Origin: Myxococcales bacterium
GTDB taxonomy: Bacteria; Myxococcota; UBA727; GCA-2721815
Assembly: GCA_002721815.1 (NCBI GenBank)
Contig: PBLQ01000001.1
Coordinates: 158,379 to 222,378, forward strand
Length of the DNA stretch: 64,000 nucleotides
Direction: 5' to 3'
The translations under genes and the position numbers were made by a program. Under the pieces are notes generated by a model. The model made no database searches, was not told the origin of the DNA, and saw only the letters and a list, made by a program, of their open reading frames with translations. How positions within the stretch are numbered: the stretch's first letter is position 1; each line of letters starts with the position of its first letter. Positions 1 through 64,000 of this stretch are shown here, one piece after another.

Positions 1-1222
1 CTTCGGGCTCAGAATCTTGCTCTGAAGGCACCTCATTTGTTGGCCCCTCGGATGAATCCTCATCTTCTTGCGAATTGTCTTCGGGAGCCTCTGCGCTCGC
101 CTCCTCCGATGTTTCCGCAGCCTCTTCACTGCTGGGAGCAGAAGAGGAATGGGACGTCCCGGAATCGGTCTTGGATTCACTGGTATCCCCAACAGGTTCC
201 CCCTCATCGGTGTCATTGGGTTCGGGCTCGGGTTCATCGGGTGCATGAGCAGCCTCCCATTCCTTGCGCGTCATCCCCCCCGAAGCCACAACCACCATGG
301 CCGCACGAATTAAGCGCTCTCCCTGTAAGTAGCCTTTGTAATATTCCTCAACCACCCAGCCTTCAGGCACCGAGTCATTTTCCACCCTTTGCACTGCTTC
401 ATGAAAATTGGGGTCGAAAAAACTGTCCAAAGCACTGAATGAGGTGACTTCCAGTTTATTGAGCGCGGTTTGGACCGAACGAAGCGTCATGTTCACGCCT
501 TCTAAAACTTTTTGCGCCAAGTCCCCTTGGCTGTCTTCTTGCTCGATTAAATCAATTTGAGTGGCGCGCTCTAGGTTATCAGCGACGTCAAAAAGTACTT
601 TAAGTACCTCGTCTTGCGCGGCCTTAAATACTTCGTCTTTATCTCGGGCGACACGCTTTTTATAATTTTCAAAATTAGCTGATACGCGTACCAAGCTTTC
701 TTTGTATTGTTCTTTTTCTTTTTTGTGATCTTTCTTTTCTTGTTCCAAACGCGAAATGGCCAAAGTCATTCGGTTCTTCTCTTTGAGCATGGCCTGCATC
801 ACCACTTCTTCGGGGGATGGCCCTTTTTTTTCTTCAACTTCTCTCGCTTGCGGCGTTTTTTCGTTTTTCGTCGGCGATTCATCGTCTGTCACCGAAGATT
901 CTGCATCCGCAGCGGTCGCCTCATGCTTGGGCGGTTCGGGGTCAGGCTCATCCCGTGGCTCATCGGCCTCTTCAGATGGTGACGTAACACTTGTATCCGG
1001 CCCGTTCACCACTTCGATGGCTTCCAAATCCATTTTCTCAATGTCCCAGTTGGCGGGATCGCTGGGGTCTACCGCATCGGTATCGTCAGCACCAGAAGGA
1101 ATGGCCTCTGCCGTGTCTGCTTCGGGCGCATACTTATCCACACTGGCTTCCGCCTCTTTAAACAGATCGTCCAATCCAGACATATGGATTTGATGATCTT
1201 GGTTCTTTTTGTCTTCGGTCAT
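1..1222 (-). CDS. grpE: GrpE nucleotide exchange factor, C-terminus cut by window edge
   Basis: Co-chaperone that releases ADP from DnaK (Hsp70). The frame stays open to base 1, so at least 407 residues are present against about 200 for a usual GrpE. The coiled-coil and head are recognisable: RVSANFENYKKR near residue 180, a DNLERA segment near 215, then DPNFHEAV and YKGYLQGERLIRAAMVVV up to about residue 315. Residues 1-140 are acidic and low in complexity, and everything after about residue 325 is again Glu/Asp/Ser/Pro-rich (for example EPEPNDTDEGEP). The start at 1222 is preceded by AAAGG at 8 bases. No dnaK, dnaJ or hrcA is visible beside it. The family assignment is firm; the role of the acidic arms is unknown. 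Confidence 0.9.
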   Translation of the reverse strand, partial: MTEDKKNQDHQIHMSGLDDLFKEAEASVDKYAPEADTAEAIPSGADDTDAVDPSDPANWDIEKMDLEAIEVVNGPDTSVTSPSEEADEPRDEPDPEPPKHEATAADAESSVTDDESPTKNEKTPQAREVEEKKGPSPEEVVMQAMLKEKNRMTLAISRLEQEKKDHKKEKEQYKESLVRVSANFENYKKRVARDKDEVFKAAQDEVLKVLFDVADNLERATQIDLIEQEDSQGDLAQKVLEGVNMTLRSVQTALNKLEVTSFSALDSFFDPNFHEAVQRVENDSVPEGWVVEEYYKGYLQGERLIRAAMVVVASGGMTRKEWEAAHAPDEPEPEPNDTDEGEPVGDTSESKTDSGTSHSSSAPSSEEAAETSEEASAEAPEDNSQEDEDSSEGPTNEVPSEQDSEPE

Positions 1223-1490
1223 GAAAAATGCCTTTGGTCAGTTAATCCTATGGATATCCAACGCCCATAATCCAGAAAATCACCTTATTTCCTTTAATTG
1301 ACAAACGAGAGGCCTACAATGGCTTTGACTCAGAGAGACTGATATTCCGCTCAAAGGCCTTAATTTGCCCTTGGAGGGGCCAAAACCTTCAAAAAAGACA
1401 AATGGGTTTTTCATTTTTTATATGTAACAGACCACGTATATTTTTTAGTATTCAACGGACTCCGCTCTAAGTGTTAGGACCTCTTTGCAA

Positions 1491-2540
1491 ATGCTTTCGA
1501 ACCTACAATTTGAATCCTTTGCTGCTTTATTAAATGGTGCGGCAACCATTCACGGCCTTGATGCTGTTCCCGCCTGGCAGAACCCAAGCCAAGGTTTCAA
1601 GGTGCTACACCCGACCTTAAGAAGCATGGGAGGTCACAACCTTGGACTTTTACTCAAAATCGGTCTGGGTGAAGAATTAGAAGCCGGGGAAAAAAAGCAA
1701 CTCCTCTTCAACTCCCTAACACGACAACAAGTGGCCCAAAAAATCCAGGTGCAGTTTTTCGATCAATCCATTCGGTTTGCTTTTGTCAAAGGAATCGCAC
1801 AAGACGCGAAATACTGGTCTAACCTACCGGCAAGAATGTATTCCGATATCGATATTTGGGTGCACCCCCATGACTTTAACGCTGCACAACAAACTGTGAT
1901 GTCATTGGGCTACGAAAAAATTCGACCCGTTCAAAAATTACCACTCACGCATTTACAAGTCCCAGCCTTGTTCTCTCAACAAGCGAACCCGAAAGTCTGT
2001 TCCATCGACATGCACCCTGTACCCTTTGACGGATTTAGACGGCCAAAAGAATGGGACAATATTTGGGGGCGGACAGAAACGGTGGAAACGAGCGTCGGTG
2101 TCAGAACGGTCTTGCCACCTGAAGACGAGATACTTTTTTGGGCTGGCAATCAACTCAAATCTTTATTTGGACAATGGCCTAAAGCCTGTCTCGATACCTT
2201 TGTCATGATCCAACGGGAGAATATCGACTGGCACTATCTTCAACAGGCGGCTCGAAACGCGAACTTGGCCTGGCCCCTTTGGGCCTTACTCAGCATGCTG
2301 AATAGTTTCCACATTGATATCCCTCAAAAAATTCTTGAAGATTTGGCCCCGCCCCAATTCATCGCAACGCATCTTTATGGCTGTATGAGTTCCCAAAAAA
2401 AAGCTGGCCCAAGTCGGCTCGATTCGGGCTTACGCGTTTTGCAGGTACTTGGGCTCAGTCAAGATTGGTTTGGCTCACTACATTACGGACTGAACTGGCT
2501 TCCCAAAAGGATGGTCGAGCAATTGTGGTTGAGCCGGTAA
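1491..2540 (+). CDS. Nucleotidyltransferase of the PF14907 type, RiPP-associated
   Basis: Uncharacterised nucleotidyltransferase-fold protein of about 349 residues. Near residue 100 it has the family signature: FVKG, then about 15 residues later R-MYSDIDIWV with the paired metal-binding aspartates, followed by a GYEK strand and an IDMH segment. Members of this family recur in peptide-modification clusters beside PqqD and HPr-kinase-like proteins, including lasso peptide clusters; that is family knowledge. The gene converges on the radical SAM gene with a one-base gap between stops, which supports membership of the same locus. ATG at 1491 is used; a TTG two codons earlier (1485) is better spaced from AGGA and is a real alternative. 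The substrate cannot be read from sequence. Confidence 0.8.
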   Translation: MLSNLQFESFAALLNGAATIHGLDAVPAWQNPSQGFKVLHPTLRSMGGHNLGLLLKIGLGEELEAGEKKQLLFNSLTRQQVAQKIQVQFFDQSIRFAFVKGIAQDAKYWSNLPARMYSDIDIWVHPHDFNAAQQTVMSLGYEKIRPVQKLPLTHLQVPALFSQQANPKVCSIDMHPVPFDGFRRPKEWDNIWGRTETVETSVGVRTVLPPEDEILFWAGNQLKSLFGQWPKACLDTFVMIQRENIDWHYLQQAARNANLAWPLWALLSMLNSFHIDIPQKILEDLAPPQFIATHLYGCMSSQKKAGPSRLDSGLRVLQVLGLSQDWFGSLHYGLNWLPKRMVEQLWLSR

Positions 2541-2541
2541 T

Positions 2542-3654
2542 TTAGTTCACGGGACTGGTTTTCATTCGGTCCCAATGTGCTTGATGAATTTGTGCCATGT
2601 GTTTTGATGTTACGCTACAGCCGAGATGGTCTTGGTTCTCTACTTCCGCCATGCCTTGACATGGGTGACACGTTTTCTGGTTCTCACACGTGTTACAACC
2701 ATTCTCGGAAAAGTCTCGATACGTCACGCCGCGAACCTTGTTCATGATGTACGACTCATTCCATATTTTCATGAGTGGTTCTTCCAACATATTTCCCGCC
2801 GAAATTGGATAGGCGGTACAAGGAAACACCTCGCCGCGCGCATCCACCACCAGCGTTGCCGCCCCAGCCCCACAAACTCGTTTGTCGAGATCTCCGTAAT
2901 AATTCCCTTCTCCGGTACACGTATTCTCATAATGCGCCAGGGGCTTCGCCGTGGGGTACAAGAAGGAATTTCCGTGAACCTTCTCCGCAATTATTTCAGG
3001 GGCAACAGTGAGGTTATTTGGCTCTTGATCGCCATTCACGCGGGAATGCACGGTGGGACTCATCTGAAAATGAGCACCGTGCGCATTGGCCCATTTTTTC
3101 ATGTCCTCTAAATCGTCGATATTGAACGGCATGATGTTGGTTTTCACCACGGTTGGTATACCGTATTTTTGTAAAATTTTGACCGCATTCTGGGTGCGAC
3201 CATGCGAACCGGGCCTTTGCGTAAAATCGTCATGATCTGCGGCTTTAGAACTGTAAAGAGAGACTTCTACGCGGCCCACTTTGAGTTCTTTGATTCGCTT
3301 GGCCTTGGCTTCATTGATATGGGTACCCGAAGTTAACAGTTTTACCCAAAATCGCTGTCGCCGTGCTTCGGCCACAATATCCAAAACATCACGCCGTAAA
3401 AAAATTTCGCCACCCGAAATAGCAAGGTACATGACCCCGAGTTTTTTGAGTTCAGCAAAAATCTTTTTATAATCGTCTACGCTCAAACGATTACCTGTCG
3501 GGTGCGTTTCTTCACTCTCGTAACAATGTTTACATGCCAAATGACATTTATGTTCCACATATACCAGCGCACTGTTCGCGTACGTCACGGGTTTCACACG
3601 GCTGTAATCTCTCAACACAGCACTTGATTTTTTCGAACCAATTTGAATTAGCAT
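2542..3654 (-). CDS. Radical SAM/SPASM peptide-modifying enzyme
   Basis: Radical S-adenosylmethionine protein of 370 residues. The [4Fe-4S] motif is C37-x3-C41-x2-C44 (CHLACKHC), followed by the SAM-binding AISGGE near residue 100. The C-terminal third carries a SPASM-type cysteine set (CTGEG, RVCGAG, VFPCTAY, NGCNTCENQKTCHPC, LGC) that would hold auxiliary clusters. Such enzymes typically crosslink or otherwise modify ribosomal peptides. The start is preceded by GGTGGA and overlaps the kinase stop by 7 bases, so the two are translationally coupled. The likely substrate is the 48-residue peptide at 4674-4820. Which bond it makes is unknown; thioether or C-C crosslinks are possibilities, not readings. 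Confidence 0.9.
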   Translation of the reverse strand: MLIQIGSKKSSAVLRDYSRVKPVTYANSALVYVEHKCHLACKHCYESEETHPTGNRLSVDDYKKIFAELKKLGVMYLAISGGEIFLRRDVLDIVAEARRQRFWVKLLTSGTHINEAKAKRIKELKVGRVEVSLYSSKAADHDDFTQRPGSHGRTQNAVKILQKYGIPTVVKTNIMPFNIDDLEDMKKWANAHGAHFQMSPTVHSRVNGDQEPNNLTVAPEIIAEKVHGNSFLYPTAKPLAHYENTCTGEGNYYGDLDKRVCGAGAATLVVDARGEVFPCTAYPISAGNMLEEPLMKIWNESYIMNKVRGVTYRDFSENGCNTCENQKTCHPCQGMAEVENQDHLGCSVTSKHMAQIHQAHWDRMKTSPVN

Positions 3655-4580
3655 GTGCTTTCCACCCGGCTGAGAATATCATTAAATACGTCGTCGCTAC
3701 TGAGATCTTTAAGGTCCCTGCGAACCACAAAACAGGGCAAGCTCTTGCATGCGGTCAAACTCAATTCTAGAGCCTTTTGAATCACCATTGGTTCCTTCGA
3801 GTATTCAACAACCTGCCGAACCAGCCGCTCAAAAGCCTCTTTCATATCAATGGGCACCACACTCGTACCCGACTTGCTTTGCTCTAAAAAAGCAATCGCG
3901 CGCAACCTTGCGGGATGGGGCCGTGTCACATTCGGCCAAAACATTTTACGAGTGGCGCAAGGCGACACAGAGAGATGTGAATCACGGCTAAAGTTAATCA
4001 AAGCAACATCGTCCGCTTGAGCAAACACCCTGTTAAAACCGTTACTCAAGGTGGTTTTCCCTGTTCCTGAAGATGCTGGAAATAGAATGCCTGAGGAACC
4101 ATGAATCCCAAGAGCCCCATGTACATAGAGCGCCTTGTCTTCCAGTAGGGCCTGAGTCACACATGCGATTCGAAAAGCAGCTTTAAGCGCCTTGCCTGAT
4201 AAAATCGTCTCCTCATTGCCTTCGATATCTGGCGACAAGGTAATATCGAACCTTCGCTCTGCCATATTGAATACAGCCCGATGAAGACTTCCCACGCCAA
4301 ATTCAAAAGAATTCATCTGATTCGTGAGTTCAAAAAAGAAGCCGTCTGAACTGTCTTGAGGGCTGAATCCTTTTCCATACGAAATCGTCGTCTCTAAAAA
4401 CAAGTCTTCAGCATTCGCTGCCTCCGACGCATTTGTCCACGCAAAAAAACGGTTCAGGCGCCGCCAAACTGCTGGTGGCATGCTCTTGAAGTCGAACCAA
4501 TACTGGTTGTTCAATCCAAAACGACCAGTAACCTCGGCTGCGGTCGCCACAGAAGAAAAGTCTTCGGGGTCCAATCTCAT
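3648..4580 (-). CDS. HPr-kinase-related ATP-binding protein (HprK-rel/PadeK-like)
   Basis: P-loop protein of 310 residues in the HPr kinase-like family that accompanies PqqD-type chaperones. It has Walker A PASSGTGKTT near residue 168, the preceding YVHGALGIHG strand typical of HprK folds, and QADDVALI with acidic residues suited to catalysis. It is not bona fide HprK: no PTS genes are nearby. In the lasso peptide paeninodin a kinase of this kind phosphorylates the C-terminal serine of the precursor (established knowledge), and the peptide encoded just upstream here ends Thr-Ser-Ser. ATG at 4580 is chosen over GTG at 4583. The stop overlaps the radical SAM start by 7 bases. Confidence 0.8.
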   Translation of the reverse strand: MRLDPEDFSSVATAAEVTGRFGLNNQYWFDFKSMPPAVWRRLNRFFAWTNASEAANAEDLFLETTISYGKGFSPQDSSDGFFFELTNQMNSFEFGVGSLHRAVFNMAERRFDITLSPDIEGNEETILSGKALKAAFRIACVTQALLEDKALYVHGALGIHGSSGILFPASSGTGKTTLSNGFNRVFAQADDVALINFSRDSHLSVSPCATRKMFWPNVTRPHPARLRAIAFLEQSKSGTSVVPIDMKEAFERLVRQVVEYSKEPMVIQKALELSLTACKSLPCFVVRRDLKDLSSDDVFNDILSRVESTC

Positions 4581-4673
4581 CACATTTATCCAAACAAAAT
4601 ACGTTTTTGAGCAGGAACTGATTAGCTCCTAGCCAGACGTTATTTTACGCTCGTTTCCAATCGACCAGGTGTT

Positions 4674-4820
4674 TTATGAACTGGTCGGCGGATCTTCTAG
4701 GCATTCATCTTCCGACGCTGTCTCATTGCAGGCCAACGTGGGGTTTTGAAAAGCATCATCTGACTCGATGGTCGGCTTGATGTATTCGCGTTTTAATTTT
4801 TCATTTTCATCGTGTTTCAT
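4674..4820 (-). CDS. Candidate RiPP precursor peptide, 48 residues
   Basis: Short frame with a GGAG Shine-Dalgarno just before its ATG, 20 bases after the stop of the giant surface protein and 93 bases before the HPr-kinase-like gene. The N-terminal half (KREYIKPTIES, residues 10-20) contains Y13-x2-P16-x-I18, the YxxPxL/I pattern that PqqD-like recognition elements bind in lasso-type leaders. The C-terminal half (from about residue 28, TLACNETASEDEC) holds Cys31 and Cys40, is acidic, and ends PPTSS. The surrounding genes (PqqD-like chaperone, radical SAM/SPASM, kinase, nucleotidyltransferase) are what a precursor would need. No homologue was recognised, so the call rests on context and motif. 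The leader/core boundary is not determined. Confidence 0.7.
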   Translation of the reverse strand: MKHDENEKLKREYIKPTIESDDAFQNPTLACNETASEDECLEDPPTSS

Positions 4821-4840
4821 ATCACTCCCTCAATCGCCTA

Positions 4841-7800
4841 TCAGGGCGATCCATAGACAACCCAGACTCTCCCGTCCTTATAACGGGCGAAAACCATTTC
4901 ATAAAATCCATCACCATCCAAATCCCCAGCGACGCCAGTTTTGGCATACTCACTTGCCACATGGCCGGTCAGCTGAGTGCTGTAACTCGTTGCGATAACG
5001 CCTCGATTGTTCACGTTGGTGCTCCCGAAGAACACGTCAAAGCCACTGCTCGTGGCCGCCGCAATATCCGAAAGTCCATCGCCATTAACGTCCCCTGGGA
5101 CGGTCGCTACACTGCCTGAAAGGCTCAATGAATCGTAGTTGACATCGTAACAGTTGCTGGCGCTCTGAGCATCGCTAAATGTACCATTGGACGATGCCAA
5201 GTAAACAATGCCACCTTGGCCGACGCCTTTGCCCGCCACGTACATGTCCATCTTGTCGTCGCCATTAAAGTTACCGGGATGAATTAATGCACCCAGCTTG
5301 GTGATGGTTTTCGTACTACAAGCGCCGGTTAGAATGGTGGTATCCCCATCCGTCAACGGGTCTACCGTCGCATCCCATGAAGCACGGCCGTAAACCGCGA
5401 CAATCACGCCATTGTCACCGTAGTCCTCAGACCCCAGCGCGAAGTCGGCGTAACCATCGAGGTCAACATCGCCCAAACCTGATACGAATTTATTATCCGA
5501 AAAATCGGAACCATCAGGAAGGCCTGCGATTTCCACCAATCGACCGGCGGGCAATGGTGAATAAACATCAGCGTTGTCACATGCCGTGGTGGAAAGACAA
5601 ACCGCACCGCTGTAGTCACTGAAGGGCCCGAGGACAATGTACGCGTTTTTGCTGGTGGCAATGACCATATCTTCGTGCGTATCGCCATTCACATCGCCCA
5701 CACTTGAGAAATAACGAATGTTATTGGTGTTGTTAAGCGCCAGCCGCAAACTGGGTGTCAACGTCGCACCGTCGGAATATCGGCTAGCTGATCCGTAAAA
5801 GATCTCGACCTCTCTTTTACCTGTAGTGCCGTTTTTAGAGGTTGAACCCCAATCGGCGAGTGCATCCCCGTTAATAGAAGACAGCATATTGATAGCCGCA
5901 GAGAATAATGTATTGCCCGTGTCAGAAGCGACGCCAACAGCAGTTAAAGAACTCAAATCCGAGCTACCGTAGGCCACCATGACCTCTTTGGTGTCATAGC
6001 GAGAAAAGATCAAATCGTCTTTTTGGTCTCCATCGATATCGCCGGCTTTTGCTGCCATTTTGGTCCCGTATGAATCTGTGCCCTCATCATCATCTAAAAT
6101 GGCAGTATTCAGGGCCAAAGAAACACTTCCTGTGGTGACATTAGAAACATTACCCACATCATCTTTCGCTCGAATCATGAAGTACCACGTATTATCGAAA
6201 GCGTATGGAGAAACGGTAGCGGTTTGTGACTGCCCTGCGCCTGTGGATGACACGCCAGAAACGGCAGCATTGCTATCCGAAAACAAACCAACCGTCGGCT
6301 CACTGCCCGACTGCGCTACGATTTCCAGTGCGGTTTGAATGTCACCGACGAAACCATCATCGCCAGGCCCGGTAAAGTTCAACGTTACTTCTCCTTGGCG
6401 CACTGCATCCACCCCTGAGGCTACGGAAACACTCAGATCCGTAGTAGGTGCGACGGTGTCTACGTTGGCCGTGAAGGAGGCCGAACCCGTATTCCCAGCT
6501 TCGTCTAAACATGACGCGGTAATGGTGACGCCGTCAGCATCAGCGATGCCTGTGCTGCCCAATGAGATGGACAATGTGGCCGGCGAGTCACTGGCGATGG
6601 TGGTTGACGCGATAAGCGATTCGCCCTGTGAAATGGACAATGCGTTATCCAAACCGCAACCCGACCAATCTACCGCGAAGGAACCTTGGTAGCCCGGGGT
6701 ACCGGTGTCTGTATCGGCCAAACCGGTTAGGGTCTGATTGTCACTGTCATTCACATTTTCAGGTGCATTCTTATGCAGGTAAATGGTGTAGCTTTCCATA
6801 CCGGCGGTAATGGCGGGCGAGGAAAAGCTGACGCTCGGTGCCACCAAATCTACCGTATAAGGATACGCCCCACTGGTGCCACTTTTCCCCGGTGTTTCAA
6901 TATTGGTAGAGTCCACTTCGATCTCAAAGTAGCCTGCGGTGCCATTGTTAAAGGTCGTTGCAGAAAACGAAATGCTACCGTCAGATGCCACGGTCACTGT
7001 TTCCCCTTGCGTCAGGGCTGTATCATCACCAGGGTCCGTTCCGACAAATAAGGTGGCATTCGAACCCTCAGGTGCGTCTGTGGTCGCGGTGATGAGAACC
7101 TGAGCCCCCTCCGTCCCGGGGTCCGTATCCTCTGTGAGGCCAATCTGACGGCCGCCCGTCCCTGTCCGGCTTGGCGAATTTAAGGTTACGCTGTGAAAGC
7201 CGGTATCGATGATAAAGTTGTAGGTTTCACCAAATGCCGAGTTGCCATTTTGATCGATGGCGTAGGATTTCACCAAGTGCGAACCTGCCTGAGTGAAACG
7301 AACCATAACCTCTAGCTGCTTGTAATCATCATCCGTACTGGTGGTCGGCACGGTCACCCAGCCCACGCAGCCGCCTAAACCAATCTCATCATTACAAAGC
7401 TGGATACCATTTTCTTTCTCCTCGTCGAGCAAATAGATTTTTTGGCCCGCAGTAATATTGGCGTATAGGATTTGGTAAGTTCGCTGAATGTAGCCGTAGT
7501 CAGAACTGGCACTCGATCCATTGGGGTGCGTAGAAAGGTTTTCAGTGTCAGAACAACAGGCCACGGCTTCAACATTAACTGGTGGTTCTTCACAGGTATA
7601 GTCAACCCCGCCGAGACAGTCGTCTTGCCCAGCCCCAGTACCGCCGGTACATGGGTTTTGTTGGGTACCACATGAAGCATCACCTTGGATAAGCATCAAT
7701 GGTGCCACCGGATCGGCAAAGAATGCATAGTTGTCATCGGCATCACCGAAGCAGGTGCCATTACAGCAGGCATTGTCTGCGCAACTGCCTGTGGCGTCCA

Positions 7801-10800
7801 CATTACTCGTTCGTATGTTTCCGGCGGAATCGGTACAGGTCACGTTGAGGCTGTGGTTGCCTTGCTCAAAGGTGAGTCCTGCGGTTGTTCCTGGGAAGGT
7901 AGAAGACCCGCCGTTATAGCCCGCTGCGCTGTCTGCTGTCGCAACAACCGTATCGCCATTGGCCAGCACAATACTGGCGTTGTCGCTGTCAGAATCAACT
8001 TGCACCTCGTATTGCAGACCAGCAAGGCTGGGCTCACTATCGTGAACGGCACCGCTTTGGGGTGAAATAAGCAATGGGTTGTGACGCTCAGAAATAATGG
8101 AACAATCAGGCGCCACGGTGTCCACGATTAGGGTTTTGGTGTTCGTCGTGCTGTCTACAGCATTGCCCGCTTGGTCCGAAACTTCAACAGTGATGGTGTG
8201 GGTGCCATTGGCCAACACCACATCTTCGAAATCCACCCGCACAAGATTACCGACACCAGTCGCAGTCGTGGCATCAATGGTCTGGGACTGAACATTATTG
8301 TTCACAATACTGCTCACATTCAAGGTTGCGGTCTGTCCAGCCTCGACCGAACCATCAATAGTAAAAGAAACACCAACGTCTGTGGTGAAATCGCCACTGG
8401 AATCGCCGTTTTCAGCGAGATTGACAGTCCCCTTCGGTACATTGTCGCCGGCGATGACAATATCGCCAATAACCGGTACCTCAGTATCGATCAAAAAGTC
8501 GCGAGCCAGTCCGCCGTAAGCAAAAATGTCGTTACCCGCACGATCTTTGCCACCGACACGCAGGTTAAAACTACCCTCTGAAGAAAAATTCGCGAAAAAG
8601 GTACACCCATAAAGAAGCTTGATGGTTCCATCTACATTGTAGAGGTCGGGTGAGCAGGTGGCACTTCCTGTGGGACTTCCTTGCTCCACCCAATCCGCCA
8701 GCGGCGTTTCAGTGGCAGCGTTCAACAGTGTCGCAACAGACCCGCCCATACCTTTGAGCGTGATATTGACTTTGGCTTGGGCCCCAGTGACATCCGCCTG
8801 GTAATCAGCTCCCGCATTTACAACGGTATCCACAGTCCCCCAGAAAACCACCGGGCTAACCATGTCAATACCAACGGTCAGATTCGTGACAAGTGTATTA
8901 TTATTGGTATCGGTCAGAGTGAGCTCAACGGCAACAGAGTCGTCGTCAGGTGGGTTGGTCCCGTCATCAGCGTAATTATTTTGGTCATCATCAATCCACC
9001 GAGTGGCCCCGGGCATCAATACCAAATCCGTAAACTCTGCAAGACAATTTTGTCCCTGCAGGCTCCACGCCCCCCCGGAAACACTGGCTGCATCTGCCAC
9101 AGTAATTTCGGGCGTGCCATACGGACAAGCGCCATTCTCTGCCGAGACAGAGACCTGCAACGTCTTTTGATAATCTGTATCCGAATCACTTTGAATTGCA
9201 GTGGTGAAACAATAATCAGCGAACGTTTCGTCATAGCAGGCCGGGATCGCGGTTGATGAGTCACCCACCATGGCCATCAAACCGTTCGGTACGGGTGCTT
9301 CCGTATCGGTCGTGACGCTTTCGGTGTCACGCAAGCCACCCATACTGGAGTGAATCACCTCCGCGGTAATGGTCGCGCTCCCCTGAGGCAATTCGGCATA
9401 GGCCGTTCCGGTACTGTCTCCGCCAATCAGCGATGAATTGTCCGTATAGGTGATGGCCCCATTCGCATCTTTCACCGTGATGACGATGGCATCGTTGGTG
9501 CAGGAGTAATTACCCGACGATAATGACTTGCTGGCGGCCACAACCACTGGCACACGCCAACCAGAACTCCCCGATTCCCCCACATTAGAGGTGACAATCA
9601 CTGCGCTCAGGTCAGCTGAGCCGGCGATTGAGGTGATGCTGGCGTTACACAGAGGCGAGTTGTATCCGGTGACCGTCGTGTTAATGATATTTGAGTTACT
9701 GATGTTACCACTAGCGTCTGCCACGGTAGCGTATACAGCACGTGTTCCATCGCTGGTGTACTGAACGCTAAAGGTGTTCACGGGATTGTTACCGTCAACC
9801 GTTTGAGAGGGCTGCGGCGTATCATTGACGTAGAGCAGAGCCGTTTGGCCTTCGATACCATTGCCTGCCGCAGTCACCACGTAGTTCACCGTCAAGGTGG
9901 TATCCTCGGCCCCCACCACACTGTGATCAGCAGCGGATGAATCGTTGACAGTGAGCACTGCCGATGGTGCCACGACGTCAAGGCCCAGTGTGATGCCGTC
10001 GTTGTCTTCTTCCGTTGCAGCCCAGGTGGCAATGTTCCCGGCGCTATCGGTGACCGATAAGGAAACGGCAACCGTTTCACCGTCTGGGCTGACCGTATCG
10101 GAAAGCGTAACGTCATCAAACGAGGAACGGCAGGTACCACCGGTCAACTCAAAAGCGGAGCCATTCAAAGCCCCACTGGGCAACGTGAGAACCGGCGCAT
10201 CGAAAGGACAAGCGTCGTTTTCAGCGTTCACCGTGACGTAAAGGGTGTGGACAAATGCTGATACACTGCTGGTTTCAGCCCCCGCCAACATGCAATGGTC
10301 GGCAAAGCCAGTTCCACAGGTATTGAATGCAGTGTCGGTACCGTTCTTTACCCAACCCGCAGACAGTCCCGCAGGGGCTGCGGTGTCGACAACGATGGGA
10401 TAGCTGGTGGTGGCCCCATCGACACCGCCCACAGCAATGGTGAAGTCTAAGTCGTTACTGCCCTCGGGAAGATTGAAGTTTTGGAGATTCAAGGTTTGGC
10501 CGTGTGCAACGCCAACCGTGGTCTCGGTGCCCCCCACGGCGACGGTAAGAATACCTGATGCATCGGTGAACTGTCCGCAGTCAACGACTGCAACGAGATA
10601 TCCTTGTAAACCCTCAATTCCGGCTTGATGATCATCGCTTGGGTTAAAGCTGTTACTTTCGGTGGTACTCAACACCGTACTCGCAAAGGTGGGGCTCAGG
10701 GCTGAGAGCGAGGAAATACTGCATCCGACAACCACGGTACAAACATCTGCACCGTTTTGCTCAATGCAATCGACCTCTGTGGTAGTAAGGTTAGAAACAG

Positions 10801-13800
10801 TGGACGTGCTGTTCCCCACTCGGTCGGTGGCTTCGACCCAAAGATTCTGGGTGGATGAAGAAAAGAAGGTCACCCCAATGCTGGCGTCTGAGTCAGAGGC
10901 CGCATCTGCGGTGCCCAGGAGCCCGAGAGTCTGAGAATAGAGAGATATTGCTTGTCCAGCGTCCAAGTTAGAATGGGCCACTGTGTAAGTCGCCAAAGCG
11001 CCCACATCAGACTGAGCAGGCCCGGTGAGAGACAGGGTAGGCGCTTGCCGATCAACGACCCAATCCACCGAGAGCTCAGCGCTGTTACCGGCGGTATCAA
11101 CCACCACCAAGGCGATATTACCAGCGGTATCATCGGGTTCTGCGTTACCCGGTACCAAAACGGCATCAGAGAAACTGGATCGGCACTGTGAGCTGCCATT
11201 AACTGCCGACCACGTGCTGCCACTGATAGCCGTTCCTGAATCCACGGTAAGAGTTGGGGTGCCAAGACGGTCACAAGAGCCACTTTCAATGTCAGTCAAT
11301 ATAGCAAAGCCGCGGCTGTAATCGGAATCAGAACCAGAAGCGTTACCACTGGACGCGTCAAAACATGATTTCGTGGAATCAAATGCACATGAAGACAGCG
11401 CACCTTGGGTGTTATTTTCGAACGTGACCAACGAAAGCCCAGAAGCGGCTACAGTATCCACATCAATGGATTGGGTATCCGTGCCTGCGGCTAGCCCGGC
11501 CTCTTCAATGCTGGCCCGCAATGACACGCCTACACCATCGGGGATTGTCACCGTAATGTCTTCGCTCACCGTCCCAGCACCAGCGGTGAAGCTGGTGACA
11601 AAATCAGTTTGGTCGTTCACACGGACCTTAAGCGCTAAAGTACGCGCATCGCCACCATCGGGGTTTGCACAATCGTCGGAGCTCACATTTAATACGGTCT
11701 GAAAGCCTGAAGCATTGCTGTCGGCATCATCCGCAGCATTGCAAATGCCATCGCCACCACAAATCGTCCCGATGTTGGTGATGGTGGCATCACAGCCGTA
11801 CGACACGAGACCTTCGATGCTCACCGTAATTTGGGCGGTTTGTCCTAAGTTTCCATTGGCATCGTAAGTTTCAGCCCAAATTTTCTCACTGGCGGAGTTC
11901 GCATTGTAGGACAGGGTCAAATCTACAAAGCTTTGGTTGGCATCCACGGGTGCCACGGTAGGCGTAGATTGTTGCGATTCAGTGTAGAGCTTGATTTTAC
12001 AGTTGCCGTCTGTTTCCGACGGGCAGTTTTCATCGACATTCTCGTAACCCACTCGGAAGACCAACTGAAAACCGGCAAGACCGGTATCGGCATCATGAGA
12101 ACCTTTATTGAAAACTTGACCGTTCCCGAAAGCCTGAGCGGAACCGTTGAGAAGCCAGCTCAGCGAGACGGTGGGCACCACGGTATCCACCGTAAACGTG
12201 TAGGGATCGGTGGAGGCAGTGTTACCTACTAAGTCTTGGCAATCAACCGTAAAACTGTGATCGCCCTGTGCTAGAGCGGGCTCCACGAAGGTCACTTGAC
12301 CGTTTGAAATCGTGGCATCGGCAATGATGTTCCCGTTATCTTTTAACTGGAAGGGTGTGGTCACCCCATTGGCGCTGTCATCAAGGGAAACCACAAAATC
12401 CACTTGCACACCATCACCGAGATTGGGGAAGTTCTTATCCGCGGTTGGACCAATCACGGTTAGGAGCTGGCCATTTTCGGCTGGTGCGGTGAATTCGCAG
12501 GGAGGGGGTACTGTGTCAACGTTAAGGACTAAGGCTGCCGACACGGTATCCGTGTTGACCGTATTCCCCGCCGTGTCCACTGCCGAAATGGTGAAGGTCT
12601 GAGAACCTTGGGACAGGGTGATGCCATAGCAAGTGGCGCCGCCTTCAGCCACATAACATATTTTCTGCCCACCAGCGCTGTTGTTCACGGTGATGGGACT
12701 CCCGTCTTCTAAAACAGCATCTTCATTGAATAAAATTGTCAGGTTGGTGAACACCGTGTTCTGATTGCCATTGTTTTCGGCCAGGGTCACCACACCATCG
12801 TTGTTGGCATCGATAGCAAAATCAACGCTTTCGACCTCGGGGGCTGTCACGTCGATGGTGAATGAAACAGCCGCAGATGTGCCCACGTTGCCGGCACGGT
12901 CTGAAGCTTGAATGGCCACCGTATGAGTGCCATCGCTGGCAATGGTGATCATCCCGGTAATTCCGTCTGTGGTGTTAGGCGGCATAAGCTGGGCAGAGTA
13001 CGTTTCGGTGGTGGCCGGTTGTCCATTGAACAGGAAGGAGAGGGTCGCGCCGTCTGCGAGGCCCACCGCCGCCGACAGTTCAACGCCCACTTGCTGGCCC
13101 TCTTGATCAGGGTCGTCATCTTTATCTGCGTTGTAGGAAGCCCCTTCGGTGGGCATATCGTTGGCAATGGTTAAAGTAGGTGCTTGCACGTCGATGCCTA
13201 ACGAGTAGGCCAAAGTAATGCTATTTGCCGCTAAATCTGCCACGGTGAACTCAAGCGCAACCGTTTCCCCGTCGGGACTCGCCGTGGTGGCATCCAAGAC
13301 CACGGCCGCAAAAGTCGCTCGGCATTTGCCGTTATCGGAATCTAAAGCCCAGACGGCACCCGTGGTGTCATCCACGGTTTCTGGGGTGAGGGTTTCCACT
13401 CCGTCAGAGTCGCCACCCAAGACTTTGAGCGTAGGTGTGGCCAAAGAGGTACAGACACCGCCCTCCGCGTCCACCTCTAAAATCAAATCTTCGACAAAGG
13501 AATCCGTAGCCGTATTGGTGCTATTGCTCAGGTTGATGCAACCATCCGCAAAAGTTGCATCGCCGCAAGCCGCTGCATTGGAGACCGTGGCGTTGCTAGG
13601 CGCATTGGAGTCCACCACCACCGTAATGCTAACGGGCTCGCCGGTAGACACCCCGGTGCCCACGGTGGCCGTAATCGTATTGGTCCCCTCGGCCAGGGTC
13701 ACGTCACTAAAATCTGCCGCGCTGGCCGTGAAGCCTTTGGCCGGCAATGTGGTGTCGCCATCGGAATTGGAGACACTCAACGTGACTTCTGCGTTGCTGT

Positions 13801-14989
13801 TGTTCGCGCAGTTGGCTGAACCCACGGAAACATTGAGTTGAAAACCTTCCAACGAGGTATTGGCATCATCGTCGGTGCCATTTAGTAACAATTGCTCACC
13901 GGACGGTGCGATAAAACTGGCCTCACAGGGGATGAGAATGGTGAATGCAATGCTGTTCGAAACAGAGGCGTCATCCTCCAGTTCAACACTCAAGGTTTGA
14001 TTGGAACCTTCGGTGGTGGCCGTGAACTGTAAGGACCCCTCTCCGTTCACCAAAGCAGCGGTCACAGGCGCGCTGCCATTAAATGAGACTCTGATGTTTT
14101 GGCCCGAAACAGGAACCCCCGTGCTCAAAACCCCACCACAGGTTATGGAGGCTCCGAATTGAAACCCCGCAGTGTTGGCATCGGCATCGGTGCTCACAGT
14201 GCTGTTATTTTCAGGTGCAGTAAAAGTGCAGTAAGGCGCATCACCGACCACCGGCACTTGAACATTGACAGTAACGGTTGCGTTCACGTTGGGCTCATCT
14301 TTGAGACGAACCATGAGGTTGGTGTTGCCCGAAGCTGCGATGGTGGGGCGAAAGGTGACAGCGCCACTGGACAAGGTGCCTTGCAGCACTTCGGAATCAT
14401 TCACCACCAACTCGACCGGGGCCGAGGGGCTCAATGAATCACCGGTGCAGGCCGCGCTCACGGCCAATTGAAATCCCGCAGCGACAGCATCGGCATCAGT
14501 GTCGATGGTATCGCCTTCAGACGGTGCGGTGATGGAACAAGAGGAAGCAGTGATGGAGCCCGTCACCGTGACATTATCGCTGGTGGCACCTTCTGCGGAA
14601 ACGGTAAGTTGGTTCGCTGTACCCGCTTCGGAGGATAAGATGGTCACGCCGACGAAAGTCGCGGTGCCATCGTTCACCTTCATTTTTGTGCTGGAGCCCT
14701 CCGACTGGTCGTTGGTCAATGACACTTCGGTGATGGGTTGACCTTCAACTTCGTCCTCCACCTTCACCGATACCGTGACCTGGATGCCGTCCGTGAATGG
14801 GTCTTCATCATCTGCCACAGACACGGTCGCAGAATCCGCCGGAGTGGTGATGGTCAACTTGGCCTTGGCCGGCTCCTCTTCACCCCCACAGTTACAACCT
14901 GGACTCAATACAAACGCTGCAGTGAGCGTCCCAAAAAGAACTTTCTTTACCAGGTGGAAAGCGGTTGGGTTGGTGTCATTTTTTTTCAT
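4841..14989 (-). CDS. Giant secreted Ig-like/FG-GAP repeat protein, 3382 residues
   Basis: Exported surface protein. ATG at 14989 has GGAG seven bases upstream; the frame extends 20 codons further without a ribosome site. The N-terminus has a basic region and hydrophobic stretch ending LSPGCNCGG, a loose lipobox, so it is probably an exported lipoprotein. Most of the length is Ig/cadherin-like modules recognisable by endings such as DTVAPT and SDQAGN, with two alternating cysteine-containing module types. A cysteine-dense insertion lies near bases 7550-7800. The last 370 residues (about 4850-5960) are six FG-GAP/VCBS blades with calcium-type motifs such as GDVNGDGLSD and GDLDGDGF, predicting a beta-propeller. 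Adhesion is a reasonable guess. It lies in series between the PqqD-like and precursor genes. Confidence 0.9.
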   Translation of the reverse strand: MKKNDTNPTAFHLVKKVLFGTLTAAFVLSPGCNCGGEEEPAKAKLTITTPADSATVSVADDEDPFTDGIQVTVSVKVEDEVEGQPITEVSLTNDQSEGSSTKMKVNDGTATFVGVTILSSEAGTANQLTVSAEGATSDNVTVTGSITASSCSITAPSEGDTIDTDADAVAAGFQLAVSAACTGDSLSPSAPVELVVNDSEVLQGTLSSGAVTFRPTIAASGNTNLMVRLKDEPNVNATVTVNVQVPVVGDAPYCTFTAPENNSTVSTDADANTAGFQFGASITCGGVLSTGVPVSGQNIRVSFNGSAPVTAALVNGEGSLQFTATTEGSNQTLSVELEDDASVSNSIAFTILIPCEASFIAPSGEQLLLNGTDDDANTSLEGFQLNVSVGSANCANNSNAEVTLSVSNSDGDTTLPAKGFTASAADFSDVTLAEGTNTITATVGTGVSTGEPVSITVVVDSNAPSNATVSNAAACGDATFADGCINLSNSTNTATDSFVEDLILEVDAEGGVCTSLATPTLKVLGGDSDGVETLTPETVDDTTGAVWALDSDNGKCRATFAAVVLDATTASPDGETVALEFTVADLAANSITLAYSLGIDVQAPTLTIANDMPTEGASYNADKDDDPDQEGQQVGVELSAAVGLADGATLSFLFNGQPATTETYSAQLMPPNTTDGITGMITIASDGTHTVAIQASDRAGNVGTSAAVSFTIDVTAPEVESVDFAIDANNDGVVTLAENNGNQNTVFTNLTILFNEDAVLEDGSPITVNNSAGGQKICYVAEGGATCYGITLSQGSQTFTISAVDTAGNTVNTDTVSAALVLNVDTVPPPCEFTAPAENGQLLTVIGPTADKNFPNLGDGVQVDFVVSLDDSANGVTTPFQLKDNGNIIADATISNGQVTFVEPALAQGDHSFTVDCQDLVGNTASTDPYTFTVDTVVPTVSLSWLLNGSAQAFGNGQVFNKGSHDADTGLAGFQLVFRVGYENVDENCPSETDGNCKIKLYTESQQSTPTVAPVDANQSFVDLTLSYNANSASEKIWAETYDANGNLGQTAQITVSIEGLVSYGCDATITNIGTICGGDGICNAADDADSNASGFQTVLNVSSDDCANPDGGDARTLALKVRVNDQTDFVTSFTAGAGTVSEDITVTIPDGVGVSLRASIEEAGLAAGTDTQSIDVDTVAASGLSLVTFENNTQGALSSCAFDSTKSCFDASSGNASGSDSDYSRGFAILTDIESGSCDRLGTPTLTVDSGTAISGSTWSAVNGSSQCRSSFSDAVLVPGNAEPDDTAGNIALVVVDTAGNSAELSVDWVVDRQAPTLSLTGPAQSDVGALATYTVAHSNLDAGQAISLYSQTLGLLGTADAASDSDASIGVTFFSSSTQNLWVEATDRVGNSTSTVSNLTTTEVDCIEQNGADVCTVVVGCSISSLSALSPTFASTVLSTTESNSFNPSDDHQAGIEGLQGYLVAVVDCGQFTDASGILTVAVGGTETTVGVAHGQTLNLQNFNLPEGSNDLDFTIAVGGVDGATTSYPIVVDTAAPAGLSAGWVKNGTDTAFNTCGTGFADHCMLAGAETSSVSAFVHTLYVTVNAENDACPFDAPVLTLPSGALNGSAFELTGGTCRSSFDDVTLSDTVSPDGETVAVSLSVTDSAGNIATWAATEEDNDGITLGLDVVAPSAVLTVNDSSAADHSVVGAEDTTLTVNYVVTAAGNGIEGQTALLYVNDTPQPSQTVDGNNPVNTFSVQYTSDGTRAVYATVADASGNISNSNIINTTVTGYNSPLCNASITSIAGSADLSAVIVTSNVGESGSSGWRVPVVVAASKSLSSGNYSCTNDAIVITVKDANGAITYTDNSSLIGGDSTGTAYAELPQGSATITAEVIHSSMGGLRDTESVTTDTEAPVPNGLMAMVGDSSTAIPACYDETFADYCFTTAIQSDSDTDYQKTLQVSVSAENGACPYGTPEITVADAASVSGGAWSLQGQNCLAEFTDLVLMPGATRWIDDDQNNYADDGTNPPDDDSVAVELTLTDTNNNTLVTNLTVGIDMVSPVVFWGTVDTVVNAGADYQADVTGAQAKVNITLKGMGGSVATLLNAATETPLADWVEQGSPTGSATCSPDLYNVDGTIKLLYGCTFFANFSSEGSFNLRVGGKDRAGNDIFAYGGLARDFLIDTEVPVIGDIVIAGDNVPKGTVNLAENGDSSGDFTTDVGVSFTIDGSVEAGQTATLNVSSIVNNNVQSQTIDATTATGVGNLVRVDFEDVVLANGTHTITVEVSDQAGNAVDSTTNTKTLIVDTVAPDCSIISERHNPLLISPQSGAVHDSEPSLAGLQYEVQVDSDSDNASIVLANGDTVVATADSAAGYNGGSSTFPGTTAGLTFEQGNHSLNVTCTDSAGNIRTSNVDATGSCADNACCNGTCFGDADDNYAFFADPVAPLMLIQGDASCGTQQNPCTGGTGAGQDDCLGGVDYTCEEPPVNVEAVACCSDTENLSTHPNGSSASSDYGYIQRTYQILYANITAGQKIYLLDEEKENGIQLCNDEIGLGGCVGWVTVPTTSTDDDYKQLEVMVRFTQAGSHLVKSYAIDQNGNSAFGETYNFIIDTGFHSVTLNSPSRTGTGGRQIGLTEDTDPGTEGAQVLITATTDAPEGSNATLFVGTDPGDDTALTQGETVTVASDGSISFSATTFNNGTAGYFEIEVDSTNIETPGKSGTSGAYPYTVDLVAPSVSFSSPAITAGMESYTIYLHKNAPENVNDSDNQTLTGLADTDTGTPGYQGSFAVDWSGCGLDNALSISQGESLIASTTIASDSPATLSISLGSTGIADADGVTITASCLDEAGNTGSASFTANVDTVAPTTDLSVSVASGVDAVRQGEVTLNFTGPGDDGFVGDIQTALEIVAQSGSEPTVGLFSDSNAAVSGVSSTGAGQSQTATVSPYAFDNTWYFMIRAKDDVGNVSNVTTGSVSLALNTAILDDDEGTDSYGTKMAAKAGDIDGDQKDDLIFSRYDTKEVMVAYGSSDLSSLTAVGVASDTGNTLFSAAINMLSSINGDALADWGSTSKNGTTGKREVEIFYGSASRYSDGATLTPSLRLALNNTNNIRYFSSVGDVNGDTHEDMVIATSKNAYIVLGPFSDYSGAVCLSTTACDNADVYSPLPAGRLVEIAGLPDGSDFSDNKFVSGLGDVDLDGYADFALGSEDYGDNGVIVAVYGRASWDATVDPLTDGDTTILTGACSTKTITKLGALIHPGNFNGDDKMDMYVAGKGVGQGGIVYLASSNGTFSDAQSASNCYDVNYDSLSLSGSVATVPGDVNGDGLSDIAAATSSGFDVFFGSTNVNNRGVIATSYSTQLTGHVASEYAKTGVAGDLDGDGFYEMVFARYKDGRVWVVYGSP

Positions 14990-15082
14990 CGGGTTTCTCC
15001 GGTTGGTCTTGATATCTCGTTTGTGCCAAAGGCGGGCCGTAACCGCCATAAAAAGACAGTAACAGCCTATAAATGTTTTTTA

Positions 15083-15370
15083 TTACAAGGGATTAGAAAT
15101 GTCGGCCATATCCAACATTCCCTTGGATTGGGACTCGTTAACGAACGCCAAAATGTCATCGCGCAATTGAGTTTCGCTCACTTCGTATTCGGCTTGCATG
15201 GCTTGGAAAATGGCCTCCAAAGTTTGGGTGCCATCTGCGCGATCCCAAATGAATGTGGCCGTTGGGTTTAAGTTGTGCATTTTTGAATCATCGGGCGTGA
15301 TCACAATGGCCTCACCTTCGATGGTTCGCGTTGGCGTTTCAGGGTTCTGTCTCGGATATTTTTCCCACAT
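15083..15370 (-). CDS. PqqD-like peptide chaperone (RiPP recognition element)
   Basis: Small winged-helix protein of 95 residues of the PqqD family, which holds leader peptides and presents them to modifying enzymes. The pattern is clear: EGEAIVITPDDSKMHNLNPT, then TFIWDRADGTQT with the conserved Asp-Gly, and a C-terminal helix ending SKGMLDM. Translation most likely begins at 15370, where GGGAG lies 6-7 bases upstream; the frame is open to 15403 but without such a site. It is first in the minus-strand series that continues with the giant surface protein, the candidate precursor, the kinase and the radical SAM enzyme, and 93 bases separate it from the next gene. Confidence 0.88.
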   Translation of the reverse strand: MWEKYPRQNPETPTRTIEGEAIVITPDDSKMHNLNPTATFIWDRADGTQTLEAIFQAMQAEYEVSETQLRDDILAFVNESQSKGMLDMADISNPL

Positions 15371-15382
15371 AAATAGCTCCCA

Positions 15383-15409
15383 ATGGTCCGGGATCGGGAC
15401 CATACTATA
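15383..15409 (-). promoter_or_regulatory. Candidate promoter -10 and overlapping operator upstream of the PqqD-like gene
   Basis: On the minus strand TATAGT at 15409-15404 resembles a -10 box (no good -35 found). It is followed at once by a perfect inverted repeat, ATGGTCC-N7-GGACCAT, at 15403-15383, which ends two bases before the Shine-Dalgarno at about 15381-15377. A start site about seven bases after the -10 would place the repeat over the start point, as for a repressor operator; it could equally form a leader hairpin that limits ribosome access. Seen directly: the repeat. Inferred: its use. Confidence 0.5.
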
Positions 15410-15470
15410 TGTTCAATTTGTTCCATAGATTTTGACCCAGAAGCAAGTGATTTCCCTTGAAAATTGTGCG

Positions 15471-16586
15471 CTATTGGCCGCTGAGAAGCCCGTCGATGGA
15501 ATTGCGAAGCGCGTCGGCATCCAGGCTTCCAAGATGTAAAAATCGCACCCGGCCATCAGGGCCGACCAGGTAAGTCGTGGGCAAAACCTGCAGGCCTACT
15601 TTTTGGGCCAAGCCACCACTGTCCACCACCGATGTGTAGAGGGGGTCCGAGCTTTGTAATACCGCTTTCGCTGCCGGTAAATTACTGGGCTCGCGATTGA
15701 CACCAACCACTCTAACCCCTTGTTCCCTATAGTCTTTTGCTATTTTCTCGAACTCGGGCAGGGCTTTCATGCAGGGGCCGCACCACGAAGCCCAAAAGTC
15801 GATAACCAGTATTTGGCCCTCTTGCGCCCCAAGGTTAAGCTGCCCATTCGAATCCGACGGACGCGCCTTCAGCCAAGGGAGATTCAAGCTGGGGAACCGA
15901 TCACCGACCAAAACGGGCTTGAATTGATCGATTTTGCCTAAATTCTGGGCCAAGGCCCCAACCCACAGCATGCTCAGCACCACCGCCCAGGTCGCGAGGC
16001 CCCAGCGCATATTTTGCACAGGCTTAGGCATATCCATGGATCTTTTCCAGCGCCACAAGACGCCCAGTCCCACCAAAGAAGGCCATGCGAAAGTGATCCC
16101 ACTTTTCACCGCATATCGGAACCATTGCAGTTCGCCACCCACCCAAATCACCGGCGAATGAATGGGTCGATGGGGCAAAGCCCAATGGTCCAACCCAGCC
16201 AAGGAAAAAATGCCGCCTATCGCCAACAAAAATGCAAAGGGTATGAGCAGATAAGCACAAGCGTTAAACAAACGCCAAATGGGCAAAGACTTTTCCAATA
16301 AAACGCGTGAAGCCCCGAAAAAGATCACCACCCAAGCGGCCAGAAATAAAAAGATGCTTTGCCCCTGGAACGCAACCAAATCCAACAACTTTTGCAAAAC
16401 CCAAAAAGGTCTTTGCTCAAAAAAAACAGACGCCTGATGCAAGGCTGGCAAATGCAATGCAGCAACGACGACGACAAAAACCCAAAGGGGTTCAAAAAAG
16501 TCGCCCTCTTTCTCTCGGGTCAAACGATCGAGCTGTCGAACCGGAGACAAAATCATGCCAGCCAAAGCTTCAACCATGCTTCTCAT
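15471..16586 (-). CDS. Yip1-like membrane domain fused to a TlpA-type thioredoxin
   Basis: Protein of 371 residues. About residues 1-215 form a Yip1-like membrane region with several hydrophobic helices (FVVVVAALHLPAL, LFLAAWVVIFFGAS, LIPFAFLLAIGG). After a final helix near 205-220, residues 230-371 are a thioredoxin/TlpA-like domain with the redox motif FWASWCGPC near residue 270 and the cis-proline LPTTYLVGPDGR. The thioredoxin domain should face the periplasm and reduce or exchange disulfides there. The start overlaps the tadA stop by 17 bases and has AAGGGA upstream. It is last in the acyl-CoA dehydrogenase-tadA operon; supply of reductant to the neighbouring cysteine-rich surface proteins is possible but unproven. 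Confidence 0.85.
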   Translation of the reverse strand: MRSMVEALAGMILSPVRQLDRLTREKEGDFFEPLWVFVVVVAALHLPALHQASVFFEQRPFWVLQKLLDLVAFQGQSIFLFLAAWVVIFFGASRVLLEKSLPIWRLFNACAYLLIPFAFLLAIGGIFSLAGLDHWALPHRPIHSPVIWVGGELQWFRYAVKSGITFAWPSLVGLGVLWRWKRSMDMPKPVQNMRWGLATWAVVLSMLWVGALAQNLGKIDQFKPVLVGDRFPSLNLPWLKARPSDSNGQLNLGAQEGQILVIDFWASWCGPCMKALPEFEKIAKDYREQGVRVVGVNREPSNLPAAKAVLQSSDPLYTSVVDSGGLAQKVGLQVLPTTYLVGPDGRVRFLHLGSLDADALRNSIDGLLSGQ

Positions 16587-17082
16587 TGTTGTCCCTTAGT
16601 TTTTTTTTATCTGCTCGCAATTGGCGAAAAAATTCTTTCAGAACCTCGCCACATGCATGCGCGCATACGCCGGACGCCACCGGTAGATTATGATTCAAAC
16701 GTTCGTCTTCTAACAGCTGGTATAAAGAGTGTACCGCGCCGGCTTTCGGATCGGCGGCTCCGTACACCAACCGACCCATCCGGCAGTTAATCAATGCACC
16801 AGCGCACATGGCACAAGGCTCAAGCGTCACATACATGGTGCAATCGCCGAGACGCCAACGGCCCAGTTCTTCAGCCGCCGATGCGATGGCTCGAATTTCG
16901 GCATGCGCCAATGGATCAGCTTCGGTTTCCCTCAGGTTATACCCCTGTCCAACGACACGGTTATCACACACCACAACGGCGCCCACTGGAACTTCACCCA
17001 ATCGAGCAGCCTGCGCAGCCAACTCCAAGGCGCGAGCCATGAATGTTTGGTCCTCGGCAGACTTCGGTGGAGAAGCGCTCAT
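16570..17082 (-). CDS. tadA: tRNA-specific adenosine deaminase
   Basis: Converts adenosine 34 of tRNA-Arg(ACG) to inosine. The zinc deaminase motifs are intact: LAHAEIRAI with the HAE catalytic triad near residue 60, and LEPCAMCAGALI with the two zinc cysteines near residue 91. At 170 residues it matches the family length. The ATG overlaps the stop of the upstream acyl-CoA dehydrogenase by four bases and its own stop lies 17 bases inside the next gene, so the three are one translationally coupled unit. No functional link between the partners is evident. General cytidine deaminases share the fold, but the EVPVGAVVV and GRWRLGDCTMYVTLEP stretches fit TadA best. Confidence 0.95.
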   Translation of the reverse strand: MSASPPKSAEDQTFMARALELAAQAARLGEVPVGAVVVCDNRVVGQGYNLRETEADPLAHAEIRAIASAAEELGRWRLGDCTMYVTLEPCAMCAGALINCRMGRLVYGAADPKAGAVHSLYQLLEDERLNHNLPVASGVCAHACGEVLKEFFRQLRADKKKLRDNNEKHG

Positions 17083-18290
17083 AACCGTGAAAAGAGGTCT
17101 TGGTTTCGGCTCAAATCTCGAGCGATATTTTTTTGGTGCGCCTCAAGCGTACCGCCACCGATTTCGAGCAACTTGGCATCACGCCACAAGCGCTCAACCA
17201 CGTACTCACCGACGTAACCATAACCACCCATCACCTGCATGGCCCGGTCTGCCACATTTTTGGCCATGGGTGCAGCCACCAATTTAACGCCGTCAGAATC
17301 CAAGCGATTTCCTGAATTGGATAAGTTCATGCGTTGCGCAGTGTCATACACATAAGCTTTAGCGGCACGGTAATCTCCAAAACTGTCCCCAATGTAGCGC
17401 TGAATTTGTCCGAAACCAGAAATGGGTTTACCGAAAGCTTTACGATCGTTGGCATATCGGGTCATGTCCTCCACGCAGCGGCGTGCAATGCCCACGCTCA
17501 TGGCGGCGAGGGTCAAGCGTTCGATCTCTAAATTCCGCATCATGTGAATCATGGAATCGCCTTCTTCACCCAACAAATTTTTTGCTGGTATCCGCACATC
17601 TTCAAACACCAACTCCGCCGTATTCGATGCGCGCATGCCTGTTTTGTCGAAGATTTTTTGGCCAACCGAAAAACCCGCCATGCCCTTTTCAACAATAAAC
17701 GTCGACAATTGCGGACGTCCATTCTCTTCACCCGTTTTGGCGTACACCAAAACCACATCACAAGGCGTTCCCTCGTCGTCGATGCAGCCATTGGTAATCC
17801 ACATTTTTTGACCGTTTAAAATATAGTCGTCACCGTCTCGACGTGCTTGAGTTTTCATCCCTAAGACATCGGTACCGGCGCCTGGTTCACTCATGCCCAT
17901 GGCGCCCACCCATTCCCCTGAACACAGATTGGGCAAAAAGCGTGCTTTCTGCTCATCGTTGCAGTTGAAAGCAAGGTTGTTCACACACAACATGCTGTGC
18001 GCCAAGTAGGCCAAGGCAAAACCAGGATCAGCGTAAGATAACTCTTCGTGGGCAATAACGGCCGCCACTGCGTCCATTTCTGAACCACCATGATCCATGG
18101 GCACCGTGATACCCAGCAGTCCTAAATCACCCAGTTTCCGAAACAGGGGTAAATTAAAGCGTTCCTCGCGATCATATTGGAGGGCTTGTTCTTCCACCTC
18201 TGCACGCACAAAAGCACGGATGGTATCGCGTAACATTTGGTGTGATTCCGAGGGGTTATATAAATCAAAGGCGTCTTTCGTGTGGCTCAT
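17079..18290 (-). CDS. Acyl-CoA dehydrogenase, isovaleryl-CoA dehydrogenase-like
   Basis: FAD flavoenzyme of 403 residues that oxidises an acyl-CoA to the 2-enoyl-CoA. Conserved stretches include GAMGMSEPGAGTDV, LNGQKMWITNG, FDKTGMRASNTAELVFEDVR and the C-terminal QVMGGYGYVGEY. The usual catalytic Glu in the C-terminal loop is replaced (EIGGGTLEAH), while a Glu is present in helix G (NLEIERLTLAA). That placement is characteristic of isovaleryl-CoA and long-chain dehydrogenases, pointing to a branched or long substrate and possibly leucine breakdown. It is first gene of the overlapping operon with tadA. No other leucine degradation gene is visible here apart from the distant methylmalonyl-CoA epimerase. 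Confidence 0.93.
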   Translation of the reverse strand: MSHTKDAFDLYNPSESHQMLRDTIRAFVRAEVEEQALQYDREERFNLPLFRKLGDLGLLGITVPMDHGGSEMDAVAAVIAHEELSYADPGFALAYLAHSMLCVNNLAFNCNDEQKARFLPNLCSGEWVGAMGMSEPGAGTDVLGMKTQARRDGDDYILNGQKMWITNGCIDDEGTPCDVVLVYAKTGEENGRPQLSTFIVEKGMAGFSVGQKIFDKTGMRASNTAELVFEDVRIPAKNLLGEEGDSMIHMMRNLEIERLTLAAMSVGIARRCVEDMTRYANDRKAFGKPISGFGQIQRYIGDSFGDYRAAKAYVYDTAQRMNLSNSGNRLDSDGVKLVAAPMAKNVADRAMQVMGGYGYVGEYVVERLWRDAKLLEIGGGTLEAHQKNIARDLSRNQDLFSRL

Positions 18291-18377
18291 GATGGCTTTG
18301 TCCTGAGATAGGGATACGAGGAGGGTATAGCGTTATGCCAGCAAAGTTCCAAGACCCAATATCCTTTCTTTTCCCTC

Positions 18378-18406
18378 TTGCCCTCAGACAAAAATTAGCC
18401 CATAAA
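18378..18406 (+). promoter_or_regulatory. Candidate promoter for tRNA-Val
   Basis: TTGCCC at 18378-18383 and CATAAA at 18401-18406 are separated by 17 bases, and the tRNA begins 15 bases after the second element, so a start site just ahead of the tRNA would fit. Each hexamer matches the sigma-70 consensus only in part. Confidence 0.4.
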
Positions 18407-18420
18407 AGGGAGGAATCAAG

Positions 18421-18496
18421 GGTCCTGTAACTCAGTTGGTAGAGTGTCTCCCTTACAAGGAGAAAGTCACAAGTTCGAGTCTTGTCGGGACCACCA
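18421..18496 (+). tRNA. tRNA-Val (anticodon TAC)
   Basis: A 76-base cloverleaf with encoded CCA. The acceptor strands GGTCCTG and CGGGACC pair (one G-T), the D arm is ACTC/GAGT, the anticodon arm is TCTCC-CTTACAA-GGAGA, and the T arm is ACAAG-TTCGAGT-CTTGT. The loop reads TAC at positions 34-36, decoding GTA and other valine codons. It is followed directly by an intrinsic terminator. Confidence 0.96.
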
Positions 18497-18498
18497 TG

Positions 18499-18523
18499 AA
18501 CCGCCCTTTTGGGGCGGTTTTTT
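18499..18523 (+). terminator. Intrinsic terminator of tRNA-Val
   Basis: AACCGCCC pairs with GGGCGGTT around a five-base loop and runs into six or more T. It lies three bases after the tRNA CCA and ends 13 bases before the ATG of the pyroglutamyl peptidase gene, which therefore needs its own promoter or readthrough. Confidence 0.88.
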
Positions 18524-18535
18524 CGTAGGGAAACC

Positions 18536-19153
18536 ATGAAAAACTTATTGATCACTGGATTTAACCCCTTTGACGAACGTGGCTACAACACCACCTCAGA
18601 AGTTCTCCGAATTCTCCCCGACTCCATCAAAGACTTTACACTCGTCAAAACAGTGATCCCCGTAGAATGGACGGCCGGAGAAAAGCATCTGCAGCAGTGG
18701 TGTGAACGAATCAAACCGGACGCCATTTTATCCATGGGCATGAGCAAACAACCAGTTTTACAATTCGAAGTGAAGGCCAAAAATCGACGTAAACCCGAAC
18801 TCACAGACAACCTTCAAAAGAAACCGCCAAGCCCTTTGATTGCTGATGATGGCCCTGAACATTATCCGTCCAGCTGGGTCGTCCCTCAGCCCCTGCCCCA
18901 TCAATTTGCAAACGGCCTTCAAATGGCGCACTCCGACGACGCAGGAGGCTACCTGTGCAACCAGACTTTCTTTCTCGCCTCGCAATATGCCGCTTTACAA
19001 TCGCACAAACCACCCGTGGCATTTATCCACATTCCACCTCTGCCAGAAGACGGCGGGCAGACGGTTTCCCATATTGCTGAAGCCATCAAAGACTTTCTCG
19101 AGTGGAGTCTGCCTTTATTGCCTCAACACCTCGAGAGCACCCCAACAACTTAA
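18536..19153 (+). CDS. pcp: Pyroglutamyl-peptidase I family cysteine peptidase
   Basis: Removes N-terminal pyroglutamate from peptides (family C15). The N-terminal signature ITGFNPFDERGYNTTSEVL, the strand VKTVIPVEW, the acidic QFEVKAKNR segment, the catalytic Cys in GGYLCNQTFF and the His in VAFIHIPPLP fit the C15 Glu-Cys-His set. The length is 205 residues, usual for the family. ATG at 18536 begins the recognisable sequence; nine further codons upstream lie inside the tRNA terminator and are unlikely to be translated. The sequence between residues 75 and 115 is more divergent than usual. Confidence 0.85.
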   Translation: MKNLLITGFNPFDERGYNTTSEVLRILPDSIKDFTLVKTVIPVEWTAGEKHLQQWCERIKPDAILSMGMSKQPVLQFEVKAKNRRKPELTDNLQKKPPSPLIADDGPEHYPSSWVVPQPLPHQFANGLQMAHSDDAGGYLCNQTFFLASQYAALQSHKPPVAFIHIPPLPEDGGQTVSHIAEAIKDFLEWSLPLLPQHLESTPTT

Positions 19154-19184
19154 GCTACACCACTGAAGATTTTTAGGTGCCGAC

Positions 19185-19655
19185 CTATTGCATTTCTCGA
19201 AGCTTTGCCAAGTCACGATTGATCCGCTCTAATTTTTGCTGGTGTTGTTTGCGCCGGTGCTTGGCTTGCTCCACCACCGTTGGGTCGGTGCTGCGTTCAA
19301 GCCCCCATTGAATCATGCGCGATTCGTTTTCAATTTTTTTAAGCAAAACATCGCGCTCTTTTTTTAAGGACTTCGTTTCTTCTTTGACCCAAAAAGCATT
19401 TTGCACAGCAGCACGAGCGGCTTCTGCTTTTTCAGCTTGTTGCTGAACCCGCAACTGATCGCTTTCCAAATTATATTTCCAAATCTGCAAACCGATGGCC
19501 AAAACCAGCACACAGGTGGCACCTATGCCAACCCACACCTGATTGCGGTGGTACAGCTCTTCTTCGCTCAGCTCTTTCTTTTTGCCTTGCGGCACTTTTT
19601 TCTCTTCTTCAGCCAAAGCTCCTCCCAAGCATTTGTCCAAAAAAGGAATCCCCAC
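19185..19655 (-). CDS. Single-pass membrane protein with a coiled-coil tail, unknown function
   Basis: About 156 residues. A charged, lysine-rich N-terminus is followed by one membrane helix (VWVGIGATCVLVLAIGLQIW, about 41-60) and then a long coiled coil rich in Glu, Lys and Gln (about 65-156). The topology resembles small division or envelope scaffold proteins, but no family is recognised. The longest frame begins with GTG at 19655, with AGGA directly against it, so the true start is uncertain. It lies 12 bases after the stop of the upstream lipoprotein gene and probably shares its transcript. Confidence 0.65.
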   Translation of the reverse strand: MGIPFLDKCLGGALAEEEKKVPQGKKKELSEEELYHRNQVWVGIGATCVLVLAIGLQIWKYNLESDQLRVQQQAEKAEAARAAVQNAFWVKEETKSLKKERDVLLKKIENESRMIQWGLERSTDPTVVEQAKHRRKQHQQKLERINRDLAKLREMQ

Positions 19656-19667
19656 TCCTGCCCCGTT

Positions 19668-20768
19668 TTAATCCCCGTTGGCCGCTCCCCAAAACCGAAT
19701 GCTCTCTTCCCCTGGCGGCGGTGCCGGACAAGCACTGGTGGTATCGCTGCTACAATCCAACAAAAGCGTGGACTCCCCTGTCTCTTCATTGATTTTTAAT
19801 ATTTTAGCATCTTCAGTCACGCCAAACAGGTAGTCAAAACTGGCCGATAAACCGAAGATTTTTGAATGACCCGTATCTCCCAAAAGGGTGGTCTGCGCAG
19901 TGGTCGAGTCCACATGAACCAAAAAGTCATTGGCCTCTGCGTTGGCCGGATCGCGCGCGGTCATCAAAATGCTGTCGTTTTTCAAAGCCACGCAGTCCCC
20001 CGAACTTACGTAGGGTTGCAGGCTTCCAAGCAAAGAAACCGTCCCCGATGCGCGATGAACGGTGTGGGCTTGTGCCATACTGATATAAGGCGTCACCTCA
20101 CGGTTTTGTTCACTGTTGGTGAGGAACAAGGTTCCAAAGCTGTTGATGGCCATCCCGTTTGTATAAATGGACATCTCAACAGGGTTCCCTTCTGCATCTT
20201 GAAACTGGCCCTCGGGCTCTAAGGCAAAATTCGATCCATCATCTGAGAGGGCGTACAAACCGGATCGCTTGATGGCAATTAACTGGCCATCAGGATCGCG
20301 GTCGATATCTAACATCCCCCCTGAAACCCCTTGATGATCCACGGTGAACAACCAGGTGACCTCGGGTTTGAAGGGGTCCACCCGGTACAAATCGTCGGGC
20401 CCGGCAGCGATGAAGGTACAATCCAACAATTCGTTGTTATTGCCATCGCAGTTTTCGTCTTCAAAGGAACACCACTCTTGGGCGTCGGGATGAATCAACG
20501 CACGCGTGTCATCGCAATCATCTCCGCCGCAAAGGACGGACACATAACCGTCATTATCTGCATCACAGTTGTCAGAATGGGCGGAGCCACCACCTGCGTC
20601 TGGGACTTGAGCCGCGATGGAGCCAGCGTCAGGGCTCGCATTGTTGCCCCAAATGGGGTCCTCTCCTGCACCGGATACCCCCGCATCATTGGAAACCATG
20701 CCGGTATCAGGATCACAGGCGCTGCCCAAGGTGACACAAATCATTAACAACAAATAAGAAAACTTCAT
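19668..20768 (-). CDS. Secreted lipoprotein with MopE-type metal-binding motif
   Basis: Exported protein of 366 residues. Residues 1-18 form a signal peptide ending LGSAC, a probable lipidation site. A Pro/Gly/Ala-rich spacer follows, then the aspartate- and cysteine-rich motif DADNDGYVSVLCGGDDCDD and ENCDGNNN (about 68-115), known from MopE-like proteins and common in Myxococcota-type genomes. The C-terminal 240 residues contain beta-strand repeats (YRVDPFKPE, GLYALSDDG, VDSTTAQTTLLGDTGH, ILKINEETGESTLL) that suggest a beta-propeller. Metal binding is inferred from the family. It shares a strand with the coiled-coil protein downstream. Confidence 0.82.
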   Translation of the reverse strand: MKFSYLLLMICVTLGSACDPDTGMVSNDAGVSGAGEDPIWGNNASPDAGSIAAQVPDAGGGSAHSDNCDADNDGYVSVLCGGDDCDDTRALIHPDAQEWCSFEDENCDGNNNELLDCTFIAAGPDDLYRVDPFKPEVTWLFTVDHQGVSGGMLDIDRDPDGQLIAIKRSGLYALSDDGSNFALEPEGQFQDAEGNPVEMSIYTNGMAINSFGTLFLTNSEQNREVTPYISMAQAHTVHRASGTVSLLGSLQPYVSSGDCVALKNDSILMTARDPANAEANDFLVHVDSTTAQTTLLGDTGHSKIFGLSASFDYLFGVTEDAKILKINEETGESTLLLDCSSDTTSACPAPPPGEESIRFWGAANGD

Positions 20769-20843
20769 TGGCGTTGGCCTTGCTGTTCAAATTCACTACG
20801 GAGTGTTACACTCTCAAAAGCAACTTAGCGAGCCAAAATAAAG

Positions 20844-21221
20844 ATGAAAGCCCCGATTTCTGAAGCCACCACCCTGCTACAAAAAGGCCATTTGGATGGT
20901 GCCAGGCAACTTTTGGAACAATTTCAAAAGGCTTACCCAGAAACGCAAGATAACCAGGTAGATGCCCTGCTCTATTTTGCTTACCGCGGGCTGGGTGATA
21001 CGACGCAAGCCATTGCCATCTGCGATAAACGATTGGCCCACAGCCAAAAAAAGGCCATGCAGTCCATCTGGCATTTGCGTCGGGGGATTTTGCACCTGCG
21101 CGCCCACCAGGAAATAGAGGCCATGGACGATTTTCACACCGTCTTGAAAATCAACTGTAACGCGGAGCATGTCTCGCAGGCCAAAAAAAGCCTGGCAGAG
21201 GCAAATATTACGGTGAATTAA
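20844..21221 (+). CDS. Small TPR-type helical repeat protein
   Basis: Protein of 125 residues with about three tetratricopeptide-like helix pairs: ATTLLQKGHLDGARQLLEQF, ALLYFAYRGLGDTTQAIAIC and LRRGILHLRAHQEIEAMDDF. There is no signal peptide or membrane segment, so it should be cytoplasmic. TPR domains mediate protein contacts, and no partner can be inferred from the neighbours (divergent lipoprotein gene on one side, convergent HU gene on the other). The ribosome site is weak (AAAG). The stop lies against a shared terminator. Confidence 0.7.
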   Translation: MKAPISEATTLLQKGHLDGARQLLEQFQKAYPETQDNQVDALLYFAYRGLGDTTQAIAICDKRLAHSQKKAMQSIWHLRRGILHLRAHQEIEAMDDFHTVLKINCNAEHVSQAKKSLAEANITVN

Positions 21222-21248
21222 AAAAAGCGGCCATCACAGCCGCTTTTT
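21222..21248. terminator. Bidirectional intrinsic terminator
   Basis: AAAAAGCGGC and GCCGCTTTTT form a perfect 10-base stem around CATCACA. The A and T runs make it work for the TPR gene on the plus strand and the HU gene on the minus strand. Confidence 0.88.
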
Positions 21249-21266
21249 CGTGGGGATGAAAGCCTT

Positions 21267-21566
21267 TTAAAGGGACTCTTTCAATGCCTTGGCGGGCCGA
21301 AAACCCACAGTGCGAGAGGCGGGAATTTGAATTTCTTGATTGGTGCGTGGGTCACGGCCAATGCGGGCTTTGCGCTCACGGACCAAAAATGTGCCGAAAC
21401 CAGGATAGCTCAATTTGGCCTGTTTCAAATCACCGTTGTCTTTGGAAAGCGAAGAGATGCTGTTGGCCATCACCGAGAAAACGGAATCCACAATGGCTGC
21501 GCCCGCTTTTTTGCTTAAGCCTTCGTTTTCCTTACAAACGAGATCGATCAATTCTGCCTTGGTCAT
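21267..21566 (-). CDS. hup: HU/IHF-family DNA-binding protein
   Basis: Nucleoid protein of 99 residues that bends and compacts DNA as a dimer. It follows the family pattern from end to end: MTKAELIDLV start, paired helices, FGTFLVRERKARIGRDPRTNQEIQIPASRTVGFRPAKALK including the beta-arm with the proline that intercalates in DNA. AAGGAG lies seven to eight bases before the ATG. A single promoterless short gap separates it from the shared terminator. HU and IHF cannot be told apart safely by sequence alone, but the lone gene and sequence fit HU. Confidence 0.95.
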   Translation of the reverse strand: MTKAELIDLVCKENEGLSKKAGAAIVDSVFSVMANSISSLSKDNGDLKQAKLSYPGFGTFLVRERKARIGRDPRTNQEIQIPASRTVGFRPAKALKESL

Positions 21567-21715
21567 TAATTTGCTCCTTCGAAAAATACGCCGCCTCTCA
21601 ACCGAGAAGGCGAAATCTTAAACCCCTTAATGGGTTCGGATTTTCTGGCATTGAAGCGCTGAGGCAGTCAACGTAAATCTCCTATAGACCCCATTAAATA
21701 GCCGTTTACACGTTA

Positions 21716-22699
21716 TTGACCCCACGAGCGCAACAGGTCAAACTGCAAGAGCCTCAACCACCTGCAGCAGGGTTTTCTAATTTGTCATTGAAAAACGAAA
21801 ACTTAGAGTCGGCTCCCGCCCACGCCACGGAAGGGCTGGTGGTGGCCCACCATGGGGTGGCGGTGAAAGTCCAGTGGCAGGCAGAAAATATTGAGATGGT
21901 TCGGGTGTCACGCAAATCAGGTTTCTTGGTGGGTGACCGGGTCTATCAAGAAGACAACAAGCTCAAACGACTTCAGCGCAAAACGGAACTCAAAAGAGCC
22001 ACCACTGCCGGACATACTTTGTCCTTAGCCGCCAACATCGACTTGGTGGGTATCGTGGTGGCCCCCAAGCCCGAAACCAAGCCCACTTTTGTGGACCAAG
22101 TCATTATCGCCAGCCAAGCGGCCGGCATTTCCAATCTACTGATCGTCAACAAATCTGATTTGCCCGATTTCGAGCCCATGATCTTAGAACTCCAACGACA
22201 CTACCAAGACACCATTCCCGTCATTGCCACCTGTGCCCATGACCCGAGCAGTCTCGAATCTCTGGGTCAAACCATCGCTCATTATGGGTGCGGCGTTTTC
22301 GTAGGCACCTCGGGCGTGGGCAAAAGCTCATTGGTGAACGCTCTGAAACAAGATCACAGTCTCGAAGTTGGTGCGCTCAGCGAAGCCTCGGGCTTTGGTA
22401 AGCATACCACCACAACCGCCACCCTCCACCCTTTGCGCCAAGGCGGTGAAATTGTGGATACACCCGGGGTTCGCGAATTTATCCCGGTGGCCATTCGCCC
22501 CCAAGAAGTGGCCCAATACTTTCCCGGGTTCGCCGAGGCCCTCAAAGAAGATTGCCGTTTCAATGATTGCCTGCACCGCAAAGAACCCCAATGCGCCGTT
22601 AAAGCAGCGGTCACCTCTGGTCATATTGACCCAAGCCGCTACGAAAGTTATCTGAGCATGCTTGAGCAAACAGAAAAGCAAACGCAGCCACAATGGTAA
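21716..22699 (+). CDS. rsgA: Ribosome small subunit-dependent GTPase A
   Basis: Circularly permuted GTPase that checks and helps mature the 30S subunit. The G motifs appear in permuted order: G4 NKSD near residue 143, G1 GTSGVGKSSLVN near 197, G3 DTPGVREF near 249. An N-terminal OB-like region (EGLVVAHHGVAVKVQW) and a C-terminal zinc site (C-x5-C-x-H-x5-C in EDCRFNDCLHRKEPQC) complete the family plan. The frame begins at TTG 21716 with no ribosome site; the conserved part starts about 40 codons later, so the start is uncertain. It is divergent from the HU gene. Confidence 0.92.
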   Translation: MTPRAQQVKLQEPQPPAAGFSNLSLKNENLESAPAHATEGLVVAHHGVAVKVQWQAENIEMVRVSRKSGFLVGDRVYQEDNKLKRLQRKTELKRATTAGHTLSLAANIDLVGIVVAPKPETKPTFVDQVIIASQAAGISNLLIVNKSDLPDFEPMILELQRHYQDTIPVIATCAHDPSSLESLGQTIAHYGCGVFVGTSGVGKSSLVNALKQDHSLEVGALSEASGFGKHTTTTATLHPLRQGGEIVDTPGVREFIPVAIRPQEVAQYFPGFAEALKEDCRFNDCLHRKEPQCAVKAAVTSGHIDPSRYESYLSMLEQTEKQTQPQW

Positions 22700-22720
22700 A
22701 AACCAGCATAGGAGTTTGAG

Positions 22721-23098
22721 ATGTTTTTGGGAATCGCAGCAATATTAGGATTTCTTGCTGTGGCCATGGGGGCATTTGGTGCCCACGGATTGAAAGGCTG
22801 GCTGAGCGAACTGCCTGATTTCCAACTGCGCATGTCTTGGTGGGAAAAAGCGGTCCACTATCACATGTGGCATGCACTGCTGCTTGTATTGGTCAGCGTC
22901 ATCGCTCAACATTCGCCACATAAGATGCTTCAGACGTCATCCATTGCCATTTTAATTGGAATCGTCATTTTTTCCGGTTCGCTCTACACAATGACACTCA
23001 CCAACCTGCGTGTCCTGGGCGCCATCACCCCCATTGGTGGTTTGTCGTTGTTGTTCGGCTGGGGCCTGTTGGCTTTTTGGGCCTTTACCCAAAACTAG
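22721..23098 (+). CDS. DUF423 integral membrane protein
   Basis: Small inner-membrane protein of 125 residues in the DUF423 (YgdD-like) family. Signatures are GAFGAHGLKG at the start, WWEKAVHYHMWHALLLV in the middle and FSGSLYTMTLTNLRVLGAITPIGG at the end, across four hydrophobic helices. Its function is not known in any organism I can name. It begins 21 bases after rsgA with AGGAG six bases before the ATG and is probably cotranscribed with it. Its stop overlaps the convergent lon stop by four bases. Confidence 0.9.
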   Translation: MFLGIAAILGFLAVAMGAFGAHGLKGWLSELPDFQLRMSWWEKAVHYHMWHALLLVLVSVIAQHSPHKMLQTSSIAILIGIVIFSGSLYTMTLTNLRVLGAITPIGGLSLLFGWGLLAFWAFTQN

Positions 23099-25758
23099 TG
23101 AACGCCGCCTGCAGGCGCTTCTTGCTCGGTCGCATTCCCATCTTTTTTGATCTCGGGAGAAATCTCGTCGATGATATCCACCACGCTCCCGCTCAAATCT
23201 TCGAGTAGGACCTCGCTGCCTTCGAGCGCCAAAGCGTGCTTGATCACTTGGTCCACATTTTCCACCGGGATGAAAGTCATCTCGTTGCGAATATTGAGAG
23301 GCACTTCTTCCAAATCTTTTTCGTTTTCAGCAGGTATCACCACCGTCAGAATGCCTTGCCGGTGAGCCGCCAGGGCTTTTTCTTTCAGCCCACCAATGGC
23401 CATCACTTGACCCCGTAATGTAATCTCACCGGTCATGGCCACATCGTGACGAACGGGAACGCGGGTCAAAGCCGAGACCAAGGAGGTGGCCAGCGTAATA
23501 CCTGCGGAGGGCCCATCTTTGGGCGTGGCACCTGCAGGGACGTGGATATGGATATCCAAGCGGTTGTAAAAGTCTTTGGCCAAGCCTAAAGCCGGTGAAC
23601 GAGAACGCACGTAGGTCATGGCGGCTTGCGCAGACTCTTGCATGACCTCGCCCAATTTGCCAGTAACCGTGAGTTTGCCTTTCCCGGGCACTACGGCCAC
23701 CTCTGTGATGAGCACTTCACCGCCCACAGAGGTCCATGCCAAACCATGTGTGACACCTACTTTATTTTCTTTTTCTTGCTCGCGGTGTTTGTATTTTTCA
23801 ACGCCAAGAAATTCTCGGACCCTTTTTGGGGTGATGCGCAGCCCGCGCCCTTCGAGCTGATCTCGAAGCTTTTGCTTTGCAGCCATCACATCTTCTTTAG
23901 ATTCATTTTCCTTTTCGGCCACATCGGCTGGGATATCCTCATTGATGCGCTTCAAAAGCGATATCGCTGCCTTCCGACTGCACGTTCCTAAAGCCCGCTC
24001 CAGATTCCGAACGCCGGCTTCTCGCGTGTAATTTTCAATCACCTTACGAATGCTGTCGTCTTCAAAAGTGACTTTGGCCCCTGTGGATTGAACGCGGCGC
24101 CCTTTTTTGTCTCTTTTGTCGACGGACTCGAATTCTGCCAAGCCATTGTTCTCGAGCTGTTTGGGAATCAAATACGTCTTGGCAATGGCCATTTTTTCGA
24201 GGTCCGTATAACCAGAAATGCGAATCATCTCCATGCGGTCTAACAAAGGTGCCGGAATCCCAGACAAGTTATTGGCCGTGCAGATGAACAAAATTTGAGA
24301 CAAGTCGTAATCTAAATCCAAATAGTGATCGACAAAGGTATCGTTTTGCTCTGGATCTAAAACTTCCAACATGGCCGACGATGGATCTCCACGGAAGTCA
24401 TGGGACATTTTGTCAATCTCGTCGAGGAGAATGACGGGATTTGAAGTCTTACAACGCTTTAAAGAAGAAATGATCTTACCCGGCATGGCGCCGATGTACG
24501 TTCGGCGGTGCCCACGAATTTCTGCTTCGTCACGAACCCCACCCAATGACAAACGCACAAAATCTCGCCCGGTTGCCCGCGCGATGGATTTGGCCAATGA
24601 GGTTTTGCCCACGCCAGGAGGCCCCACCAAGCACAAAATGGGACCTTTAAGTTTTTCGGCTAATTTTTGCACCGCCAAATGCTCTAAGATGCGATCTTTA
24701 ACCTTCTCGAGGCCATAGTGATCGGCATTCAGAATATTTTCCGCTTCGTTGATGTTAATGCGGTCTTCGGAATAAGCCTGCCAGGGCAGATTGGACATCC
24801 AATCCAAATACCCACGCACCACTGACGCTTCGGCAGACATGGGCGACATGGTACGTAGCTTGCGCAGCTCGGCCTTCACGCGCTCTTTCGCCTCCTCGGT
24901 GAGTGGCTTTTCATTCAGTCGGGTCTCCAGCTCCATGAGTTCGTTGCGCAGCTCTTCTTGCATTTCATCCTGCGCAGACTGACGCATGCGGTGGTGATTG
25001 GATGCAGCCCGTAGATCGTTGGGTTGACGGAATCGCCCCTTCACCTTTTTTTGCATGCGCAAAATGTCCACTTCGGTTTTGAGCAATTTGAGAAACAGTT
25101 CGAGCCGTTTTTTCAGGGACGGTTCGGATAACAAGGCTTGCTTGTCTTTGGATTTTAGCTGTACGTAGCCCGACATGATGTCCATTCGGCGCTCGTCGTC
25201 GGTGATCTTTTCGATTTTCTCTAGTATCTCTGGCTGCAACCGCGAAGAGTAACGAACGTATTCAGCAAAAAGAGATGCGACGGCTTTGAGTTTTTTCTCA
25301 TCGTCGCTTTTGGGCTCTAAATTTAAATCGTCAACGCTCTCAAAGGGCTCTATTTCCACCAACCAAGGCTCAGTGCTCACCTCGGGGGGCAGCGGCTTAT
25401 CCCATTCTTTAACGCCAACAAATCGCTTAATGCGGCCACGACGTTTGCCCAGCACCAAGACTTTCATCATCTTGTTTTGCAGGTGCATCACCGTTTTGAT
25501 GATGCCCAAAGTACAGACCACATGAATGTCTTCAGGCCCCGGCTCTTCGGTGGTGGCTTCTTTTTGAACGCTTAAGGCCACCAAACGGTCCTGGGTAGAA
25601 CGCGCAGTTTTAAGTGAGGTTTCTAGGGCGGCCATCGAACGGGCCCGACCCACGAAAAGAGGCATCACCGACTCGGGAAAAAGAACAATATCTCGGAGGG
25701 GAAGCAATGGAACCGTAAGGGTCTCGCCATTGGGTTCTTGGTTTTTGTCTTTTTCCAT
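23095..25758 (-). CDS. lon: ATP-dependent protease La
   Basis: Soluble hexameric ATP-dependent protease of 887 residues. It has an N-terminal substrate domain ([20 protein letters not shown]), a coiled-coil linker, an AAA+ module with Walker [10 protein letters not shown] near 385 and Walker [11 protein letters not shown], and the LonA protease domain with catalytic Ser in KDGPSAGI and Lys in [10 protein letters not shown]. It is somewhat longer than the usual 780-820 residues; the surplus is in charged linkers (about 255-290 and 600-640). AAGGA precedes the ATG by five bases. It follows clpX by 18 bases, so clpP, clpX and lon form one proteolysis operon. Confidence 0.97.
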
Positions 25759-25776
25759 GGTGTTCCTTAATCGAAC

Positions 25777-27057
25777 CTAAGTCGGGGACGTTTCGCTGTC
25801 TTCTTCTATGCTTTGTGGCACATCGTCTTTGCTCATCACCACCAGCGGCACCTCATTTTTGAGGATGGCTTGCTCATTCACAATCACTTCTTCAACGCCT
25901 TCTTCACCGGGCACTTCATACATGACATTAAGCATAGCACCTTCGAGGATGCCGCGCAGACCCCGAGCGCCAGTTTTTTTATCTAAAGCCTCTTTGGCCA
26001 CCGTTTCGAGCGCATCGTCCGTAAAGCGAAGATCAACACCGTCTAACTCAAGCAAACGCTGGTATTGTCGGGTTAACGCATTCTTGGGTTCTCTCAAGAT
26101 TTGAATCAACATGTCTTTGTCGAGATCATCCAAGGACGCCACCACCGGAAGCCGTCCCACCAATTCGGGAATCAGCCCAAATTTGAGCAGGTCCTCGGTT
26201 TCGACCTTTGCCAAAATCTCACCCGTTTGCATGTTTTTGAGTTTCCCCACCTCGGCACCAAATCCGATGCCTTTTTTACCAATGCGTGATTCGATAACTT
26301 TTTCGAGGCCTGAAAATGCCCCGCCACAAATGAATAGAATTTGTGACGTATCCACTTGTAAGAAGTCTTGCTGCGGGTGCTTACGTCCACCTTTAGGTGG
26401 TACATTACACACAGTGCCTTCGATGACTTTTAACAATGCTTGCTGCACGCCCTCGCCCGACACATCTCGGGTGATGCTGGGGTTTTCACCTTTACGGGAG
26501 ATTTTGTCGATTTCATCGATATAAACGATGCCTTTTTGCACCCTTTCGATATCCCCATCGGCCGCATTTAAAAGATTGACGATCACATTCTCGACATCTT
26601 CACCAACGTAGCCCGCTTCAGTTAATGAGGTGGCGTCGGCGATGGTAAATGGGACCCTCAAAATTCGCGCCAGGGTTTGGGCCAACAATGTTTTCCCGGA
26701 GCCCGTGGGTCCAATGAGAAGAATGTTACTTTTCTGCAGTTCCACCTCATCGGTGTCGGCTTGCGAAAAAATGCGTTTGTAATGATTGTGAACCGCCACC
26801 GAGAGCACTTTTTTGGCGCGTTCTTGGCCGATCACATATTCATCGAGCACCGCTTTGATTTCGGCAGACTTAAGCAGTTGGGGGGTTAAGTCTTCGGCCC
26901 CATCGGGCTCTTCTTCTTCGGCAATAATATCATTGCACAGGCTGATACATTCTTCGCAGATGTAAACGGATGGCCCAGCCACCAACTTTTTAACTTCTTT
27001 TTGGCTTTTGCCACAAAACGAACAAAAAAGTGCGTTTTGCTCTTCTCTTTTGGACAC
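25777..27057 (-). CDS. clpX: ClpXP protease ATP-binding subunit ClpX
   Basis: AAA+ unfoldase that feeds substrates to ClpP. It shows an N-terminal C4 zinc finger (FCSFCGKS and [10 protein letters not shown]), Walker [15 protein letters not shown], Walker [11 protein letters not shown], the [12 protein letters not shown] stretch and the ClpP-binding loop [13 protein letters not shown] at 27057 is chosen because GGGAG lies six bases upstream; the frame continues 11 codons further to a TTG without such a site. That gives 426 residues, the normal length. It lies between clpP and lon. Confidence 0.97.
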
Positions 27058-27149
27058 GCATGGCTCCCAATCCGGTTTTTTGGGCCCCAAAGGGCTCTAA
27101 ACCGTGTTTTCACCTGGTTTTGCCACGTATTTCGCCCAGGCGCAAAAAA

Positions 27150-27755
27150 TTATAAATCCTTCTTTTCCAGGGTGTTACGGTCGACCATCTTGTCCACCAA
27201 CCCGTAAGCAATGGCTTCGGTGGCATCCATGAAATAATCCCGATCGGTATCCTTTTCGATATTCTCGAGATCTTTCCCAGTGTGCTTGTGCAATATATCG
27301 TTTAACAGGCCCTTCAGCTTGAGAATTTCTCGAGCTTGAATTTCGATATCTGAGGCCTGACCGCGGGCCCCGCCAAGCGGCTGGTGAATCATCACCCGGC
27401 TGTGGGGCAGGATGTATCGTTTACCCGCTGCGCCTGCGGCCAATAACAATGCCCCCATGGAAGCACATTGGCCCACACAGATGGTACTCACATCGGGCCG
27501 GACGTATTGCATGGCGTCGTAAATGGCCAAACCGGCGGTGACTGAACCCCCAGGGCTGTTCACATACATCATGATGTCTTTGTCGGCATCTTCGCTTTCT
27601 AAAAAGAGCAACTGGGCCACGATGGAGTTCGCAATGCCGTCCTCGATGGGCATGCCCAAGAAAACGATTCTGTCTTTGAGCAAACGAGACCAAATATCGT
27701 AGGCACGTTCGCCGCGGGGGGTTTGCTCAATGACGGTGGGCGGAAAATAACTCAT
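27150..27755 (-). CDS. clpP: ATP-dependent Clp protease proteolytic subunit
   Basis: Serine peptidase that forms the barrel of ClpXP. The catalytic Ser lies in [14 protein letters not shown], His in [13 protein letters not shown] and Asp near [29 protein letters not shown] is also diagnostic. ATG at 27755 has AAGGAG eight bases upstream. The frame upstream of it has no ribosome site. The length is 201 residues. In many bacteria trigger factor (tig) precedes clpP; here a cysteine-rich lipoprotein gene does. Confidence 0.97.
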
Positions 27756-27785
27756 GTTTTGTACTCCTTGTGACGGGCTCACCCA

Positions 27786-27815
27786 TTGATAAGGGAGTCC
27801 GGCACCTGATGTGAA
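27786..27815 (-). promoter_or_regulatory. Candidate sigma-70-type promoter for clpP-clpX-lon
   Basis: On the minus strand TTCACA (27815-27810) and TATCAA (27791-27786) are 18 bases apart, and a start site would fall near 27779, about 25 bases before the clpP ATG. The hexamers match five of six and four of six consensus positions. No clear heat-shock (sigma-32) pattern was seen. Confidence 0.35.
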
Positions 27816-27833
27816 GCTTTTTTTTGTGAAAAT

Positions 27834-28205
27834 CTAATCCAGCTGGGAACAGGTGATCAACGTATCCATCAGAAGGGTCTCGTAGCGCTCAACCTGCTCT
27901 TGGCACGCCTCACCGCCTGTCTGATTGTTGAAATCTCGGCACTCCTCCTGGGTCAGCCGACAAAGGTCCATGTCTTCTTTGGCTTCGGCCAGCTCCAAAC
28001 AGCTCTCCTCTTCATTCGCCCGGTATTCAGCCAGCAAGCCTTCATTCTCAATGACACAAATCTCTTGAAATTCTTCCCCCAGTTTCTCTTCGGAGCATTC
28101 TTCGTATTTGGCGCAATATTGTTGGTAAGTGCAGCCGCCCAAAGGCATGCCCAAACACAAAGCACAGAATCCAGCGTATTTCCGTAGGGTTTCAAAGCTA
28201 TTCAT
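27834..28205 (-). CDS. Small cysteine-rich lipoprotein A
   Basis: Exported protein of 123 residues with an N-terminal hydrophobic segment ending in the lipobox MPLGGC, then a helical, acidic, cysteine-rich body (CAKYEEC, ICVIENEG, SCLELAEA, LCRLTQEEC, ACQEQVERYE). The regular cysteine spacing suggests paired helices stitched by disulfides. The ATG is inside the end of the preceding gene (ATGAATAG, eight bases), so the two are coupled. No family is recognised. It shares general layout with the upstream lipoprotein (lipobox, then Cys-x-helix-x-Cys), and they may be distant paralogues. Confidence 0.72.
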   Translation of the reverse strand: MNSFETLRKYAGFCALCLGMPLGGCTYQQYCAKYEECSEEKLGEEFQEICVIENEGLLAEYRANEEESCLELAEAKEDMDLCRLTQEECRDFNNQTGGEACQEQVERYETLLMDTLITCSQLD

Positions 28206-28650
28206 TACATTGGTTCCCAGCATCTGCCACCAAATTATACCAAGTATTGCGCTCGTTGTGGCACGGCGAAAAAATCAGGTTGAGACCATCGCACTGCTCT
28301 GCATCGGTGGCTGCCTCTTCAGAGGTGGTCACCACACAAGTCATATAATCCAAGTGAGCGGTCTTGATGTCACCGCAAATGGGCTCAGAGTTGGCATCCA
28401 ACCGTTTATGGTCGTTCTCAATATGGACGCGGCAGACATCGATGGAGTCTTCACTGCTCCCCACCAACAGGTCATTTTCGCACTGGTGGCCCAACTGGCA
28501 GTAAGCTTGTATGAGATTTCGATCGCCACAGCCGAACGAAGTAACGCACAACCCACCACACAACAGAGCCCCCAGCCAGATTTTTACTGTCTTTTGTTTT
28601 CTTGGCGGCCCAAAAAATGGTTGAATGTTTTGTCTCAAGAGGCGTCTCAT
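28198..28650 (-). CDS. Small cysteine-rich lipoprotein B
   Basis: Exported protein of about 150 residues. The basic start and hydrophobic stretch WLGALLCGGLCVTSFGC give a signal peptide with a probable lipidation cysteine. The mature part carries about eight cysteines (AYCQLGHQCEND, DVCRVHIEND, ICGDIKTAHLDYMTC, EQCDGLN, SPCHNE, NQCNE). ATG at 28650 is chosen as the first ATG before the signal; the ribosome site is weak and the frame extends to a TTG at 28698. It is translationally coupled to the following lipoprotein. Function unknown. Confidence 0.68.
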   Translation of the reverse strand: MRRLLRQNIQPFFGPPRKQKTVKIWLGALLCGGLCVTSFGCGDRNLIQAYCQLGHQCENDLLVGSSEDSIDVCRVHIENDHKRLDANSEPICGDIKTAHLDYMTCVVTTSEEAATDAEQCDGLNLIFSPCHNERNTWYNLVADAGNQCNE

Positions 28651-28671
28651 CTCTGTCAGTAGGAGGCTTTC

Positions 28672-28899
28672 ATGTTTTCTGGGGTATACACGGGCCAACG
28701 CCTTTTGGCAGCCCTTTTCTTGACTCTTTTTTCAGGGTGCATCACCGCCCAGGCAGCCTCCAGTGGTCCGGCCGCCCGAGCCGCCAAAGATTGTGCCACC
28801 TGTGAACGCATGTGCGAGCTGGGAGGTGACGAGCAAAATGACCGCAACCGTATTTTGGCCTGCAAAGCCGATTGTCAACGAAACTGCGAGCGCAATTAA
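28672..28899 (+). CDS. Tiny secreted cysteine-rich protein
   Basis: A 75-residue protein with a strong GGAGG five bases before its ATG. A hydrophobic signal (LLAALFLTLFSGCITAQA) is followed by about 45 residues with six cysteines in a symmetric arrangement, CATCERMC then CKADCQRNC, suggesting two short helices joined by disulfides. It could be lipidated at the Cys in FSGC or cleaved after AQA. It is divergent from the lipoprotein B gene, 21 bases from its start, and its stop overlaps the gpmA stop by four bases. No family recognised. Confidence 0.7.
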   Translation: MFSGVYTGQRLLAALFLTLFSGCITAQAASSGPAARAAKDCATCERMCELGGDEQNDRNRILACKADCQRNCERN

Positions 28900-29504
28900 T
28901 CCCAAATCTCTTTGTGGGTGACCTTCCCTGACGCATCGAGGGTGTAGACCAAGGGGACGCCAGTGGGCACTTCCACCTTCACGATTTCGTCCTCTGATAA
29001 TTGCTCAAGCTCCTTGATGAGCGCCCGAAGCGAATTACCGTGGGCAGCAACCAAAACGGTTTCACCCGCATCTAAATGGGGACAGATTTCTTTTCGGTAA
29101 TAAGGCAAAACCCGCTCACAGGTGTCCGCGAGGCTCTCGCCCTCCGGTGGGTTCACACTGTAGGAACGCCGCCACTGGTGCACCTGCTCCTTACCGTATT
29201 TTTCTCGGGTCTCGTCTTTGTTCAGTCCTTGCAGCGCACCGTAGTGCCGCTCGTTCAAAGCCGCATCTCGCGTTTTGGGCACCTCCGATTGGCCCGCGCA
29301 TTCCAAAGCGATGGCCGCGGTTTTCTCGGCCCGCATCAACACCGACGTATACAACCGATCCACTTTGGTGTTTTTCAGCTTTTCACCCGCTTGCTGCGCC
29401 TCTTGAATCCCTTGCTCGCTCAAGTCCACATCCACCCAACCGGTGAATCTGTTTTGTAAATTCCACAAAGACTGTCCGTGTCTTAATAATATTAACGTCG
29501 CCAC
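28896..29504 (-). CDS. gpmA: 2,3-bisphosphoglycerate-dependent phosphoglycerate mutase
   Basis: Interconverts 3- and 2-phosphoglycerate in glycolysis. The phosphohistidine motif LLRHGQSLWN is at the start, then FTGWVDVDLSEQG, TSVLMRAEKTA, LNERHYGALQGLNK and the second histidine in VAAHGNSLRALIKELE. At 202 residues it is the short form of the family (E. coli has 250), lacking part of the C-terminal tail. GTG at 29504 has GGGAG six bases upstream. It begins 14 bases after the LolA-like gene and is likely cotranscribed with it. Confidence 0.95.
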   Translation of the reverse strand: MATLILLRHGQSLWNLQNRFTGWVDVDLSEQGIQEAQQAGEKLKNTKVDRLYTSVLMRAEKTAAIALECAGQSEVPKTRDAALNERHYGALQGLNKDETREKYGKEQVHQWRRSYSVNPPEGESLADTCERVLPYYRKEICPHLDAGETVLVAAHGNSLRALIKELEQLSEDEIVKVEVPTGVPLVYTLDASGKVTHKEIWD

Positions 29505-29518
29505 AACTCACTCCCGAT

Positions 29519-30337
29519 TTATTGCTTCATTGCTGCTTCGGTAAAGTCCGCATCACTCAACTTCGCCTTGTTGTCCATGTCTTTTATTCGCAAAACCGTT
29601 TTTGAACCTTTTTGGATGTTTTTCATCACCATTTCAACGGGGATGAGCTTGCCCTGAACTTTTTTCAGTTTCTTCATCACCAATTCTTTGAAGGGTTTTT
29701 CTTCACGATCCATGAATGAGATCTTGATGGGCAGCAAATGCTTTTGGTGCACGTAAAAAACAACCTTCCCGTAAGGGGCCTCTGGGGGCAATTTCATCTG
29801 CACCACGTAGGTCGTTTGGCCGCCAACCTTGGCATCGTCCAGGCGCTGTAAATCCGCTTTGGATTGCTCCTCGGGAGGCAAAGGCATCAAATCTGCATAC
29901 GAGAAATCGGACCCGAAAAAAGAACGGGTGCTGTTGCCCGCCGCAATACGACGCACCACTTTGGTGGCGGGAACGAACACAAATTGGTCGGGCAATTGGC
30001 CGGAGCGTTCCCGCACCAAGAACGAAGTGCCTTTCACGGCCGCAGGTTTTTCAAAACGAACCATGGTTTGCGCCAAGCCTTCTTTGGTTTTACGCATTTT
30101 CAATGACAAGGTGTTGTTGCGGACCCTGCCGGAAGCTTGGGTGATTTCCATCTCTAACACGGCTTGGCCTTCTTTAAATGAGAAGAGCCCGGCAGCCATG
30201 GCTTTGTCTGCGATTTGTTTTGCTGTAAGTTCTTTGGCAGCAGCCGACGAAGGCAACACCAACAAACCCGTAACAAAAAAAGCGAACAGTCCCATCACGT
30301 TGCTCATCGACCGTAATTTTCTTAACCCAAATTCCAT
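29519..30337 (-). CDS. Outer membrane lipoprotein-sorting protein (LolA-like, PF17131 type)
   Basis: Periplasmic protein of 272 residues. A signal peptide (VMGLFAFFVTGLLVLPSSAAA) is followed by ELTAKQIADKAM and a LolA-like open barrel with landmarks such as PDQFVFVPATKVVRRIAAGN, FFGSDFSYADLMP and YVVQMKLPPEAPYGKVVFYV. This group usually works with an RND/MMPL-type exporter, moving lipids or lipoproteins to the outer membrane; no exporter is seen here. ATG at 30337 has AAGGAG eight bases upstream. It shares the transcript with gpmA. Confidence 0.9.
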   Translation of the reverse strand: MEFGLRKLRSMSNVMGLFAFFVTGLLVLPSSAAAKELTAKQIADKAMAAGLFSFKEGQAVLEMEITQASGRVRNNTLSLKMRKTKEGLAQTMVRFEKPAAVKGTSFLVRERSGQLPDQFVFVPATKVVRRIAAGNSTRSFFGSDFSYADLMPLPPEEQSKADLQRLDDAKVGGQTTYVVQMKLPPEAPYGKVVFYVHQKHLLPIKISFMDREEKPFKELVMKKLKKVQGKLIPVEMVMKNIQKGSKTVLRIKDMDNKAKLSDADFTEAAMKQ

Positions 30338-30551
30338 TGCAGTATCTCCTTGCTGCGCCATCTCGTGTGTCTCTTGGCATCTTCAACACCAGCTTTCAAG
30401 ATGGACGTTCGTGCTGCCCGCCAGATTCATTTCTGCCTTCTTATGATCTTAGGCTTTAAACTCGCATCAGAATGTGCCAAAAACATTTGTTATTGGGCAC
30501 GAAACCCCTTTTGGGGCCAAAAACAGGCCCAGAAACTTTCGAGGAGCTAAT

Positions 30552-30986
30552 TTGGGCGCTTTTTTGAGTGGGCCAGGCAGTCCCAAAGGACCCATGAGCG
30601 AAATCAACGTCACCCCTTTGGTGGATGTGATGCTGGTTTTGTTGATCATTTTTATGGTGACCGCCCCCATGATGGCACAGGGGGTCAAAGTGGCCTTGCC
30701 CGATGCAGAGGCCGAAGCCATGGACAGCCCAGAAGATAAAATTGTGCTGACCATCACCGCTCAAAAAAAAGCATTCATTGGAAAAACAGAGGTCCCCATT
30801 GAACGTTTAGAGCAAGTTTTAAGCCGAAATGCGAAAATTCAAAAAGATCAGGAGATTTACCTGCACGCTGATCACACCTTGCCCTACGGTTTTATCGTCC
30901 AAATCATGGCTGCAGCCCAAAAAGGAGGGGCGAAAAACATTGGGATGGTCACAGACCCCTATCAAGTGAATGAACCAACCCCTTGA
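30552..30986 (+). CDS. tolR: TolR/ExbD proton-channel subunit
   Basis: Inner-membrane subunit that, with TolQ, uses proton flow to energise TolA. The signature PMSEINVTPLVDVMLVLLIIFMV contains the proton-carrying Asp at the start of the single membrane helix, and the periplasmic domain follows. TTG at 30552 is preferred because GAGGAG lies five bases upstream and the resulting Gly/Pro-rich N-terminus matches known TolR; the frame is open to a GTG at 30474. This gives 144 residues. tolA and tolB follow directly, but tolQ is absent. Confidence 0.93.
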   Translation: MGAFLSGPGSPKGPMSEINVTPLVDVMLVLLIIFMVTAPMMAQGVKVALPDAEAEAMDSPEDKIVLTITAQKKAFIGKTEVPIERLEQVLSRNAKIQKDQEIYLHADHTLPYGFIVQIMAAAQKGGAKNIGMVTDPYQVNEPTP

Positions 30987-31004
30987 GGCGTTATTTTAAT
31001 ACCC

Positions 31005-31841
31005 ATGGAACTCACTGCATTCACCACCCCACCCACACCAGTAACAGGGCAAACGCCCAAACGGCGTAAAACCACCAGCTGGGCCATCGCATTCAGTGCA
31101 GGCATCCATTTGGTCATCGGCGCTTTTTTTGTTTTTGGAGACTTCCAATTCAATAAGGCCATCGACCTCGATAAAAACATCGTCCAAACCCGTTTGGTCA
31201 AATTGGGCAAGGAACGAAAAAAGGAATGGCTCCCCCGCAAGAGCCAACCCAAGCCAAAACCCAAAGCCAACCCCGCCGCGGTGAAACCCAAACCGGCCAA
31301 GCCCAAACCAACGCCTCCCCAGAAAACTGTTGCCAAGGCCAAACCAAAACCCAAAACAACACCAGCTAAAAAGCCAGACCCGGCCCCATCAGTGGATCGC
31401 CAACAGCAAATGAGCGATGCCCTTTCAAAGCTTCAAGCCGCACAAGCCACCGATCTTAACCAACTCATCCAAGATAAAATGGCGGCCGAAGAAGATGAAG
31501 GGCAAGCCAACGGGAGTGTCTTGGGCACCGAGGTCTCAGGAGAAATGGAAGCCTCCTACAACGGCTTGCTGTCCGCCCACATTCGTGGTGCATTTGAACT
31601 TCCCACCGTTTTGACCGACGCCGAACGCATGCGACTGCGAGCTCACTTGGCTATTCGCATTGGTCCAAATGGCGAGTTGCTCGCCGCCAAAGTGACCCAA
31701 TCATCAGGGAATGCCGCTTTCGATAATTCTGTATTGGCCGCAGCACAAAAAAGCGTTCCGCTGCCGTCACCACCTTTGGTCCTGCGCGCGCTTTATCGCA
31801 AAGGCGTCACTTTAGAATTTTGTCCCATTCGTTGTGAATAG
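31005..31841 (+). CDS. tolA: TolA/TonB-like energy transducer
   Basis: Spans the periplasm to pass energy from the inner-membrane motor to the outer membrane. It has an N-terminal membrane helix (about 26-45), a Lys/Pro-rich extended arm (QPKPKPKANPAAVKPKPAKP and following, about 80-130), a helical linker and a C-terminal TonB-type domain with RAHLAIRIGPNGELLAAKVTQ and NSVLAAAQKSVPLPSPP. It lies 18 bases after tolR and 15 before tolB. The Tol context favours TolA over TonB, although the C-terminal domain is of TonB type. Confidence 0.9.
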   Translation: MELTAFTTPPTPVTGQTPKRRKTTSWAIAFSAGIHLVIGAFFVFGDFQFNKAIDLDKNIVQTRLVKLGKERKKEWLPRKSQPKPKPKANPAAVKPKPAKPKPTPPQKTVAKAKPKPKTTPAKKPDPAPSVDRQQQMSDALSKLQAAQATDLNQLIQDKMAAEEDEGQANGSVLGTEVSGEMEASYNGLLSAHIRGAFELPTVLTDAERMRLRAHLAIRIGPNGELLAAKVTQSSGNAAFDNSVLAAAQKSVPLPSPPLVLRALYRKGVTLEFCPIRCE

Positions 31842-31856
31842 TTGAGGGAGAACCGT

Positions 31857-33155
31857 ATGAAACGCATCATCACTTTAATCTGCTTTGGGCTCTTGCTGTC
31901 CACCACCGCATTCGCCAATCCTCTCATTCGAGTGGAAGGCGCTTCCTTTAAGCCGCTGCCCATTGCGGTCACCGATGCACAAATATCAAAAAACAGTGGG
32001 CTGAAAAAAACCGCCAACGAGCTCGTGGAACGCATCCGACAAGATTTGGACTTTACGGGCGTCTTTCAAATTTTAGACCCCAAAGGGTTCCTCATCACCC
32101 CGGACCAAGAGTCGTTCGGGGTTAAAGACATCCAATACGAAAGCTGGCGAAATGTGGGCGCAGACGCACTCCTTAAATTCTCCATGTCTCGTCAAGGCGA
32201 TGTGTACGTCGTAGATGTCTATGCCTACGATGTGGGGACGCAAAAATCTCGTTTTAAACGAAATTACAAAGCGCCATCTAAGATGATTTTCAAATTGGCA
32301 CACCTCATCTCTGACGATGTTTTTGAAGCCTTCACTGGCGAAAAAGGAGTCATGTCACAGCCCATCGCAGCCATTAAACGAGTGGGCAAAACCAAGCATG
32401 TGGTTCAAATGGATGTGGACGGACAAAAAATCAAACAACTCTCAAAGGGGGGGCGACTCAACTTGTTACCTTCCTATGCACCTAACGCCAAAAAAATTCT
32501 TTATACGTCTTACCGGTACGACAATCCCGATTTGTTTGAACTGGATGTGGCCACTCGGAAATACAAACGGCTCTCTGCACGTCCAGGGCTCAATACGGGT
32601 GGCGTTTTCTCTCCCGACGGCAGCCAAATCGCAGTGACCTTATCGATGAAAGGCAATACCGATATTTACCTGCTGAGCGCAGATGGCAAAGATGCCAAAC
32701 GCCTCACGGACGCCTGGGGCATCGATACCTCCCCATCTTGGAGTCCAGATGGGTCCAAGATTGCCTTTGTATCTTCTCGTTCTGGCAACCCACATATTTT
32801 CGTCATGGACAAAGACGGTTCCAACCAAAAACGTTTGACCTTCAAAGGCAAATATAACCAAACCCCCCGATGGAGCCCTCGAGGCACCCACATCGTTTTC
32901 TCCGCTCGAGATGAACGCAACAAATACGATATTTTTCTGATGGATGTTCGCTCCAGTGTCATCACGCGTATCACCCAAGATCAATCCAACAATGAAGATC
33001 CAGCCTTTGCCGCGAATGGACGTCTCGTGGTCTTCACCTCTACTCGAGATGGCGCACGCGATCTGTATTTGAGCAACTTAGACGGAAGCCACCAAAGGCG
33101 CATTACCCAAGGTGGCTTCTACTGGACGCCCACATGGGCACCGTTTCAACAGTAA
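31857..33155 (+). CDS. tolB: Tol-Pal system protein TolB
   Basis: Periplasmic beta-propeller of the Tol-Pal envelope machine, 432 residues. It has a signal peptide (IITLICFGLLLSTTAFA), an alpha/beta domain (about 25-165) and four to six propeller repeats, for example FSPDGSQIAVTLSMKGNTDI, WSPDGSKIAFVSSRSGNPHI and ANGRLVVFTSTRDGARDLYL. ATG at 31857 has GAGGGAG upstream; the frame starts five codons earlier at TTG. The pal gene that usually follows is absent; the next gene is convergent with a three-base gap. Confidence 0.96.
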   Translation: MKRIITLICFGLLLSTTAFANPLIRVEGASFKPLPIAVTDAQISKNSGLKKTANELVERIRQDLDFTGVFQILDPKGFLITPDQESFGVKDIQYESWRNVGADALLKFSMSRQGDVYVVDVYAYDVGTQKSRFKRNYKAPSKMIFKLAHLISDDVFEAFTGEKGVMSQPIAAIKRVGKTKHVVQMDVDGQKIKQLSKGGRLNLLPSYAPNAKKILYTSYRYDNPDLFELDVATRKYKRLSARPGLNTGGVFSPDGSQIAVTLSMKGNTDIYLLSADGKDAKRLTDAWGIDTSPSWSPDGSKIAFVSSRSGNPHIFVMDKDGSNQKRLTFKGKYNQTPRWSPRGTHIVFSARDERNKYDIFLMDVRSSVITRITQDQSNNEDPAFAANGRLVVFTSTRDGARDLYLSNLDGSHQRRITQGGFYWTPTWAPFQQ

Positions 33156-33158
33156 CGA

Positions 33159-34823
33159 TTATGGGAAAGAACTGGGGCAGCTCCAGTTGCCTTGGTAGCT
33201 GTCGATGGGCAGAATGGTCGCTGCGCCATTGTTCCATTGCACCTTCGCCACTTCCCAGAAATCATCGTTGGCGTTCATCATGCGGTCGTACTGAGCCTCA
33301 AGGCCCCCATTCACAAATACCTTGATGGTGGTGTTGGTGGCAGATTCCGTCTGGGTGTCACAACCTGTATTACCGTAAAAATGAACACCGATGGTATATT
33401 CGCCGTCACCCGGGTTTTCGATGTTGATGTTCTCGGGGCCATAGCCACAGAGGTCGTCGATGTCTAATACGGGATCGCCGGCGCTGGCTTGCGCACCATC
33501 ATTGTCCCAATCAGGGGGGCCCATAAAAGAGGTGCTTTTGCAGTTCACGTAGTAACAAGATTCATCGCTCGAGCAATAATTGGCGGTGCCTCGTTTCAAA
33601 TGCAAATCCATATCGTTGGCATCCACGTCCCAGCTGAGCTGAATGTGAAAATTGTCGGAAGGCACCGAGTTAATGGTGACCGTGGCCTCGTTGCTTGACT
33701 GGGCCCCGAAGTTATCCCAAACGGTAAGCTTCACCACGAACGTACCAGCCACATCAATGCCGTTCACAGTGCCGTTGGCGCTGTCAAACTGAAGCTGCGT
33801 GGTCATGGCGTCAGGTGTGGAAAGCGTCGCACTGGATTCCATGGGCTTTTCGGTCAGTTCCCAAAGATAAGTGGCGATGTACCCATCTTCAGTGCCTGGG
33901 ACACTTTCTTCACCCGTTAAAAGGACGTCGTCGAGCGGTCGAATCACTGGGGCTGCCTCGGTATTGGTCACCCCATTGATTTTAGCAATCTTAGCAACCG
34001 CGGTGGGCGCACTTGCACCTAAAACTGAGAGTGGCACCGTGGCGGTGGGTCTTTCAGGATCGTTGGTGGCGAGCTCCAATGCGCCGGTGACGGGTCCTAT
34101 CTGCTGCGGCATGGCCGCCAAGACCACACTGACACCGGTACCGGGCGCAATCCCAACCAACTCCAAAACACCACCTGGATAAAACACTGGGTCTGGGGCG
34201 GCAGGGTTTTCCTGAGCGAAGGACACACCTTCGATGAAAAGCTCTCGCTGCCCCACGTTTTCTACGGTGATGCTGCAAAAGGCTTCGACGCCAACACCCA
34301 CGCTACCAAAGTTACACTCTGGTGGGCTGATGTGAAGTTCGGGGCGTCCCAAGTCCTCGCCACCGCCAGTGAATTGAATGAAGACATTCTCTCCCTCTTC
34401 GATGTTCACCGCATTGGTTTCAATGATTAGTGTTCCTGAGACCACAGAGGCCACCGTTGGAACAAACTTGATGGTGATCTGAACGCCCTCTTTCCCCTCG
34501 GAAGCTGTGATGGCGTCGGGAACCTCACCCTCAATGGCAAAGGCCGGGTCCGTGTCCTCGGAGAATTTTACATTGTACAGATTCAAAGCCACAGGGGACG
34601 GATTGCGAATGGTGAAGGTGTAAAACCGGCCTTCACCGATGGGGACGCTGCCAAAGTCGTATGCGCAGTCCCGAACCAAGTCTTCAGCACAGATGGATTC
34701 TGTTGCGCTTTCGGGAGTTCCAATCTCAATTTTCGGTGCGACCAAAGTGAGTTCTTCGTCCTGACAGGCAACAAAACTCAACGCGAAAAGCACAACCCAG
34801 AAAAAAGAAGACCTTAAAACCAT
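33159..34823 (-). CDS. Secreted choice-of-anchor D/PKD lipoprotein
   Basis: Exported protein of 554 residues. A signal peptide ends LSFVAC, probably lipidated. Residues 50-290 hold two HYDIN/ASH-like domains of the choice-of-anchor D kind (YDFGSVPIGEGRFYTFTIRN; CNFGSVGVGVEAFCSITVEN). A PKD-like domain follows (TYLWELTEKP, FVVKLTVWDNFGAQSSNEA), then a C-terminal DUF2135-like domain with IQLSWDVDANDMDLHLKR and cysteine pairs. ATG at 34823 has GGAG seven bases upstream. Such proteins recur at the surface of Myxococcota-like bacteria. Function unknown. Confidence 0.85.
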   Translation of the reverse strand: MVLRSSFFWVVLFALSFVACQDEELTLVAPKIEIGTPESATESICAEDLVRDCAYDFGSVPIGEGRFYTFTIRNPSPVALNLYNVKFSEDTDPAFAIEGEVPDAITASEGKEGVQITIKFVPTVASVVSGTLIIETNAVNIEEGENVFIQFTGGGEDLGRPELHISPPECNFGSVGVGVEAFCSITVENVGQRELFIEGVSFAQENPAAPDPVFYPGGVLELVGIAPGTGVSVVLAAMPQQIGPVTGALELATNDPERPTATVPLSVLGASAPTAVAKIAKINGVTNTEAAPVIRPLDDVLLTGEESVPGTEDGYIATYLWELTEKPMESSATLSTPDAMTTQLQFDSANGTVNGIDVAGTFVVKLTVWDNFGAQSSNEATVTINSVPSDNFHIQLSWDVDANDMDLHLKRGTANYCSSDESCYYVNCKSTSFMGPPDWDNDGAQASAGDPVLDIDDLCGYGPENINIENPGDGEYTIGVHFYGNTGCDTQTESATNTTIKVFVNGGLEAQYDRMMNANDDFWEVAKVQWNNGAATILPIDSYQGNWSCPSSFP

Positions 34824-34929
34824 TAGCAAACTCCATCGCCGTTACCAGCTCATTTGTCCCGGATGATCAGTGTAGCACCCGTGCGAAAGATCCGAAATGC
34901 ACCTTTCTTAATTATATACCTACGAGTGG

Positions 34930-34949
34930 CTGATTGAGTGGTCAATCAG
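34930..34949. repeat. Perfect inverted repeat CTGATTGA-GTGG-TCAATCAG
   Basis: An eight-base perfect dyad with a four-base centre, placed about 50 bases after the stop of the unknown membrane protein and about 110 bases before the start of the choice-of-anchor D lipoprotein. No T run follows on either strand, so it is not a standard terminator. TATATAAT lies within 20 bases on the minus strand, which would suit a regulator site for the lipoprotein gene. Confidence 0.5.
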
Positions 34950-34995
34950 TGTATTGACGGATAAAAATTGGGCATTGCGTCATGAAATGAAGGGC

Positions 34996-36561
34996 TTAGA
35001 GGTCTTCCACCGCCTCCACCCGTAGCACCTGCTTTTGGTTGACCACGAGCCGGAATTTTGAATTTTTACGTTTATTTTCAGCACCTTCCGACTGTGAGAC
35101 CACCAAATTGATGTGATACACCCGGGGCATCTCCTTGCGCTTAAAACGACCGGTCCGAGAATCAAAATACCGAACGGATTCCACAGGGTCGTCCAATCGA
35201 GCCAAAAAATCAGCCAGGTTGAAGCGGAATCGTTGCTGAACGCCATAACGGGGAGGCACAGGGTTCCCGTTGGCCTGCTGAAAAGACATCATGCGTGCGT
35301 AGTGAATGACGTTTTCATTTTCGATGGTCAACCCCGAAACGGTCCGTTCTCTTGATCGTATCTCCTTGATTTCTTGAGGAATTTCTTCTTCATTCAGCAG
35401 GTGGAAGCGCTCTTTTGCACGTCCATGAAAGGCCCCCAGCTCCACCTGAGCCAAGGCATCTCCCAACACCTTTCGATCTTCATCCCAGGGTGTCCAACGC
35501 ACGGCCAGGGCCTGCCGAACCCATTCTTTAATCCGGTCTTTGAGAGTGTAAGCGCCCACGGCCACCCCTAAAAAGAGGAGTCCTTCCTCCGTGGCCCATG
35601 CGCCGGTCCAAAGGGGCAGCTGCGCCAAAGTCGCCCAAGTGGCCGCCAAACCAGCTGCGATCATGGCAGCCGTGTTTCGTACAAATGGGTCTCGTTTGCC
35701 GCCACGGGTATTCACATAGAGGCTTTGTTGAAGTTCTTTTTTTAAAAGGCCCATTCGATAGGTAAACAATTCGTGGTCAGCACGCCATGGAACCAACAAT
35801 CCTTGATCGATGCGCCATCCATTGACCCTTTCTGCAGTTCGAGCCACCTCCAGTCGCATTTGCGTCAGGAGTCCGGTGCCATCGCGCAGACCATCAGAGC
35901 GATCCAGCGCCGTGGCCAGTTCGGCCAATGCCTCATCGGTCACCGCTCCCAAATACTCTGCACAAAAGTACAAGGCCGACCGTAATTCTTCGTGCACCAC
36001 AGCCCCATGTGCCAAAGCTTTGAGCCGAATTCGTCTCAACGCATTAAGGGTAGAAAGTAAATCCGCACAGAAGCTGGTGAGCTCGGACTCCAAAGTCGTA
36101 AGCTGCAGGTTGTGGATGTTCGCACTTCGAATGCTTCTTTTAAGAAATCGTAATTTCACGTCGACAGCATCAGCGACCTCTGCGCCCAGTAATTGTGCCA
36201 AGGCGGTCAGGGCGTCACCAGAAGGTGCCTCTTTTGTTAGCAGCAAGGGTAGTTTTCGCCGGAGAATTGTAGCCGGATTATCGGGCGAATTTAAATCGTA
36301 CAACTCTTGTAATTTTAAATCAGGGCTGTGCATCCGCATATAAACCTGAGAGCGCTTATAAAAATCTCGGTTTGAAAGGGTGTCGGTCACGGGCCCAAAA
36401 CCAGCCGGAAAAAAGAAGTACATATCGGTCAGGTATTCAGTGGTGGTGGATGCGGTTTCGGGCAAAGGAAAAAACTGGCGTATCTCGATGGTACGCAAAT
36501 CTCTGGCCTCCACCACCAAACGGGCAGGGCTGTGAGCCACGCTTATGCTCGAGGCAACCAC
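34996..36561 (-). CDS. Uncharacterised membrane protein, 521 residues
   Basis: No family recognised. Residues 1-290 are mainly helical and charged with an acidic/aromatic N-terminus (RTIEIRQFFPLP). Two hydrophobic segments (about 300-318, MIAAGLAATWATLAQL, and 325-345, LLFLGVAVGAYTL) form a hairpin in the membrane. The last 180 residues look soluble, with NLADFLARLDDPVESVRYFD and a basic end. The GTG start (GAGG seven bases upstream) is inside the end of the decayed sensor gene by 19 bases, so the two are made together and probably act together. An internal GTG seven codons later is an alternative start. Confidence 0.7.
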   Translation of the reverse strand: MVASSISVAHSPARLVVEARDLRTIEIRQFFPLPETASTTTEYLTDMYFFFPAGFGPVTDTLSNRDFYKRSQVYMRMHSPDLKLQELYDLNSPDNPATILRRKLPLLLTKEAPSGDALTALAQLLGAEVADAVDVKLRFLKRSIRSANIHNLQLTTLESELTSFCADLLSTLNALRRIRLKALAHGAVVHEELRSALYFCAEYLGAVTDEALAELATALDRSDGLRDGTGLLTQMRLEVARTAERVNGWRIDQGLLVPWRADHELFTYRMGLLKKELQQSLYVNTRGGKRDPFVRNTAAMIAAGLAATWATLAQLPLWTGAWATEEGLLFLGVAVGAYTLKDRIKEWVRQALAVRWTPWDEDRKVLGDALAQVELGAFHGRAKERFHLLNEEEIPQEIKEIRSRERTVSGLTIENENVIHYARMMSFQQANGNPVPPRYGVQQRFRFNLADFLARLDDPVESVRYFDSRTGRFKRKEMPRVYHINLVVSQSEGAENKRKNSKFRLVVNQKQVLRVEAVEDL

Positions 36562-38036
36562 AATACAACCTCGTCGTGACTAATGGTAATTTGCCCACCC
36601 ACGGGCGACAAAATAATGGTAAGCAGCTGTGCCACTTGTTTTTCCATGGGGCAACCGAAAGTCACCAACACGGCATTGCGTTTCGCCTGGACGTCGAAAG
36701 AAATGGTATGGTCACGCAAAGTCGCCGCAATGGTGACCAACACAATCGCCAAAGCCCAATAAAGCCGTCCCTGAACTTCGGCCACCAATTCTACGGGCAA
36801 CTTATCCGGCACCACCAGTTCATTATTTGTTTTCTTAAAAAGAGGTTTTGCCATACGTAAAGCACGTCGCCAAAGCTTGTAAAAAGGAATCGGCTCCACA
36901 CGGTCATCAGCCGCCAAGAATCGCGGCGGGTTCGACAAGAAATCTGCGCTCACAAATACAATAAATGCTTTCTCTTGCGGTCTTTTTAATACATGCAGCT
37001 TGCCAAACACTTCATTTTCAATGGGTTCACTCAAATGGAGCGTCGCAGAAACCGGGTGGGCTTCGGCCTCCGCCCTTTTGATGAGCGCAACAACATGGGG
37101 CTGTGAAACCCAATTTTTTACCTGGTCTTGCCCTTCCGGATGATGAAAGCCCATCAAACGGCGCGCCAAACCATTAGCGGCCAACAGGCTGTCGTACCCA
37201 TCCCAAACGATAACCGCCGAAGGCAACGACTCGATGAATTGCTCCAAAACCACGCTGGGCTCATGGGCTCCCGCCACCCGCCTGCGCAAACGAAAGGCCA
37301 GCTGTGCCAACTGTTCTCCCACCGACTGTAAGCTGTGTAACTGATCGGGCATGGGCGTGCCCAAATCACCTTCGCCAAGTTCTTGCAGGTACCCAATCAA
37401 TCTTCGCTGCGGGCCCATGTAGAACACCAACCACAACAAAACCATGATCATGGCCAATGAGAGGGCAATGGCCAAGCCATTGCGAATGCCCGATTGCCAC
37501 TCGGCCTGCATGGGGCCGGGCACCGCCAAGCGCATCAACAAGGTGGCGGGCGCGTTCGGGTTTTGGGTCAAGGGAACCTTAAAAATGACCTGTTCAGCGG
37601 TCGTGGGGCCGGCCGCGAACGCACTAATTCTGGGCGGGTATCCGGGCAATCCAGGTGAACTGTGATTTGTGAGCCAGGTGGTGAATTCAGAGCTGCTCGG
37701 CCATTCGCCAAAGACCTGTCCCGGTGCAGCGCCCTGTTTCGTGGTCATCAAAACCGCGCCGCTCTCCCCTAACCAGCGGAGTTGGCCATGGATGAGATGG
37801 GCTTGGTTCAACACAAACTGTTTTCGTTGGGCAGCGGGTATCTCTTGCGCCTTTTGCTGAATTCGCGCCAGTACCCAGGCCTCGTTCTGGGCCCAATCGC
37901 TCTCGATCACGGGGCCGGAATTCTCCAGAAAAACCCAGGTTGCAGGCAGCAGCGCCAATGAAAACAGAACCGCAAAACCAAGAAAGAGTCGAAAATGGAC
38001 TAACAGTGCACCCATAAATCTCCAAAAGTGCTTCAA
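36543..38036 (-). CDS. Decayed sensor histidine kinase-like membrane protein
   Basis: Protein of 497 residues with sensor-kinase architecture but no kinase signatures. Helix 1 (about 15-38), a periplasmic domain, helix 2 (about 190-210, ALSLAMIMVLLWLVFYMG), a HAMP-like linker (RRLIGYLQELGEGDLGTPMP) and a PAS-like domain (SAVIVWDGYDSLLAANGLA) are present. No H-box, N-box or G-box follows; the end, GGQITISHDEVVLWLPRA, resembles the closing strand of a degenerate ATPase domain. It is probably a signal-sensing scaffold rather than a kinase. Coupled with the unknown membrane protein downstream. Confidence 0.65.
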   Translation of the reverse strand: MKHFWRFMGALLVHFRLFLGFAVLFSLALLPATWVFLENSGPVIESDWAQNEAWVLARIQQKAQEIPAAQRKQFVLNQAHLIHGQLRWLGESGAVLMTTKQGAAPGQVFGEWPSSSEFTTWLTNHSSPGLPGYPPRISAFAAGPTTAEQVIFKVPLTQNPNAPATLLMRLAVPGPMQAEWQSGIRNGLAIALSLAMIMVLLWLVFYMGPQRRLIGYLQELGEGDLGTPMPDQLHSLQSVGEQLAQLAFRLRRRVAGAHEPSVVLEQFIESLPSAVIVWDGYDSLLAANGLARRLMGFHHPEGQDQVKNWVSQPHVVALIKRAEAEAHPVSATLHLSEPIENEVFGKLHVLKRPQEKAFIVFVSADFLSNPPRFLAADDRVEPIPFYKLWRRALRMAKPLFKKTNNELVVPDKLPVELVAEVQGRLYWALAIVLVTIAATLRDHTISFDVQAKRNAVLVTFGCPMEKQVAQLLTIILSPVGGQITISHDEVVLWLPRA

Positions 38037-38225
38037 AAATAGTATTTTAGCTCATTCGGTGCACCAAAAGCAATAATTCAAGCTTATGGCGCCCAAAGAT
38101 GGTCGAGGGGGTTGTCAAATCCAATGAAACTGGATAGTTCCGCTGTGTAGCATGTGACAGATCCCTCGAAGGGCTGTTACCAACTAGTTTTTAAGTGTTT
38201 GACCCTAGGGGTCGCGAGGATATCT

Positions 38226-38462
38226 ATGAGCCGCTTTCCAGTTAAGAGCCGTCGCCGTTTGGTTGACTATTTTTTGCAAAATAAAGACGTTGAAATCAGC
38301 TACTTGAACCCAGACGTCTTGCGTCGTTTTCTTTCTGTCGAAGGGAAAATCTTGCCCGGGCGTCGCTCTGGCCTGACCGCAAAAAACCAACGTAAGGTCA
38401 CCAAAGCCATTAAACGCGCACGCGCCATGGGCCTGCTGCCCTTCACCAATCACGACGCTTAA
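38226..38462 (+). CDS. rpsR: Ribosomal protein bS18, stand-alone and without cysteines
   Basis: Small-subunit ribosomal protein of 78 residues. The diagnostic core is [20 protein letters not shown], then [22 protein letters not shown]. Many S18 proteins carry an N-terminal zinc site (CxFC type) and sit between rpsF and rplI; this copy has no cysteine at all and no such neighbours. ATG at 38226 has AGGA five bases upstream; 24 codons before it are open but have no ribosome site. A small hairpin, GACCC-TAG-GGGTC (38201-38213), stands just before the ribosome site and may matter for control. Confidence 0.93.
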
Positions 38463-38484
38463 TCCATCCAACGTCCCCTCATGT

Positions 38485-38536
38485 CTACGCCAACCCAAAA
38501 GATTGATCTTGGGTAAGGGGTAGGCTTGGATTTTTT
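38485..38536 (+). terminator. Imperfect hairpin and T run after rpsR
   Basis: ACCCAA (38493-38498) and TTGGGT (38509-38514) pair, with flanking CTAC/GTAG extending an imperfect stem, followed by six T from about 38530. A few bases separate stem and T run, so the call is tentative. Confidence 0.4.
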
Positions 38537-38562
38537 CTGGGCTTTATGTTAGCTCCTACCTT

Positions 38563-38919
38563 ATGTGGAACTCACGCAGCATCCTCGCTGCAGCTACTTT
38601 AATTGCGCTTTTATTGTTGGGCTTCGGCATTCTTTCGCCGGAAGGTTTGCCCCAAACGAAAAAGCTGCAAGCTGAGGCCGAGAAACTCCAAAAACAAGTT
38701 CAAAAAGCGAAAGCGAAAAACGAGCAACTCAAAGATGAAATTGAGCTGTTGCGCAGCGACCAAAAAGATGCGCGACGCTTTCAAGAACACGTGATCCGCC
38801 AAGAACTGGGCTTCGTGAGAGAAGACGAAAAGGTTCTGCTTTTACCCGAAGGTAAACGCACCCAATTACCTTCTCCCCAGCCCATATTAAAAACCGCACA
38901 ACAAAAAGGTGCCCCTTAA
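38563..38919 (+). CDS. ftsB: Septum formation initiator, FtsB/DivIC family
   Basis: Small bitopic division protein of 118 residues. One membrane helix (about 7-25, ILAAATLIALLLLGFGIL), a coiled coil of heptads (QAEAEKLQKQVQKAKAKN, ELLRSDQKD) and the C-terminal cap VIRQELGFVREDEKVLLLPE match FtsB, which joins FtsL and FtsQ at the division site. No strong ribosome site precedes the ATG. The next gene follows after 45 bases. The C-terminal 20 residues are a Pro/Gln-rich extension. Confidence 0.85.
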   Translation: MWNSRSILAAATLIALLLLGFGILSPEGLPQTKKLQAEAEKLQKQVQKAKAKNEQLKDEIELLRSDQKDARRFQEHVIRQELGFVREDEKVLLLPEGKRTQLPSPQPILKTAQQKGAP

Positions 38920-38964
38920 CCGCTCGCCGACGCTGTGGCGGCCTTTGAAACCTTTCAGGAGCCC

Positions 38965-41196
38965 ATGAATTCAGAAATTCTCAAAAACCAACGGCAAAAA
39001 CGTCGTCCCATGCCGGAGATTCCCGATAGGCTCGCGCTGATTTTGAGCTGGGGTTTCCTGAGCTTGTCTGGGGCCTCATGGGTGGCCATCGGTTTTGTAG
39101 ACTCCTTCGCACAAATTGCCTTTCGGATGAACCTGATCTTGCTCTTGGTTCTGGCATTGTTGCTCGGGGTTCCGCTCCTCATGGCACAAGTTTTAAAGCG
39201 ACCTCTCGTGGGCCAAAAACTATTCCCGTGGTTGCTTCTGAGTTTACTCACCTGCGCCCTCCTGGTGGTCAATGCCGATTATAACCAAGTCATTCTTCTG
39301 GCCCCTTTTTACCTGTGGGCCTTTGCCACCGGCGCCTTATTGTCCCAACGGCTGCTGCTGCGCGCGGTGGTGCCATGGACAGCCTACCTCATGTCCGTCT
39401 TGGTTTTAGGCCACCATTCGGTTCAAAACATGGTGGTCATTGGGTGCTTTTTTGTGGCGGCCCTGTGCGTGGGCAATGCCATCTTATCCTCGGTCATTCG
39501 GGCCGCACGCCAACGCGCCACCCATCAGCTGGATGCGGAAATCTTACGATGGTACGAAGATGCCCGTGACTATCGTTTGTTGGCCGGCGGAACCATTCGA
39601 GACAGTATCTCACCTTTTTCAACCGCCCTGTCACACCCACCCGAATGGGAATCCGAAAAAGACTTAAGCTCCAGGCGTCTGAAGGCCACCACCCAGGTGG
39701 TTCGAGAAAGTGTTTATCGGTTGCTCGTCCTGTCAGCGCGCGCCTTAGAGCCCGACTGCGTGGTGCTATACCTCTTTGATGAGACCAAAGAGAATTTAAT
39801 CCTCAAGGAGCAGTTCATTCGCTTGGATGATCAAGCCAATCACAAAGTGTCACCCACCAAGGGGGCCATCGGACTGTGTGTCCAAAAGAAACAGCCCATT
39901 CAACTGTCGCGTTTGGAGCCCAATACTGATTTAATCACCCATCGCACAGGAACCCCACGCCCCAAACATTTGCTGGCCATTCCCATTCAACACCAAGAGG
40001 AAATCATGGGGGTGTTACTCTTCGATCGTGCGCGTCACAAAAACTTCAACGATAAAGACCGCTTATTGGCACAAGCGCTTGCCGGTGAGCTAATTCACAT
40101 GCTCGATACCGAACGCCTGCTCAACATTTTAGATGACGAACGACAAGACAAGACCAAGTACTTCCAAATCGCACGTTCATTTAGCGGTATCATTGAAAAA
40201 GAAGAAGCCATCGAAACCACCTTGGCCACCTGCCTCAACATTTCTCCCTTGGCCATTGCCGCTTATATTTCCCAAGAGGAAGACGAACAGGGGCGCATTC
40301 GTTTTGAGATTTCACACGCCCAAGGCCCCCTCAAAACCCAATTCCTGAAGCAAAGCGGTTCTCGCACAGAAGACACATGGGTGGCGCGCGCCTTAGAAGA
40401 AAAAATTGTTTTGCCCCACGTTGATCTCGTTTCGGCTGGTGTTCGGCGCGGACTCATCAGTGAAAACGATGCGTTGACCATCCCACTGGGTGATTTACGC
40501 ATTTATCCCCTTACCGCACATGGCACCACCTTTGCTGCACTACTCATCGGTGTGGAGCGACCTTTCGTTTTTGACCAGCGCAAATTAGATGTTTTTAGTA
40601 TGCTGGCCGATTCAGCGGGCGTGGCCATCGGAGGTACCCGACTTTTTGCCGCGCTGGAAGAACGCGCCACCACCGACGCCCTCACTGGCCTTAAGAACAG
40701 ACGACAGCTCAAAGAAGACGTACCATACGCCACCGGTCGGGCCCGCAGACAAAAAACACCGCTCTCGGTCATCATGGCAGACATCGACCATTTCAAGCAA
40801 ATCAATGATAACTATGGACACTCCATTGGTGATGATGTTTTGGTCGCTGTGGCCCAAGTGATTTTGCAGTGTACCCGCAACACCGATTACGCCTACCGCT
40901 ATGGTGGAGAAGAATTCTGCTTGGTGCTCGAGCAAACCGATCGAACACATGCTGCCAATCTGGCGGATCGCATTCGAAAACAAATTCAAAGAATGGATTT
41001 TGAAACGCCTAACGGTTCACTTAAAGTCACCATGTCATTTGGTGTTGGGGAGTTCTTTGTTCACGGCAATGAAATTAAAATGGTGATTAAATCCGCTGAC
41101 GATGCACTTTACATGGCCAAGAAAAAAGGCCGCAACCAAGTGGTGGTCTGCCCAGGACCCAAGAAAACGGACGCAATTTCACAAGTCTCTGCATAA
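38965..41196 (+). CDS. Diguanylate cyclase with membrane and GAF sensory regions
   Basis: Makes cyclic di-GMP. About residues 30-185 hold several membrane helices. Two GAF-like domains follow (about 245-395 and 420-580), the first containing LLAIPIQHQEEIMGVLLFDR. The C-terminal GGDEF domain (about 590-735) opens with DALTGLKNRRQLK, has IMADIDHFKQINDNYGH, and the active loop RYGGEEF. RNTD lies five residues before GGEEF, so the RxxD inhibitory site is intact and product feedback is expected. ATG at 38965 (AGGAG three bases upstream) is used; GTG at 38935 is possible. It lies after ftsB on the same strand. Confidence 0.92.
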   Translation: MNSEILKNQRQKRRPMPEIPDRLALILSWGFLSLSGASWVAIGFVDSFAQIAFRMNLILLLVLALLLGVPLLMAQVLKRPLVGQKLFPWLLLSLLTCALLVVNADYNQVILLAPFYLWAFATGALLSQRLLLRAVVPWTAYLMSVLVLGHHSVQNMVVIGCFFVAALCVGNAILSSVIRAARQRATHQLDAEILRWYEDARDYRLLAGGTIRDSISPFSTALSHPPEWESEKDLSSRRLKATTQVVRESVYRLLVLSARALEPDCVVLYLFDETKENLILKEQFIRLDDQANHKVSPTKGAIGLCVQKKQPIQLSRLEPNTDLITHRTGTPRPKHLLAIPIQHQEEIMGVLLFDRARHKNFNDKDRLLAQALAGELIHMLDTERLLNILDDERQDKTKYFQIARSFSGIIEKEEAIETTLATCLNISPLAIAAYISQEEDEQGRIRFEISHAQGPLKTQFLKQSGSRTEDTWVARALEEKIVLPHVDLVSAGVRRGLISENDALTIPLGDLRIYPLTAHGTTFAALLIGVERPFVFDQRKLDVFSMLADSAGVAIGGTRLFAALEERATTDALTGLKNRRQLKEDVPYATGRARRQKTPLSVIMADIDHFKQINDNYGHSIGDDVLVAVAQVILQCTRNTDYAYRYGGEEFCLVLEQTDRTHAANLADRIRKQIQRMDFETPNGSLKVTMSFGVGEFFVHGNEIKMVIKSADDALYMAKKKGRNQVVVCPGPKKTDAISQVSA

Positions 41197-41212
41197 CCCA
41201 GAAAGATAAACG

Positions 41213-42526
41213 ATGAAAAAAACCTTTGTGCTTGATACCAACGTTCTCCTTCACGATCCACGTGCTATGTTTAGCTTCGAAGACAACAATGTGGTGATTC
41301 CCATTTACGTCGTTGAAGAGATCGATAACTTCAAAAAAGAACTATCTGAACTCGGCCGCAATGCACGGCAAGTCTCCCGGTATCTGGATGCGTTGAGAGA
41401 TGAAGGTTCTTTGGCCGTCGGGGTACGTCTGGATCAAGGTGGTCTGCTGACGGTTGCAACCACCGCCCGCACTTTACCGCCTGAGGTCACCACCAACCGT
41501 GGGCAAGACAGTAAAATCTTAGCCGTGGCTGCAGACAAAAAAGACGAGCTCGAAGGCAAAGAACAAGTCATTTTTATCACCAAAGATACCAACCTCCGGA
41601 TTCGCGCTGACGCCATTGGCATCATCACCGAAAACTTTGAACCCGAGCGCACCGAGGTATCAGAGCTTTTTAGCGGCATGAGTGTGATCGATGTGGCCAA
41701 TCACGAAGTGGACCTCTTTTACGCCAATGGCCGTATCGTCCCGCCAGACCCTTACTATGCCCCAAACGAGTTTGTGCTGATTCGCGATGAAAGCAATCCC
41801 TCTCACACCGCCATGGGTCGGTTCTGCACCGACCAAGAATGCATCCTTCCCATTTCCAATTTTAAACAAGGCGTATGGGGGGTTCGCCCGCGGAACAAAG
41901 AGCAACAGTTTGCCCTTGACCTGCTCCTCGATGAACGCATCAAACTGGTGACCTTGGTGGGCATGGCCGGTACAGGAAAAACCCTGCTCGCCATTGCCGC
42001 TGGTCTCCAGCAAGTGACCGATGAGCAACGCTACCAAAAATTACTGGTGTCCCGGCCCATTTTCCCAATGGGGCGCGATCTGGGTTATTTGCCCGGCGAT
42101 GTTGAAGAAAAATTGAATCCCTGGATGCAGCCCATTTTCGACAATGTTGAGTTCCTCATGGGCCTCACGGCGTCCGATAAACGACAGGGGCGGTCCTACA
42201 AAGAGTTAATGGATTTGGGCATGATGCAAATAGAGCCACTCACCTATATCCGTGGTCGCTCTATCCCCAGTCAATACATGATTGTTGATGAGGCACAAAA
42301 CCTGACCCCACACGAGGTAAAAACAATTATCTCCCGGGCTGGCGATGGCACCAAAATCGTTTTAACCGGCGACCCGTACCAAATTGATCACCCCTATGTG
42401 GACAGCACCAACAATGGCTTGGTGCACGTGGTGAACCGGTTTCGCTCAGAACCCATCGCGGGTCACATCACCCTCAGTAAAGGTGAGCGATCTGATTTGG
42501 CGGAAATCGCAGCCAACTTGCTGTAG
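41213..42526 (+). CDS. PIN-PhoH ATPase (YlaK/PhoH2-like)
   Basis: Two-domain protein of 437 residues. The N-terminal PIN ribonuclease domain begins KTFVLDTNVLLHDP with the first metal Asp, and has later acidic residues in EEIDNFKKE and GQDSKILAVA. The C-terminal PhoH ATPase has Walker A VGMAGTGKTLLA near residue 250 and Walker B YMIVDEAQNLTPHE near 365, then LTGDPYQID. Proteins of this pair are thought to unwind and cut RNA. It lies 16 bases after the diguanylate cyclase and converges on the ATPase-less sensor with no gap. Confidence 0.93.
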   Translation: MKKTFVLDTNVLLHDPRAMFSFEDNNVVIPIYVVEEIDNFKKELSELGRNARQVSRYLDALRDEGSLAVGVRLDQGGLLTVATTARTLPPEVTTNRGQDSKILAVAADKKDELEGKEQVIFITKDTNLRIRADAIGIITENFEPERTEVSELFSGMSVIDVANHEVDLFYANGRIVPPDPYYAPNEFVLIRDESNPSHTAMGRFCTDQECILPISNFKQGVWGVRPRNKEQQFALDLLLDERIKLVTLVGMAGTGKTLLAIAAGLQQVTDEQRYQKLLVSRPIFPMGRDLGYLPGDVEEKLNPWMQPIFDNVEFLMGLTASDKRQGRSYKELMDLGMMQIEPLTYIRGRSIPSQYMIVDEAQNLTPHEVKTIISRAGDGTKIVLTGDPYQIDHPYVDSTNNGLVHVVNRFRSEPIAGHITLSKGERSDLAEIAANLL

Positions 42527-44887
42527 TTAGCCACCTGAACTGTCGGGTCCCGTGTGAATTTCGGGTCGCGTATTCTCTTGTGGGTCATCAAAATCATCAG
42601 CCACCGTACGCATCTCGCTGACGGTCTGGGTGCGGGTGGAGGCCGTTCGAGCGCGCATTTTCGCATGGCTTTTGGCATCGATGGTGTCGGGTCTAATCAC
42701 CGGGTTCTCGGCGTGAGGAAAGCCCGAGGCGCTCAGACCTAAGGGTATTTCATTCAGTGTTTCGGTTCTTTGTTCTTCTTCGGGCCCCGCGCCCTTTGAA
42801 GCACGCTCAAGGTCCATCATGGTGGTTTGGGCACCATAACTCTTGGTTTCATGCCGGGTGACCCGACCAATTTTTTTCACGATGCCCGCCATTCGCTCAG
42901 CTTCTCTGAACACGACTTCAACGGGTTTGGCCAAAGCGGTATCTTCAGCAGTAATGCGTCGTTTCAACATTTCTGCATAACCCAAAACAGAGGTGAGGGG
43001 TTGATTCAATTCATGAGCTGCCATCCCTGCCAAATCGGCCGCAACGCGGGCTTTTTCCGTAGCAAGAAGTTGAGACTGAGCGGCCGATAATTCTTTCTCC
43101 ATGCGCAACTGCCCTCGAATGTCTGTAAACACACCCACTGTCGCGACTTCTTCTCCATTTTCATAAATGATACTGGCGGTCATGTTGACCGGAATGGGGG
43201 CTCCCGAAGAGTCCATCAAGGACTGTCTCACCGTGTGCAGCCGACCCACCCCGCCAAATCCAGATGCCCGTAATTTTTCCATGATCTCTTGGGCAATGGT
43301 CGGCGGGTAAAGTTCTCGGACGTGCATTTGGCCAATCACGTCCGCTGACTCGTAGCCCAATACTTCTTCTGCCGTTTTATTGAGTAGGATCAATCGCCCT
43401 CGAATGTCTGCAGCCACAATGGCATCAGGCGAGTTATCGATGAGGTTTTCCAAAAATTCTTTGGTGGTCCGCAACTCAACTTCCATTTGCCGGGTGTCGG
43501 TGACATCACGAAAAGAGAAGACCAATAACCCCGTTTGCCCACCGGTTTGACCCGCCGTCAATGAAAAGATTCGCTCCACATTGTCACCACGCGAGATGAA
43601 CAGGTCATAGGATTCTTTATAAATACCTTGCTGTGCTTCTTTGATGATTTGGTCCCACGTTCTTCGGCTCTCTGGCGCCACCAAATCTGCGAACAAGACA
43701 TCTTCCATTTCGCGAAAGCTGCGCCGGAACAAACGCCGTCCCTCTCGGTTAATATAGAGAATGTTCCCTTCTTCGCTAACGATTGTCATGCCGTCGCCGG
43801 CATACTCAAAAAAGTCTTCAAATTGTCTCAGGGCTTCCAGTCTTCTTTCAGCAGCCACACGCATGTAATTGATGCGGTTGGTCTCGTCTCTAAAATGATC
43901 GAACAAACGCGCATTTCTTAATGAAACGGCACAAGTTGACGCCACGGTTTGGGCAAATTGAATTTCATACTCCGACAGAGGATCGCGCCTGGACTCGCTG
44001 CGTAAAAACAAAACACCAATCACTTTAGACTCGAAGATGATGGGAAAAAGCGCCATGGAACGAATCTTTTGTTCTTCCAGCACTGTTTTGACTTCCTCCA
44101 AAAGCGGATCTTCAAAAACATTTTCAATGACAATATGGGTTCGCGTATCCACGCATCGCGCCAACTCAGGATATTTGCTCAGCGTGAGTCGCAAATTTTG
44201 AACGCTCTTATCTTCGGATGCGGCCACCATCACTGCCTCATCCCCCAAAGGACTCACTAAAATAATTGAACAACGGTCTGACTTGATGACATCAGCGACC
44301 ATTCCACTGACCGTGTGCAGGATGAGGTGCAAATCCAGCGAGCTGGCCAAAGCCTGGTTGAGCTCCAATAGGGTTGACGCATCTCTTCGGTGTCGGTGGA
44401 TCATTTCGAGATTTCGACTGGCCCTTAAATTGGCAGTGGCCCGAGCTAAGATCTCAACCTGATTGGTGGGATCCACAACAAAGTCATCAAAGCCATCCTT
44501 CATGACTTCATTAATGGCGTATGAATTCGCATCAAAAAGTAAAGCCACGACGCGAATGGATGCTTGTGGTTTTTTGGTGTGCAGGAGTTCGGGAACAGAC
44601 AAAACCCCTTCATGAGGCAAACTTGGGTCTAAAAAGACCACGTTGGGCGTGTCTTTGGTCACCGCTGGAATCATGTCTTCAATGGAAGCAAAAGCTTTGA
44701 CCCGCCAGCCTTCCATTTCGAGCAAAGCCCGCACCGCATTTTCTGTTTCGCGGTGATGGGTGGCGATACATATTTTCGGTTCGGTGGGCCTAAAGATGGT
44801 GCTTAACGCTTCGGCTTCGTCGCTGCCTGTGCCATCCAGCGCGATCCCTTCCAATTCTGTAAGTTCGTCTTTGGGGTTCATGCTCAT
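42527..44887 (-). CDS. REC-GAF-PAS-PAS-HisKA sensor lacking an ATPase domain
   Basis: Cytoplasmic sensor of 786 residues. It has a receiver-like domain (about 35-155, VVFLDPSLPHEG), a GAF domain (about 180-330), two PAS domains (about 355-480 and 480-610; for example NSPDAIVAADIRGRLILLNK) and a HisKA dimerisation domain with the H-box AAHELNQPLTSVLGYAEML near 640. A histidine kinase should continue with about 110 residues of N, G1, F and G2 boxes; instead the last 100 residues are disordered and polar. The start overlaps the LarC-like gene by four bases. It could be phosphorylated in trans by the complete hybrid kinase divergently encoded nearby. Confidence 0.85.
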   Translation of the reverse strand: MSMNPKDELTELEGIALDGTGSDEAEALSTIFRPTEPKICIATHHRETENAVRALLEMEGWRVKAFASIEDMIPAVTKDTPNVVFLDPSLPHEGVLSVPELLHTKKPQASIRVVALLFDANSYAINEVMKDGFDDFVVDPTNQVEILARATANLRASRNLEMIHRHRRDASTLLELNQALASSLDLHLILHTVSGMVADVIKSDRCSIILVSPLGDEAVMVAASEDKSVQNLRLTLSKYPELARCVDTRTHIVIENVFEDPLLEEVKTVLEEQKIRSMALFPIIFESKVIGVLFLRSESRRDPLSEYEIQFAQTVASTCAVSLRNARLFDHFRDETNRINYMRVAAERRLEALRQFEDFFEYAGDGMTIVSEEGNILYINREGRRLFRRSFREMEDVLFADLVAPESRRTWDQIIKEAQQGIYKESYDLFISRGDNVERIFSLTAGQTGGQTGLLVFSFRDVTDTRQMEVELRTTKEFLENLIDNSPDAIVAADIRGRLILLNKTAEEVLGYESADVIGQMHVRELYPPTIAQEIMEKLRASGFGGVGRLHTVRQSLMDSSGAPIPVNMTASIIYENGEEVATVGVFTDIRGQLRMEKELSAAQSQLLATEKARVAADLAGMAAHELNQPLTSVLGYAEMLKRRITAEDTALAKPVEVVFREAERMAGIVKKIGRVTRHETKSYGAQTTMMDLERASKGAGPEEEQRTETLNEIPLGLSASGFPHAENPVIRPDTIDAKSHAKMRARTASTRTQTVSEMRTVADDFDDPQENTRPEIHTGPDSSGG

Positions 44888-46278
44888 TCAGTGGTCGCTT
44901 CATTGTTACTGTTCCAACGCCGCCAAGCGTTGAGAATGTCTATGCGTATGGCTTCTGTGGTGAATCCGCTTTCAGCTGCTAAGCGTGCCACGTCTGCTTC
45001 ATTGGGAACCACCTGCACCACTTCATTCATCCATCGGTGCTCCAAAACTGAAATCTGTTGCTGTTTGGTGCCTTTCCCCCAAGGCAATACCACCCTTTGG
45101 GAGGACAAACTGCTAATGCTGAGCTCTTTGGTGTGAATCTCTTGGGTGAAGCCTTCTTCAAAGCACCATTTCTGTGCCGAAATGTTATTGGCCCGGGGCA
45201 GGCAAACTTTCACCAAAGTGGCGGGTTGACCGGTGCCGGTATGCACCGCAAGCGTGAGCCAATTCTCGGCCCCCCATGTCACCAGGCCTTGGCGTAAATC
45301 GGTGAGCGATGCGGCGGGCGACAAAAGCAAGTCCCACCCCACCCAATGGACTTCCCCTAAAGCCTGATGTTCTCCTGCCCCAGATACTGCACATTCGATT
45401 TGTTGAACCAAAGCGCTCCCCAAGCCCACGTCAGAAGCACCAATGGCGTTTTGGCAAATGCGCCCCTGAGGCCGATGCCCCCAATCGGTCACCACCGCTT
45501 TGAGAATGCTCAACGAATAAAAATCCGCGCTGACCAAACCACCCGTCTCGTAAGTGGGCAGCCCCATGGACAATGCCAACAGTTTGTTCGCTGGGACTGG
45601 CGTTTGCGGGTCTCGCAACGTGTCATTCAAAAATGGCACCCGAGAACATGTGACGCCGATCGGATCCAACGCCTCTAAAGCCAAGCCCATGGCCAGCACG
45701 TAGCAGGTCAATACCTTAGCGCTCTCCACGTCTAAACTCACGGGCTCTGAAGCCCCATCGTACGTTAAAAACGCCTCTTTAAACATTCGAAAGCAGATGC
45801 CCTGCACCAGAGGACGCAACCGAGAGGCTTTGAGGCACTGCTTCATATCCAACAAAGTCACTTTCGTTTGGTCCCAAACTTGGTGAGATTGCTCAGCCGC
45901 CTTGAGCGTTTCATTTTGTAAGGCAGTGACACTTTGCAGCTGGTTGAGGGTGTTGTTTTGGGTGTCCGCCTCCCCCTGCTGTATTTGGCTCCATTGGGCA
46001 GGTCGGGGGTTCCGCGGTAAAGCGTGCTTTTTCAGTGCAGGGGTGGCGGTCAACGGATGGGCCATGCCCAAGGGGTCTCGCAAAACCAAACTCTGACCCA
46101 TTCCATCACCGTTGGGGTGCTGTTGTACCTGTGGAAAAATATCGTTGAGGCCCAGGTCGGCCAATGCACCCTGAAAATCTTTTTCGCACCCAGCCAAATG
46201 CAACAAAGCACCGCACAGAGACGCGGCTGAAGCATTTTGGGACAAATCCAGATAGATTAAGTTGGGTGTTTTCTCCAT
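44884..46278 (-). CDS. Diverged LarC-like (DUF111) protein, key motifs lost
   Basis: Protein of 464 residues whose layout follows LarC, the enzyme that inserts nickel into the nickel-pincer cofactor. Order preserved: a start like YLDxFSGxxGDM appears as NLIYLDLSQNASAASLCGAL; a ladder ending VPANKLLALSMGLPTY matches VPAPATLELLKGVP; EVHWVGWDLLLSP matches the EANIDD-type strand; GQPATLVKVCLP matches GRPATLL; and a C-terminal PNEADVARLAAESGF matches the end. The GDM and HFHE motifs are gone and about 90 residues are inserted. Catalysis is doubtful. AGGAGG lies only one base before the ATG at 46278; the frame extends to GTG 46326. Confidence 0.6.
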   Translation of the reverse strand: MEKTPNLIYLDLSQNASAASLCGALLHLAGCEKDFQGALADLGLNDIFPQVQQHPNGDGMGQSLVLRDPLGMAHPLTATPALKKHALPRNPRPAQWSQIQQGEADTQNNTLNQLQSVTALQNETLKAAEQSHQVWDQTKVTLLDMKQCLKASRLRPLVQGICFRMFKEAFLTYDGASEPVSLDVESAKVLTCYVLAMGLALEALDPIGVTCSRVPFLNDTLRDPQTPVPANKLLALSMGLPTYETGGLVSADFYSLSILKAVVTDWGHRPQGRICQNAIGASDVGLGSALVQQIECAVSGAGEHQALGEVHWVGWDLLLSPAASLTDLRQGLVTWGAENWLTLAVHTGTGQPATLVKVCLPRANNISAQKWCFEEGFTQEIHTKELSISSLSSQRVVLPWGKGTKQQQISVLEHRWMNEVVQVVPNEADVARLAAESGFTTEAIRIDILNAWRRWNSNNEATTE

Positions 46279-46382
46279 GCCTCCTTTTACATCTCTCTCG
46301 CCTACAGTAAAAGGAGCTGACCCCACTAACGAGCGACAAATTCGCCGAATCCAATCTTTTTAATGAAATCAAGGCTTTTTCT

Positions 46383-48809
46383 TTGACCCAACCCAGCTTC
46401 ATATTGCTCGCCAACAGCCCGAAAGAAGCAGAAATGCTGCGCCAAGCCCTGCGACAAAGCTGGCCCAATGCCCATTTTCATACAGACTTTGAAGCCCCTC
46501 AGGACAAGTCCGCCATGGTGATTTGCTGGGACAGTGCCTTTAAAAAGGTACCACCTCAGATGCTCCAAGAGCGGCCAACCGTGGCCGTGTTCGAGTCGAA
46601 TGATGCCCCCGCCCGAATCGACGCCTTAAAGCAGGGTCTGGCGCAAATCGTGCTGCCCTCCGAAAGCCGAACGGCCTATTTGTGCCAGGCCTGTCAATTT
46701 ATGTTGAGTAAATTCCAGGAACAAAAGCAGCAAAAACAAAAATGGGACAAAGTGGTCAAGAGCAGTACCGATGCCATTTATTTGATCACCAATGGGGTTT
46801 TAGTGGATGTGAACCCCCGATTTGAATCGCTATTTGGTTACACACGAAAAGAAGCTCTTGCCACAGACTTTTCAATTTTAAAACACGTGGTGGCCTCGGA
46901 ATCTCGTGCCTTCATTGAAGATCGTCTTCAACGAATAAAGCGCGATCAAAAAGTAGACACCCAATACGAGTTTGTCGCCAGCCGAAAAGATGGTTCCACT
47001 TTCTTGGCCCACGTCTCAATTCGTTACGTGGATGACAAAGAAGGAAAATCGGCGCTGGGCATTGTCAAAAACATCACCGAGCAAAAAGAATACGAAAACA
47101 AACTGCTGCAACAAAACATCGAGTTGAACCGATTGGCGGACCGACAAAAGAAAACGGTGCGTCAATTGCTGGCGGTTGACGAGGTAGCAAAAACCATTGC
47201 CGTGACACGCTCAGAATACGATGTCGTTGAACATATCGCACAACAGATTCGTAAACTCTTCTCGCCGGATCGCTTGCTCATCGGATTCTTCAACGCCAAC
47301 AGCAACGAGATCCGTCTTCCTTTTGCGCTGAAAGGTCAACATCCCAAACGAGACCATGACCCTGTCAAACGGGACCACACCCTCATGGGTACAGCGATGG
47401 AATTGCAGCGGGTCTTGCAAAGACACATGCCCACCAGCGCGTCTTTGCCCGCGCCGCCCCTGCCAGAGTTGGAGAAATCGTGGGCCAGCGAGGGCATGCA
47501 AAGTTTGATCGCCATCCCTATTTTAAAGCGACGGGCCCCCGTCGGTGGTATTCTTCTCGGCTTTGAAAAACACACACCGTTGGACGATGATGACGCTGAG
47601 GCTCTCATGAGTATTTCAAACCACTTAGCACTTGGTCTAACCAACGTGGAAATGCATCAAGCCAAAGAAAAAGCCGACCAACTGTTGAATGATCTACAAA
47701 ACCGTTCTGGACGTGCAGCACACTTGATCACCCTGGGTGAAATGGCGGCCGGCGTGGCCCACGATCTTAACAACCTCTTTGCCGCAATCTTGGGCCGAAC
47801 CACACTGCTTCGACGCGCTAAAGATGAAGAATCCGCCACTGAGCACATCGACATCATTGATAAAGCCGTTGATGATGGTGCCCGAACCCTCAAACGCCTA
47901 CAGCAATTCTCCGATGATGATCTTGAGCAAAATCGCGAAGATCTTGCGCCCGCCATCTTGCTGGAGGACGCCATTGCGATCACCCGCCCAAAATGGTCCC
48001 GGTTGATGGATCAACAAAAATCCGAAGGCATTCAGGTTCAATTAGAGGCGGATTTACCCGGTGACATCCAAATATTTGTCGTCCCGCACGAAATCAGAGA
48101 AGTCTTAATCAATTTGATTCACAACGCCGTCGATGCCATGTCTGACGGGGGAAGCCTCTCTCTAAAAGCATTCCTCGACCCTGCCCGACCACAACACGTC
48201 TGCTTAGAAATTCGCGACACTGGGCCTGGCATTCCCCCAAAAAACCTCAATAAAATTTTCGAACGCTTTTTTACCACCAAAGGTGTGCATGGAACTGGCC
48301 TTGGTTTGGCTGTATCCAAAGAGATTGTAGAAAAAAATGAGGGGCACATTCAGGTTTCGTCCCATACCGAAGGCGCCGACAAAGGAACCATCTTCTCCCT
48401 CTATCTTCCAATGAGCCTCAAACAATCCAAAAACGCTCACCCCAGTGAGTCAGCCCCCCGAACCATATTGATCGTGGATGATGAACCCAATGTGAGAGAA
48501 ATTTTAGAAGACTTACTCTCCGCAGAGGGCCACCGTGCCCTGTCTTGCGAAAGCGGCGAAGAAGCCTTGGAGGTGCTGGCCAAGCAAGAGATCGACTTGG
48601 TCTTCACCGACCTGACCCTGCCGAAAATGGACGGCTACACCCTGGCCAGTCAAATCAAATCGCAGCAACCCCAAATGCCGGTTTGCATCATTACAGGATG
48701 GGACAATCCCCTAATTTTAAAGGAAGACCCCGCAACCCATGTGGATCGGGTGGTCAACAAACCTTTTCGCATGGAAGAGGTAATGCGGGCTGTGAGCGAT
48801 CTCACCTAA
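46383..48809 (+). CDS. Hybrid histidine kinase (PAS-GAF-HisKA-HATPase-REC)
   Basis: Cytoplasmic hybrid kinase of 808 residues. A degenerate receiver-like start (1-110), a PAS domain (about 120-240), a GAF domain (about 265-420), the H-box AAGVAHDLNNLFAAILGR near 455, the ATPase boxes (N-box LINLIHNAVDAM, G1 DTGPGIP, G2 GTGLGLAVSKEI) and a C-terminal receiver with Asp in LVFTDLTLPKMDG and Lys in VNKPF. All parts needed for autophosphorylation and relay are present. The frame starts at TTG 46383, with AAGG eight bases upstream. It is divergent from the LarC-like gene by about 100 bases. Confidence 0.92.
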   Translation: MTQPSFILLANSPKEAEMLRQALRQSWPNAHFHTDFEAPQDKSAMVICWDSAFKKVPPQMLQERPTVAVFESNDAPARIDALKQGLAQIVLPSESRTAYLCQACQFMLSKFQEQKQQKQKWDKVVKSSTDAIYLITNGVLVDVNPRFESLFGYTRKEALATDFSILKHVVASESRAFIEDRLQRIKRDQKVDTQYEFVASRKDGSTFLAHVSIRYVDDKEGKSALGIVKNITEQKEYENKLLQQNIELNRLADRQKKTVRQLLAVDEVAKTIAVTRSEYDVVEHIAQQIRKLFSPDRLLIGFFNANSNEIRLPFALKGQHPKRDHDPVKRDHTLMGTAMELQRVLQRHMPTSASLPAPPLPELEKSWASEGMQSLIAIPILKRRAPVGGILLGFEKHTPLDDDDAEALMSISNHLALGLTNVEMHQAKEKADQLLNDLQNRSGRAAHLITLGEMAAGVAHDLNNLFAAILGRTTLLRRAKDEESATEHIDIIDKAVDDGARTLKRLQQFSDDDLEQNREDLAPAILLEDAIAITRPKWSRLMDQQKSEGIQVQLEADLPGDIQIFVVPHEIREVLINLIHNAVDAMSDGGSLSLKAFLDPARPQHVCLEIRDTGPGIPPKNLNKIFERFFTTKGVHGTGLGLAVSKEIVEKNEGHIQVSSHTEGADKGTIFSLYLPMSLKQSKNAHPSESAPRTILIVDDEPNVREILEDLLSAEGHRALSCESGEEALEVLAKQEIDLVFTDLTLPKMDGYTLASQIKSQQPQMPVCIITGWDNPLILKEDPATHVDRVVNKPFRMEEVMRAVSDLT

Positions 48810-48958
48810 GCCCCTCTACCCCATGTACAACACGGCCTCGCCCAACCGGGTTTTCCCCAAAGAAAAGCGGAAAGGAGGGGTTGTGTTGTTCTACCGCCTT
48901 GGCTACTTTGACCGCGAATCAATTCCTCTGGTGACGTAACGAGGGGTGGAGGTAAAAC

Positions 48959-49846
48959 ATGAAGGACGCACAACGAAAAAAAATGGGTGAAGCAGACGGC
49001 TTTATCGCAGCCCTGGATCAAAGCGGTGGCTCCACACCGAAAGCATTGGGTTTATATGGGGTGACAGCTGACAGCTGGTCCAACGACACTGAAATGTTTG
49101 ACTTGGTTCACGCCATGCGCACACGCATCATCACCAGCCCCTCCTTCACCGGCGACCGAATTTTAGCGGCCATCCTTTTTGAAAACACCATGAAAAATAC
49201 CATCGATGGGATGCCCACCGCAGAATACTTGTGGAAGCAAAAAGAAATTGTACCCATCTTGAAAGTGGACAAAGGGCTCGCTGACGAAGTGGGCGGTGTT
49301 CAACTCATGAAACCTATGAGCACTTTAAATGAAACCCTCGCGAGCGCCAATGCGCATGGTATTTTTGGAACCAAAATGCGTTCGGTCATCAAGCAAGCCG
49401 TGGCCCAAGGTGTTCAAGATGTGGTAAAACAACAATTTGATATTGGTCTTCAAATCCTCGAAGCAGGACTGATTCCCATCATCGAGCCCGAGGTGGATAT
49501 CCACTGTCCCGATAAAAAACAAGCCGAAGAAATGCTGAACGAAGCATTGCTCAAACACTTGGATGATCTTCCCCAAGGGACACAAGTAATGCTGAAACTC
49601 ACTTTGCCAGAAAGCAATAACTTCTACGAGGCATGCATCCAGCACCCCAATACCTTGCGCGTGGTAGCGCTTTCGGGTGGCTACTCCCGGGAAGAATCCA
49701 ACCAGCGATTGACCAACCAACAAGGCATGGTGGCAAGTTTCTCACGGGCATTATCGGAAGGCCTTCATGTGGATCAGTCTGACCAAGATTTTAACACCAC
49801 GTTAGACCAGTCCATCGAGAGTATTTTTCAAGCCTCACGAACCTGA
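48959..49846 (+). CDS. fda: Fructose-bisphosphate aldolase, class I
   Basis: Schiff-base aldolase of glycolysis and gluconeogenesis, 295 residues, the length of the bacterial class I (staphylococcal) enzymes. Conserved stretches are GFIAALDQSGGSTPKAL, PILKVDKGLADE, LIPIIEPEVDIH and the lysine-bearing QVMLKLTLPE. GGTGGAGG lies a few bases before the ATG. It stands alone, not next to gpmA or other glycolytic genes, between the hybrid kinase and the Ser/Thr kinase. Confidence 0.95.
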   Translation: MKDAQRKKMGEADGFIAALDQSGGSTPKALGLYGVTADSWSNDTEMFDLVHAMRTRIITSPSFTGDRILAAILFENTMKNTIDGMPTAEYLWKQKEIVPILKVDKGLADEVGGVQLMKPMSTLNETLASANAHGIFGTKMRSVIKQAVAQGVQDVVKQQFDIGLQILEAGLIPIIEPEVDIHCPDKKQAEEMLNEALLKHLDDLPQGTQVMLKLTLPESNNFYEACIQHPNTLRVVALSGGYSREESNQRLTNQQGMVASFSRALSEGLHVDQSDQDFNTTLDQSIESIFQASRT

Positions 49847-50001
49847 TCGCAACAATCAGCAGACGCCAGCCCTGACCAACGCCCCACAAATACGGCCTGG
49901 TCAGCCTGAGGCCTTAAAAACCGGGCTATCTCCAGCACGCTTCCCTCTGACCAGCTTGTCGTGGTAATCTGATGAGGTTCTTATGACATTCGGGTTGTGG
50001 T

Positions 50002-51459
50002 TTGCTTTCGCTAATTGATCAATGGGTAGATCGACTTCTGTCGAACAACGAGAAAAAGACAGAGCCGGATCCAGGTCTTGATCAAACCCTGCAAACCCTC
50101 CGCGCCTACAAAAGAAAACTCACCAAAGATCAAGCCGGAATGGATTTTGTAAGCAGTCCCGCTTTTCTTGAAGTCATTGAACAATTGGATGCTGAAGGTC
50201 TCACCGGTCTGGCAGACGAACTCTGTGCGGATGCATTGCTCGTCCACCCCAATCATTCCAATAAAAATATTTTTGGACACCGCTTGCTCAGTCGTGGAAG
50301 AGAGAAGGAAGCCGAAAACCTGTTCCTACAATTAACCAATGATATGACTTTTGCGCATGGTGCCTTCAAAAATTTGGCGCACATTGCAGAAACATCCAAT
50401 GCCCCCCATGAGGCCTGCTTGTACCTGGAAAAAGCACTGGCTTGGGATTTTCATGACCAAGAACTTCAGGCCAGTTTGAAGCGGTTACGAAAAAGTCTTC
50501 GTCCAACGAAAAACCGCAAGTCCGATTATTTTCTGACCTCTTTGGTTCGAGGCGCAAGGATTGTCGGTGAGGGCTATGAACTCCGCAAGCTTCTGGGCAG
50601 GGGTGGAGCCGCCACCGTCTATCAAGCACTCGTGAGCGGCACGCAACAAGAAGTGGCCGTGAAGGTCTTTCATCGCTCATCGGGATCTACCCGCCACCAG
50701 GAGAAAGCACAACGTGAGGCTCAGTTTACAGCTCAGTTGACGCATCCTCACGTGGTCACCATTTTGGATGTGAACAGCGAGAAGGGCTTTTTGGTGATGG
50801 CCTTTTGCGAAGGCGGCTCTTTGCGGGATCGGCTAAAACAGAAAAAGGCTTCACTGGCGCAAACCCTAGACATGGCCATCGTTCTTTTACGCACCTTAGC
50901 GGATATCCACGAACATGGGTTTGCTCATTTGGACATCAAACCTTCCAACATTTTATTTCACCACGGAACGCCCATCTTCAGTGACTTTGGTATTGCGGTC
51001 ACCCAAGAGGAAGGACAACAAGCTGGCACCCAAGCCTATATGGCTCCCGAGCAGAAGCGAGGCCAAGCGAATCGTGCCAGCGATGTTTTTGCCATGGGAC
51101 TGGTGATCACCGAGTGTCTTCTGGGTCACCCCACCAGACATATCGGGCAAAACATACAGTTACCCCCAGTCCCCAAAGGGCCCAAACGACGGGCATTGGA
51201 GCATCTTTTGCGAGGCATGTGTGATCCGGAGCCCACCCACAGACCTCAGGACCTGCGAGAACTGGCCCAACGTTTTATGTGGGCCCAAGCCCTGCCCGAC
51301 TCCGAAGCGCAAGGTACTGTTTTACTTGAACAAATGCGAAAATGGGCACTGGGCATGGGGACCACCACGGCCAAACTCTTAGAAAAGCACCCAATCGTTG
51401 CATATCTTTCCCCGGTAGATTTAAAACATAGGGGTGGCTCACCCCAATCAGAAATTTAA
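50002..51459 (+). CDS. Ser/Thr protein kinase with N-terminal helical repeats
   Basis: Protein of 485 residues. Residues 1-175 form TPR-like helices (LTGLADELCADALLVHP, EAENLFLQLTNDM). The kinase domain (about 192-450) has a glycine loop LGRGGAATVYQA, VAVKVF with the ATP lysine, catalytic loop HLDIKPSN (Leu replaces the common Arg of HRD), DFG in FSDFGIAVT, and MAPEQKRG. Lacking the HRD arginine suggests activity without activation-loop phosphorylation. No transmembrane helix. Start is TTG 50002 with a poor ribosome site. Its stop codon touches the ATG of the giant TPR gene, so the pair is coupled. Confidence 0.9.
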   Translation: MLSLIDQWVDRLLSNNEKKTEPDPGLDQTLQTLRAYKRKLTKDQAGMDFVSSPAFLEVIEQLDAEGLTGLADELCADALLVHPNHSNKNIFGHRLLSRGREKEAENLFLQLTNDMTFAHGAFKNLAHIAETSNAPHEACLYLEKALAWDFHDQELQASLKRLRKSLRPTKNRKSDYFLTSLVRGARIVGEGYELRKLLGRGGAATVYQALVSGTQQEVAVKVFHRSSGSTRHQEKAQREAQFTAQLTHPHVVTILDVNSEKGFLVMAFCEGGSLRDRLKQKKASLAQTLDMAIVLLRTLADIHEHGFAHLDIKPSNILFHHGTPIFSDFGIAVTQEEGQQAGTQAYMAPEQKRGQANRASDVFAMGLVITECLLGHPTRHIGQNIQLPPVPKGPKRRALEHLLRGMCDPEPTHRPQDLRELAQRFMWAQALPDSEAQGTVLLEQMRKWALGMGTTTAKLLEKHPIVAYLSPVDLKHRGGSPQSEI

Positions 51460-54400
51460 ATGACATCGGAAAATCTTTACATTAAAGCATTGCGCCAAGG
51501 AGCGGCCCCCCACGAGCTGCATGTCTTGGAGCTCCAAATTATTGAAGATGCCTCCACCGATCGTCTCATTGAGCTCCTGAATACAGAAATCGCAGAATTA
51601 ACCGGAAAGCGCGCGAGACTACACCAACTCACCCTGGCCAACGTGCGCCTTGCCACCACATTGGCTGCCCGCTCCCAAAACGACACCTCCAAGATCGCAC
51701 TGAATGCTGCCATCGATGCGGCAAGAATTTGGTGGCGCACCCTCAATGATGCTGAAAAAGCAAAACGCATGCAACTGCGCGCTCTATGGCTTGCGGGGAT
51801 TCATTTCCCAGAGACACTCGAAGACAGCATCAATGCCGCCAACGGGCCTCAAGCCGCTTTGCATCTACTTCGACAAACCATTCAAAATGGGCACGAACTG
51901 GCCATGGATTTTTCGCACATTCTATTGGACATTCTAAAAAATCACGGGGCCCCAAAGAAAATTCTATTGGAGGCGCTCAAGGCCTTACGTAAATGGCCTC
52001 ACAATGCAGCGTTTCACCTCAAAGTTCGCTCCTACGCAGAGCTGACTCAAAAAGCGGAAGAAGCACTCTTTCCACTCAAAGATCTCCTCGAAAAGCATCC
52101 GAACGATCCAACCATCACCAGTTTGGTCTTGGAATCTATCGGCAAGATGCACCAAATATTACAAGACGATGAATCCGCGTTCAGCGCATATCAACAGGCC
52201 CTAAAATGTAATCCCAACCGAAGCTTGGCGTGGCAATATGGCCAGCAACTCTCAGAAAAATTAAATCTGCCTTTTGATTTTCCAAAACCCCCAGACGCAA
52301 CCCTCACCGAGGGAATGGCGGTGACAATGTCGCCGCAGAGATCCGAAGAAGAAACCGTACGAAGCAGAAACATGCTAAGCCAAGAAAGCACTTCGCCGGG
52401 CAACAGCTTCTCGGCAAGCCTTCACAGCTTGGAAGAACAAGACATTCTCGAGCTGCACAGTGTCCCTCCCTCTTTGAGTCCACCACCTTTGCCACAAGAC
52501 AGCGAGGAGCAGCCCCCGGTACTGCCGGAGCCAGATCAACACGATGACTTTGACCATATTTGGCAAGCCGAGCGGCAACGTCTGAGTATGGACGCCGAAT
52601 CTGTATCGGAAGCGCGACCCATTAAAGACAACCCGGGCACGGCCACACTTGTGAGCGTTCCTTCCTGGGAAATGTCTGAAAGTGATACCAGCTTTGAAGA
52701 AGAGACCGAGGTTCAACGCGCAGAGCTCTCCGAAACTTCAACGCAAGTGGGTTTTTTCCGAAAAGGAAACAATCACAAACAGCCCGCATCGGTGACCTCC
52801 AGTGAAGAATCAGATATCGACGACACGCCAGACAACACTCAGTTCGAATTGGCGATAGACGCCACAGGCACACAATTGGCCTATGACTTACTCAGAGACC
52901 AAGAGCCCCAACAAATTTCAGCCATATGGCGTCACAAGCTTTTTCAAAAATTAATGGAGCAAGACAAGCAACACCACAATCTCCTAAGTCTCCACCCACA
53001 GGTCCTCGCCCTGCTTCAAGAAGGCTTCGCTGACGTCGTAAAATGGGTGACGATTTACTTCTCAAGGCTCAATGAGGCCGACCGCTCTTCAGTACCTGAT
53101 CTGTGGGTGAAAACCTTAGAGCTTCTCGATGAAGATCACCCCCTTGACGGCAAACTCACGCCTCTGATCTTAAAAGCCGCTGCCGCCCAAAGCAGCCTCA
53201 CGGAAAAAGTTTATGCCCTCGCTGATAACTGTCACGAGCCCACCCTCAAAAGAAAAATTTTCAAATCTATTTTGCCCTTGTGGCCCCACGAAGAGGGCGT
53301 CAATCAAACCTATGCCAAACTGGCTCGAAACACCGAAGCTTTCCCCAGTGAGCATTTTGAAATATGTGAAGAATGGGCAGAGACATGCCCAGACACCATC
53401 GATGCCCAAAAAGCTTTGCTGCGAGCTGCGCAACAACATGGCAAGCCCCAACACGCCAAAAAAGCCTTGGAACGCTTGCTCGGTTTGGTGGAGTCACCCA
53501 TAGAAAAAGCGGCCCAATGGAGCGCGCTGGCTGAGCACTATTGGCTCCAAAGCCCCGATTACTGGAAAGAAGCAGCGACTGCCTGTGTGCAGGCCATTGG
53601 CTACGAGCCCAACAACCTGGATCACTGGGTCGCCTTCATTTTGAAATGCGAAGACAAACTTGGGGTCAATGAAGCCCAAGCGGCACATGCCCTACTTTCA
53701 AATCCCAACGAAGCGCTTTTATCTGAACTGCGTCAATTCTTGGATCCTATTTTACTCGACTTGGGCGACGACCATGAACTGCTGCCCCCAGAGCTTCGAA
53801 AAATAATTGGATTGCTCCTGGGCATGAACCCCAAAGACCCGGCAAAAGCCTGTGAAATACTTTCCTCCATGGTGGATGATTTCAGTGATGATTTGTCCAT
53901 TCTAGAAACCTATGCCCATTTACTGGCGATTCACGGCTTAAAGCCCAAACCCACCCCGCTCAACCATTTGGAAACTATTCTTTCGAGTCACGCTGAAGCC
54001 ATCGATACCATGCAACAATTGTCACTGTGGGGAGACCTGGGAACAGTGCGGTGGTCTGCCGGCGACTCCAGTGGCGCACTCTCCGCTTTCCAAAAACTTT
54101 TTGGGCTTTTACAACACGATGCGGATAACCCATCACCGGCCATTCCCGAACGCGTTCTGGACACCGCTTTCTCTGTGTTGAATTCTCCAGAACACAAAGA
54201 AGACCATACCGGACTCCTCATCGCCACTCTTGAATTAAAAGCCCAGCACCAATCAAAAATGGAGTCTGCCAGCTCATTAAAGCGGGCTTTGGCTTTAGCA
54301 TCCAAACACGACGCCGCCAAAGCCAAGTCAATTTTCGAACAGCTCCCACTGGACCTCCTCGATGCATCAACCCTCGAGTCGGGCAGGAAAACATACGACA

Positions 54401-55713
54401 ACCTCGATCAACTGGATGGCTTTTGCGCGCATCTTCGCGAAAGGCTTAAAGGAGCCACAACCGGCTCTCCCATACGAACCCTTCTTTTGGAACAAGTCGC
54501 AGACATCGAAGGACAACTCCTAAGAGGGCCCTCCACGCCCGCGTCGGCATCTGCCCGCATCGAGCCCGTCTCAAAAACCGCCACGCGACACGAGCAAGCT
54601 GCAGCCCTTTTAATGGATGCCAAAGAGTACGATAAAGCCATCAATGCGATCCGACAATGTATTGTACAAGACATTCGAAGCACCACTTCATGGCAAAAGC
54701 TTTTTGTATGTGCTCAAAAAACTGAGAACGACTGGCTTCTCTTGCAAGCTGGCGCCGGCCTTGTGGCGATGAATTTAGCAACTGCTGAACTCACTGAAAT
54801 TTTTGCCAACCGCGAGATGGTGGGCCCCCAATTACCTGCCTCGTTGCCTACCGCCGAACGGGTCAACAGGCTGATCACCCACCCACTTCATGCCAATCAA
54901 GCAGAACCACTCCTCACAGAACTCTCACTCACCATCCCAAAAATATTTGGCAAACCTTTAAACGAATTGGGACTAGAGCAGCAAAATCAACTACGGCCAC
55001 GCGACCTCTCAGATACTTGGCAACAGTCGCTGCAAACCGTGTATCAACTCCTTCATTTTGAAAATAAATTGAGCCTTTTTGAAAATCATCAACCCATGGC
55101 CATTGATGCCATCTTGGCCCCCACCTTTCCCCCGTCGTTGGTGGTAGAGCCCAAATCACGAACCGAAAACATTTCCCTTCAAAGCGTGTTTTTCATGGCG
55201 CGGGCTCTTTATTGGGCGCAACCACAAACACAATTATTAACGCTTTTACGGCTCGATGAATTACGAGGCGTGATAACAGCTTTAGGTGCATTTCTACTCA
55301 GGCAGGCCCCACCGAGCAGCGCCCAGGCTGCTTTGCGCATGGGGCAAAAATTAACCAACGTCTATCTCAAATCAGGTCCGAAGAATGAGCGAGAGAAACG
55401 CCAAGAATCACTGGCCAACAAAGTCAAACAATTACGCGATCATGACATTCGAAAAGAAGCTCAGAAACATTTTCAAGCCACATCGCTCTCCAGCAACAGA
55501 CTGGCCCTATTGCTCACAGGTGACCTGCTCACCGCGATCAGCAGCCTCGCTCTGCTTCACCAACGCCCTGTGCAACAAGGTAATTCCTTGGCCATCCGCG
55601 ATTTATTGGGATTTGGAATCAGTGACGGGCTGCAAAAAACACGCGCACAAATGGGAATGGTCTGCGACCCCATTTTGATCAGCAAGCTGTATCAGGTTTC
55701 TCGTTTGGGTTAG
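51460..55713 (+). CDS. Giant TPR-type scaffold protein, 1417 residues
   Basis: Cytoplasmic-looking protein of helical repeats. TPR-like pairs occupy about residues 1-285 and 490-1130 (for example ESAFSAYQQALKCNPNRSLA, AKKALERLLGLVESPIEKA). Between them, about 285-470 is a polar, acidic and Ser/Pro-rich linker. The last 300 residues form a distinct domain (SVFFMARALYWAQPQTQLLT; NRLALLLTGDLLTAISSLAL), a layout I associate from memory with myxobacterial TPR proteins. The TAA of the kinase abuts its ATG, so it is probably the kinase's scaffold or substrate; the linker is a good phosphorylation target. No signal peptide. Confidence 0.82.
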   Translation: MTSENLYIKALRQGAAPHELHVLELQIIEDASTDRLIELLNTEIAELTGKRARLHQLTLANVRLATTLAARSQNDTSKIALNAAIDAARIWWRTLNDAEKAKRMQLRALWLAGIHFPETLEDSINAANGPQAALHLLRQTIQNGHELAMDFSHILLDILKNHGAPKKILLEALKALRKWPHNAAFHLKVRSYAELTQKAEEALFPLKDLLEKHPNDPTITSLVLESIGKMHQILQDDESAFSAYQQALKCNPNRSLAWQYGQQLSEKLNLPFDFPKPPDATLTEGMAVTMSPQRSEEETVRSRNMLSQESTSPGNSFSASLHSLEEQDILELHSVPPSLSPPPLPQDSEEQPPVLPEPDQHDDFDHIWQAERQRLSMDAESVSEARPIKDNPGTATLVSVPSWEMSESDTSFEEETEVQRAELSETSTQVGFFRKGNNHKQPASVTSSEESDIDDTPDNTQFELAIDATGTQLAYDLLRDQEPQQISAIWRHKLFQKLMEQDKQHHNLLSLHPQVLALLQEGFADVVKWVTIYFSRLNEADRSSVPDLWVKTLELLDEDHPLDGKLTPLILKAAAAQSSLTEKVYALADNCHEPTLKRKIFKSILPLWPHEEGVNQTYAKLARNTEAFPSEHFEICEEWAETCPDTIDAQKALLRAAQQHGKPQHAKKALERLLGLVESPIEKAAQWSALAEHYWLQSPDYWKEAATACVQAIGYEPNNLDHWVAFILKCEDKLGVNEAQAAHALLSNPNEALLSELRQFLDPILLDLGDDHELLPPELRKIIGLLLGMNPKDPAKACEILSSMVDDFSDDLSILETYAHLLAIHGLKPKPTPLNHLETILSSHAEAIDTMQQLSLWGDLGTVRWSAGDSSGALSAFQKLFGLLQHDADNPSPAIPERVLDTAFSVLNSPEHKEDHTGLLIATLELKAQHQSKMESASSLKRALALASKHDAAKAKSIFEQLPLDLLDASTLESGRKTYDNLDQLDGFCAHLRERLKGATTGSPIRTLLLEQVADIEGQLLRGPSTPASASARIEPVSKTATRHEQAAALLMDAKEYDKAINAIRQCIVQDIRSTTSWQKLFVCAQKTENDWLLLQAGAGLVAMNLATAELTEIFANREMVGPQLPASLPTAERVNRLITHPLHANQAEPLLTELSLTIPKIFGKPLNELGLEQQNQLRPRDLSDTWQQSLQTVYQLLHFENKLSLFENHQPMAIDAILAPTFPPSLVVEPKSRTENISLQSVFFMARALYWAQPQTQLLTLLRLDELRGVITALGAFLLRQAPPSSAQAALRMGQKLTNVYLKSGPKNEREKRQESLANKVKQLRDHDIRKEAQKHFQATSLSSNRLALLLTGDLLTAISSLALLHQRPVQQGNSLAIRDLLGFGISDGLQKTRAQMGMVCDPILISKLYQVSRLG

Positions 55714-57137
55714 CGGGCGCCGCAATCTGCGCAATCCGATCCATAATCACAGACGTCGTACATGCTGTTCCAACCGCCGTCGTCACAGACACCATCGTTG
55801 GCATAGGGGCATGTATTCATACAGGTTCCATTGGCCTCAGCGCAATCCGGGTCGGGCTCTTCACAAAAGGTGTCGCATTCGCCATCGCCGTAATAACCCC
55901 AAAGCGCACAAATATCATTTGAGGAGCTGCCACCCTCCGAACCGTCTTCTGCACAATCAGGATCCGGTTGCGCACAAAAGGTATCGCACTCACCATCTCC
56001 ATAATAACCCCAGAGCGCACAGATATCGTCTGAGGAGCTGCCGCCACTGTTGGAGGCGTCTTCATCACAATCAGGGTCCGGCTGCGCACAAAAGGTATCA
56101 CACTCGCCATCTCCGTAATAACCCCACTGTGCACAGATATCGTCTTCGGAGGATCCGTTGTCGTCGCTGCCCGTGGTGCCGGTACCGGAACCACAATCAG
56201 GATCGGGATTGAGACAGAATTCATCACATGTGCCGTCTCCGTAAAACCCCCAAACTTCGCAAAGGTCATCATCGGCCCCACCAGCGCCAGAATCGCCACC
56301 CGTTGAGTCTTCACAGTCAGGATCGGGCTGCAGACAAATGGTGTCACAAAAATCGTCATTATAAAGATTGTGGACCACGCAAGGGTCATCCGTATTGTTG
56401 CTATTTCCCGAGGAAGTTGTGCCGGTCTCACAATCTGGATCCGGGTTCAGACAGAACTCATCGCAAGTCCCATCCCCGTACCAACCGAAGGTTTCGCAAG
56501 GATCCTCACTGGTGTTACCAGAGTTGCCCGAGCCATTATTATCATCATTGTTTCCAGAACTGCCGTCGCTGTTGCCAGAGTTACCATCACCGCCAGAAGA
56601 AACATCATCGGGGAGGGCATTGGGATCCTCTTCGCACACACCTTGTGGGTTACAATAGCCCGTGGCACATTCTTGAGCTGTCAAACACTCCACACACTGC
56701 CCTGGCATGTTTGAATTCTCTGCCGTACAAATTGGTGAAGTGGGTGGGCACTGCTGGCTTTCTCGGCACCAAGAGTCCAATAAATTCTGGCAAAGGTTCA
56801 CCGCCGGGTTACAGTATTGATCGATGGGGCATTCCGCAGTGGTGGTGCAGGTAGAGGCGGTAGCGGCGTCTCCATCAATCGGGTCTCCCATGCAGATACC
56901 GGACTCACACCACTGACCTGGCAAGCAATCTGATTCGAGTTCACATATGGTGGTGGCGTTTTGCGCTTGGGAGGCTTGGCACATGCCCGCGCTACAAATT
57001 TCGCCAGCGGGACAATCGCGATCAACGGCGCAAGCATCGATGGTGGGTTCGATTTGATTGGCACATCCCAGGCCCGTTACCCAAAGCAAGGCAAACAACA
57101 ACACAACCGTTTTGGACCTTGAATTCTGACGTACCAT
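55710..57137 (-). CDS. Cysteine-rich lipoprotein with DPDC repeats
   Basis: Exported protein of 475 residues. The signal peptide ends VTGLGC, a lipobox. The first 160 residues hold three Dickkopf-like six-cysteine units (DRDCPAGEICSAGMC, ESDCLPGQWCESGIC, TAECPIDQYCNP). A Gly/Asn/Ser linker follows, then six tandem units of the form C-x5-YGDGxCDxFC-x3-DPDC (about bases 55850-56510 in DNA), and a C-terminal CPYANDGVCDDGGW motif ending in cysteine pairs. Calcium or metal binding is plausible from the Asp/Cys pattern. ATG at 57137 has GGAGG five bases upstream. Its stop overlaps the convergent TPR gene by four bases. Confidence 0.85.
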   Translation of the reverse strand: MVRQNSRSKTVVLLFALLWVTGLGCANQIEPTIDACAVDRDCPAGEICSAGMCQASQAQNATTICELESDCLPGQWCESGICMGDPIDGDAATASTCTTTAECPIDQYCNPAVNLCQNLLDSWCRESQQCPPTSPICTAENSNMPGQCVECLTAQECATGYCNPQGVCEEDPNALPDDVSSGGDGNSGNSDGSSGNNDDNNGSGNSGNTSEDPCETFGWYGDGTCDEFCLNPDPDCETGTTSSGNSNNTDDPCVVHNLYNDDFCDTICLQPDPDCEDSTGGDSGAGGADDDLCEVWGFYGDGTCDEFCLNPDPDCGSGTGTTGSDDNGSSEDDICAQWGYYGDGECDTFCAQPDPDCDEDASNSGGSSSDDICALWGYYGDGECDTFCAQPDPDCAEDGSEGGSSSNDICALWGYYGDGECDTFCEEPDPDCAEANGTCMNTCPYANDGVCDDGGWNSMYDVCDYGSDCADCGAR

Positions 57138-57310
57138 CATCACCTCCAAGTTGCGCTTATATCGATTTCTTGTCTCTCTCGCCCCCGAACAATGACCGAT
57201 AAGCCTGTTTCAGATCCTATTATCGTCAACGGCCCCTGGCGTTTGCGTGAATTTTGCCTTCTGTCGGTAAAAACAGGAAAATTGCGCGAAAATGTGTCAG
57301 ACTGCCGAGG

Positions 57311-58489
57311 ATGAAAAAAGCCTTCGTTATTAAAACCTCAAGTGAAATTAGCCCCTTAGGGAGGCCTGTGGGCGATCTGATCTTAGGGCAGACCCGTTTG
57401 AGTGAGTATCGGGCATCTGCGCTCCGGGCAGCAGGCTTTAACGGCCCACAAACTGCTGAAATTAATGAAGAAATATCTGGGCCGGCCCTGGTTATCGCCG
57501 ATGACACGTTCGCATCCGCCAGAGCCCTCAAGGCCTTTGCCCAGATGATCAATGCCAAAAAACCACAGCGCCCATTGGCCCTGGTCCTTCCGCACTCAAG
57601 GCAAACCGAGCTCTTCCGCCCCTTACAAGATGTGGCCGAGTCCTCTGAAGGCCTAGAGTACGCCATCCGGTTCATCCCCGAAGGGCACACCGGTACGGCC
57701 GAAGCACTTTTGACCCAAACGCCCTGTGACACCGTAACGTTGCCCTATCGTGAAATTCTTTTGGCCCAAAAAATCCCCCGCTTTATTTTGGGAACACCCT
57801 CTGATGAAATGGAAGTCCCGCTCACATCGACCGTGGTGATGCGGATTCGACATTGGGTCCACGTTTTACGGCTTTCCCATCTTTGGCCTCAAATCCAACT
57901 TATCGAGCAATCTCAGCGACAATGGTGGAAAACCCTCTGGAATTTAATTTGGGGTTTTTCATTTTCGCGTCATCGACGAATCGCAAATTATTATGACCGG
58001 TTTTGTTTTATCCACGCAAGCGCACATATCCATCCCACTGCCACGGTAGAAGCCTCGATCATTGGTAAAAACGTTCGAATAGGCGCTTATGCCAATGTGG
58101 TTGGATCCGTTATCGCCGATGATGTCACGATCGAGGATCGGGCCAATATCAACCATTGTGTTTTGGGCACAAAGACCTTCGTATCAAAGAATTCTACCGT
58201 GGTAGCAAGTGTTGCCTTTGGTCCCACCGATGTTTGCGTCAATGGGATTCAATATGCCTTAATCGACGAAGGGTGTGCCCTTACTTCGTGGGCCCGACCT
58301 TTAGACGCGCTTCCCAACGCACCGGTCCGAGTAAAAGACGGGGACGATCTCAGAGAAGTGGGGCTGTTGCCATGTGGAGTGGCTTTTGGGAAAAAGTGCT
58401 ACGTGGGCGCCAATGTCATGATCGCACCGGGTCGGGTTATCGCGCCTGAAACCACCCTATTGGCCGAAAAAGACGGTATCGTGACCTAA
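57311..58489 (+). CDS. Left-handed beta-helix (hexapeptide repeat) protein, sugar-nucleotide-like
   Basis: Protein of 392 residues. The C-terminal 200 residues form a hexapeptide left-handed beta-helix (IHPTATVEASIIGKNVRIGA, VIADDVTIEDRANINHCVLG, VGANVMIAPGRVIAPETTLL), as in GlmU-type and other acyl- or nucleotidyltransferases. The N-terminal 200 residues have a Rossmann-like start (PALVIADDTFASARALKAF, RPLALVLPH) but no classic nucleotidyltransferase signature. The substrate is unknown; a sugar-nucleotide or cell-envelope role fits the family. ATG at 57311 has GAGG directly against it; 19 upstream codons are open. Confidence 0.72.
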   Translation: MKKAFVIKTSSEISPLGRPVGDLILGQTRLSEYRASALRAAGFNGPQTAEINEEISGPALVIADDTFASARALKAFAQMINAKKPQRPLALVLPHSRQTELFRPLQDVAESSEGLEYAIRFIPEGHTGTAEALLTQTPCDTVTLPYREILLAQKIPRFILGTPSDEMEVPLTSTVVMRIRHWVHVLRLSHLWPQIQLIEQSQRQWWKTLWNLIWGFSFSRHRRIANYYDRFCFIHASAHIHPTATVEASIIGKNVRIGAYANVVGSVIADDVTIEDRANINHCVLGTKTFVSKNSTVVASVAFGPTDVCVNGIQYALIDEGCALTSWARPLDALPNAPVRVKDGDDLREVGLLPCGVAFGKKCYVGANVMIAPGRVIAPETTLLAEKDGIVT

Positions 58490-58556
58490 GGCAAAAGCCA
58501 CGAAACCCCATTGCAGCACACGAAACAAAATCATAGAAGATGGTGGGAGCAAAATC

Positions 58557-58976
58557 ATGACCAAACCGACTCAAATTGACCACATTGCCATTGCCACCCC
58601 TAGCATTGATGAATCTTTAAAATTCTACGAAAATGCTTTGGGGCTTCAAGCAGCACACATTGAAGAATTACCTGACCGCGGTATTCGGGTGGCCATGCTG
58701 CCCATTGGAGAAGCGACCATCGAGCTCATCGAACCCCTTCATGACAAAAGCGAGGTTTCGGGGTTCTTGGCCAAACGTGGCGGTGGCATTCATCACATCG
58801 CTTTGCGCACCCCCGATGTAGATGAAAACGTCTCTCAGTTAAAAGACAAAGGCGTCCGGTTAACCGCCGACGAAGCCGCTCCGGGTGCACATGACTGCCG
58901 CGTGGCCTTTATTCACCCCAAAGCCAGTGGCGGTGTGTTACTCGAATTAACCACCCCTCCCGAGCGCTCCGAATGA
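58557..58976 (+). CDS. mce: Methylmalonyl-CoA epimerase
   Basis: Metalloenzyme of the vicinal oxygen chelate fold, 139 residues, that interconverts (R)- and (S)-methylmalonyl-CoA in propionate and branched-chain metabolism. Two VOC halves are seen: QIDHIAIATPSIDESLKFYE and GGIHHIALRTPDVDENV, with metal-binding His in both, and LLELTTP with the glutamate at the end. GGGAG lies seven bases before ATG. The methylmalonyl-CoA mutase is not in the window. Its stop overlaps the yidD start by four bases. Confidence 0.93.
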   Translation: MTKPTQIDHIAIATPSIDESLKFYENALGLQAAHIEELPDRGIRVAMLPIGEATIELIEPLHDKSEVSGFLAKRGGGIHHIALRTPDVDENVSQLKDKGVRLTADEAAPGAHDCRVAFIHPKASGGVLLELTTPPERSE

Positions 58977-59269
58977 ATTTTTTGAGTGCCCTCAATCGGG
59001 CTCTGGCGCTGCCGTTTCTGGGTTTGGTGTGGCTCTACACCACCTGCTGTCGGCCATTGATGCAGGGACGGTGCCGTTTTCATCCCTCATGCGGAGACTT
59101 CTGTCAGCATGCTTTTCAACAGCATGGCTTTGGGGGCGGATTGCTTTTGGCCATGCACCGTTTACTACGTTGCCACCCTTTTCATCCCGGCGGGGTAGAT
59201 CAAGTCCCACAGTCTTTTTCATGGCGCCGATTTTTACCGCGAACGAAAGCCAAAACATGCGATTCTTAA
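58973..59269 (+). CDS. yidD: Membrane protein insertion efficiency factor YidD
   Basis: Small membrane-associated protein of 98 residues, YidD family. The signature CRFHPSCGDFCQHAFQQHGF with RLLRCHPFHPGGVDQVP is unmistakable. Normally yidD sits between rnpA and yidC; here it is in a lipid and CoA operon, ATGA-overlapped with mce and ending 13 bases into the acyltransferase frame. The His/Ser variations (CRFHPSC rather than CRFYPTC) are mild. Confidence 0.92.
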   Translation: MNFLSALNRALALPFLGLVWLYTTCCRPLMQGRCRFHPSCGDFCQHAFQQHGFGGGLLLAMHRLLRCHPFHPGGVDQVPQSFSWRRFLPRTKAKTCDS

Positions 59270-60099
59270 TCCGTCACATCCAAGAGAGCTTAAAAAACAA
59301 AATCGATCCGGCTCTGCTCCGCCGCGTGGATGAAGCACCGAGACATAATATTGGTGAATTCGGTACCGATCCTTTTGGTTACGATCCCGAACTGATCAAA
59401 CTCATCGCTCCGGTGGCGCGCTTTTTTTACGACAACTATTTTCGATGCGAAGCCTCCGGGTTGGATCGCATTCCCCAAGGGCGGGTGATGCTCATTGCCA
59501 ACCATTCAGGTCAACTGCCTTTCGACGCGATGATGATCGGGGCCAGCATCCTATTGGAAGCCCCTCAGCCCCGTTTGGTGCGCGGCATGGTGGAGCGCTG
59601 GAGCGCAGAGCTCCCATTTGTCTCCACCTTGTTTAACCGCGCAGGTCAATTTGTAGGCAGTCCCGCCATCGGTAAGCGGCTGCTCGAAATGGATGAAGCC
59701 CTCATGGTTTTCCCTGAAGGCGCCAAAGGCATCGCGAAGTTGTACAGCGAGCGATACAAGCTCCAAAGCTTTGGGCACGGGTTCATGCGCTTGGCACTGG
59801 AGACCCAAACCCCCATTGTGCCCGTGGCCCTGGTGGGTGCAGAAGAGCAAGCCCCGGCCATCGCAGACATTAAACCATTGGCCAAGCTGTTGGGCTTCCC
59901 CGCCTTCCCATTGGTGGCACCACACATTCTCCCCCTGCCTTTACCAGTTAAGTATTACCTTCACTTTGGCGAGCCCATGAAATTTGGCGGAGATGGTACC
60001 GAAGATGATGATGTCATCGCTGGTTATGTCAACGAAGTGAAAGACACCATTCAACACATGTTACACGTGGGCCTCGAGCAGCGGCCCTCTATTTTTTAG
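59257..60099 (+). CDS. PlsC-type lysophospholipid acyltransferase
   Basis: Membrane-associated acyltransferase, about 280 residues from ATG 59257. The catalytic block is NHSGQLPFDAMMIG, a longer spacing than the classical HX4D, as seen in a PlsC subgroup; block III is MVFPEGAKGIAKLY and block IV is PIVPVALVGAEEQ. It probably acylates a lysolipid. The frame is open to 59029, but upstream codons run inside yidD and the translated sequence there is not family-like; ATG 59221 is the other candidate. It precedes the SDR gene by 11 bases. Confidence 0.85.
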   Translation: MRFLIRHIQESLKNKIDPALLRRVDEAPRHNIGEFGTDPFGYDPELIKLIAPVARFFYDNYFRCEASGLDRIPQGRVMLIANHSGQLPFDAMMIGASILLEAPQPRLVRGMVERWSAELPFVSTLFNRAGQFVGSPAIGKRLLEMDEALMVFPEGAKGIAKLYSERYKLQSFGHGFMRLALETQTPIVPVALVGAEEQAPAIADIKPLAKLLGFPAFPLVAPHILPLPLPVKYYLHFGEPMKFGGDGTEDDDVIAGYVNEVKDTIQHMLHVGLEQRPSIF

Positions 60100-60110
60100 C
60101 AAAGACCACC

Positions 60111-61088
60111 ATGGCCACACGAACGAAAAAAAGAGAAAAAGTTGTTATCACAGGAATTTGTGGGGCCCTGGGCAAATTACTCGCTCTTGAACTTCATAAA
60201 GACTTTGACGTCATTGGTGTTGACCGGCGGCCTTTTTACGATCGGCCCAAAGACATCAAACATTTGCGCTTGGACCTCAGACGTAAATCCGCCATCAACA
60301 CCATTAAACGTGAAAAGCCCAACATCATCATTCACCTGGGCGTTCTGAGAAACCCTCGCAAACACAAAGGCAAAGAAAAAGCGATCCATCTCAATATTGA
60401 GAGTACTTCCAAATTAATGGCACTCGCCCAAAAGATTAAAGTTCGCAAATTTGTCTTTCTTTCTTCCGCCAATCTGTATGGCCCCTCTTCTACCTCTTCT
60501 GGCTTCCTCACCGAAGACACCCCGCTGCACGGGGCAAACCGCTCCCCTGAAATTAGAGACTTGGTCTCGTTAGATATGATGCTGCAAGGTCTGTTTTGGA
60601 AAGCGCCAAACATGGAGACCATTATTTTAAGACCTGTTCACATTGTGGGGCCAGATCTCAACAACGCGCCCAGTCGGTATTTGCGACAGCCCAATGTGCC
60701 CACCATTATGGGTTTTGATCCCGTGATTCAAATGATTCACCAAGACGATATGGTACGGGCCATTCGCGCATCGCTCAAACCCAAATTGCAAGGCATCTAC
60801 AATGTGGCCGGACAAGGCCAAGCACCTCTTTCTCGCGTCCTAATGTTCTTGGGTAAACGAGCCTTCCCCGTGCCGGGTTTTATTTTTCGTGGTGCACTCC
60901 AGCGGGCGTTTAAGTACAACCTCACCAATTACCCACCCGGGGAACTGGATCATTTGAAATATTCTTGCTTGGTCGATGATGCCAGAACCAAAAAAGACAT
61001 GAAATTCACTGCAGAAAAATCCATGACCGATACGTTGATCGACCTGCTCGAGCCCTACCCCTTATTGCCGGTCCCCCACAAACGTTAA
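60111..61088 (+). CDS. Atypical NAD-dependent epimerase/SDR protein
   Basis: Extended-SDR protein of 325 residues. The dinucleotide motif [14 protein letters not shown] is near residue 12, [10 protein letters not shown] follows the second strand, and [13 protein letters not shown] is the usual SSxxYG strand. The catalytic YxxxK is missing: where it should be there is [13 protein letters not shown] nucleotide-sugar epimerase role is therefore doubtful; this variant is often found next to PlsC-type acyltransferases, as here, and may modify lipids or bind nucleotide only. Its stop overlaps the convergent queC stop by four bases. Confidence 0.8.
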
Positions 61089-61780
61089 ACGTCTACGTAA
61101 ACCGTTGGGTCTGGAACACCGGCGGCATCAAAACCCTTACGACGCAACAGGCATGAATCGCAGGCGCCGCACGCTTTGTCGTCCACAGGGTCATAACAGG
61201 AATGGGTTAATCCATAGTCAACCCCGAGGGCTGACCCCTTTTGAATGATTTCCGCTTTGGTCAAATCGATCAATGGCGCGTGAATTGCTAACTTTTCCCC
61301 TGACACCCCAGCCGCCGTGGCCAAGTTCGCCAACTGCTCAAAAGCCGTAATAAATTCAGGACGGCAATCTGGATACCCCGAATAATCCACGGCATTGGCC
61401 CCAATGAATATTGCAGTGGCGCCTATCACCTCGGCATAACCCAAAGCAAACGACAGCAAAATGGTGTTCCGTGCTGGCACATAGGTCACCGGGATATCAT
61501 TTTCATTGGTGAGCTCTGTTCGGTCTTTTGGCACATCGATATCGTCGGTCAGCGCAGAGCCCCCAAAAGCGCGCAGATCCAGCGTGATTTGCTTCACCGG
61601 GTGGGCCTGAAGGTGCGCGGCCACTGCCGTCGCCGCCTTTAATTCAATGCGGTGCCGCTGCCCATAGTCAAAGGTCAGTGGGTAACAATCAAAACCAGAT
61701 GTTTTCGCGATGGCCAAGATGGTTGCGGAATCCAACCCGCCCGATAACAAAATAACCGCTTTGGGTTTTTGCTCATTCAT
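61085..61780 (-). CDS. queC: 7-cyano-7-deazaguanine synthase
   Basis: ATP-dependent synthesis of preQ0 on the queuosine route, 231 residues. The PP-loop [14 protein letters not shown] is at the N-terminus, with [29 protein letters not shown], and a C-terminal C4 zinc site in SCYDP-x7[11 protein letters not shown]. AAGGGA lies a few bases before the ATG. It follows a SnoaL-like gene by 12 bases. The other queuosine genes (queD, queE, queF) are not in the window. Confidence 0.96.
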
Positions 61781-61792
61781 TCTGCATCCCTT

Positions 61793-62218
61793 CTAAGCGC
61801 GCCCCAGCAACCGCCAAAAGAAGCCTGTTACCCGGGGAATCCAGCCCCCAATGCCAGGTTGCCGATAAGGGACAAATGCTTGAATGCGAATAAATTGATC
61901 ATCGCAGATCTCAAACGCAAACGCCTGATCGAATTTCACTTCCATCCCGCCCTTAAGAACATGATGCGTGTCCACCTCGACCATGCCACCGTTTTCGGAC
62001 TCATAAAATTGACGAACCTTAAAGCCGGGCTTTACCAGGGTTTCTAGCCCCCAGGTTAAACCTTTCGTAATTGCGGTTTTTCCTACCATTCGTTCAATGG
62101 GGTAATGTGGATCGATCACCACAGCGTCATCGTGAATCATCGCTAACATGGCTTCAAGATTGCGCTCCACCATGAGATTTAACAATTCCTCAAACTTTTT
62201 TGATGGTTCGTGGGTCAC
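61793..62218 (-). CDS. SnoaL/NTF2-like protein
   Basis: Protein of 141 residues with the cone-shaped NTF2/SnoaL fold: FEELLNLMVERNLEAMLAMIHDDAVVIDPHYP, then GKTAITKGLTWGLETLV and the beta-sheet EVDTHHVLKGGMEVKFDQAFAFEI. Members bind or isomerise small hydrophobic molecules or only serve as a fold; the substrate cannot be read. GTG at 62218 has AGGAG six bases upstream. Shares a transcript with queC. The last 20 residues (GFFWRLLGRA) are hydrophobic and basic and may touch the membrane. Confidence 0.82.
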   Translation of the reverse strand: MTHEPSKKFEELLNLMVERNLEAMLAMIHDDAVVIDPHYPIERMVGKTAITKGLTWGLETLVKPGFKVRQFYESENGGMVEVDTHHVLKGGMEVKFDQAFAFEICDDQFIRIQAFVPYRQPGIGGWIPRVTGFFWRLLGRA

Positions 62219-62273
62219 GGGGCTCTCCTGTTGAGTCTTCTTACTACCAAGCGAAACAAAGGATGTATCAAGT

Positions 62274-64000
62274 TTACGGTTTTAAGCCCAGAACATTATA
62301 GTTTCTCAAAGGCTGTGATTTGCCTTTCACCACGGAGGGGGGACGTTCTTCAACCTCAATAAAATCCTTCACCTTTTCATAGGTTGCTTGGCTAATCATG
62401 ATTTCGTCGGTTTTGGCCACTGAACATAAACGTGAGGCGACATTCACCGGATCCCCGATGACCGTGTAATCCAAGGCTTGACTGCTGCCGAGGTATCCCG
62501 CAACACATTCGCCAGTGTTGATGCCCATGCCCACCTGGATTGGGGTCAACCCCGCCGCCAATCGCTCCTCGTTAAAAACAGCTAACACATCCCGCATTTC
62601 AATGGCCGTTTTAACTGCACGCAGCGGATCGTCATCATGAGACACCGGCGCACCAAACAGCGCCATGATTTCATCCCCAACAAATTTATCGAGGGTCCCC
62701 TCATACTTAAAGAGAACCTCGATCATTCTTTCAAAATATTCATTGAGAACATTCACAATTTCTTGCGGTTTGCTGGCTTCACTCATCGATGTAAAGCCTC
62801 GAATATCTGTGAACAATACAGATGTTTCACGGAGTTCGCCGCCTTTTTCAATATCTACGTTGCCAGAGATGACTTCCTGGGCAATCGCAGGACTGAGCAG
62901 ACGTTGAAGTCGCTCTCGCTTTTTCTCCTCGATGGCAAGCCCTTCCTCGGCTTTTTTCCGCTCGGTCACATCGATCAAGATACCGCAAATGTAATCGGGG
63001 GTTCCGTCTTCGAGTCGAACGGTGAGGATTTGATTAAGCACCCAAACGGTATGTCCCTCTTTGTGAATCATTCGATAAGTAATGGCGTAAGAGCTTTCGC
63101 GTTCCAACAAATTGACTGTTTTTTGAGATTCTAAAACCCAATCACGATCGTCGGGATGCAACCGACTTTGAAAAAAGTCAGGATTTCCAACCACATCCGC
63201 GGGGAAATAACCGAGCAAATCTGTGATCTGTGGACTGATAAAAGAGGCTTCGCCGGCTCGGTCCAATGCCCGAAAATAAATGGCAGATGGCAACATCTCA
63301 ATGATGCCTTTATATTGACGTTCTTGTTTTAGTTCCTCGGTAATGTTGCGAACGAAATGAACCGTGCCCCCTAATTGAGATCCACGTTTTGCGACATCCC
63401 AAGAATGGTCCAACCAACGTATCTTTTTATCTTGTCCGTAAATTCGAAAAGAGGAAACGCGACCAGACTCTCCTCGCTGAATACGTTCAAAAGCGTCCTT
63501 CAACACTTCTCGATCCTTGGTGAAAATCATCGACTGCTCAAAAGAAGCACCGACCAACGCTTTTTGTGGCCACCCATACACCTGCTCAGCGGAGGGGCTG
63601 GCGTAAAGAATGGTTCCAGCCATGTCAGATAATAAAATAGCGTCGCGACTGGTGTTGACCAGCAAACGATACAGTTCTTCGTTTTTTTGGATTTTTTCTG
63701 CCTGTAAGCAGCTGTAACAAGCCTGTCCCAATTTTTTATAAAGTCGACGCAACGAAAAAACGATTTCTTTGGCAAAAGGCTCACCACTTTTCACCAAGAC
63801 AACCACGCCAAACGATGGAATCTTTTCAACGTAGGTGGTGTAATTGTCGCCTTTAATTTGAAAGGGGGCTGTCCGGCCCTCACCCAATTGCTGTTCCGCG
63901 CGCTCGATGGCCTCAACGCCCTTCACGCGTCGTGGCACCGTCTGTACCTGCTCCATGCCTATGCCTTCATGAAGCTGGTAAATGGCGCCTGCTTTGCAAA
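62274..64000 (-). CDS. PAS-PAS-class III adenylate cyclase, N-terminus beyond window
   Basis: Makes cyclic AMP. The frame is open to the right edge, and the first residues seen look like the end of a GAF-type sensory domain, so the protein is longer than the 575 residues visible. Two PAS domains follow (about 100-215 and 225-340 from the internal Met), then a coiled coil and the cyclase domain: TDIRGFTSMSE with the first metal Asp, DKFVGDEIMALFGAP with the adenine-selecting Lys and the second metal Asp, and LDYTVIGDPVNVASRL with the selecting Asp and transition-state Asn and Arg. All catalytic residues are present and predict adenylate, not guanylate, cyclase. Confidence 0.92.
   Translation of the reverse strand, partial: CKAGAIYQLHEGIGMEQVQTVPRRVKGVEAIERAEQQLGEGRTAPFQIKGDNYTTYVEKIPSFGVVVLVKSGEPFAKEIVFSLRRLYKKLGQACYSCLQAEKIQKNEELYRLLVNTSRDAILLSDMAGTILYASPSAEQVYGWPQKALVGASFEQSMIFTKDREVLKDAFERIQRGESGRVSSFRIYGQDKKIRWLDHSWDVAKRGSQLGGTVHFVRNITEELKQERQYKGIIEMLPSAIYFRALDRAGEASFISPQITDLLGYFPADVVGNPDFFQSRLHPDDRDWVLESQKTVNLLERESSYAITYRMIHKEGHTVWVLNQILTVRLEDGTPDYICGILIDVTERKKAEEGLAIEEKKRERLQRLLSPAIAQEVISGNVDIEKGGELRETSVLFTDIRGFTSMSEASKPQEIVNVLNEYFERMIEVLFKYEGTLDKFVGDEIMALFGAPVSHDDDPLRAVKTAIEMRDVLAVFNEERLAAGLTPIQVGMGINTGECVAGYLGSSQALDYTVIGDPVNVASRLCSVAKTDEIMISQATYEKVKDFIEVEERPPSVVKGKSQPLRNYNVLGLKP

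Follow-up and report, generated by a model that had tools for sequence, protein, structure and literature searches.

The window analysed here, 64,000 nucleotides of Myxococcales DNA, holds a 48-codon frame that was left uncalled between a very large surface-protein gene and a gene for an HprK-like kinase. The question raised by this locus is whether the frame encodes a real peptide and, if it does, whether that peptide is the substrate of a kinase/radical SAM RiPP system, as an initial annotation had claimed. The features central to the question are as follows.

4674..4820, minus strand: predicted precursor peptide, 48 aa (ribosome site, dN/dS, conserved position and leader)
4841..15049, minus strand: giant Ig-like/FG-GAP protein, 3402 aa, likely a lipoprotein (Big_13, FG-GAP; SPGCNCGG after the signal)
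15083..15403, minus strand: PqqD-like discrete RRE, 106 aa (PF05402, E=9e-19; D83 and F87 conserved)
3648..4583, minus strand: HprK-like kinase, 311 aa (conserved residues, fold, weak ScmC match)
2542..3654, minus strand: radical SAM/SPASM enzyme, 370 aa (PF04055 and PF13186 above cut-off)

The short frame is a conserved gene

Among the window ORFs, the frame runs on the minus strand from an ATG at 4820 to a stop ending at 4674, and translates as MKHDENEKLKREYIKPTIESDDAFQNPTLACNETASEDECLEDPPTSS (48 aa); a plus-strand reading of 4674-4820 contains 4 stops and was ruled out. An AGGGAG ribosome site lies 4 nt 5' of the ATG, the frame begins 20 nt past the stop of the 3402-aa giant ORF, and the HprK-like ORF begins 91 nt downstream. 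The residues singled out in the initial annotation are all present as described, namely Y13, P16 and I18, the core cysteines C31 and C40, and a C-terminal T-S-S ending in Ser48. A scan for promoters and terminators near the peptide found no signal beyond that of shuffled sequence. The genome has one copy each of the peptide, the kinase and the PqqD domain, the last being the RRE at 15083..15403.

Scans with a single sequence (the kinase against genome contigs, the radical SAM protein against viral contigs) gave no confirmed relatives, the sequences being too diverged, and relatives were instead reached by neighbourhood and profile searches, which succeeded. Nine were found without use of the peptide: a kinase search gave one same-order genome (G002), a PqqD search over 195 Myxococcota genomes together with a radical SAM search gave L026, L028, L030, L031, L033 and L036, and a PqqD scan of named contigs gave L049 (a Myxococcales MAG) and L041 (a candidate division TA06 MAG). 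Gene calls in the relatives were mechanical. The G002 locus is syntenic with the window (TlpA, PqqD, giant lipoprotein, a 59-aa peptide reading ...KKRRYQKPMLRSGSAFERFALSCTG...CNGS, two radical SAM/SPASM genes, kinase). In the six loci from the PqqD and radical SAM searches a short YxxP frame comes after the giant gene, in L049 the peptide sits between the giant gene and the kinase, and L041 has the cassette and peptide with the giant gene absent. A YxxP frame is found within the cassette in 9/9 of these relatives and directly after the giant gene in 8/9. This is more than chance: among 849 ORFs of 35-75 aa from nine such loci, just 18 have YxxP within the first 40 residues.

Further loci came from peptide-profile searches, in which the motif is present by selection and the position is not; weak profile matches without the cassette (L085, L087, L124) were excluded from the counts. 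Considering all loci with the giant gene and sequence past its stop, 31 Myxococcota loci have a peptide of 40–61 aa with a YxxP leader, starting -16 to +46 nt from the giant stop. Pairs of related peptide copies gave dN/dS of ~0.23-0.76. The claim of an uncalled frame with a ribosome site is thus borne out by the AGGGAG, the dN/dS values and the conservation, with the minus strand added here: the frame is a genuine gene. A spurious frame with no product, to which its shortness and the lack of any match to Pfam or NCBIfam models might point, is already refuted by this phylum-wide conservation of position and sequence, by the ribosome site and by dN/dS <1, and we give it practically no weight. 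The homologue search that the initial annotation called for shows the short YxxP frame conserved beside the same enzymes, which answers its key question. We also looked for lack of a conserved frame, drift of the YxxP motif and a different precursor, and nothing found on these points refuted the precursor claim.

The usual gene order is PqqD-like RRE, giant lipoprotein, peptide, HprK-like kinase, in some loci radical SAM/SPASM, and an archaeal-type signal-peptidase-like gene. The PqqD gene lies just upstream of the giant gene wherever the locus sequence extends there, and the kinase lies at most ~110 nt downstream of the peptide in most loci; it follows the radical SAM gene in G002 and L125, is on the opposite strand in L077 and L083, and is elsewhere in the genome in L028. 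On inspection of the sequence, electron-transfer-flavoprotein-like genes flank the unit in L026, L031, L033, L076 and L080, that is, in several Myxococcota families, as if it held a fixed chromosomal place. The one locus outside Myxococcota, L041:2611-8583 (NGFL01000012), is compact, with radical SAM, kinase, PqqD and radical SAM genes, an LxC precursor (see below) ending in HST and a signal-peptidase-like gene.

The leader and its predicted recognition

4767..4793, minus strand: leader K10-R11-E12-Y13-x-x-P16-x-I18, putative RRE-binding motif (consensus of 34 precursors)

Across 34 precursors the Tyr and Pro of YxxP are invariant, K/R stands at -3 from the Tyr and V/I/L/F/M at +5 in all 34, S/T at +7 in 30, Pro at -1 in 22 and Glu at +8 in 19. 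The YxxP-type leader of the initial annotation is therefore a family-wide YxxPx[VIL] motif, usable for genome mining.

A candidate reader for such a leader is encoded in the same unit. The closest described comparison is with the linear polyphosphorylated peptides (LPPs) of Bacillota, linear phospho-RiPPs reported in 2026 that are made by an RRE and an HprK-like kinase (PMC13381572). The profile of the window RRE best matches solved leader-binding domains (TbiB1; 9x8z, an LPP RRE; 9x90, a lasso RRE), and a TM of 0.82-0.84 of target was reached when its model (pLDDT 82) was aligned to complexes of TbiB1 with leader. In the LPP complex, D70 of LppB holds the leader Tyr, and the Pro pocket owes its shape to F74 and N33 (PMC13381572). 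By alignment these residues are D83, F87 and N46 in the window RRE, and in its family the Asp is kept in 29/29, the Phe in 28/29 and Asn or Ser at the third position in 27/29. With a winged-helix PqqD fold, the Tyr-binding Asp and the pocket Phe all present, the window RRE resembles the lasso and LPP leader-binding domains. From this homology, the RRE would bind the leader through K/R-K/R-x-YxxPx[VIL].

The kinase and the phosphorylation site

The kinase conserves H155, G175, K176, T178 and Asp190/191, and H155, K176 and Asp190/191 match the His-Lys-Asp-Asp set that matters in lasso-peptide kinases (PMC9266682, PMC10368454); the first P-loop Gly is replaced by Ala. Pfam support is weak and the structural model has a mean pLDDT of only 59, being confident solely in its C-terminal half, which matches PEPCK and HPr kinase folds. 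The features of an HprK/PEPCK-type kinase (His, P-loop Lys, Asp-Asp and fold) are thus present.

Where it might act depends on the core. One class of cores has an LxC motif, with two or four Cys in most, and comprises the window, G002, L028, L036, L041, L076, L077, L078 (two), L083, L117, L125 and L128. The other classes are YGPFR(D/E)xPRR-like and FQRPPP cores, and LF...C..C cores in large-genome Myxococcota (family f13). The two L078 precursors (G002; L078:9469-9871, minus strand) lie in tandem (…CQGS, …CNGS) close to the end of a contig. The 14.8 kb read there contain none of the cassette genes, and the pair are possibly orphan extra precursors.

A C-terminal Ser/Thr ends 10/13 LxC precursors as against 1/21 of the others (Fisher p=2e-5, from a test that ignores phylogeny and with core classes drawn after inspection of the data). 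The Ser tail noted in the initial annotation is accordingly typical of the LxC class and rare in the rest, and C-terminal phosphorylation, as in paeninodin, is plausible for that class, the window included, and not general. With 20/21 non-LxC precursors lacking a C-terminal Ser/Thr, we rejected the C-terminal Ser as a universal kinase site: the kinase also serves precursors without one and, in G020, the Ser is present and the kinase absent from the cluster. A leader Ser/Thr at Tyr+7 is weakened as a universal site by Glu at this position in L077, L083 and L117, and equally suits a helix N-cap. The known site of BsfK and LppK is Ser3 of the core. We consider it probable that the peptide is phosphorylated. 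The kinase would modify a core Ser, in the LxC class most likely the C-terminal one; for the window we name Ser48 tentatively, at somewhat less than even odds. As in LPP and Bsf work, the RRE would assist the kinase, and the order would be RRE, kinase, leader cleavage.

Core type tracks the radical SAM enzyme

The radical SAM/SPASM ORF overlaps the end of the kinase, and its product carries CX3CX2C and the Cys columns of the SPASM auxiliary clusters. Ten radical SAM enzymes at LxC loci have the SPASM cysteine set full or nearly so, and in the seven from GPFR/FQRPPP loci this set is reduced and includes a CC pair; L126, with an unclassed core, has an enzyme with the full set, and the second enzyme of L041 is of the CC type. 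LF...C..C loci showed no radical SAM gene, this absence, like that of signal-peptidase-like genes elsewhere, applying to the stretches read. Core class tracks radical SAM type.

In the window, the enzyme would crosslink the core, most plausibly by a thioether from C31 and/or C40, and we regard a radical crosslink as rather probable, slightly behind phosphorylation. In radical SAM RiPP pathways the radical step usually precedes leader cleavage.

The peptide could instead be just phosphorylated and remain linear, with the radical SAM enzyme acting elsewhere. LPPs function in this way (PMC13381572), and in relatives from large-genome Myxococcota the peptide, RRE, kinase and signal-peptidase-like gene occur with no radical SAM gene nearby. 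However, at LxC loci the radical SAM gene is next to the kinase or overlaps it, and core sequence follows the type of this enzyme; we consider such a kinase-only route unlikely here. Taken together, the conserved gene unit, the leader, the RRE and kinase features and the tracking of core type with radical SAM type support well the claim that the 48-aa peptide is the precursor of an RRE, HprK-like kinase and radical SAM/SPASM RiPP cassette, to which we assign a probability of about 0.87.

Accessory genes

1485..2540, plus strand, convergent: NTP_transf_5 (PF14907) protein (PF14907, E=2e-19)
15471..16586, minus strand: TlpA-like membrane thioredoxin, first gene of the unit (AhpC-TSA/Redoxin)

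The neighbours listed in the initial annotation (PqqD-like, HprK-like, radical SAM/SPASM and PF14907 ORFs) were all found; what it missed is the constancy of the giant gene in the unit, and the signal-peptidase-like gene. Most relatives have the latter, of the S26 type, and its SMxP or CMxP, followed further on by a His, marks it as archaeal in type; the L041 protein falls just under the cut-off of TIGR02228 (E=3e-13). The window genome has a weaker homologue, unlinked to the unit and outside the window, ~4.7 kb beyond the NTP_transf_5 gene. By analogy with LPPs, the signal-peptidase-like gene is likely to encode the leader peptidase and would cut the leader off, the window genome offering a weak candidate.

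NTP_transf_5 genes are found alongside HprK-like kinases in both lasso and LPP clusters, and the window protein could possibly tailor phospho-Ser further; it is absent from the relatives read, so its membership in the unit is uncertain. The TlpA-like gene is at the same place only in G002 and L126 among relatives. We treat it as a possible accessory, perhaps concerned with disulfides in the Cys-rich giant protein or in the peptide.

Relation to known systems

The window system shares with LPPs a discrete RRE, an HprK-like kinase beside a YxxP precursor, the lack of a cyclase ORF beside the peptide, an NTP transferase (in the window), and a precursor in which a conserved stretch with Phe comes after the YxxPx[V] leader motif and the C-terminal core varies. 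The archaeal-type signal-peptidase-like gene of most relatives would be the counterpart of the LPP leader peptidase. However, the myxobacterial leader, [KR][KR]PYxxPx[VIL]x[ST]E, has only YxxPx[VIL] and the subsequent hydrophobic/Phe position in common with the LPP leader, YxxPxVLxHQxIxFETxxS. LPPs are described as restricted to Bacillota, whereas here the phylum differs, radical SAM/SPASM enzymes occur in two branches, and the giant Ig/FG-GAP lipoprotein is a constant partner. No MsbA-like exporter was noticed among the ORFs of the loci. By reason of its leader consensus, phylum, radical SAM enzyme and giant partner, the system is not an LPP by the strict definition; its predicted mode of action is nevertheless that of LPPs and phosphorylated lasso peptides.

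Phosphorylated lasso peptides (paeninodin, pseudomycoidin and Bsf of Bradymonas; PMC9266682, PMC10368454) likewise have the RRE fold, a YxxP-type leader, an HprK-like kinase with the same catalytic residues and an NTP_transf_5 neighbour. These shared parts would allow a phosphorylated lasso peptide whose cyclase is encoded elsewhere in the genome. Yet the window unit differs in having a radical SAM enzyme and no lasso cyclase ORF beside the peptide, no B2 and no conserved ring acceptor; as the initial annotation held, neither cyclase nor transglutaminase-like peptidase was seen in the cluster, and the only Transglut_core3 matches in the genome are partial, inside ~520-aa frames on other contigs. 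The lasso-like geometry that it proposed, T28 followed by a core Glu eight residues from Ala30, fails: T28, A30 and E37 are not conserved in the LxC class, T28 and E37 differing even in the nearest relative, and the variable cores have no conserved acceptor position or penultimate leader Thr/Ile. The product is not a lasso peptide, and a remote cyclase is very improbable.

NCBIfam models TIGR04248-TIGR04251 (SynChlorMet ScmC/D/E/F) describe an HprK-like, PqqD and radical SAM cassette, and give the best or near-best weak match for the kinase and PqqD protein. Membership was rejected on scores of 24, 41 and 92 bits for ScmC, ScmD and ScmE, whose curated cut-offs are 125, 100 and 400 bits. PqqE, GeoRSP and sactipeptide-type maturases share radical SAM and SPASM cysteines and a PqqD-type partner, but no score approaches an equivalog cut-off, the partner here is a kinase and the precursor is outside the modelled families. 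The novelty claimed for a phosphate combined with a crosslink was overstated, given LPPs (PMC13381572) and the SynChlorMet models, from whose cut-offs the window proteins are nevertheless far removed. What is new is the Myxococcota distribution, the constant giant-lipoprotein partner and the radical SAM-bearing branches; this is apparently a widespread and undescribed myxobacterial peptide-modification system.

The giant lipoprotein as a proposed partner

Another way to view the unit is from its largest gene. The giant gene is a constant part of it in Myxococcota, in that every giant-linked locus read pairs it with the peptide, and a junction this constant points to a function that the two share at the cell surface. 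We lean towards a joint role of peptide and lipoprotein, to which the linkage of their genes points; the product would act with the giant protein, probably at the cell surface.

The constant adjacency, with the RRE gene beside the giant gene, would also fit enzymes that modify the giant lipoprotein itself, the short protein being an adaptor or guide and no precursor. However, precursors of lasso and LPP systems show just this combination of a YxxP leader with a variable core, L041 has cassette and peptide with no giant gene, and the giant protein is probably exported while the enzymes are cytosolic, making an adaptor quite improbable. Returning to the precursor reading, we propose, as a speculation rated below even the Ser48 assignment, a new RiPP family in which a Ser-phosphorylated and radically crosslinked peptide serves as a dedicated partner (ligand, cap or attached group) of the giant lipoprotein from the same operon. 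If this is true, the pairing, which is conserved over much of the Myxococcota, would place RiPPs in a new biological setting. The radical SAM-bearing branches could be the first RiPPs to join the chemistry of a kinase with that of a radical crosslink.

According to PMC13381572, it is unknown what paeninodins and LPPs, the HprK-modified RiPPs, do. In the present loci the HprK toolset is tied to one physical partner in every giant-linked locus, and function thus becomes directly testable. The bsf cluster of Bradymonas sediminis is bordered by an FG-GAP repeat gene, 'presumably not involved' according to the authors (PMC10368454); in the largely open-access literature we found no RiPP/FG-GAP pairing beyond this remark. 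Given the constant pairing in Myxococcota, by analogy that gene may belong to the lasso system. Separately, window positions 55710-57149 (minus strand) encode a 479-aa protein, likely a lipoprotein, in which a Cys-rich repeat (WGYYGDGECDTFCAQPDPDC) recurs several times almost unchanged.

Follow-up and report, generated by a model that had tools for sequence, protein, structure and literature searches.

We analysed a window of 64,000 nucleotides from a Myxococcales bacterium (contig PBLQ01000001.1), in which two overlapping genes on the minus strand encode the proteins that we call P2 and P1 (Table 1). Both reading frames and their 19-base overlap lie where the initial annotation had placed them. 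Since no ribosome site is visible upstream of the TTG start of P2 at 38036, and a GGAG stands in front of the ATG that forms residue 8, the sequence makes a P2 of 490 residues more likely than one of 497. A promoter scan returned 1 site against 2.7 in shuffled sequences, and terminator-like sites numbered 10 against 6.0 in the shuffles (sd 2.8). Genes at the loci compared below were called with a codon-position model rather than taken from curated annotation, and their starts are approximate.

Table 1. Features of the P2-P1 locus (positions in the window; residues counted from the TTG for P2 and from the GTG for P1)
Feature	Position	Strand	Basis or remark
P2, DHp-less pseudo-histidine kinase	36543..38036	minus	497 aa if read from TTG, more likely 490 aa from ATG 38015
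GGAG, probable P2 ribosome site before ATG 38015	38020..38023	minus	read from sequence
P2 membrane helix 1, residues 11-29	37950..38006	minus	hydropathy
P2 periplasmic sensor domain, residues 30-181	37494..37949	minus	alignment
P2 membrane helix 2, residues 187-205	37422..37478	minus	hydropathy
P2 HAMP-like linker, residues about 206-258	37263..37421	minus	alignment, Pfam in relatives
P2 PAS domain, residues about 259-365	36942..37262	minus	Pfam, alignment, hhalign
P2 pseudo-CA (GHKL) remnant, residues 380-497	36546..36899	minus	alignment, hhalign, model fold, reverse HMM
P1, 521-aa membrane protein from GTG, widespread family without curated name	34996..36561	minus	
GAGG, probable P1 ribosome site within P2 codons	36569..36572	minus	
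P2 end / P1 start overlap, 19 bases, GTG within Leu-Trp codons	36543..36561	minus	
P1 N-terminal domain of strands and long helices, residues 15-279, predicted cytoplasmic	35725..36519	minus	structure model
P1 hairpin, two membrane helices, residues 292-356	35494..35688	minus	model, hydropathy
P1 KDRIK motif, residues 341-345, inner end of helix 2	35527..35541	minus	alignment A3
P1 C-terminal all-beta domain, residues 361-518, predicted cytoplasmic	35008..35481	minus	structure model

P2 had been described as keeping the periplasmic sensor, HAMP and PAS layout of a histidine kinase, and our comparisons bear this out. In an alignment with 17 true kinases, P2 stays in register with them along the sensor, HAMP and PAS regions, and the pattern G.VL.DSE...NH..RPE in the periplasmic sensor is common to the P2 relatives and the true kinases. 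The Pfam HAMP model was matched by six of the seven full-length P2 proteins that we identified, the window copy being the exception, and the P2 PAS domain aligned to the kinase PAS domain with an hhalign probability of 95. For the window protein, Pfam and NCBIfam recognised no more than a PAS-like stretch and part of a PhoR model, with TIGR02966 and NF008235 scoring 24 and 22.8 bits over residues 227-360 (cut-offs 334.2 and 390). Among the features of a sensor histidine kinase, P2 thus has the periplasmic sensor, the two membrane helices, HAMP and PAS, and lacks the DHp domain with its H box, the N, G1, F and G2 boxes and the ATP lid. Judged from its sequence, P2 is a PhoR-type sensor, with a periplasmic domain between two membrane helices followed by HAMP and PAS, that does without the kinase motifs.

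The losses fall in two blocks. The whole DHp domain, including the HELRTP motif, is missing from P2, and the match to the 17 kinases picks up again at the start of the catalytic (CA) domain. A second gap lies within CA itself: the stretch comprising G1, F, lid and G2 is gone, and P2 realigns in the final helix and strands ('GG...LWLPRA'). The asparagine of the N box is also missing in this alignment. Pfam searches at E <= 0.1 found neither HisKA nor HATPase_c in any of the seven P2 proteins. The loss of the H, N and G boxes claimed in the initial annotation is therefore confirmed, and its picture of a kinase-less scaffold needs correction, since more than the boxes has gone, the entire DHp domain being deleted, and since it had overlooked a lid-less CA remnant at the C-terminus.

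Residues 380-497 of P2 form this structured remnant, on which profile, reverse HMM and fold concur. Aligned with the kinase CA domain, the remnant reached an hhalign E of 5.9e-4 at a low probability of 29; eight column shuffles gave probabilities of at most 0.6, and kinase DHp and PAS targets at most 1.4. The modelled remnant matched CA domains with VIA Z scores up to 14.7, including ThkA (3a0z; Z 14.6 over 115 residues at 2.4 A). The P2 model is poor overall (mean pLDDT 45.5, from an alignment of two sequences), with block means of 52-73 at the remnant, where the helix-strand-helix-strands-helix-strands sandwich of the GHKL/CA fold is present. An HMM built from the remnant only matched the same seven genomes strongly and 13 others weakly, and 12 of these 13 weak matches fall on kinase CA regions as located with a separate CA profile. 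Structure and profile searches of P2 thus detected no functional H or N box and did reveal a CA fold at its C-terminal end. With the binding boxes absent, we regard the remnant as a putative pseudo-CA domain, which would not bind nucleotide.

Full-length P2 is rare. A profile search of 195 genomes of the phylum found it in seven, namely the window's genome and those labelled G003, G006, G008, G010, G016 and G025, all with E <= 1.4e-179, and the next match had an E of 3.9e-43. The weaker matches span the N-terminal 364 positions or fewer, mostly in longer frames, and the 17 of them that we inspected all carry an H box and have the appearance of ordinary PhoR-type kinases. Searching with the single P2 sequence gave matches in 9 of 58 genomes, two of them only partial. 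A partial match was seen in G015, and two loci (L075 and L060) had a weak match to whole P2 nearby (E 2.4e-9 and 4.7e-5) with no match to the CA remnant; these two were left uncounted. In a tree of the sensor, HAMP and PAS parts, the seven P2 proteins form one clade apart from the 17 kinases (100/100), within which the window copy sits on a long branch. The seven genomes belong to four families, their P2 frames measure 470-538 residues, and the identical deletions in all of them rule out an annotation artefact or a frameshift.

P2 lies directly before P1 in all seven of these genomes, and full-length P2 was never found without P1 among the 195. Of the 16 genomes of the window's order, five carry the pair, and in the remaining 11 neither gene is present at full length. 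In a tree of 69 P1 proteins, those linked to P2 form one clade (SH-aLRT 99, obtained with a quick method and with some long branches elsewhere in the tree), and the copies of G003, G006, G008 and G010 cluster in both the P1 and the P2 trees. The simplest reading of these trees is a single event that joined P2 to one branch within the older P1 family, after which both were inherited jointly across four families. The rest of the neighbourhood is conserved only between the window and G006, which share S18-like and DivIC-like genes upstream and an ASH-domain gene downstream; in the other five P2 genomes, none of the five window neighbours tested occurs in the stretch compared. The pair itself is therefore the conserved unit.

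The overlap is conserved as well. In the window and in G003, G006, G010 and G025, P1 starts with a GTG that falls within Leu-Trp codons, 19 bases short of the P2 end, and the P2 codons ahead of it contain a purine-rich stretch. This geometry, shared by five of the seven genomes, and the GAGG seven bases upstream of the window's GTG support the P1 start well. An additional ATG for P1, with a one-base overlap, is present in G006, and a gap replaces the overlap in G016 (36 bases) and G008 (7 bases). The P1 start may account for part of the conservation at the P2 C-terminus; in G008 the Leu-Trp pair persists though its P1 start is not there.

P2 diverges much faster than P1, the window copies being 21-28% and 39-46% identical to their relatives, respectively. 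Such rapid divergence would suit a decaying kinase gene that is kept solely as the carrier of the ribosome site and start of P1, and the purine-rich stretch and the CTGTGG at the end of P2 do double for P1 in most copies. We consider this very improbable, as the frame has stayed open over 470-538 residues with the same deletions in four families, and G016 and G008 retain a full P2 without any overlap. Moreover, dN/dS stays below 0.45 in congeneric pairs: among G003, G008 and G010, whose P2 proteins are 60-61% identical in the remnant, 57-65% in the sensor and 71-75% in PAS, the ratio is 0.32-0.43 in the remnant and 0.26-0.39 over the whole of P2. Values against G006 are higher, up to 1.0 in the remnant, where divergence is saturated and the ratio uninformative.

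The structure of P1 could be modelled well (pLDDT 87, pTM 0.81, 34 sequences). The model begins with strands (residues 15-78) and long helices (84-279), continues with a helix hairpin and ends in an all-beta part. The hairpin of two membrane helices had been proposed from the sequence. Both helices (292-318 and 327-356) are helical in the model, and 31 of the 34 family members tested exceed the hydropathy threshold of 1.6 for at least one helix, whereas the window copy stays below this threshold. Positive charge on either flank suggests that both ends of the hairpin are inside the cell. The invariant columns of the 34-row alignment (A3) are Y338, K341, D342, R343, K345, G380, R446 and Y482.

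P1 falls into no curated family, in line with the initial annotation. The window protein came near no cut-off in Pfam-A, NCBIfam or PADLOC, and among the 34 family members the best of the scattered Pfam matches had an E of 0.002 and the best NCBIfam match an E of 0.009, each in one member, so that membership of a curated family in either collection was rejected. A profile search of PDB sequences returned only synaptobrevin chains (E >= 0.077), which we take as chance, and Foldseek found no match to the whole model in the PDB at E <= 0.001. The best VIA match (Z 11.9) was to designed helical proteins and covered residues 78-261 only, all VIA matches being to helical bundles. A CorA-like channel was considered and dismissed, as the matches to a phage magnesium transporter in a viral search (E 0.1) and to a CorA coiled-coil chain (Z 8.1) are within the noise for helical bundles. 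No match appeared for a tunnel-type (CYTH) barrel with an insertion, an idea raised by the strand 'EIKL'. A role in anti-phage defence was also discarded, with no PADLOC match for the window's proteins and no P1 relative in viral contigs.

The P1 family is far more widespread than P2. A first scan of contigs with the P1 sequence alone yielded no relatives; a single-sequence search matched 18 of 58 genomes, and the profile search 112 of the 195 genomes of the phylum. Among named genomes, P1 was located at at least 43 loci, and the hosts among the matches listed comprise Bacteroidota, Chlamydiota, Elusimicrobiota, Verrucomicrobiota, Kiritimatiellota, Cloacimonadota, one Oligoflexales genome and Myxococcota, so that the family spans at least seven phyla. 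(The tree of 69 proteins leaves out L045, which is the same as L031, as well as L046, L081, L086 and L044, a short call; L110 and L120, whose entries in the neighbour table show no P1 gene, are missing from the tree as well. Alignment A1 was made without L044 and L041, a near copy of L042.) P2 is absent from 105 of the 112 P1-bearing genomes of the phylum, and among the called genes of the named loci listed it occurs only at L045, which is the contig of G016; L046 ends at a contig edge and is uninformative on this point. The initial annotation had proposed a two-part signalling unit and had named a P1 occurring mostly alone as the finding that would speak against it. Family-wide this is what we observe, but not in the P2-linked clade, where P1 follows P2 directly in seven of seven genomes. 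As the P1 family is older, wider and mostly without P2, the two-part unit is a clade-specific arrangement of an otherwise independent protein family.

The neighbours of P1 in other lineages offer only a hint, towards transport or its regulation. In the Myxococcaceae-family loci listed, an MFS gene adjoins P1, in either orientation, in 15 of 17, often with a HAD-type gene next, and an MFS gene also lies beside P1 at L111, a locus of another family. Meanwhile, a sodium:sulfate-symporter-type gene adjoins P1 in 11 of the 25 Bacteroidota loci listed, and all four Elusimicrobia loci listed have the same gene, which we take to be dehydrogenase-like, after P1. These counts come from uneven sampling with near-copies included and contig ends uncorrected. 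P1, a membrane hairpin with large predicted cytoplasmic domains, could accordingly be a component or regulator of a transporter with P2 as its gate, in which case the signal would alter flux rather than gene expression. We judge this unlikely: no such transporter adjoins P1 in the P2-linked clade, neither Foldseek nor VIA matched P1 to a transporter fold, two helices are few for a transporter without oligomerisation, and sampling is uneven, with near-copies counted repeatedly.

The sequence comparisons show which domains P2 has lost, that a CA fold survives, that its link to a single P1 clade is old, of one origin and exclusive in the genomes searched, and that the overlap is conserved. On this basis we propose that P2 acts as a receptor without phosphorylating activity and that its CA remnant docks onto P1, the partner that bears the output. 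P2 derives from a PhoR-type histidine kinase that shed its phospho-acceptor (DHp) domain along with the half of the catalytic domain that binds ATP. Sensing in the periplasm would cause a change that is relayed through HAMP and PAS to the non-catalytic CA remnant. The two proteins would be produced together through coupled translation, and the remnant would, in the most likely form of this model, offer the cytoplasmic domains of P1 a surface to dock on. P2 would then control P1, the hairpin membrane protein, with the signal passing in that direction. We put the chances of this docking model at about even. Against it stand the ability of P1 to do without P2 in 105 of 112 genomes, the fast divergence of P2, the low hhalign probability of 29, the poor P2 model and the missing overlap in two of seven genomes. 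A bolder formulation, which we hold only tentatively and think will more probably fail, is that of phosphate-free transmembrane signalling, in which a kinase receptor shed its phospho-acceptor and ATP site and the CA shell became an allosteric coupler driving P1.

In G016, a response regulator with an HD domain is encoded just upstream of P2, which would fit a phospho-signalling partner instead. P2 might then be an accessory pseudokinase in the manner of RocA or DivL, its membrane, HAMP and PAS parts pairing with a genuine histidine kinase, such as the PhoR-type one of the same genome (G000:C25:81122-82162, in a frame of 604 aa), or P2 itself binding a response regulator, with P1 merely co-expressed. 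That mode of action exists in RocA and DivL (PMC7028121, PMC4211667), and P2 shares sensor, HAMP and PAS with the kinases of the phylum; in five of the seven P2 genomes among the matches listed (G000, G025, G010, G006 and G003), the P2 profile also matches a separate frame of 510-687 aa. We nevertheless find this quite doubtful. According to the accessible text of those sources, RocA and DivL retain a DHp domain, of which P2 has none. Kinases of the PhoR type are also common without P2, full-length P2 always comes with P1 in the 195 genomes, and no regulator is conserved next to the pair.

If the CA remnant does drive P1, as in the docking model, this would be a way of making a kinase receptor purely allosteric. 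It would also provide the first regulatory or functional handle on the P1 family, which is present in 112 of the 195 genomes searched in the phylum and in several other phyla and has no entry in Pfam or NCBIfam.

PhoR-type kinases (TIGR02966, NF008235) resemble P2 in having a periplasmic sensor between two membrane helices, HAMP and PAS, and differ from it by a DHp domain with an H box and by the ATP-binding boxes. In the accessible text of the open-licence literature we came across no pseudo-histidine kinase built like P2 without DHp, which is no proof of absence. As far as the accessible parts of the respective papers go, three systems come closest. In Caulobacter, DivL reuses a kinase fold without kinase activity; it keeps DHp, with a tyrosine in place of the histidine, and CA, which is described as dispensable, and it binds DivK~P (PMC4211667). 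P2 is likewise a repurposed kinase fold, but without DHp, and the protein constantly encoded next to it is an unrelated membrane protein. In group A Streptococcus, RocA combines six putative membrane helices with a DHp domain and acts on CovS (PMC7028121). RocA and P2 are both membrane proteins with kinase homology and a degraded CA; contact-based action is RocA's, and no P1-like partner is described for it in that text. CvnA8, from the conservons of Streptomyces, has DHp and HATPase domains, autophosphorylates at H183 and has roadblock, DUF and GTPase proteins as partners (PMC13343842). CvnA and P2 are both membrane histidine-kinase-like proteins encoded with non-regulator partners, but CvnA keeps its DHp. 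P2 shows the kinase descent and catalytic loss of pseudo-histidine kinases of the DivL and RocA kind, and not their retained DHp. Because DivL, RocA and CvnA, as described in the accessible text, all keep DHp, P2 is best filed, on the strength of its sequence, as a variant of pseudo-histidine kinase rather than as a histidine kinase, and P1 as an unnamed family. What sets the variant apart is that P2 has given up the DHp domain that DivL and RocA are described as keeping, and has kept part of CA together with one partner across four families.

Downstream of the pair formed by P2 (the pseudo-histidine kinase lacking the DHp domain) and P1 (the 521-residue membrane protein), genome G006 encodes a homologue (43% identity) of the lipoprotein-like gene of the window. 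The arrangement of the S18-like and DivIC/FtsB-like genes is also common to the window and G006. The called start of P2 in G016 is overlapped by the response regulator gene. The small GTPase-like gene of G025 was recognised by eye only.

Genes and gene runs beside P1 and P2
Source	Coordinates	Feature	Placement
Window	33159-34829	Lipoprotein-like, with domains of the ASH/HYDIN and PKD types	Downstream of P1
Window	38154-38462	Ribosomal S18-like, adjoining DivIC/FtsB-like gene	Divergent from P2
G016	L031:9845-11224	Response regulator, GAF and HD (HD_5) domains	Immediately upstream of P2
G025	L033:5364-6083	MglA-type small GTPase-like	Divergent from P2
Bacteroidales	L055:4000-8413 and similar loci	214-aa gene, CYTH-like gene, sodium:sulfate-symporter-type gene, P1	Repeated run
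Myxococcaceae	L072:5474-9371 and similar loci	MFS gene, HAD-type phosphatase gene	Flanking P1

Sequence searches with P1 and P2 detected neither P1 nor full-length P2 in family f5 (0/8 genomes), which belongs to the order of the window's genome. The members of this family have very small genomes, of 0.3 to 1.8 Mb, compared with 2.8-7.7 Mb in the remaining genomes of the order.

The neighbours of P1 were also inspected in other lineages. In the Bacteroidales run, we take one gene to be CYTH-like from its motif. In the Myxococcaceae loci, the MFS gene remains adjacent to P1 despite changes in orientation, and the group is followed by pyruvate dehydrogenase subunit-like genes.
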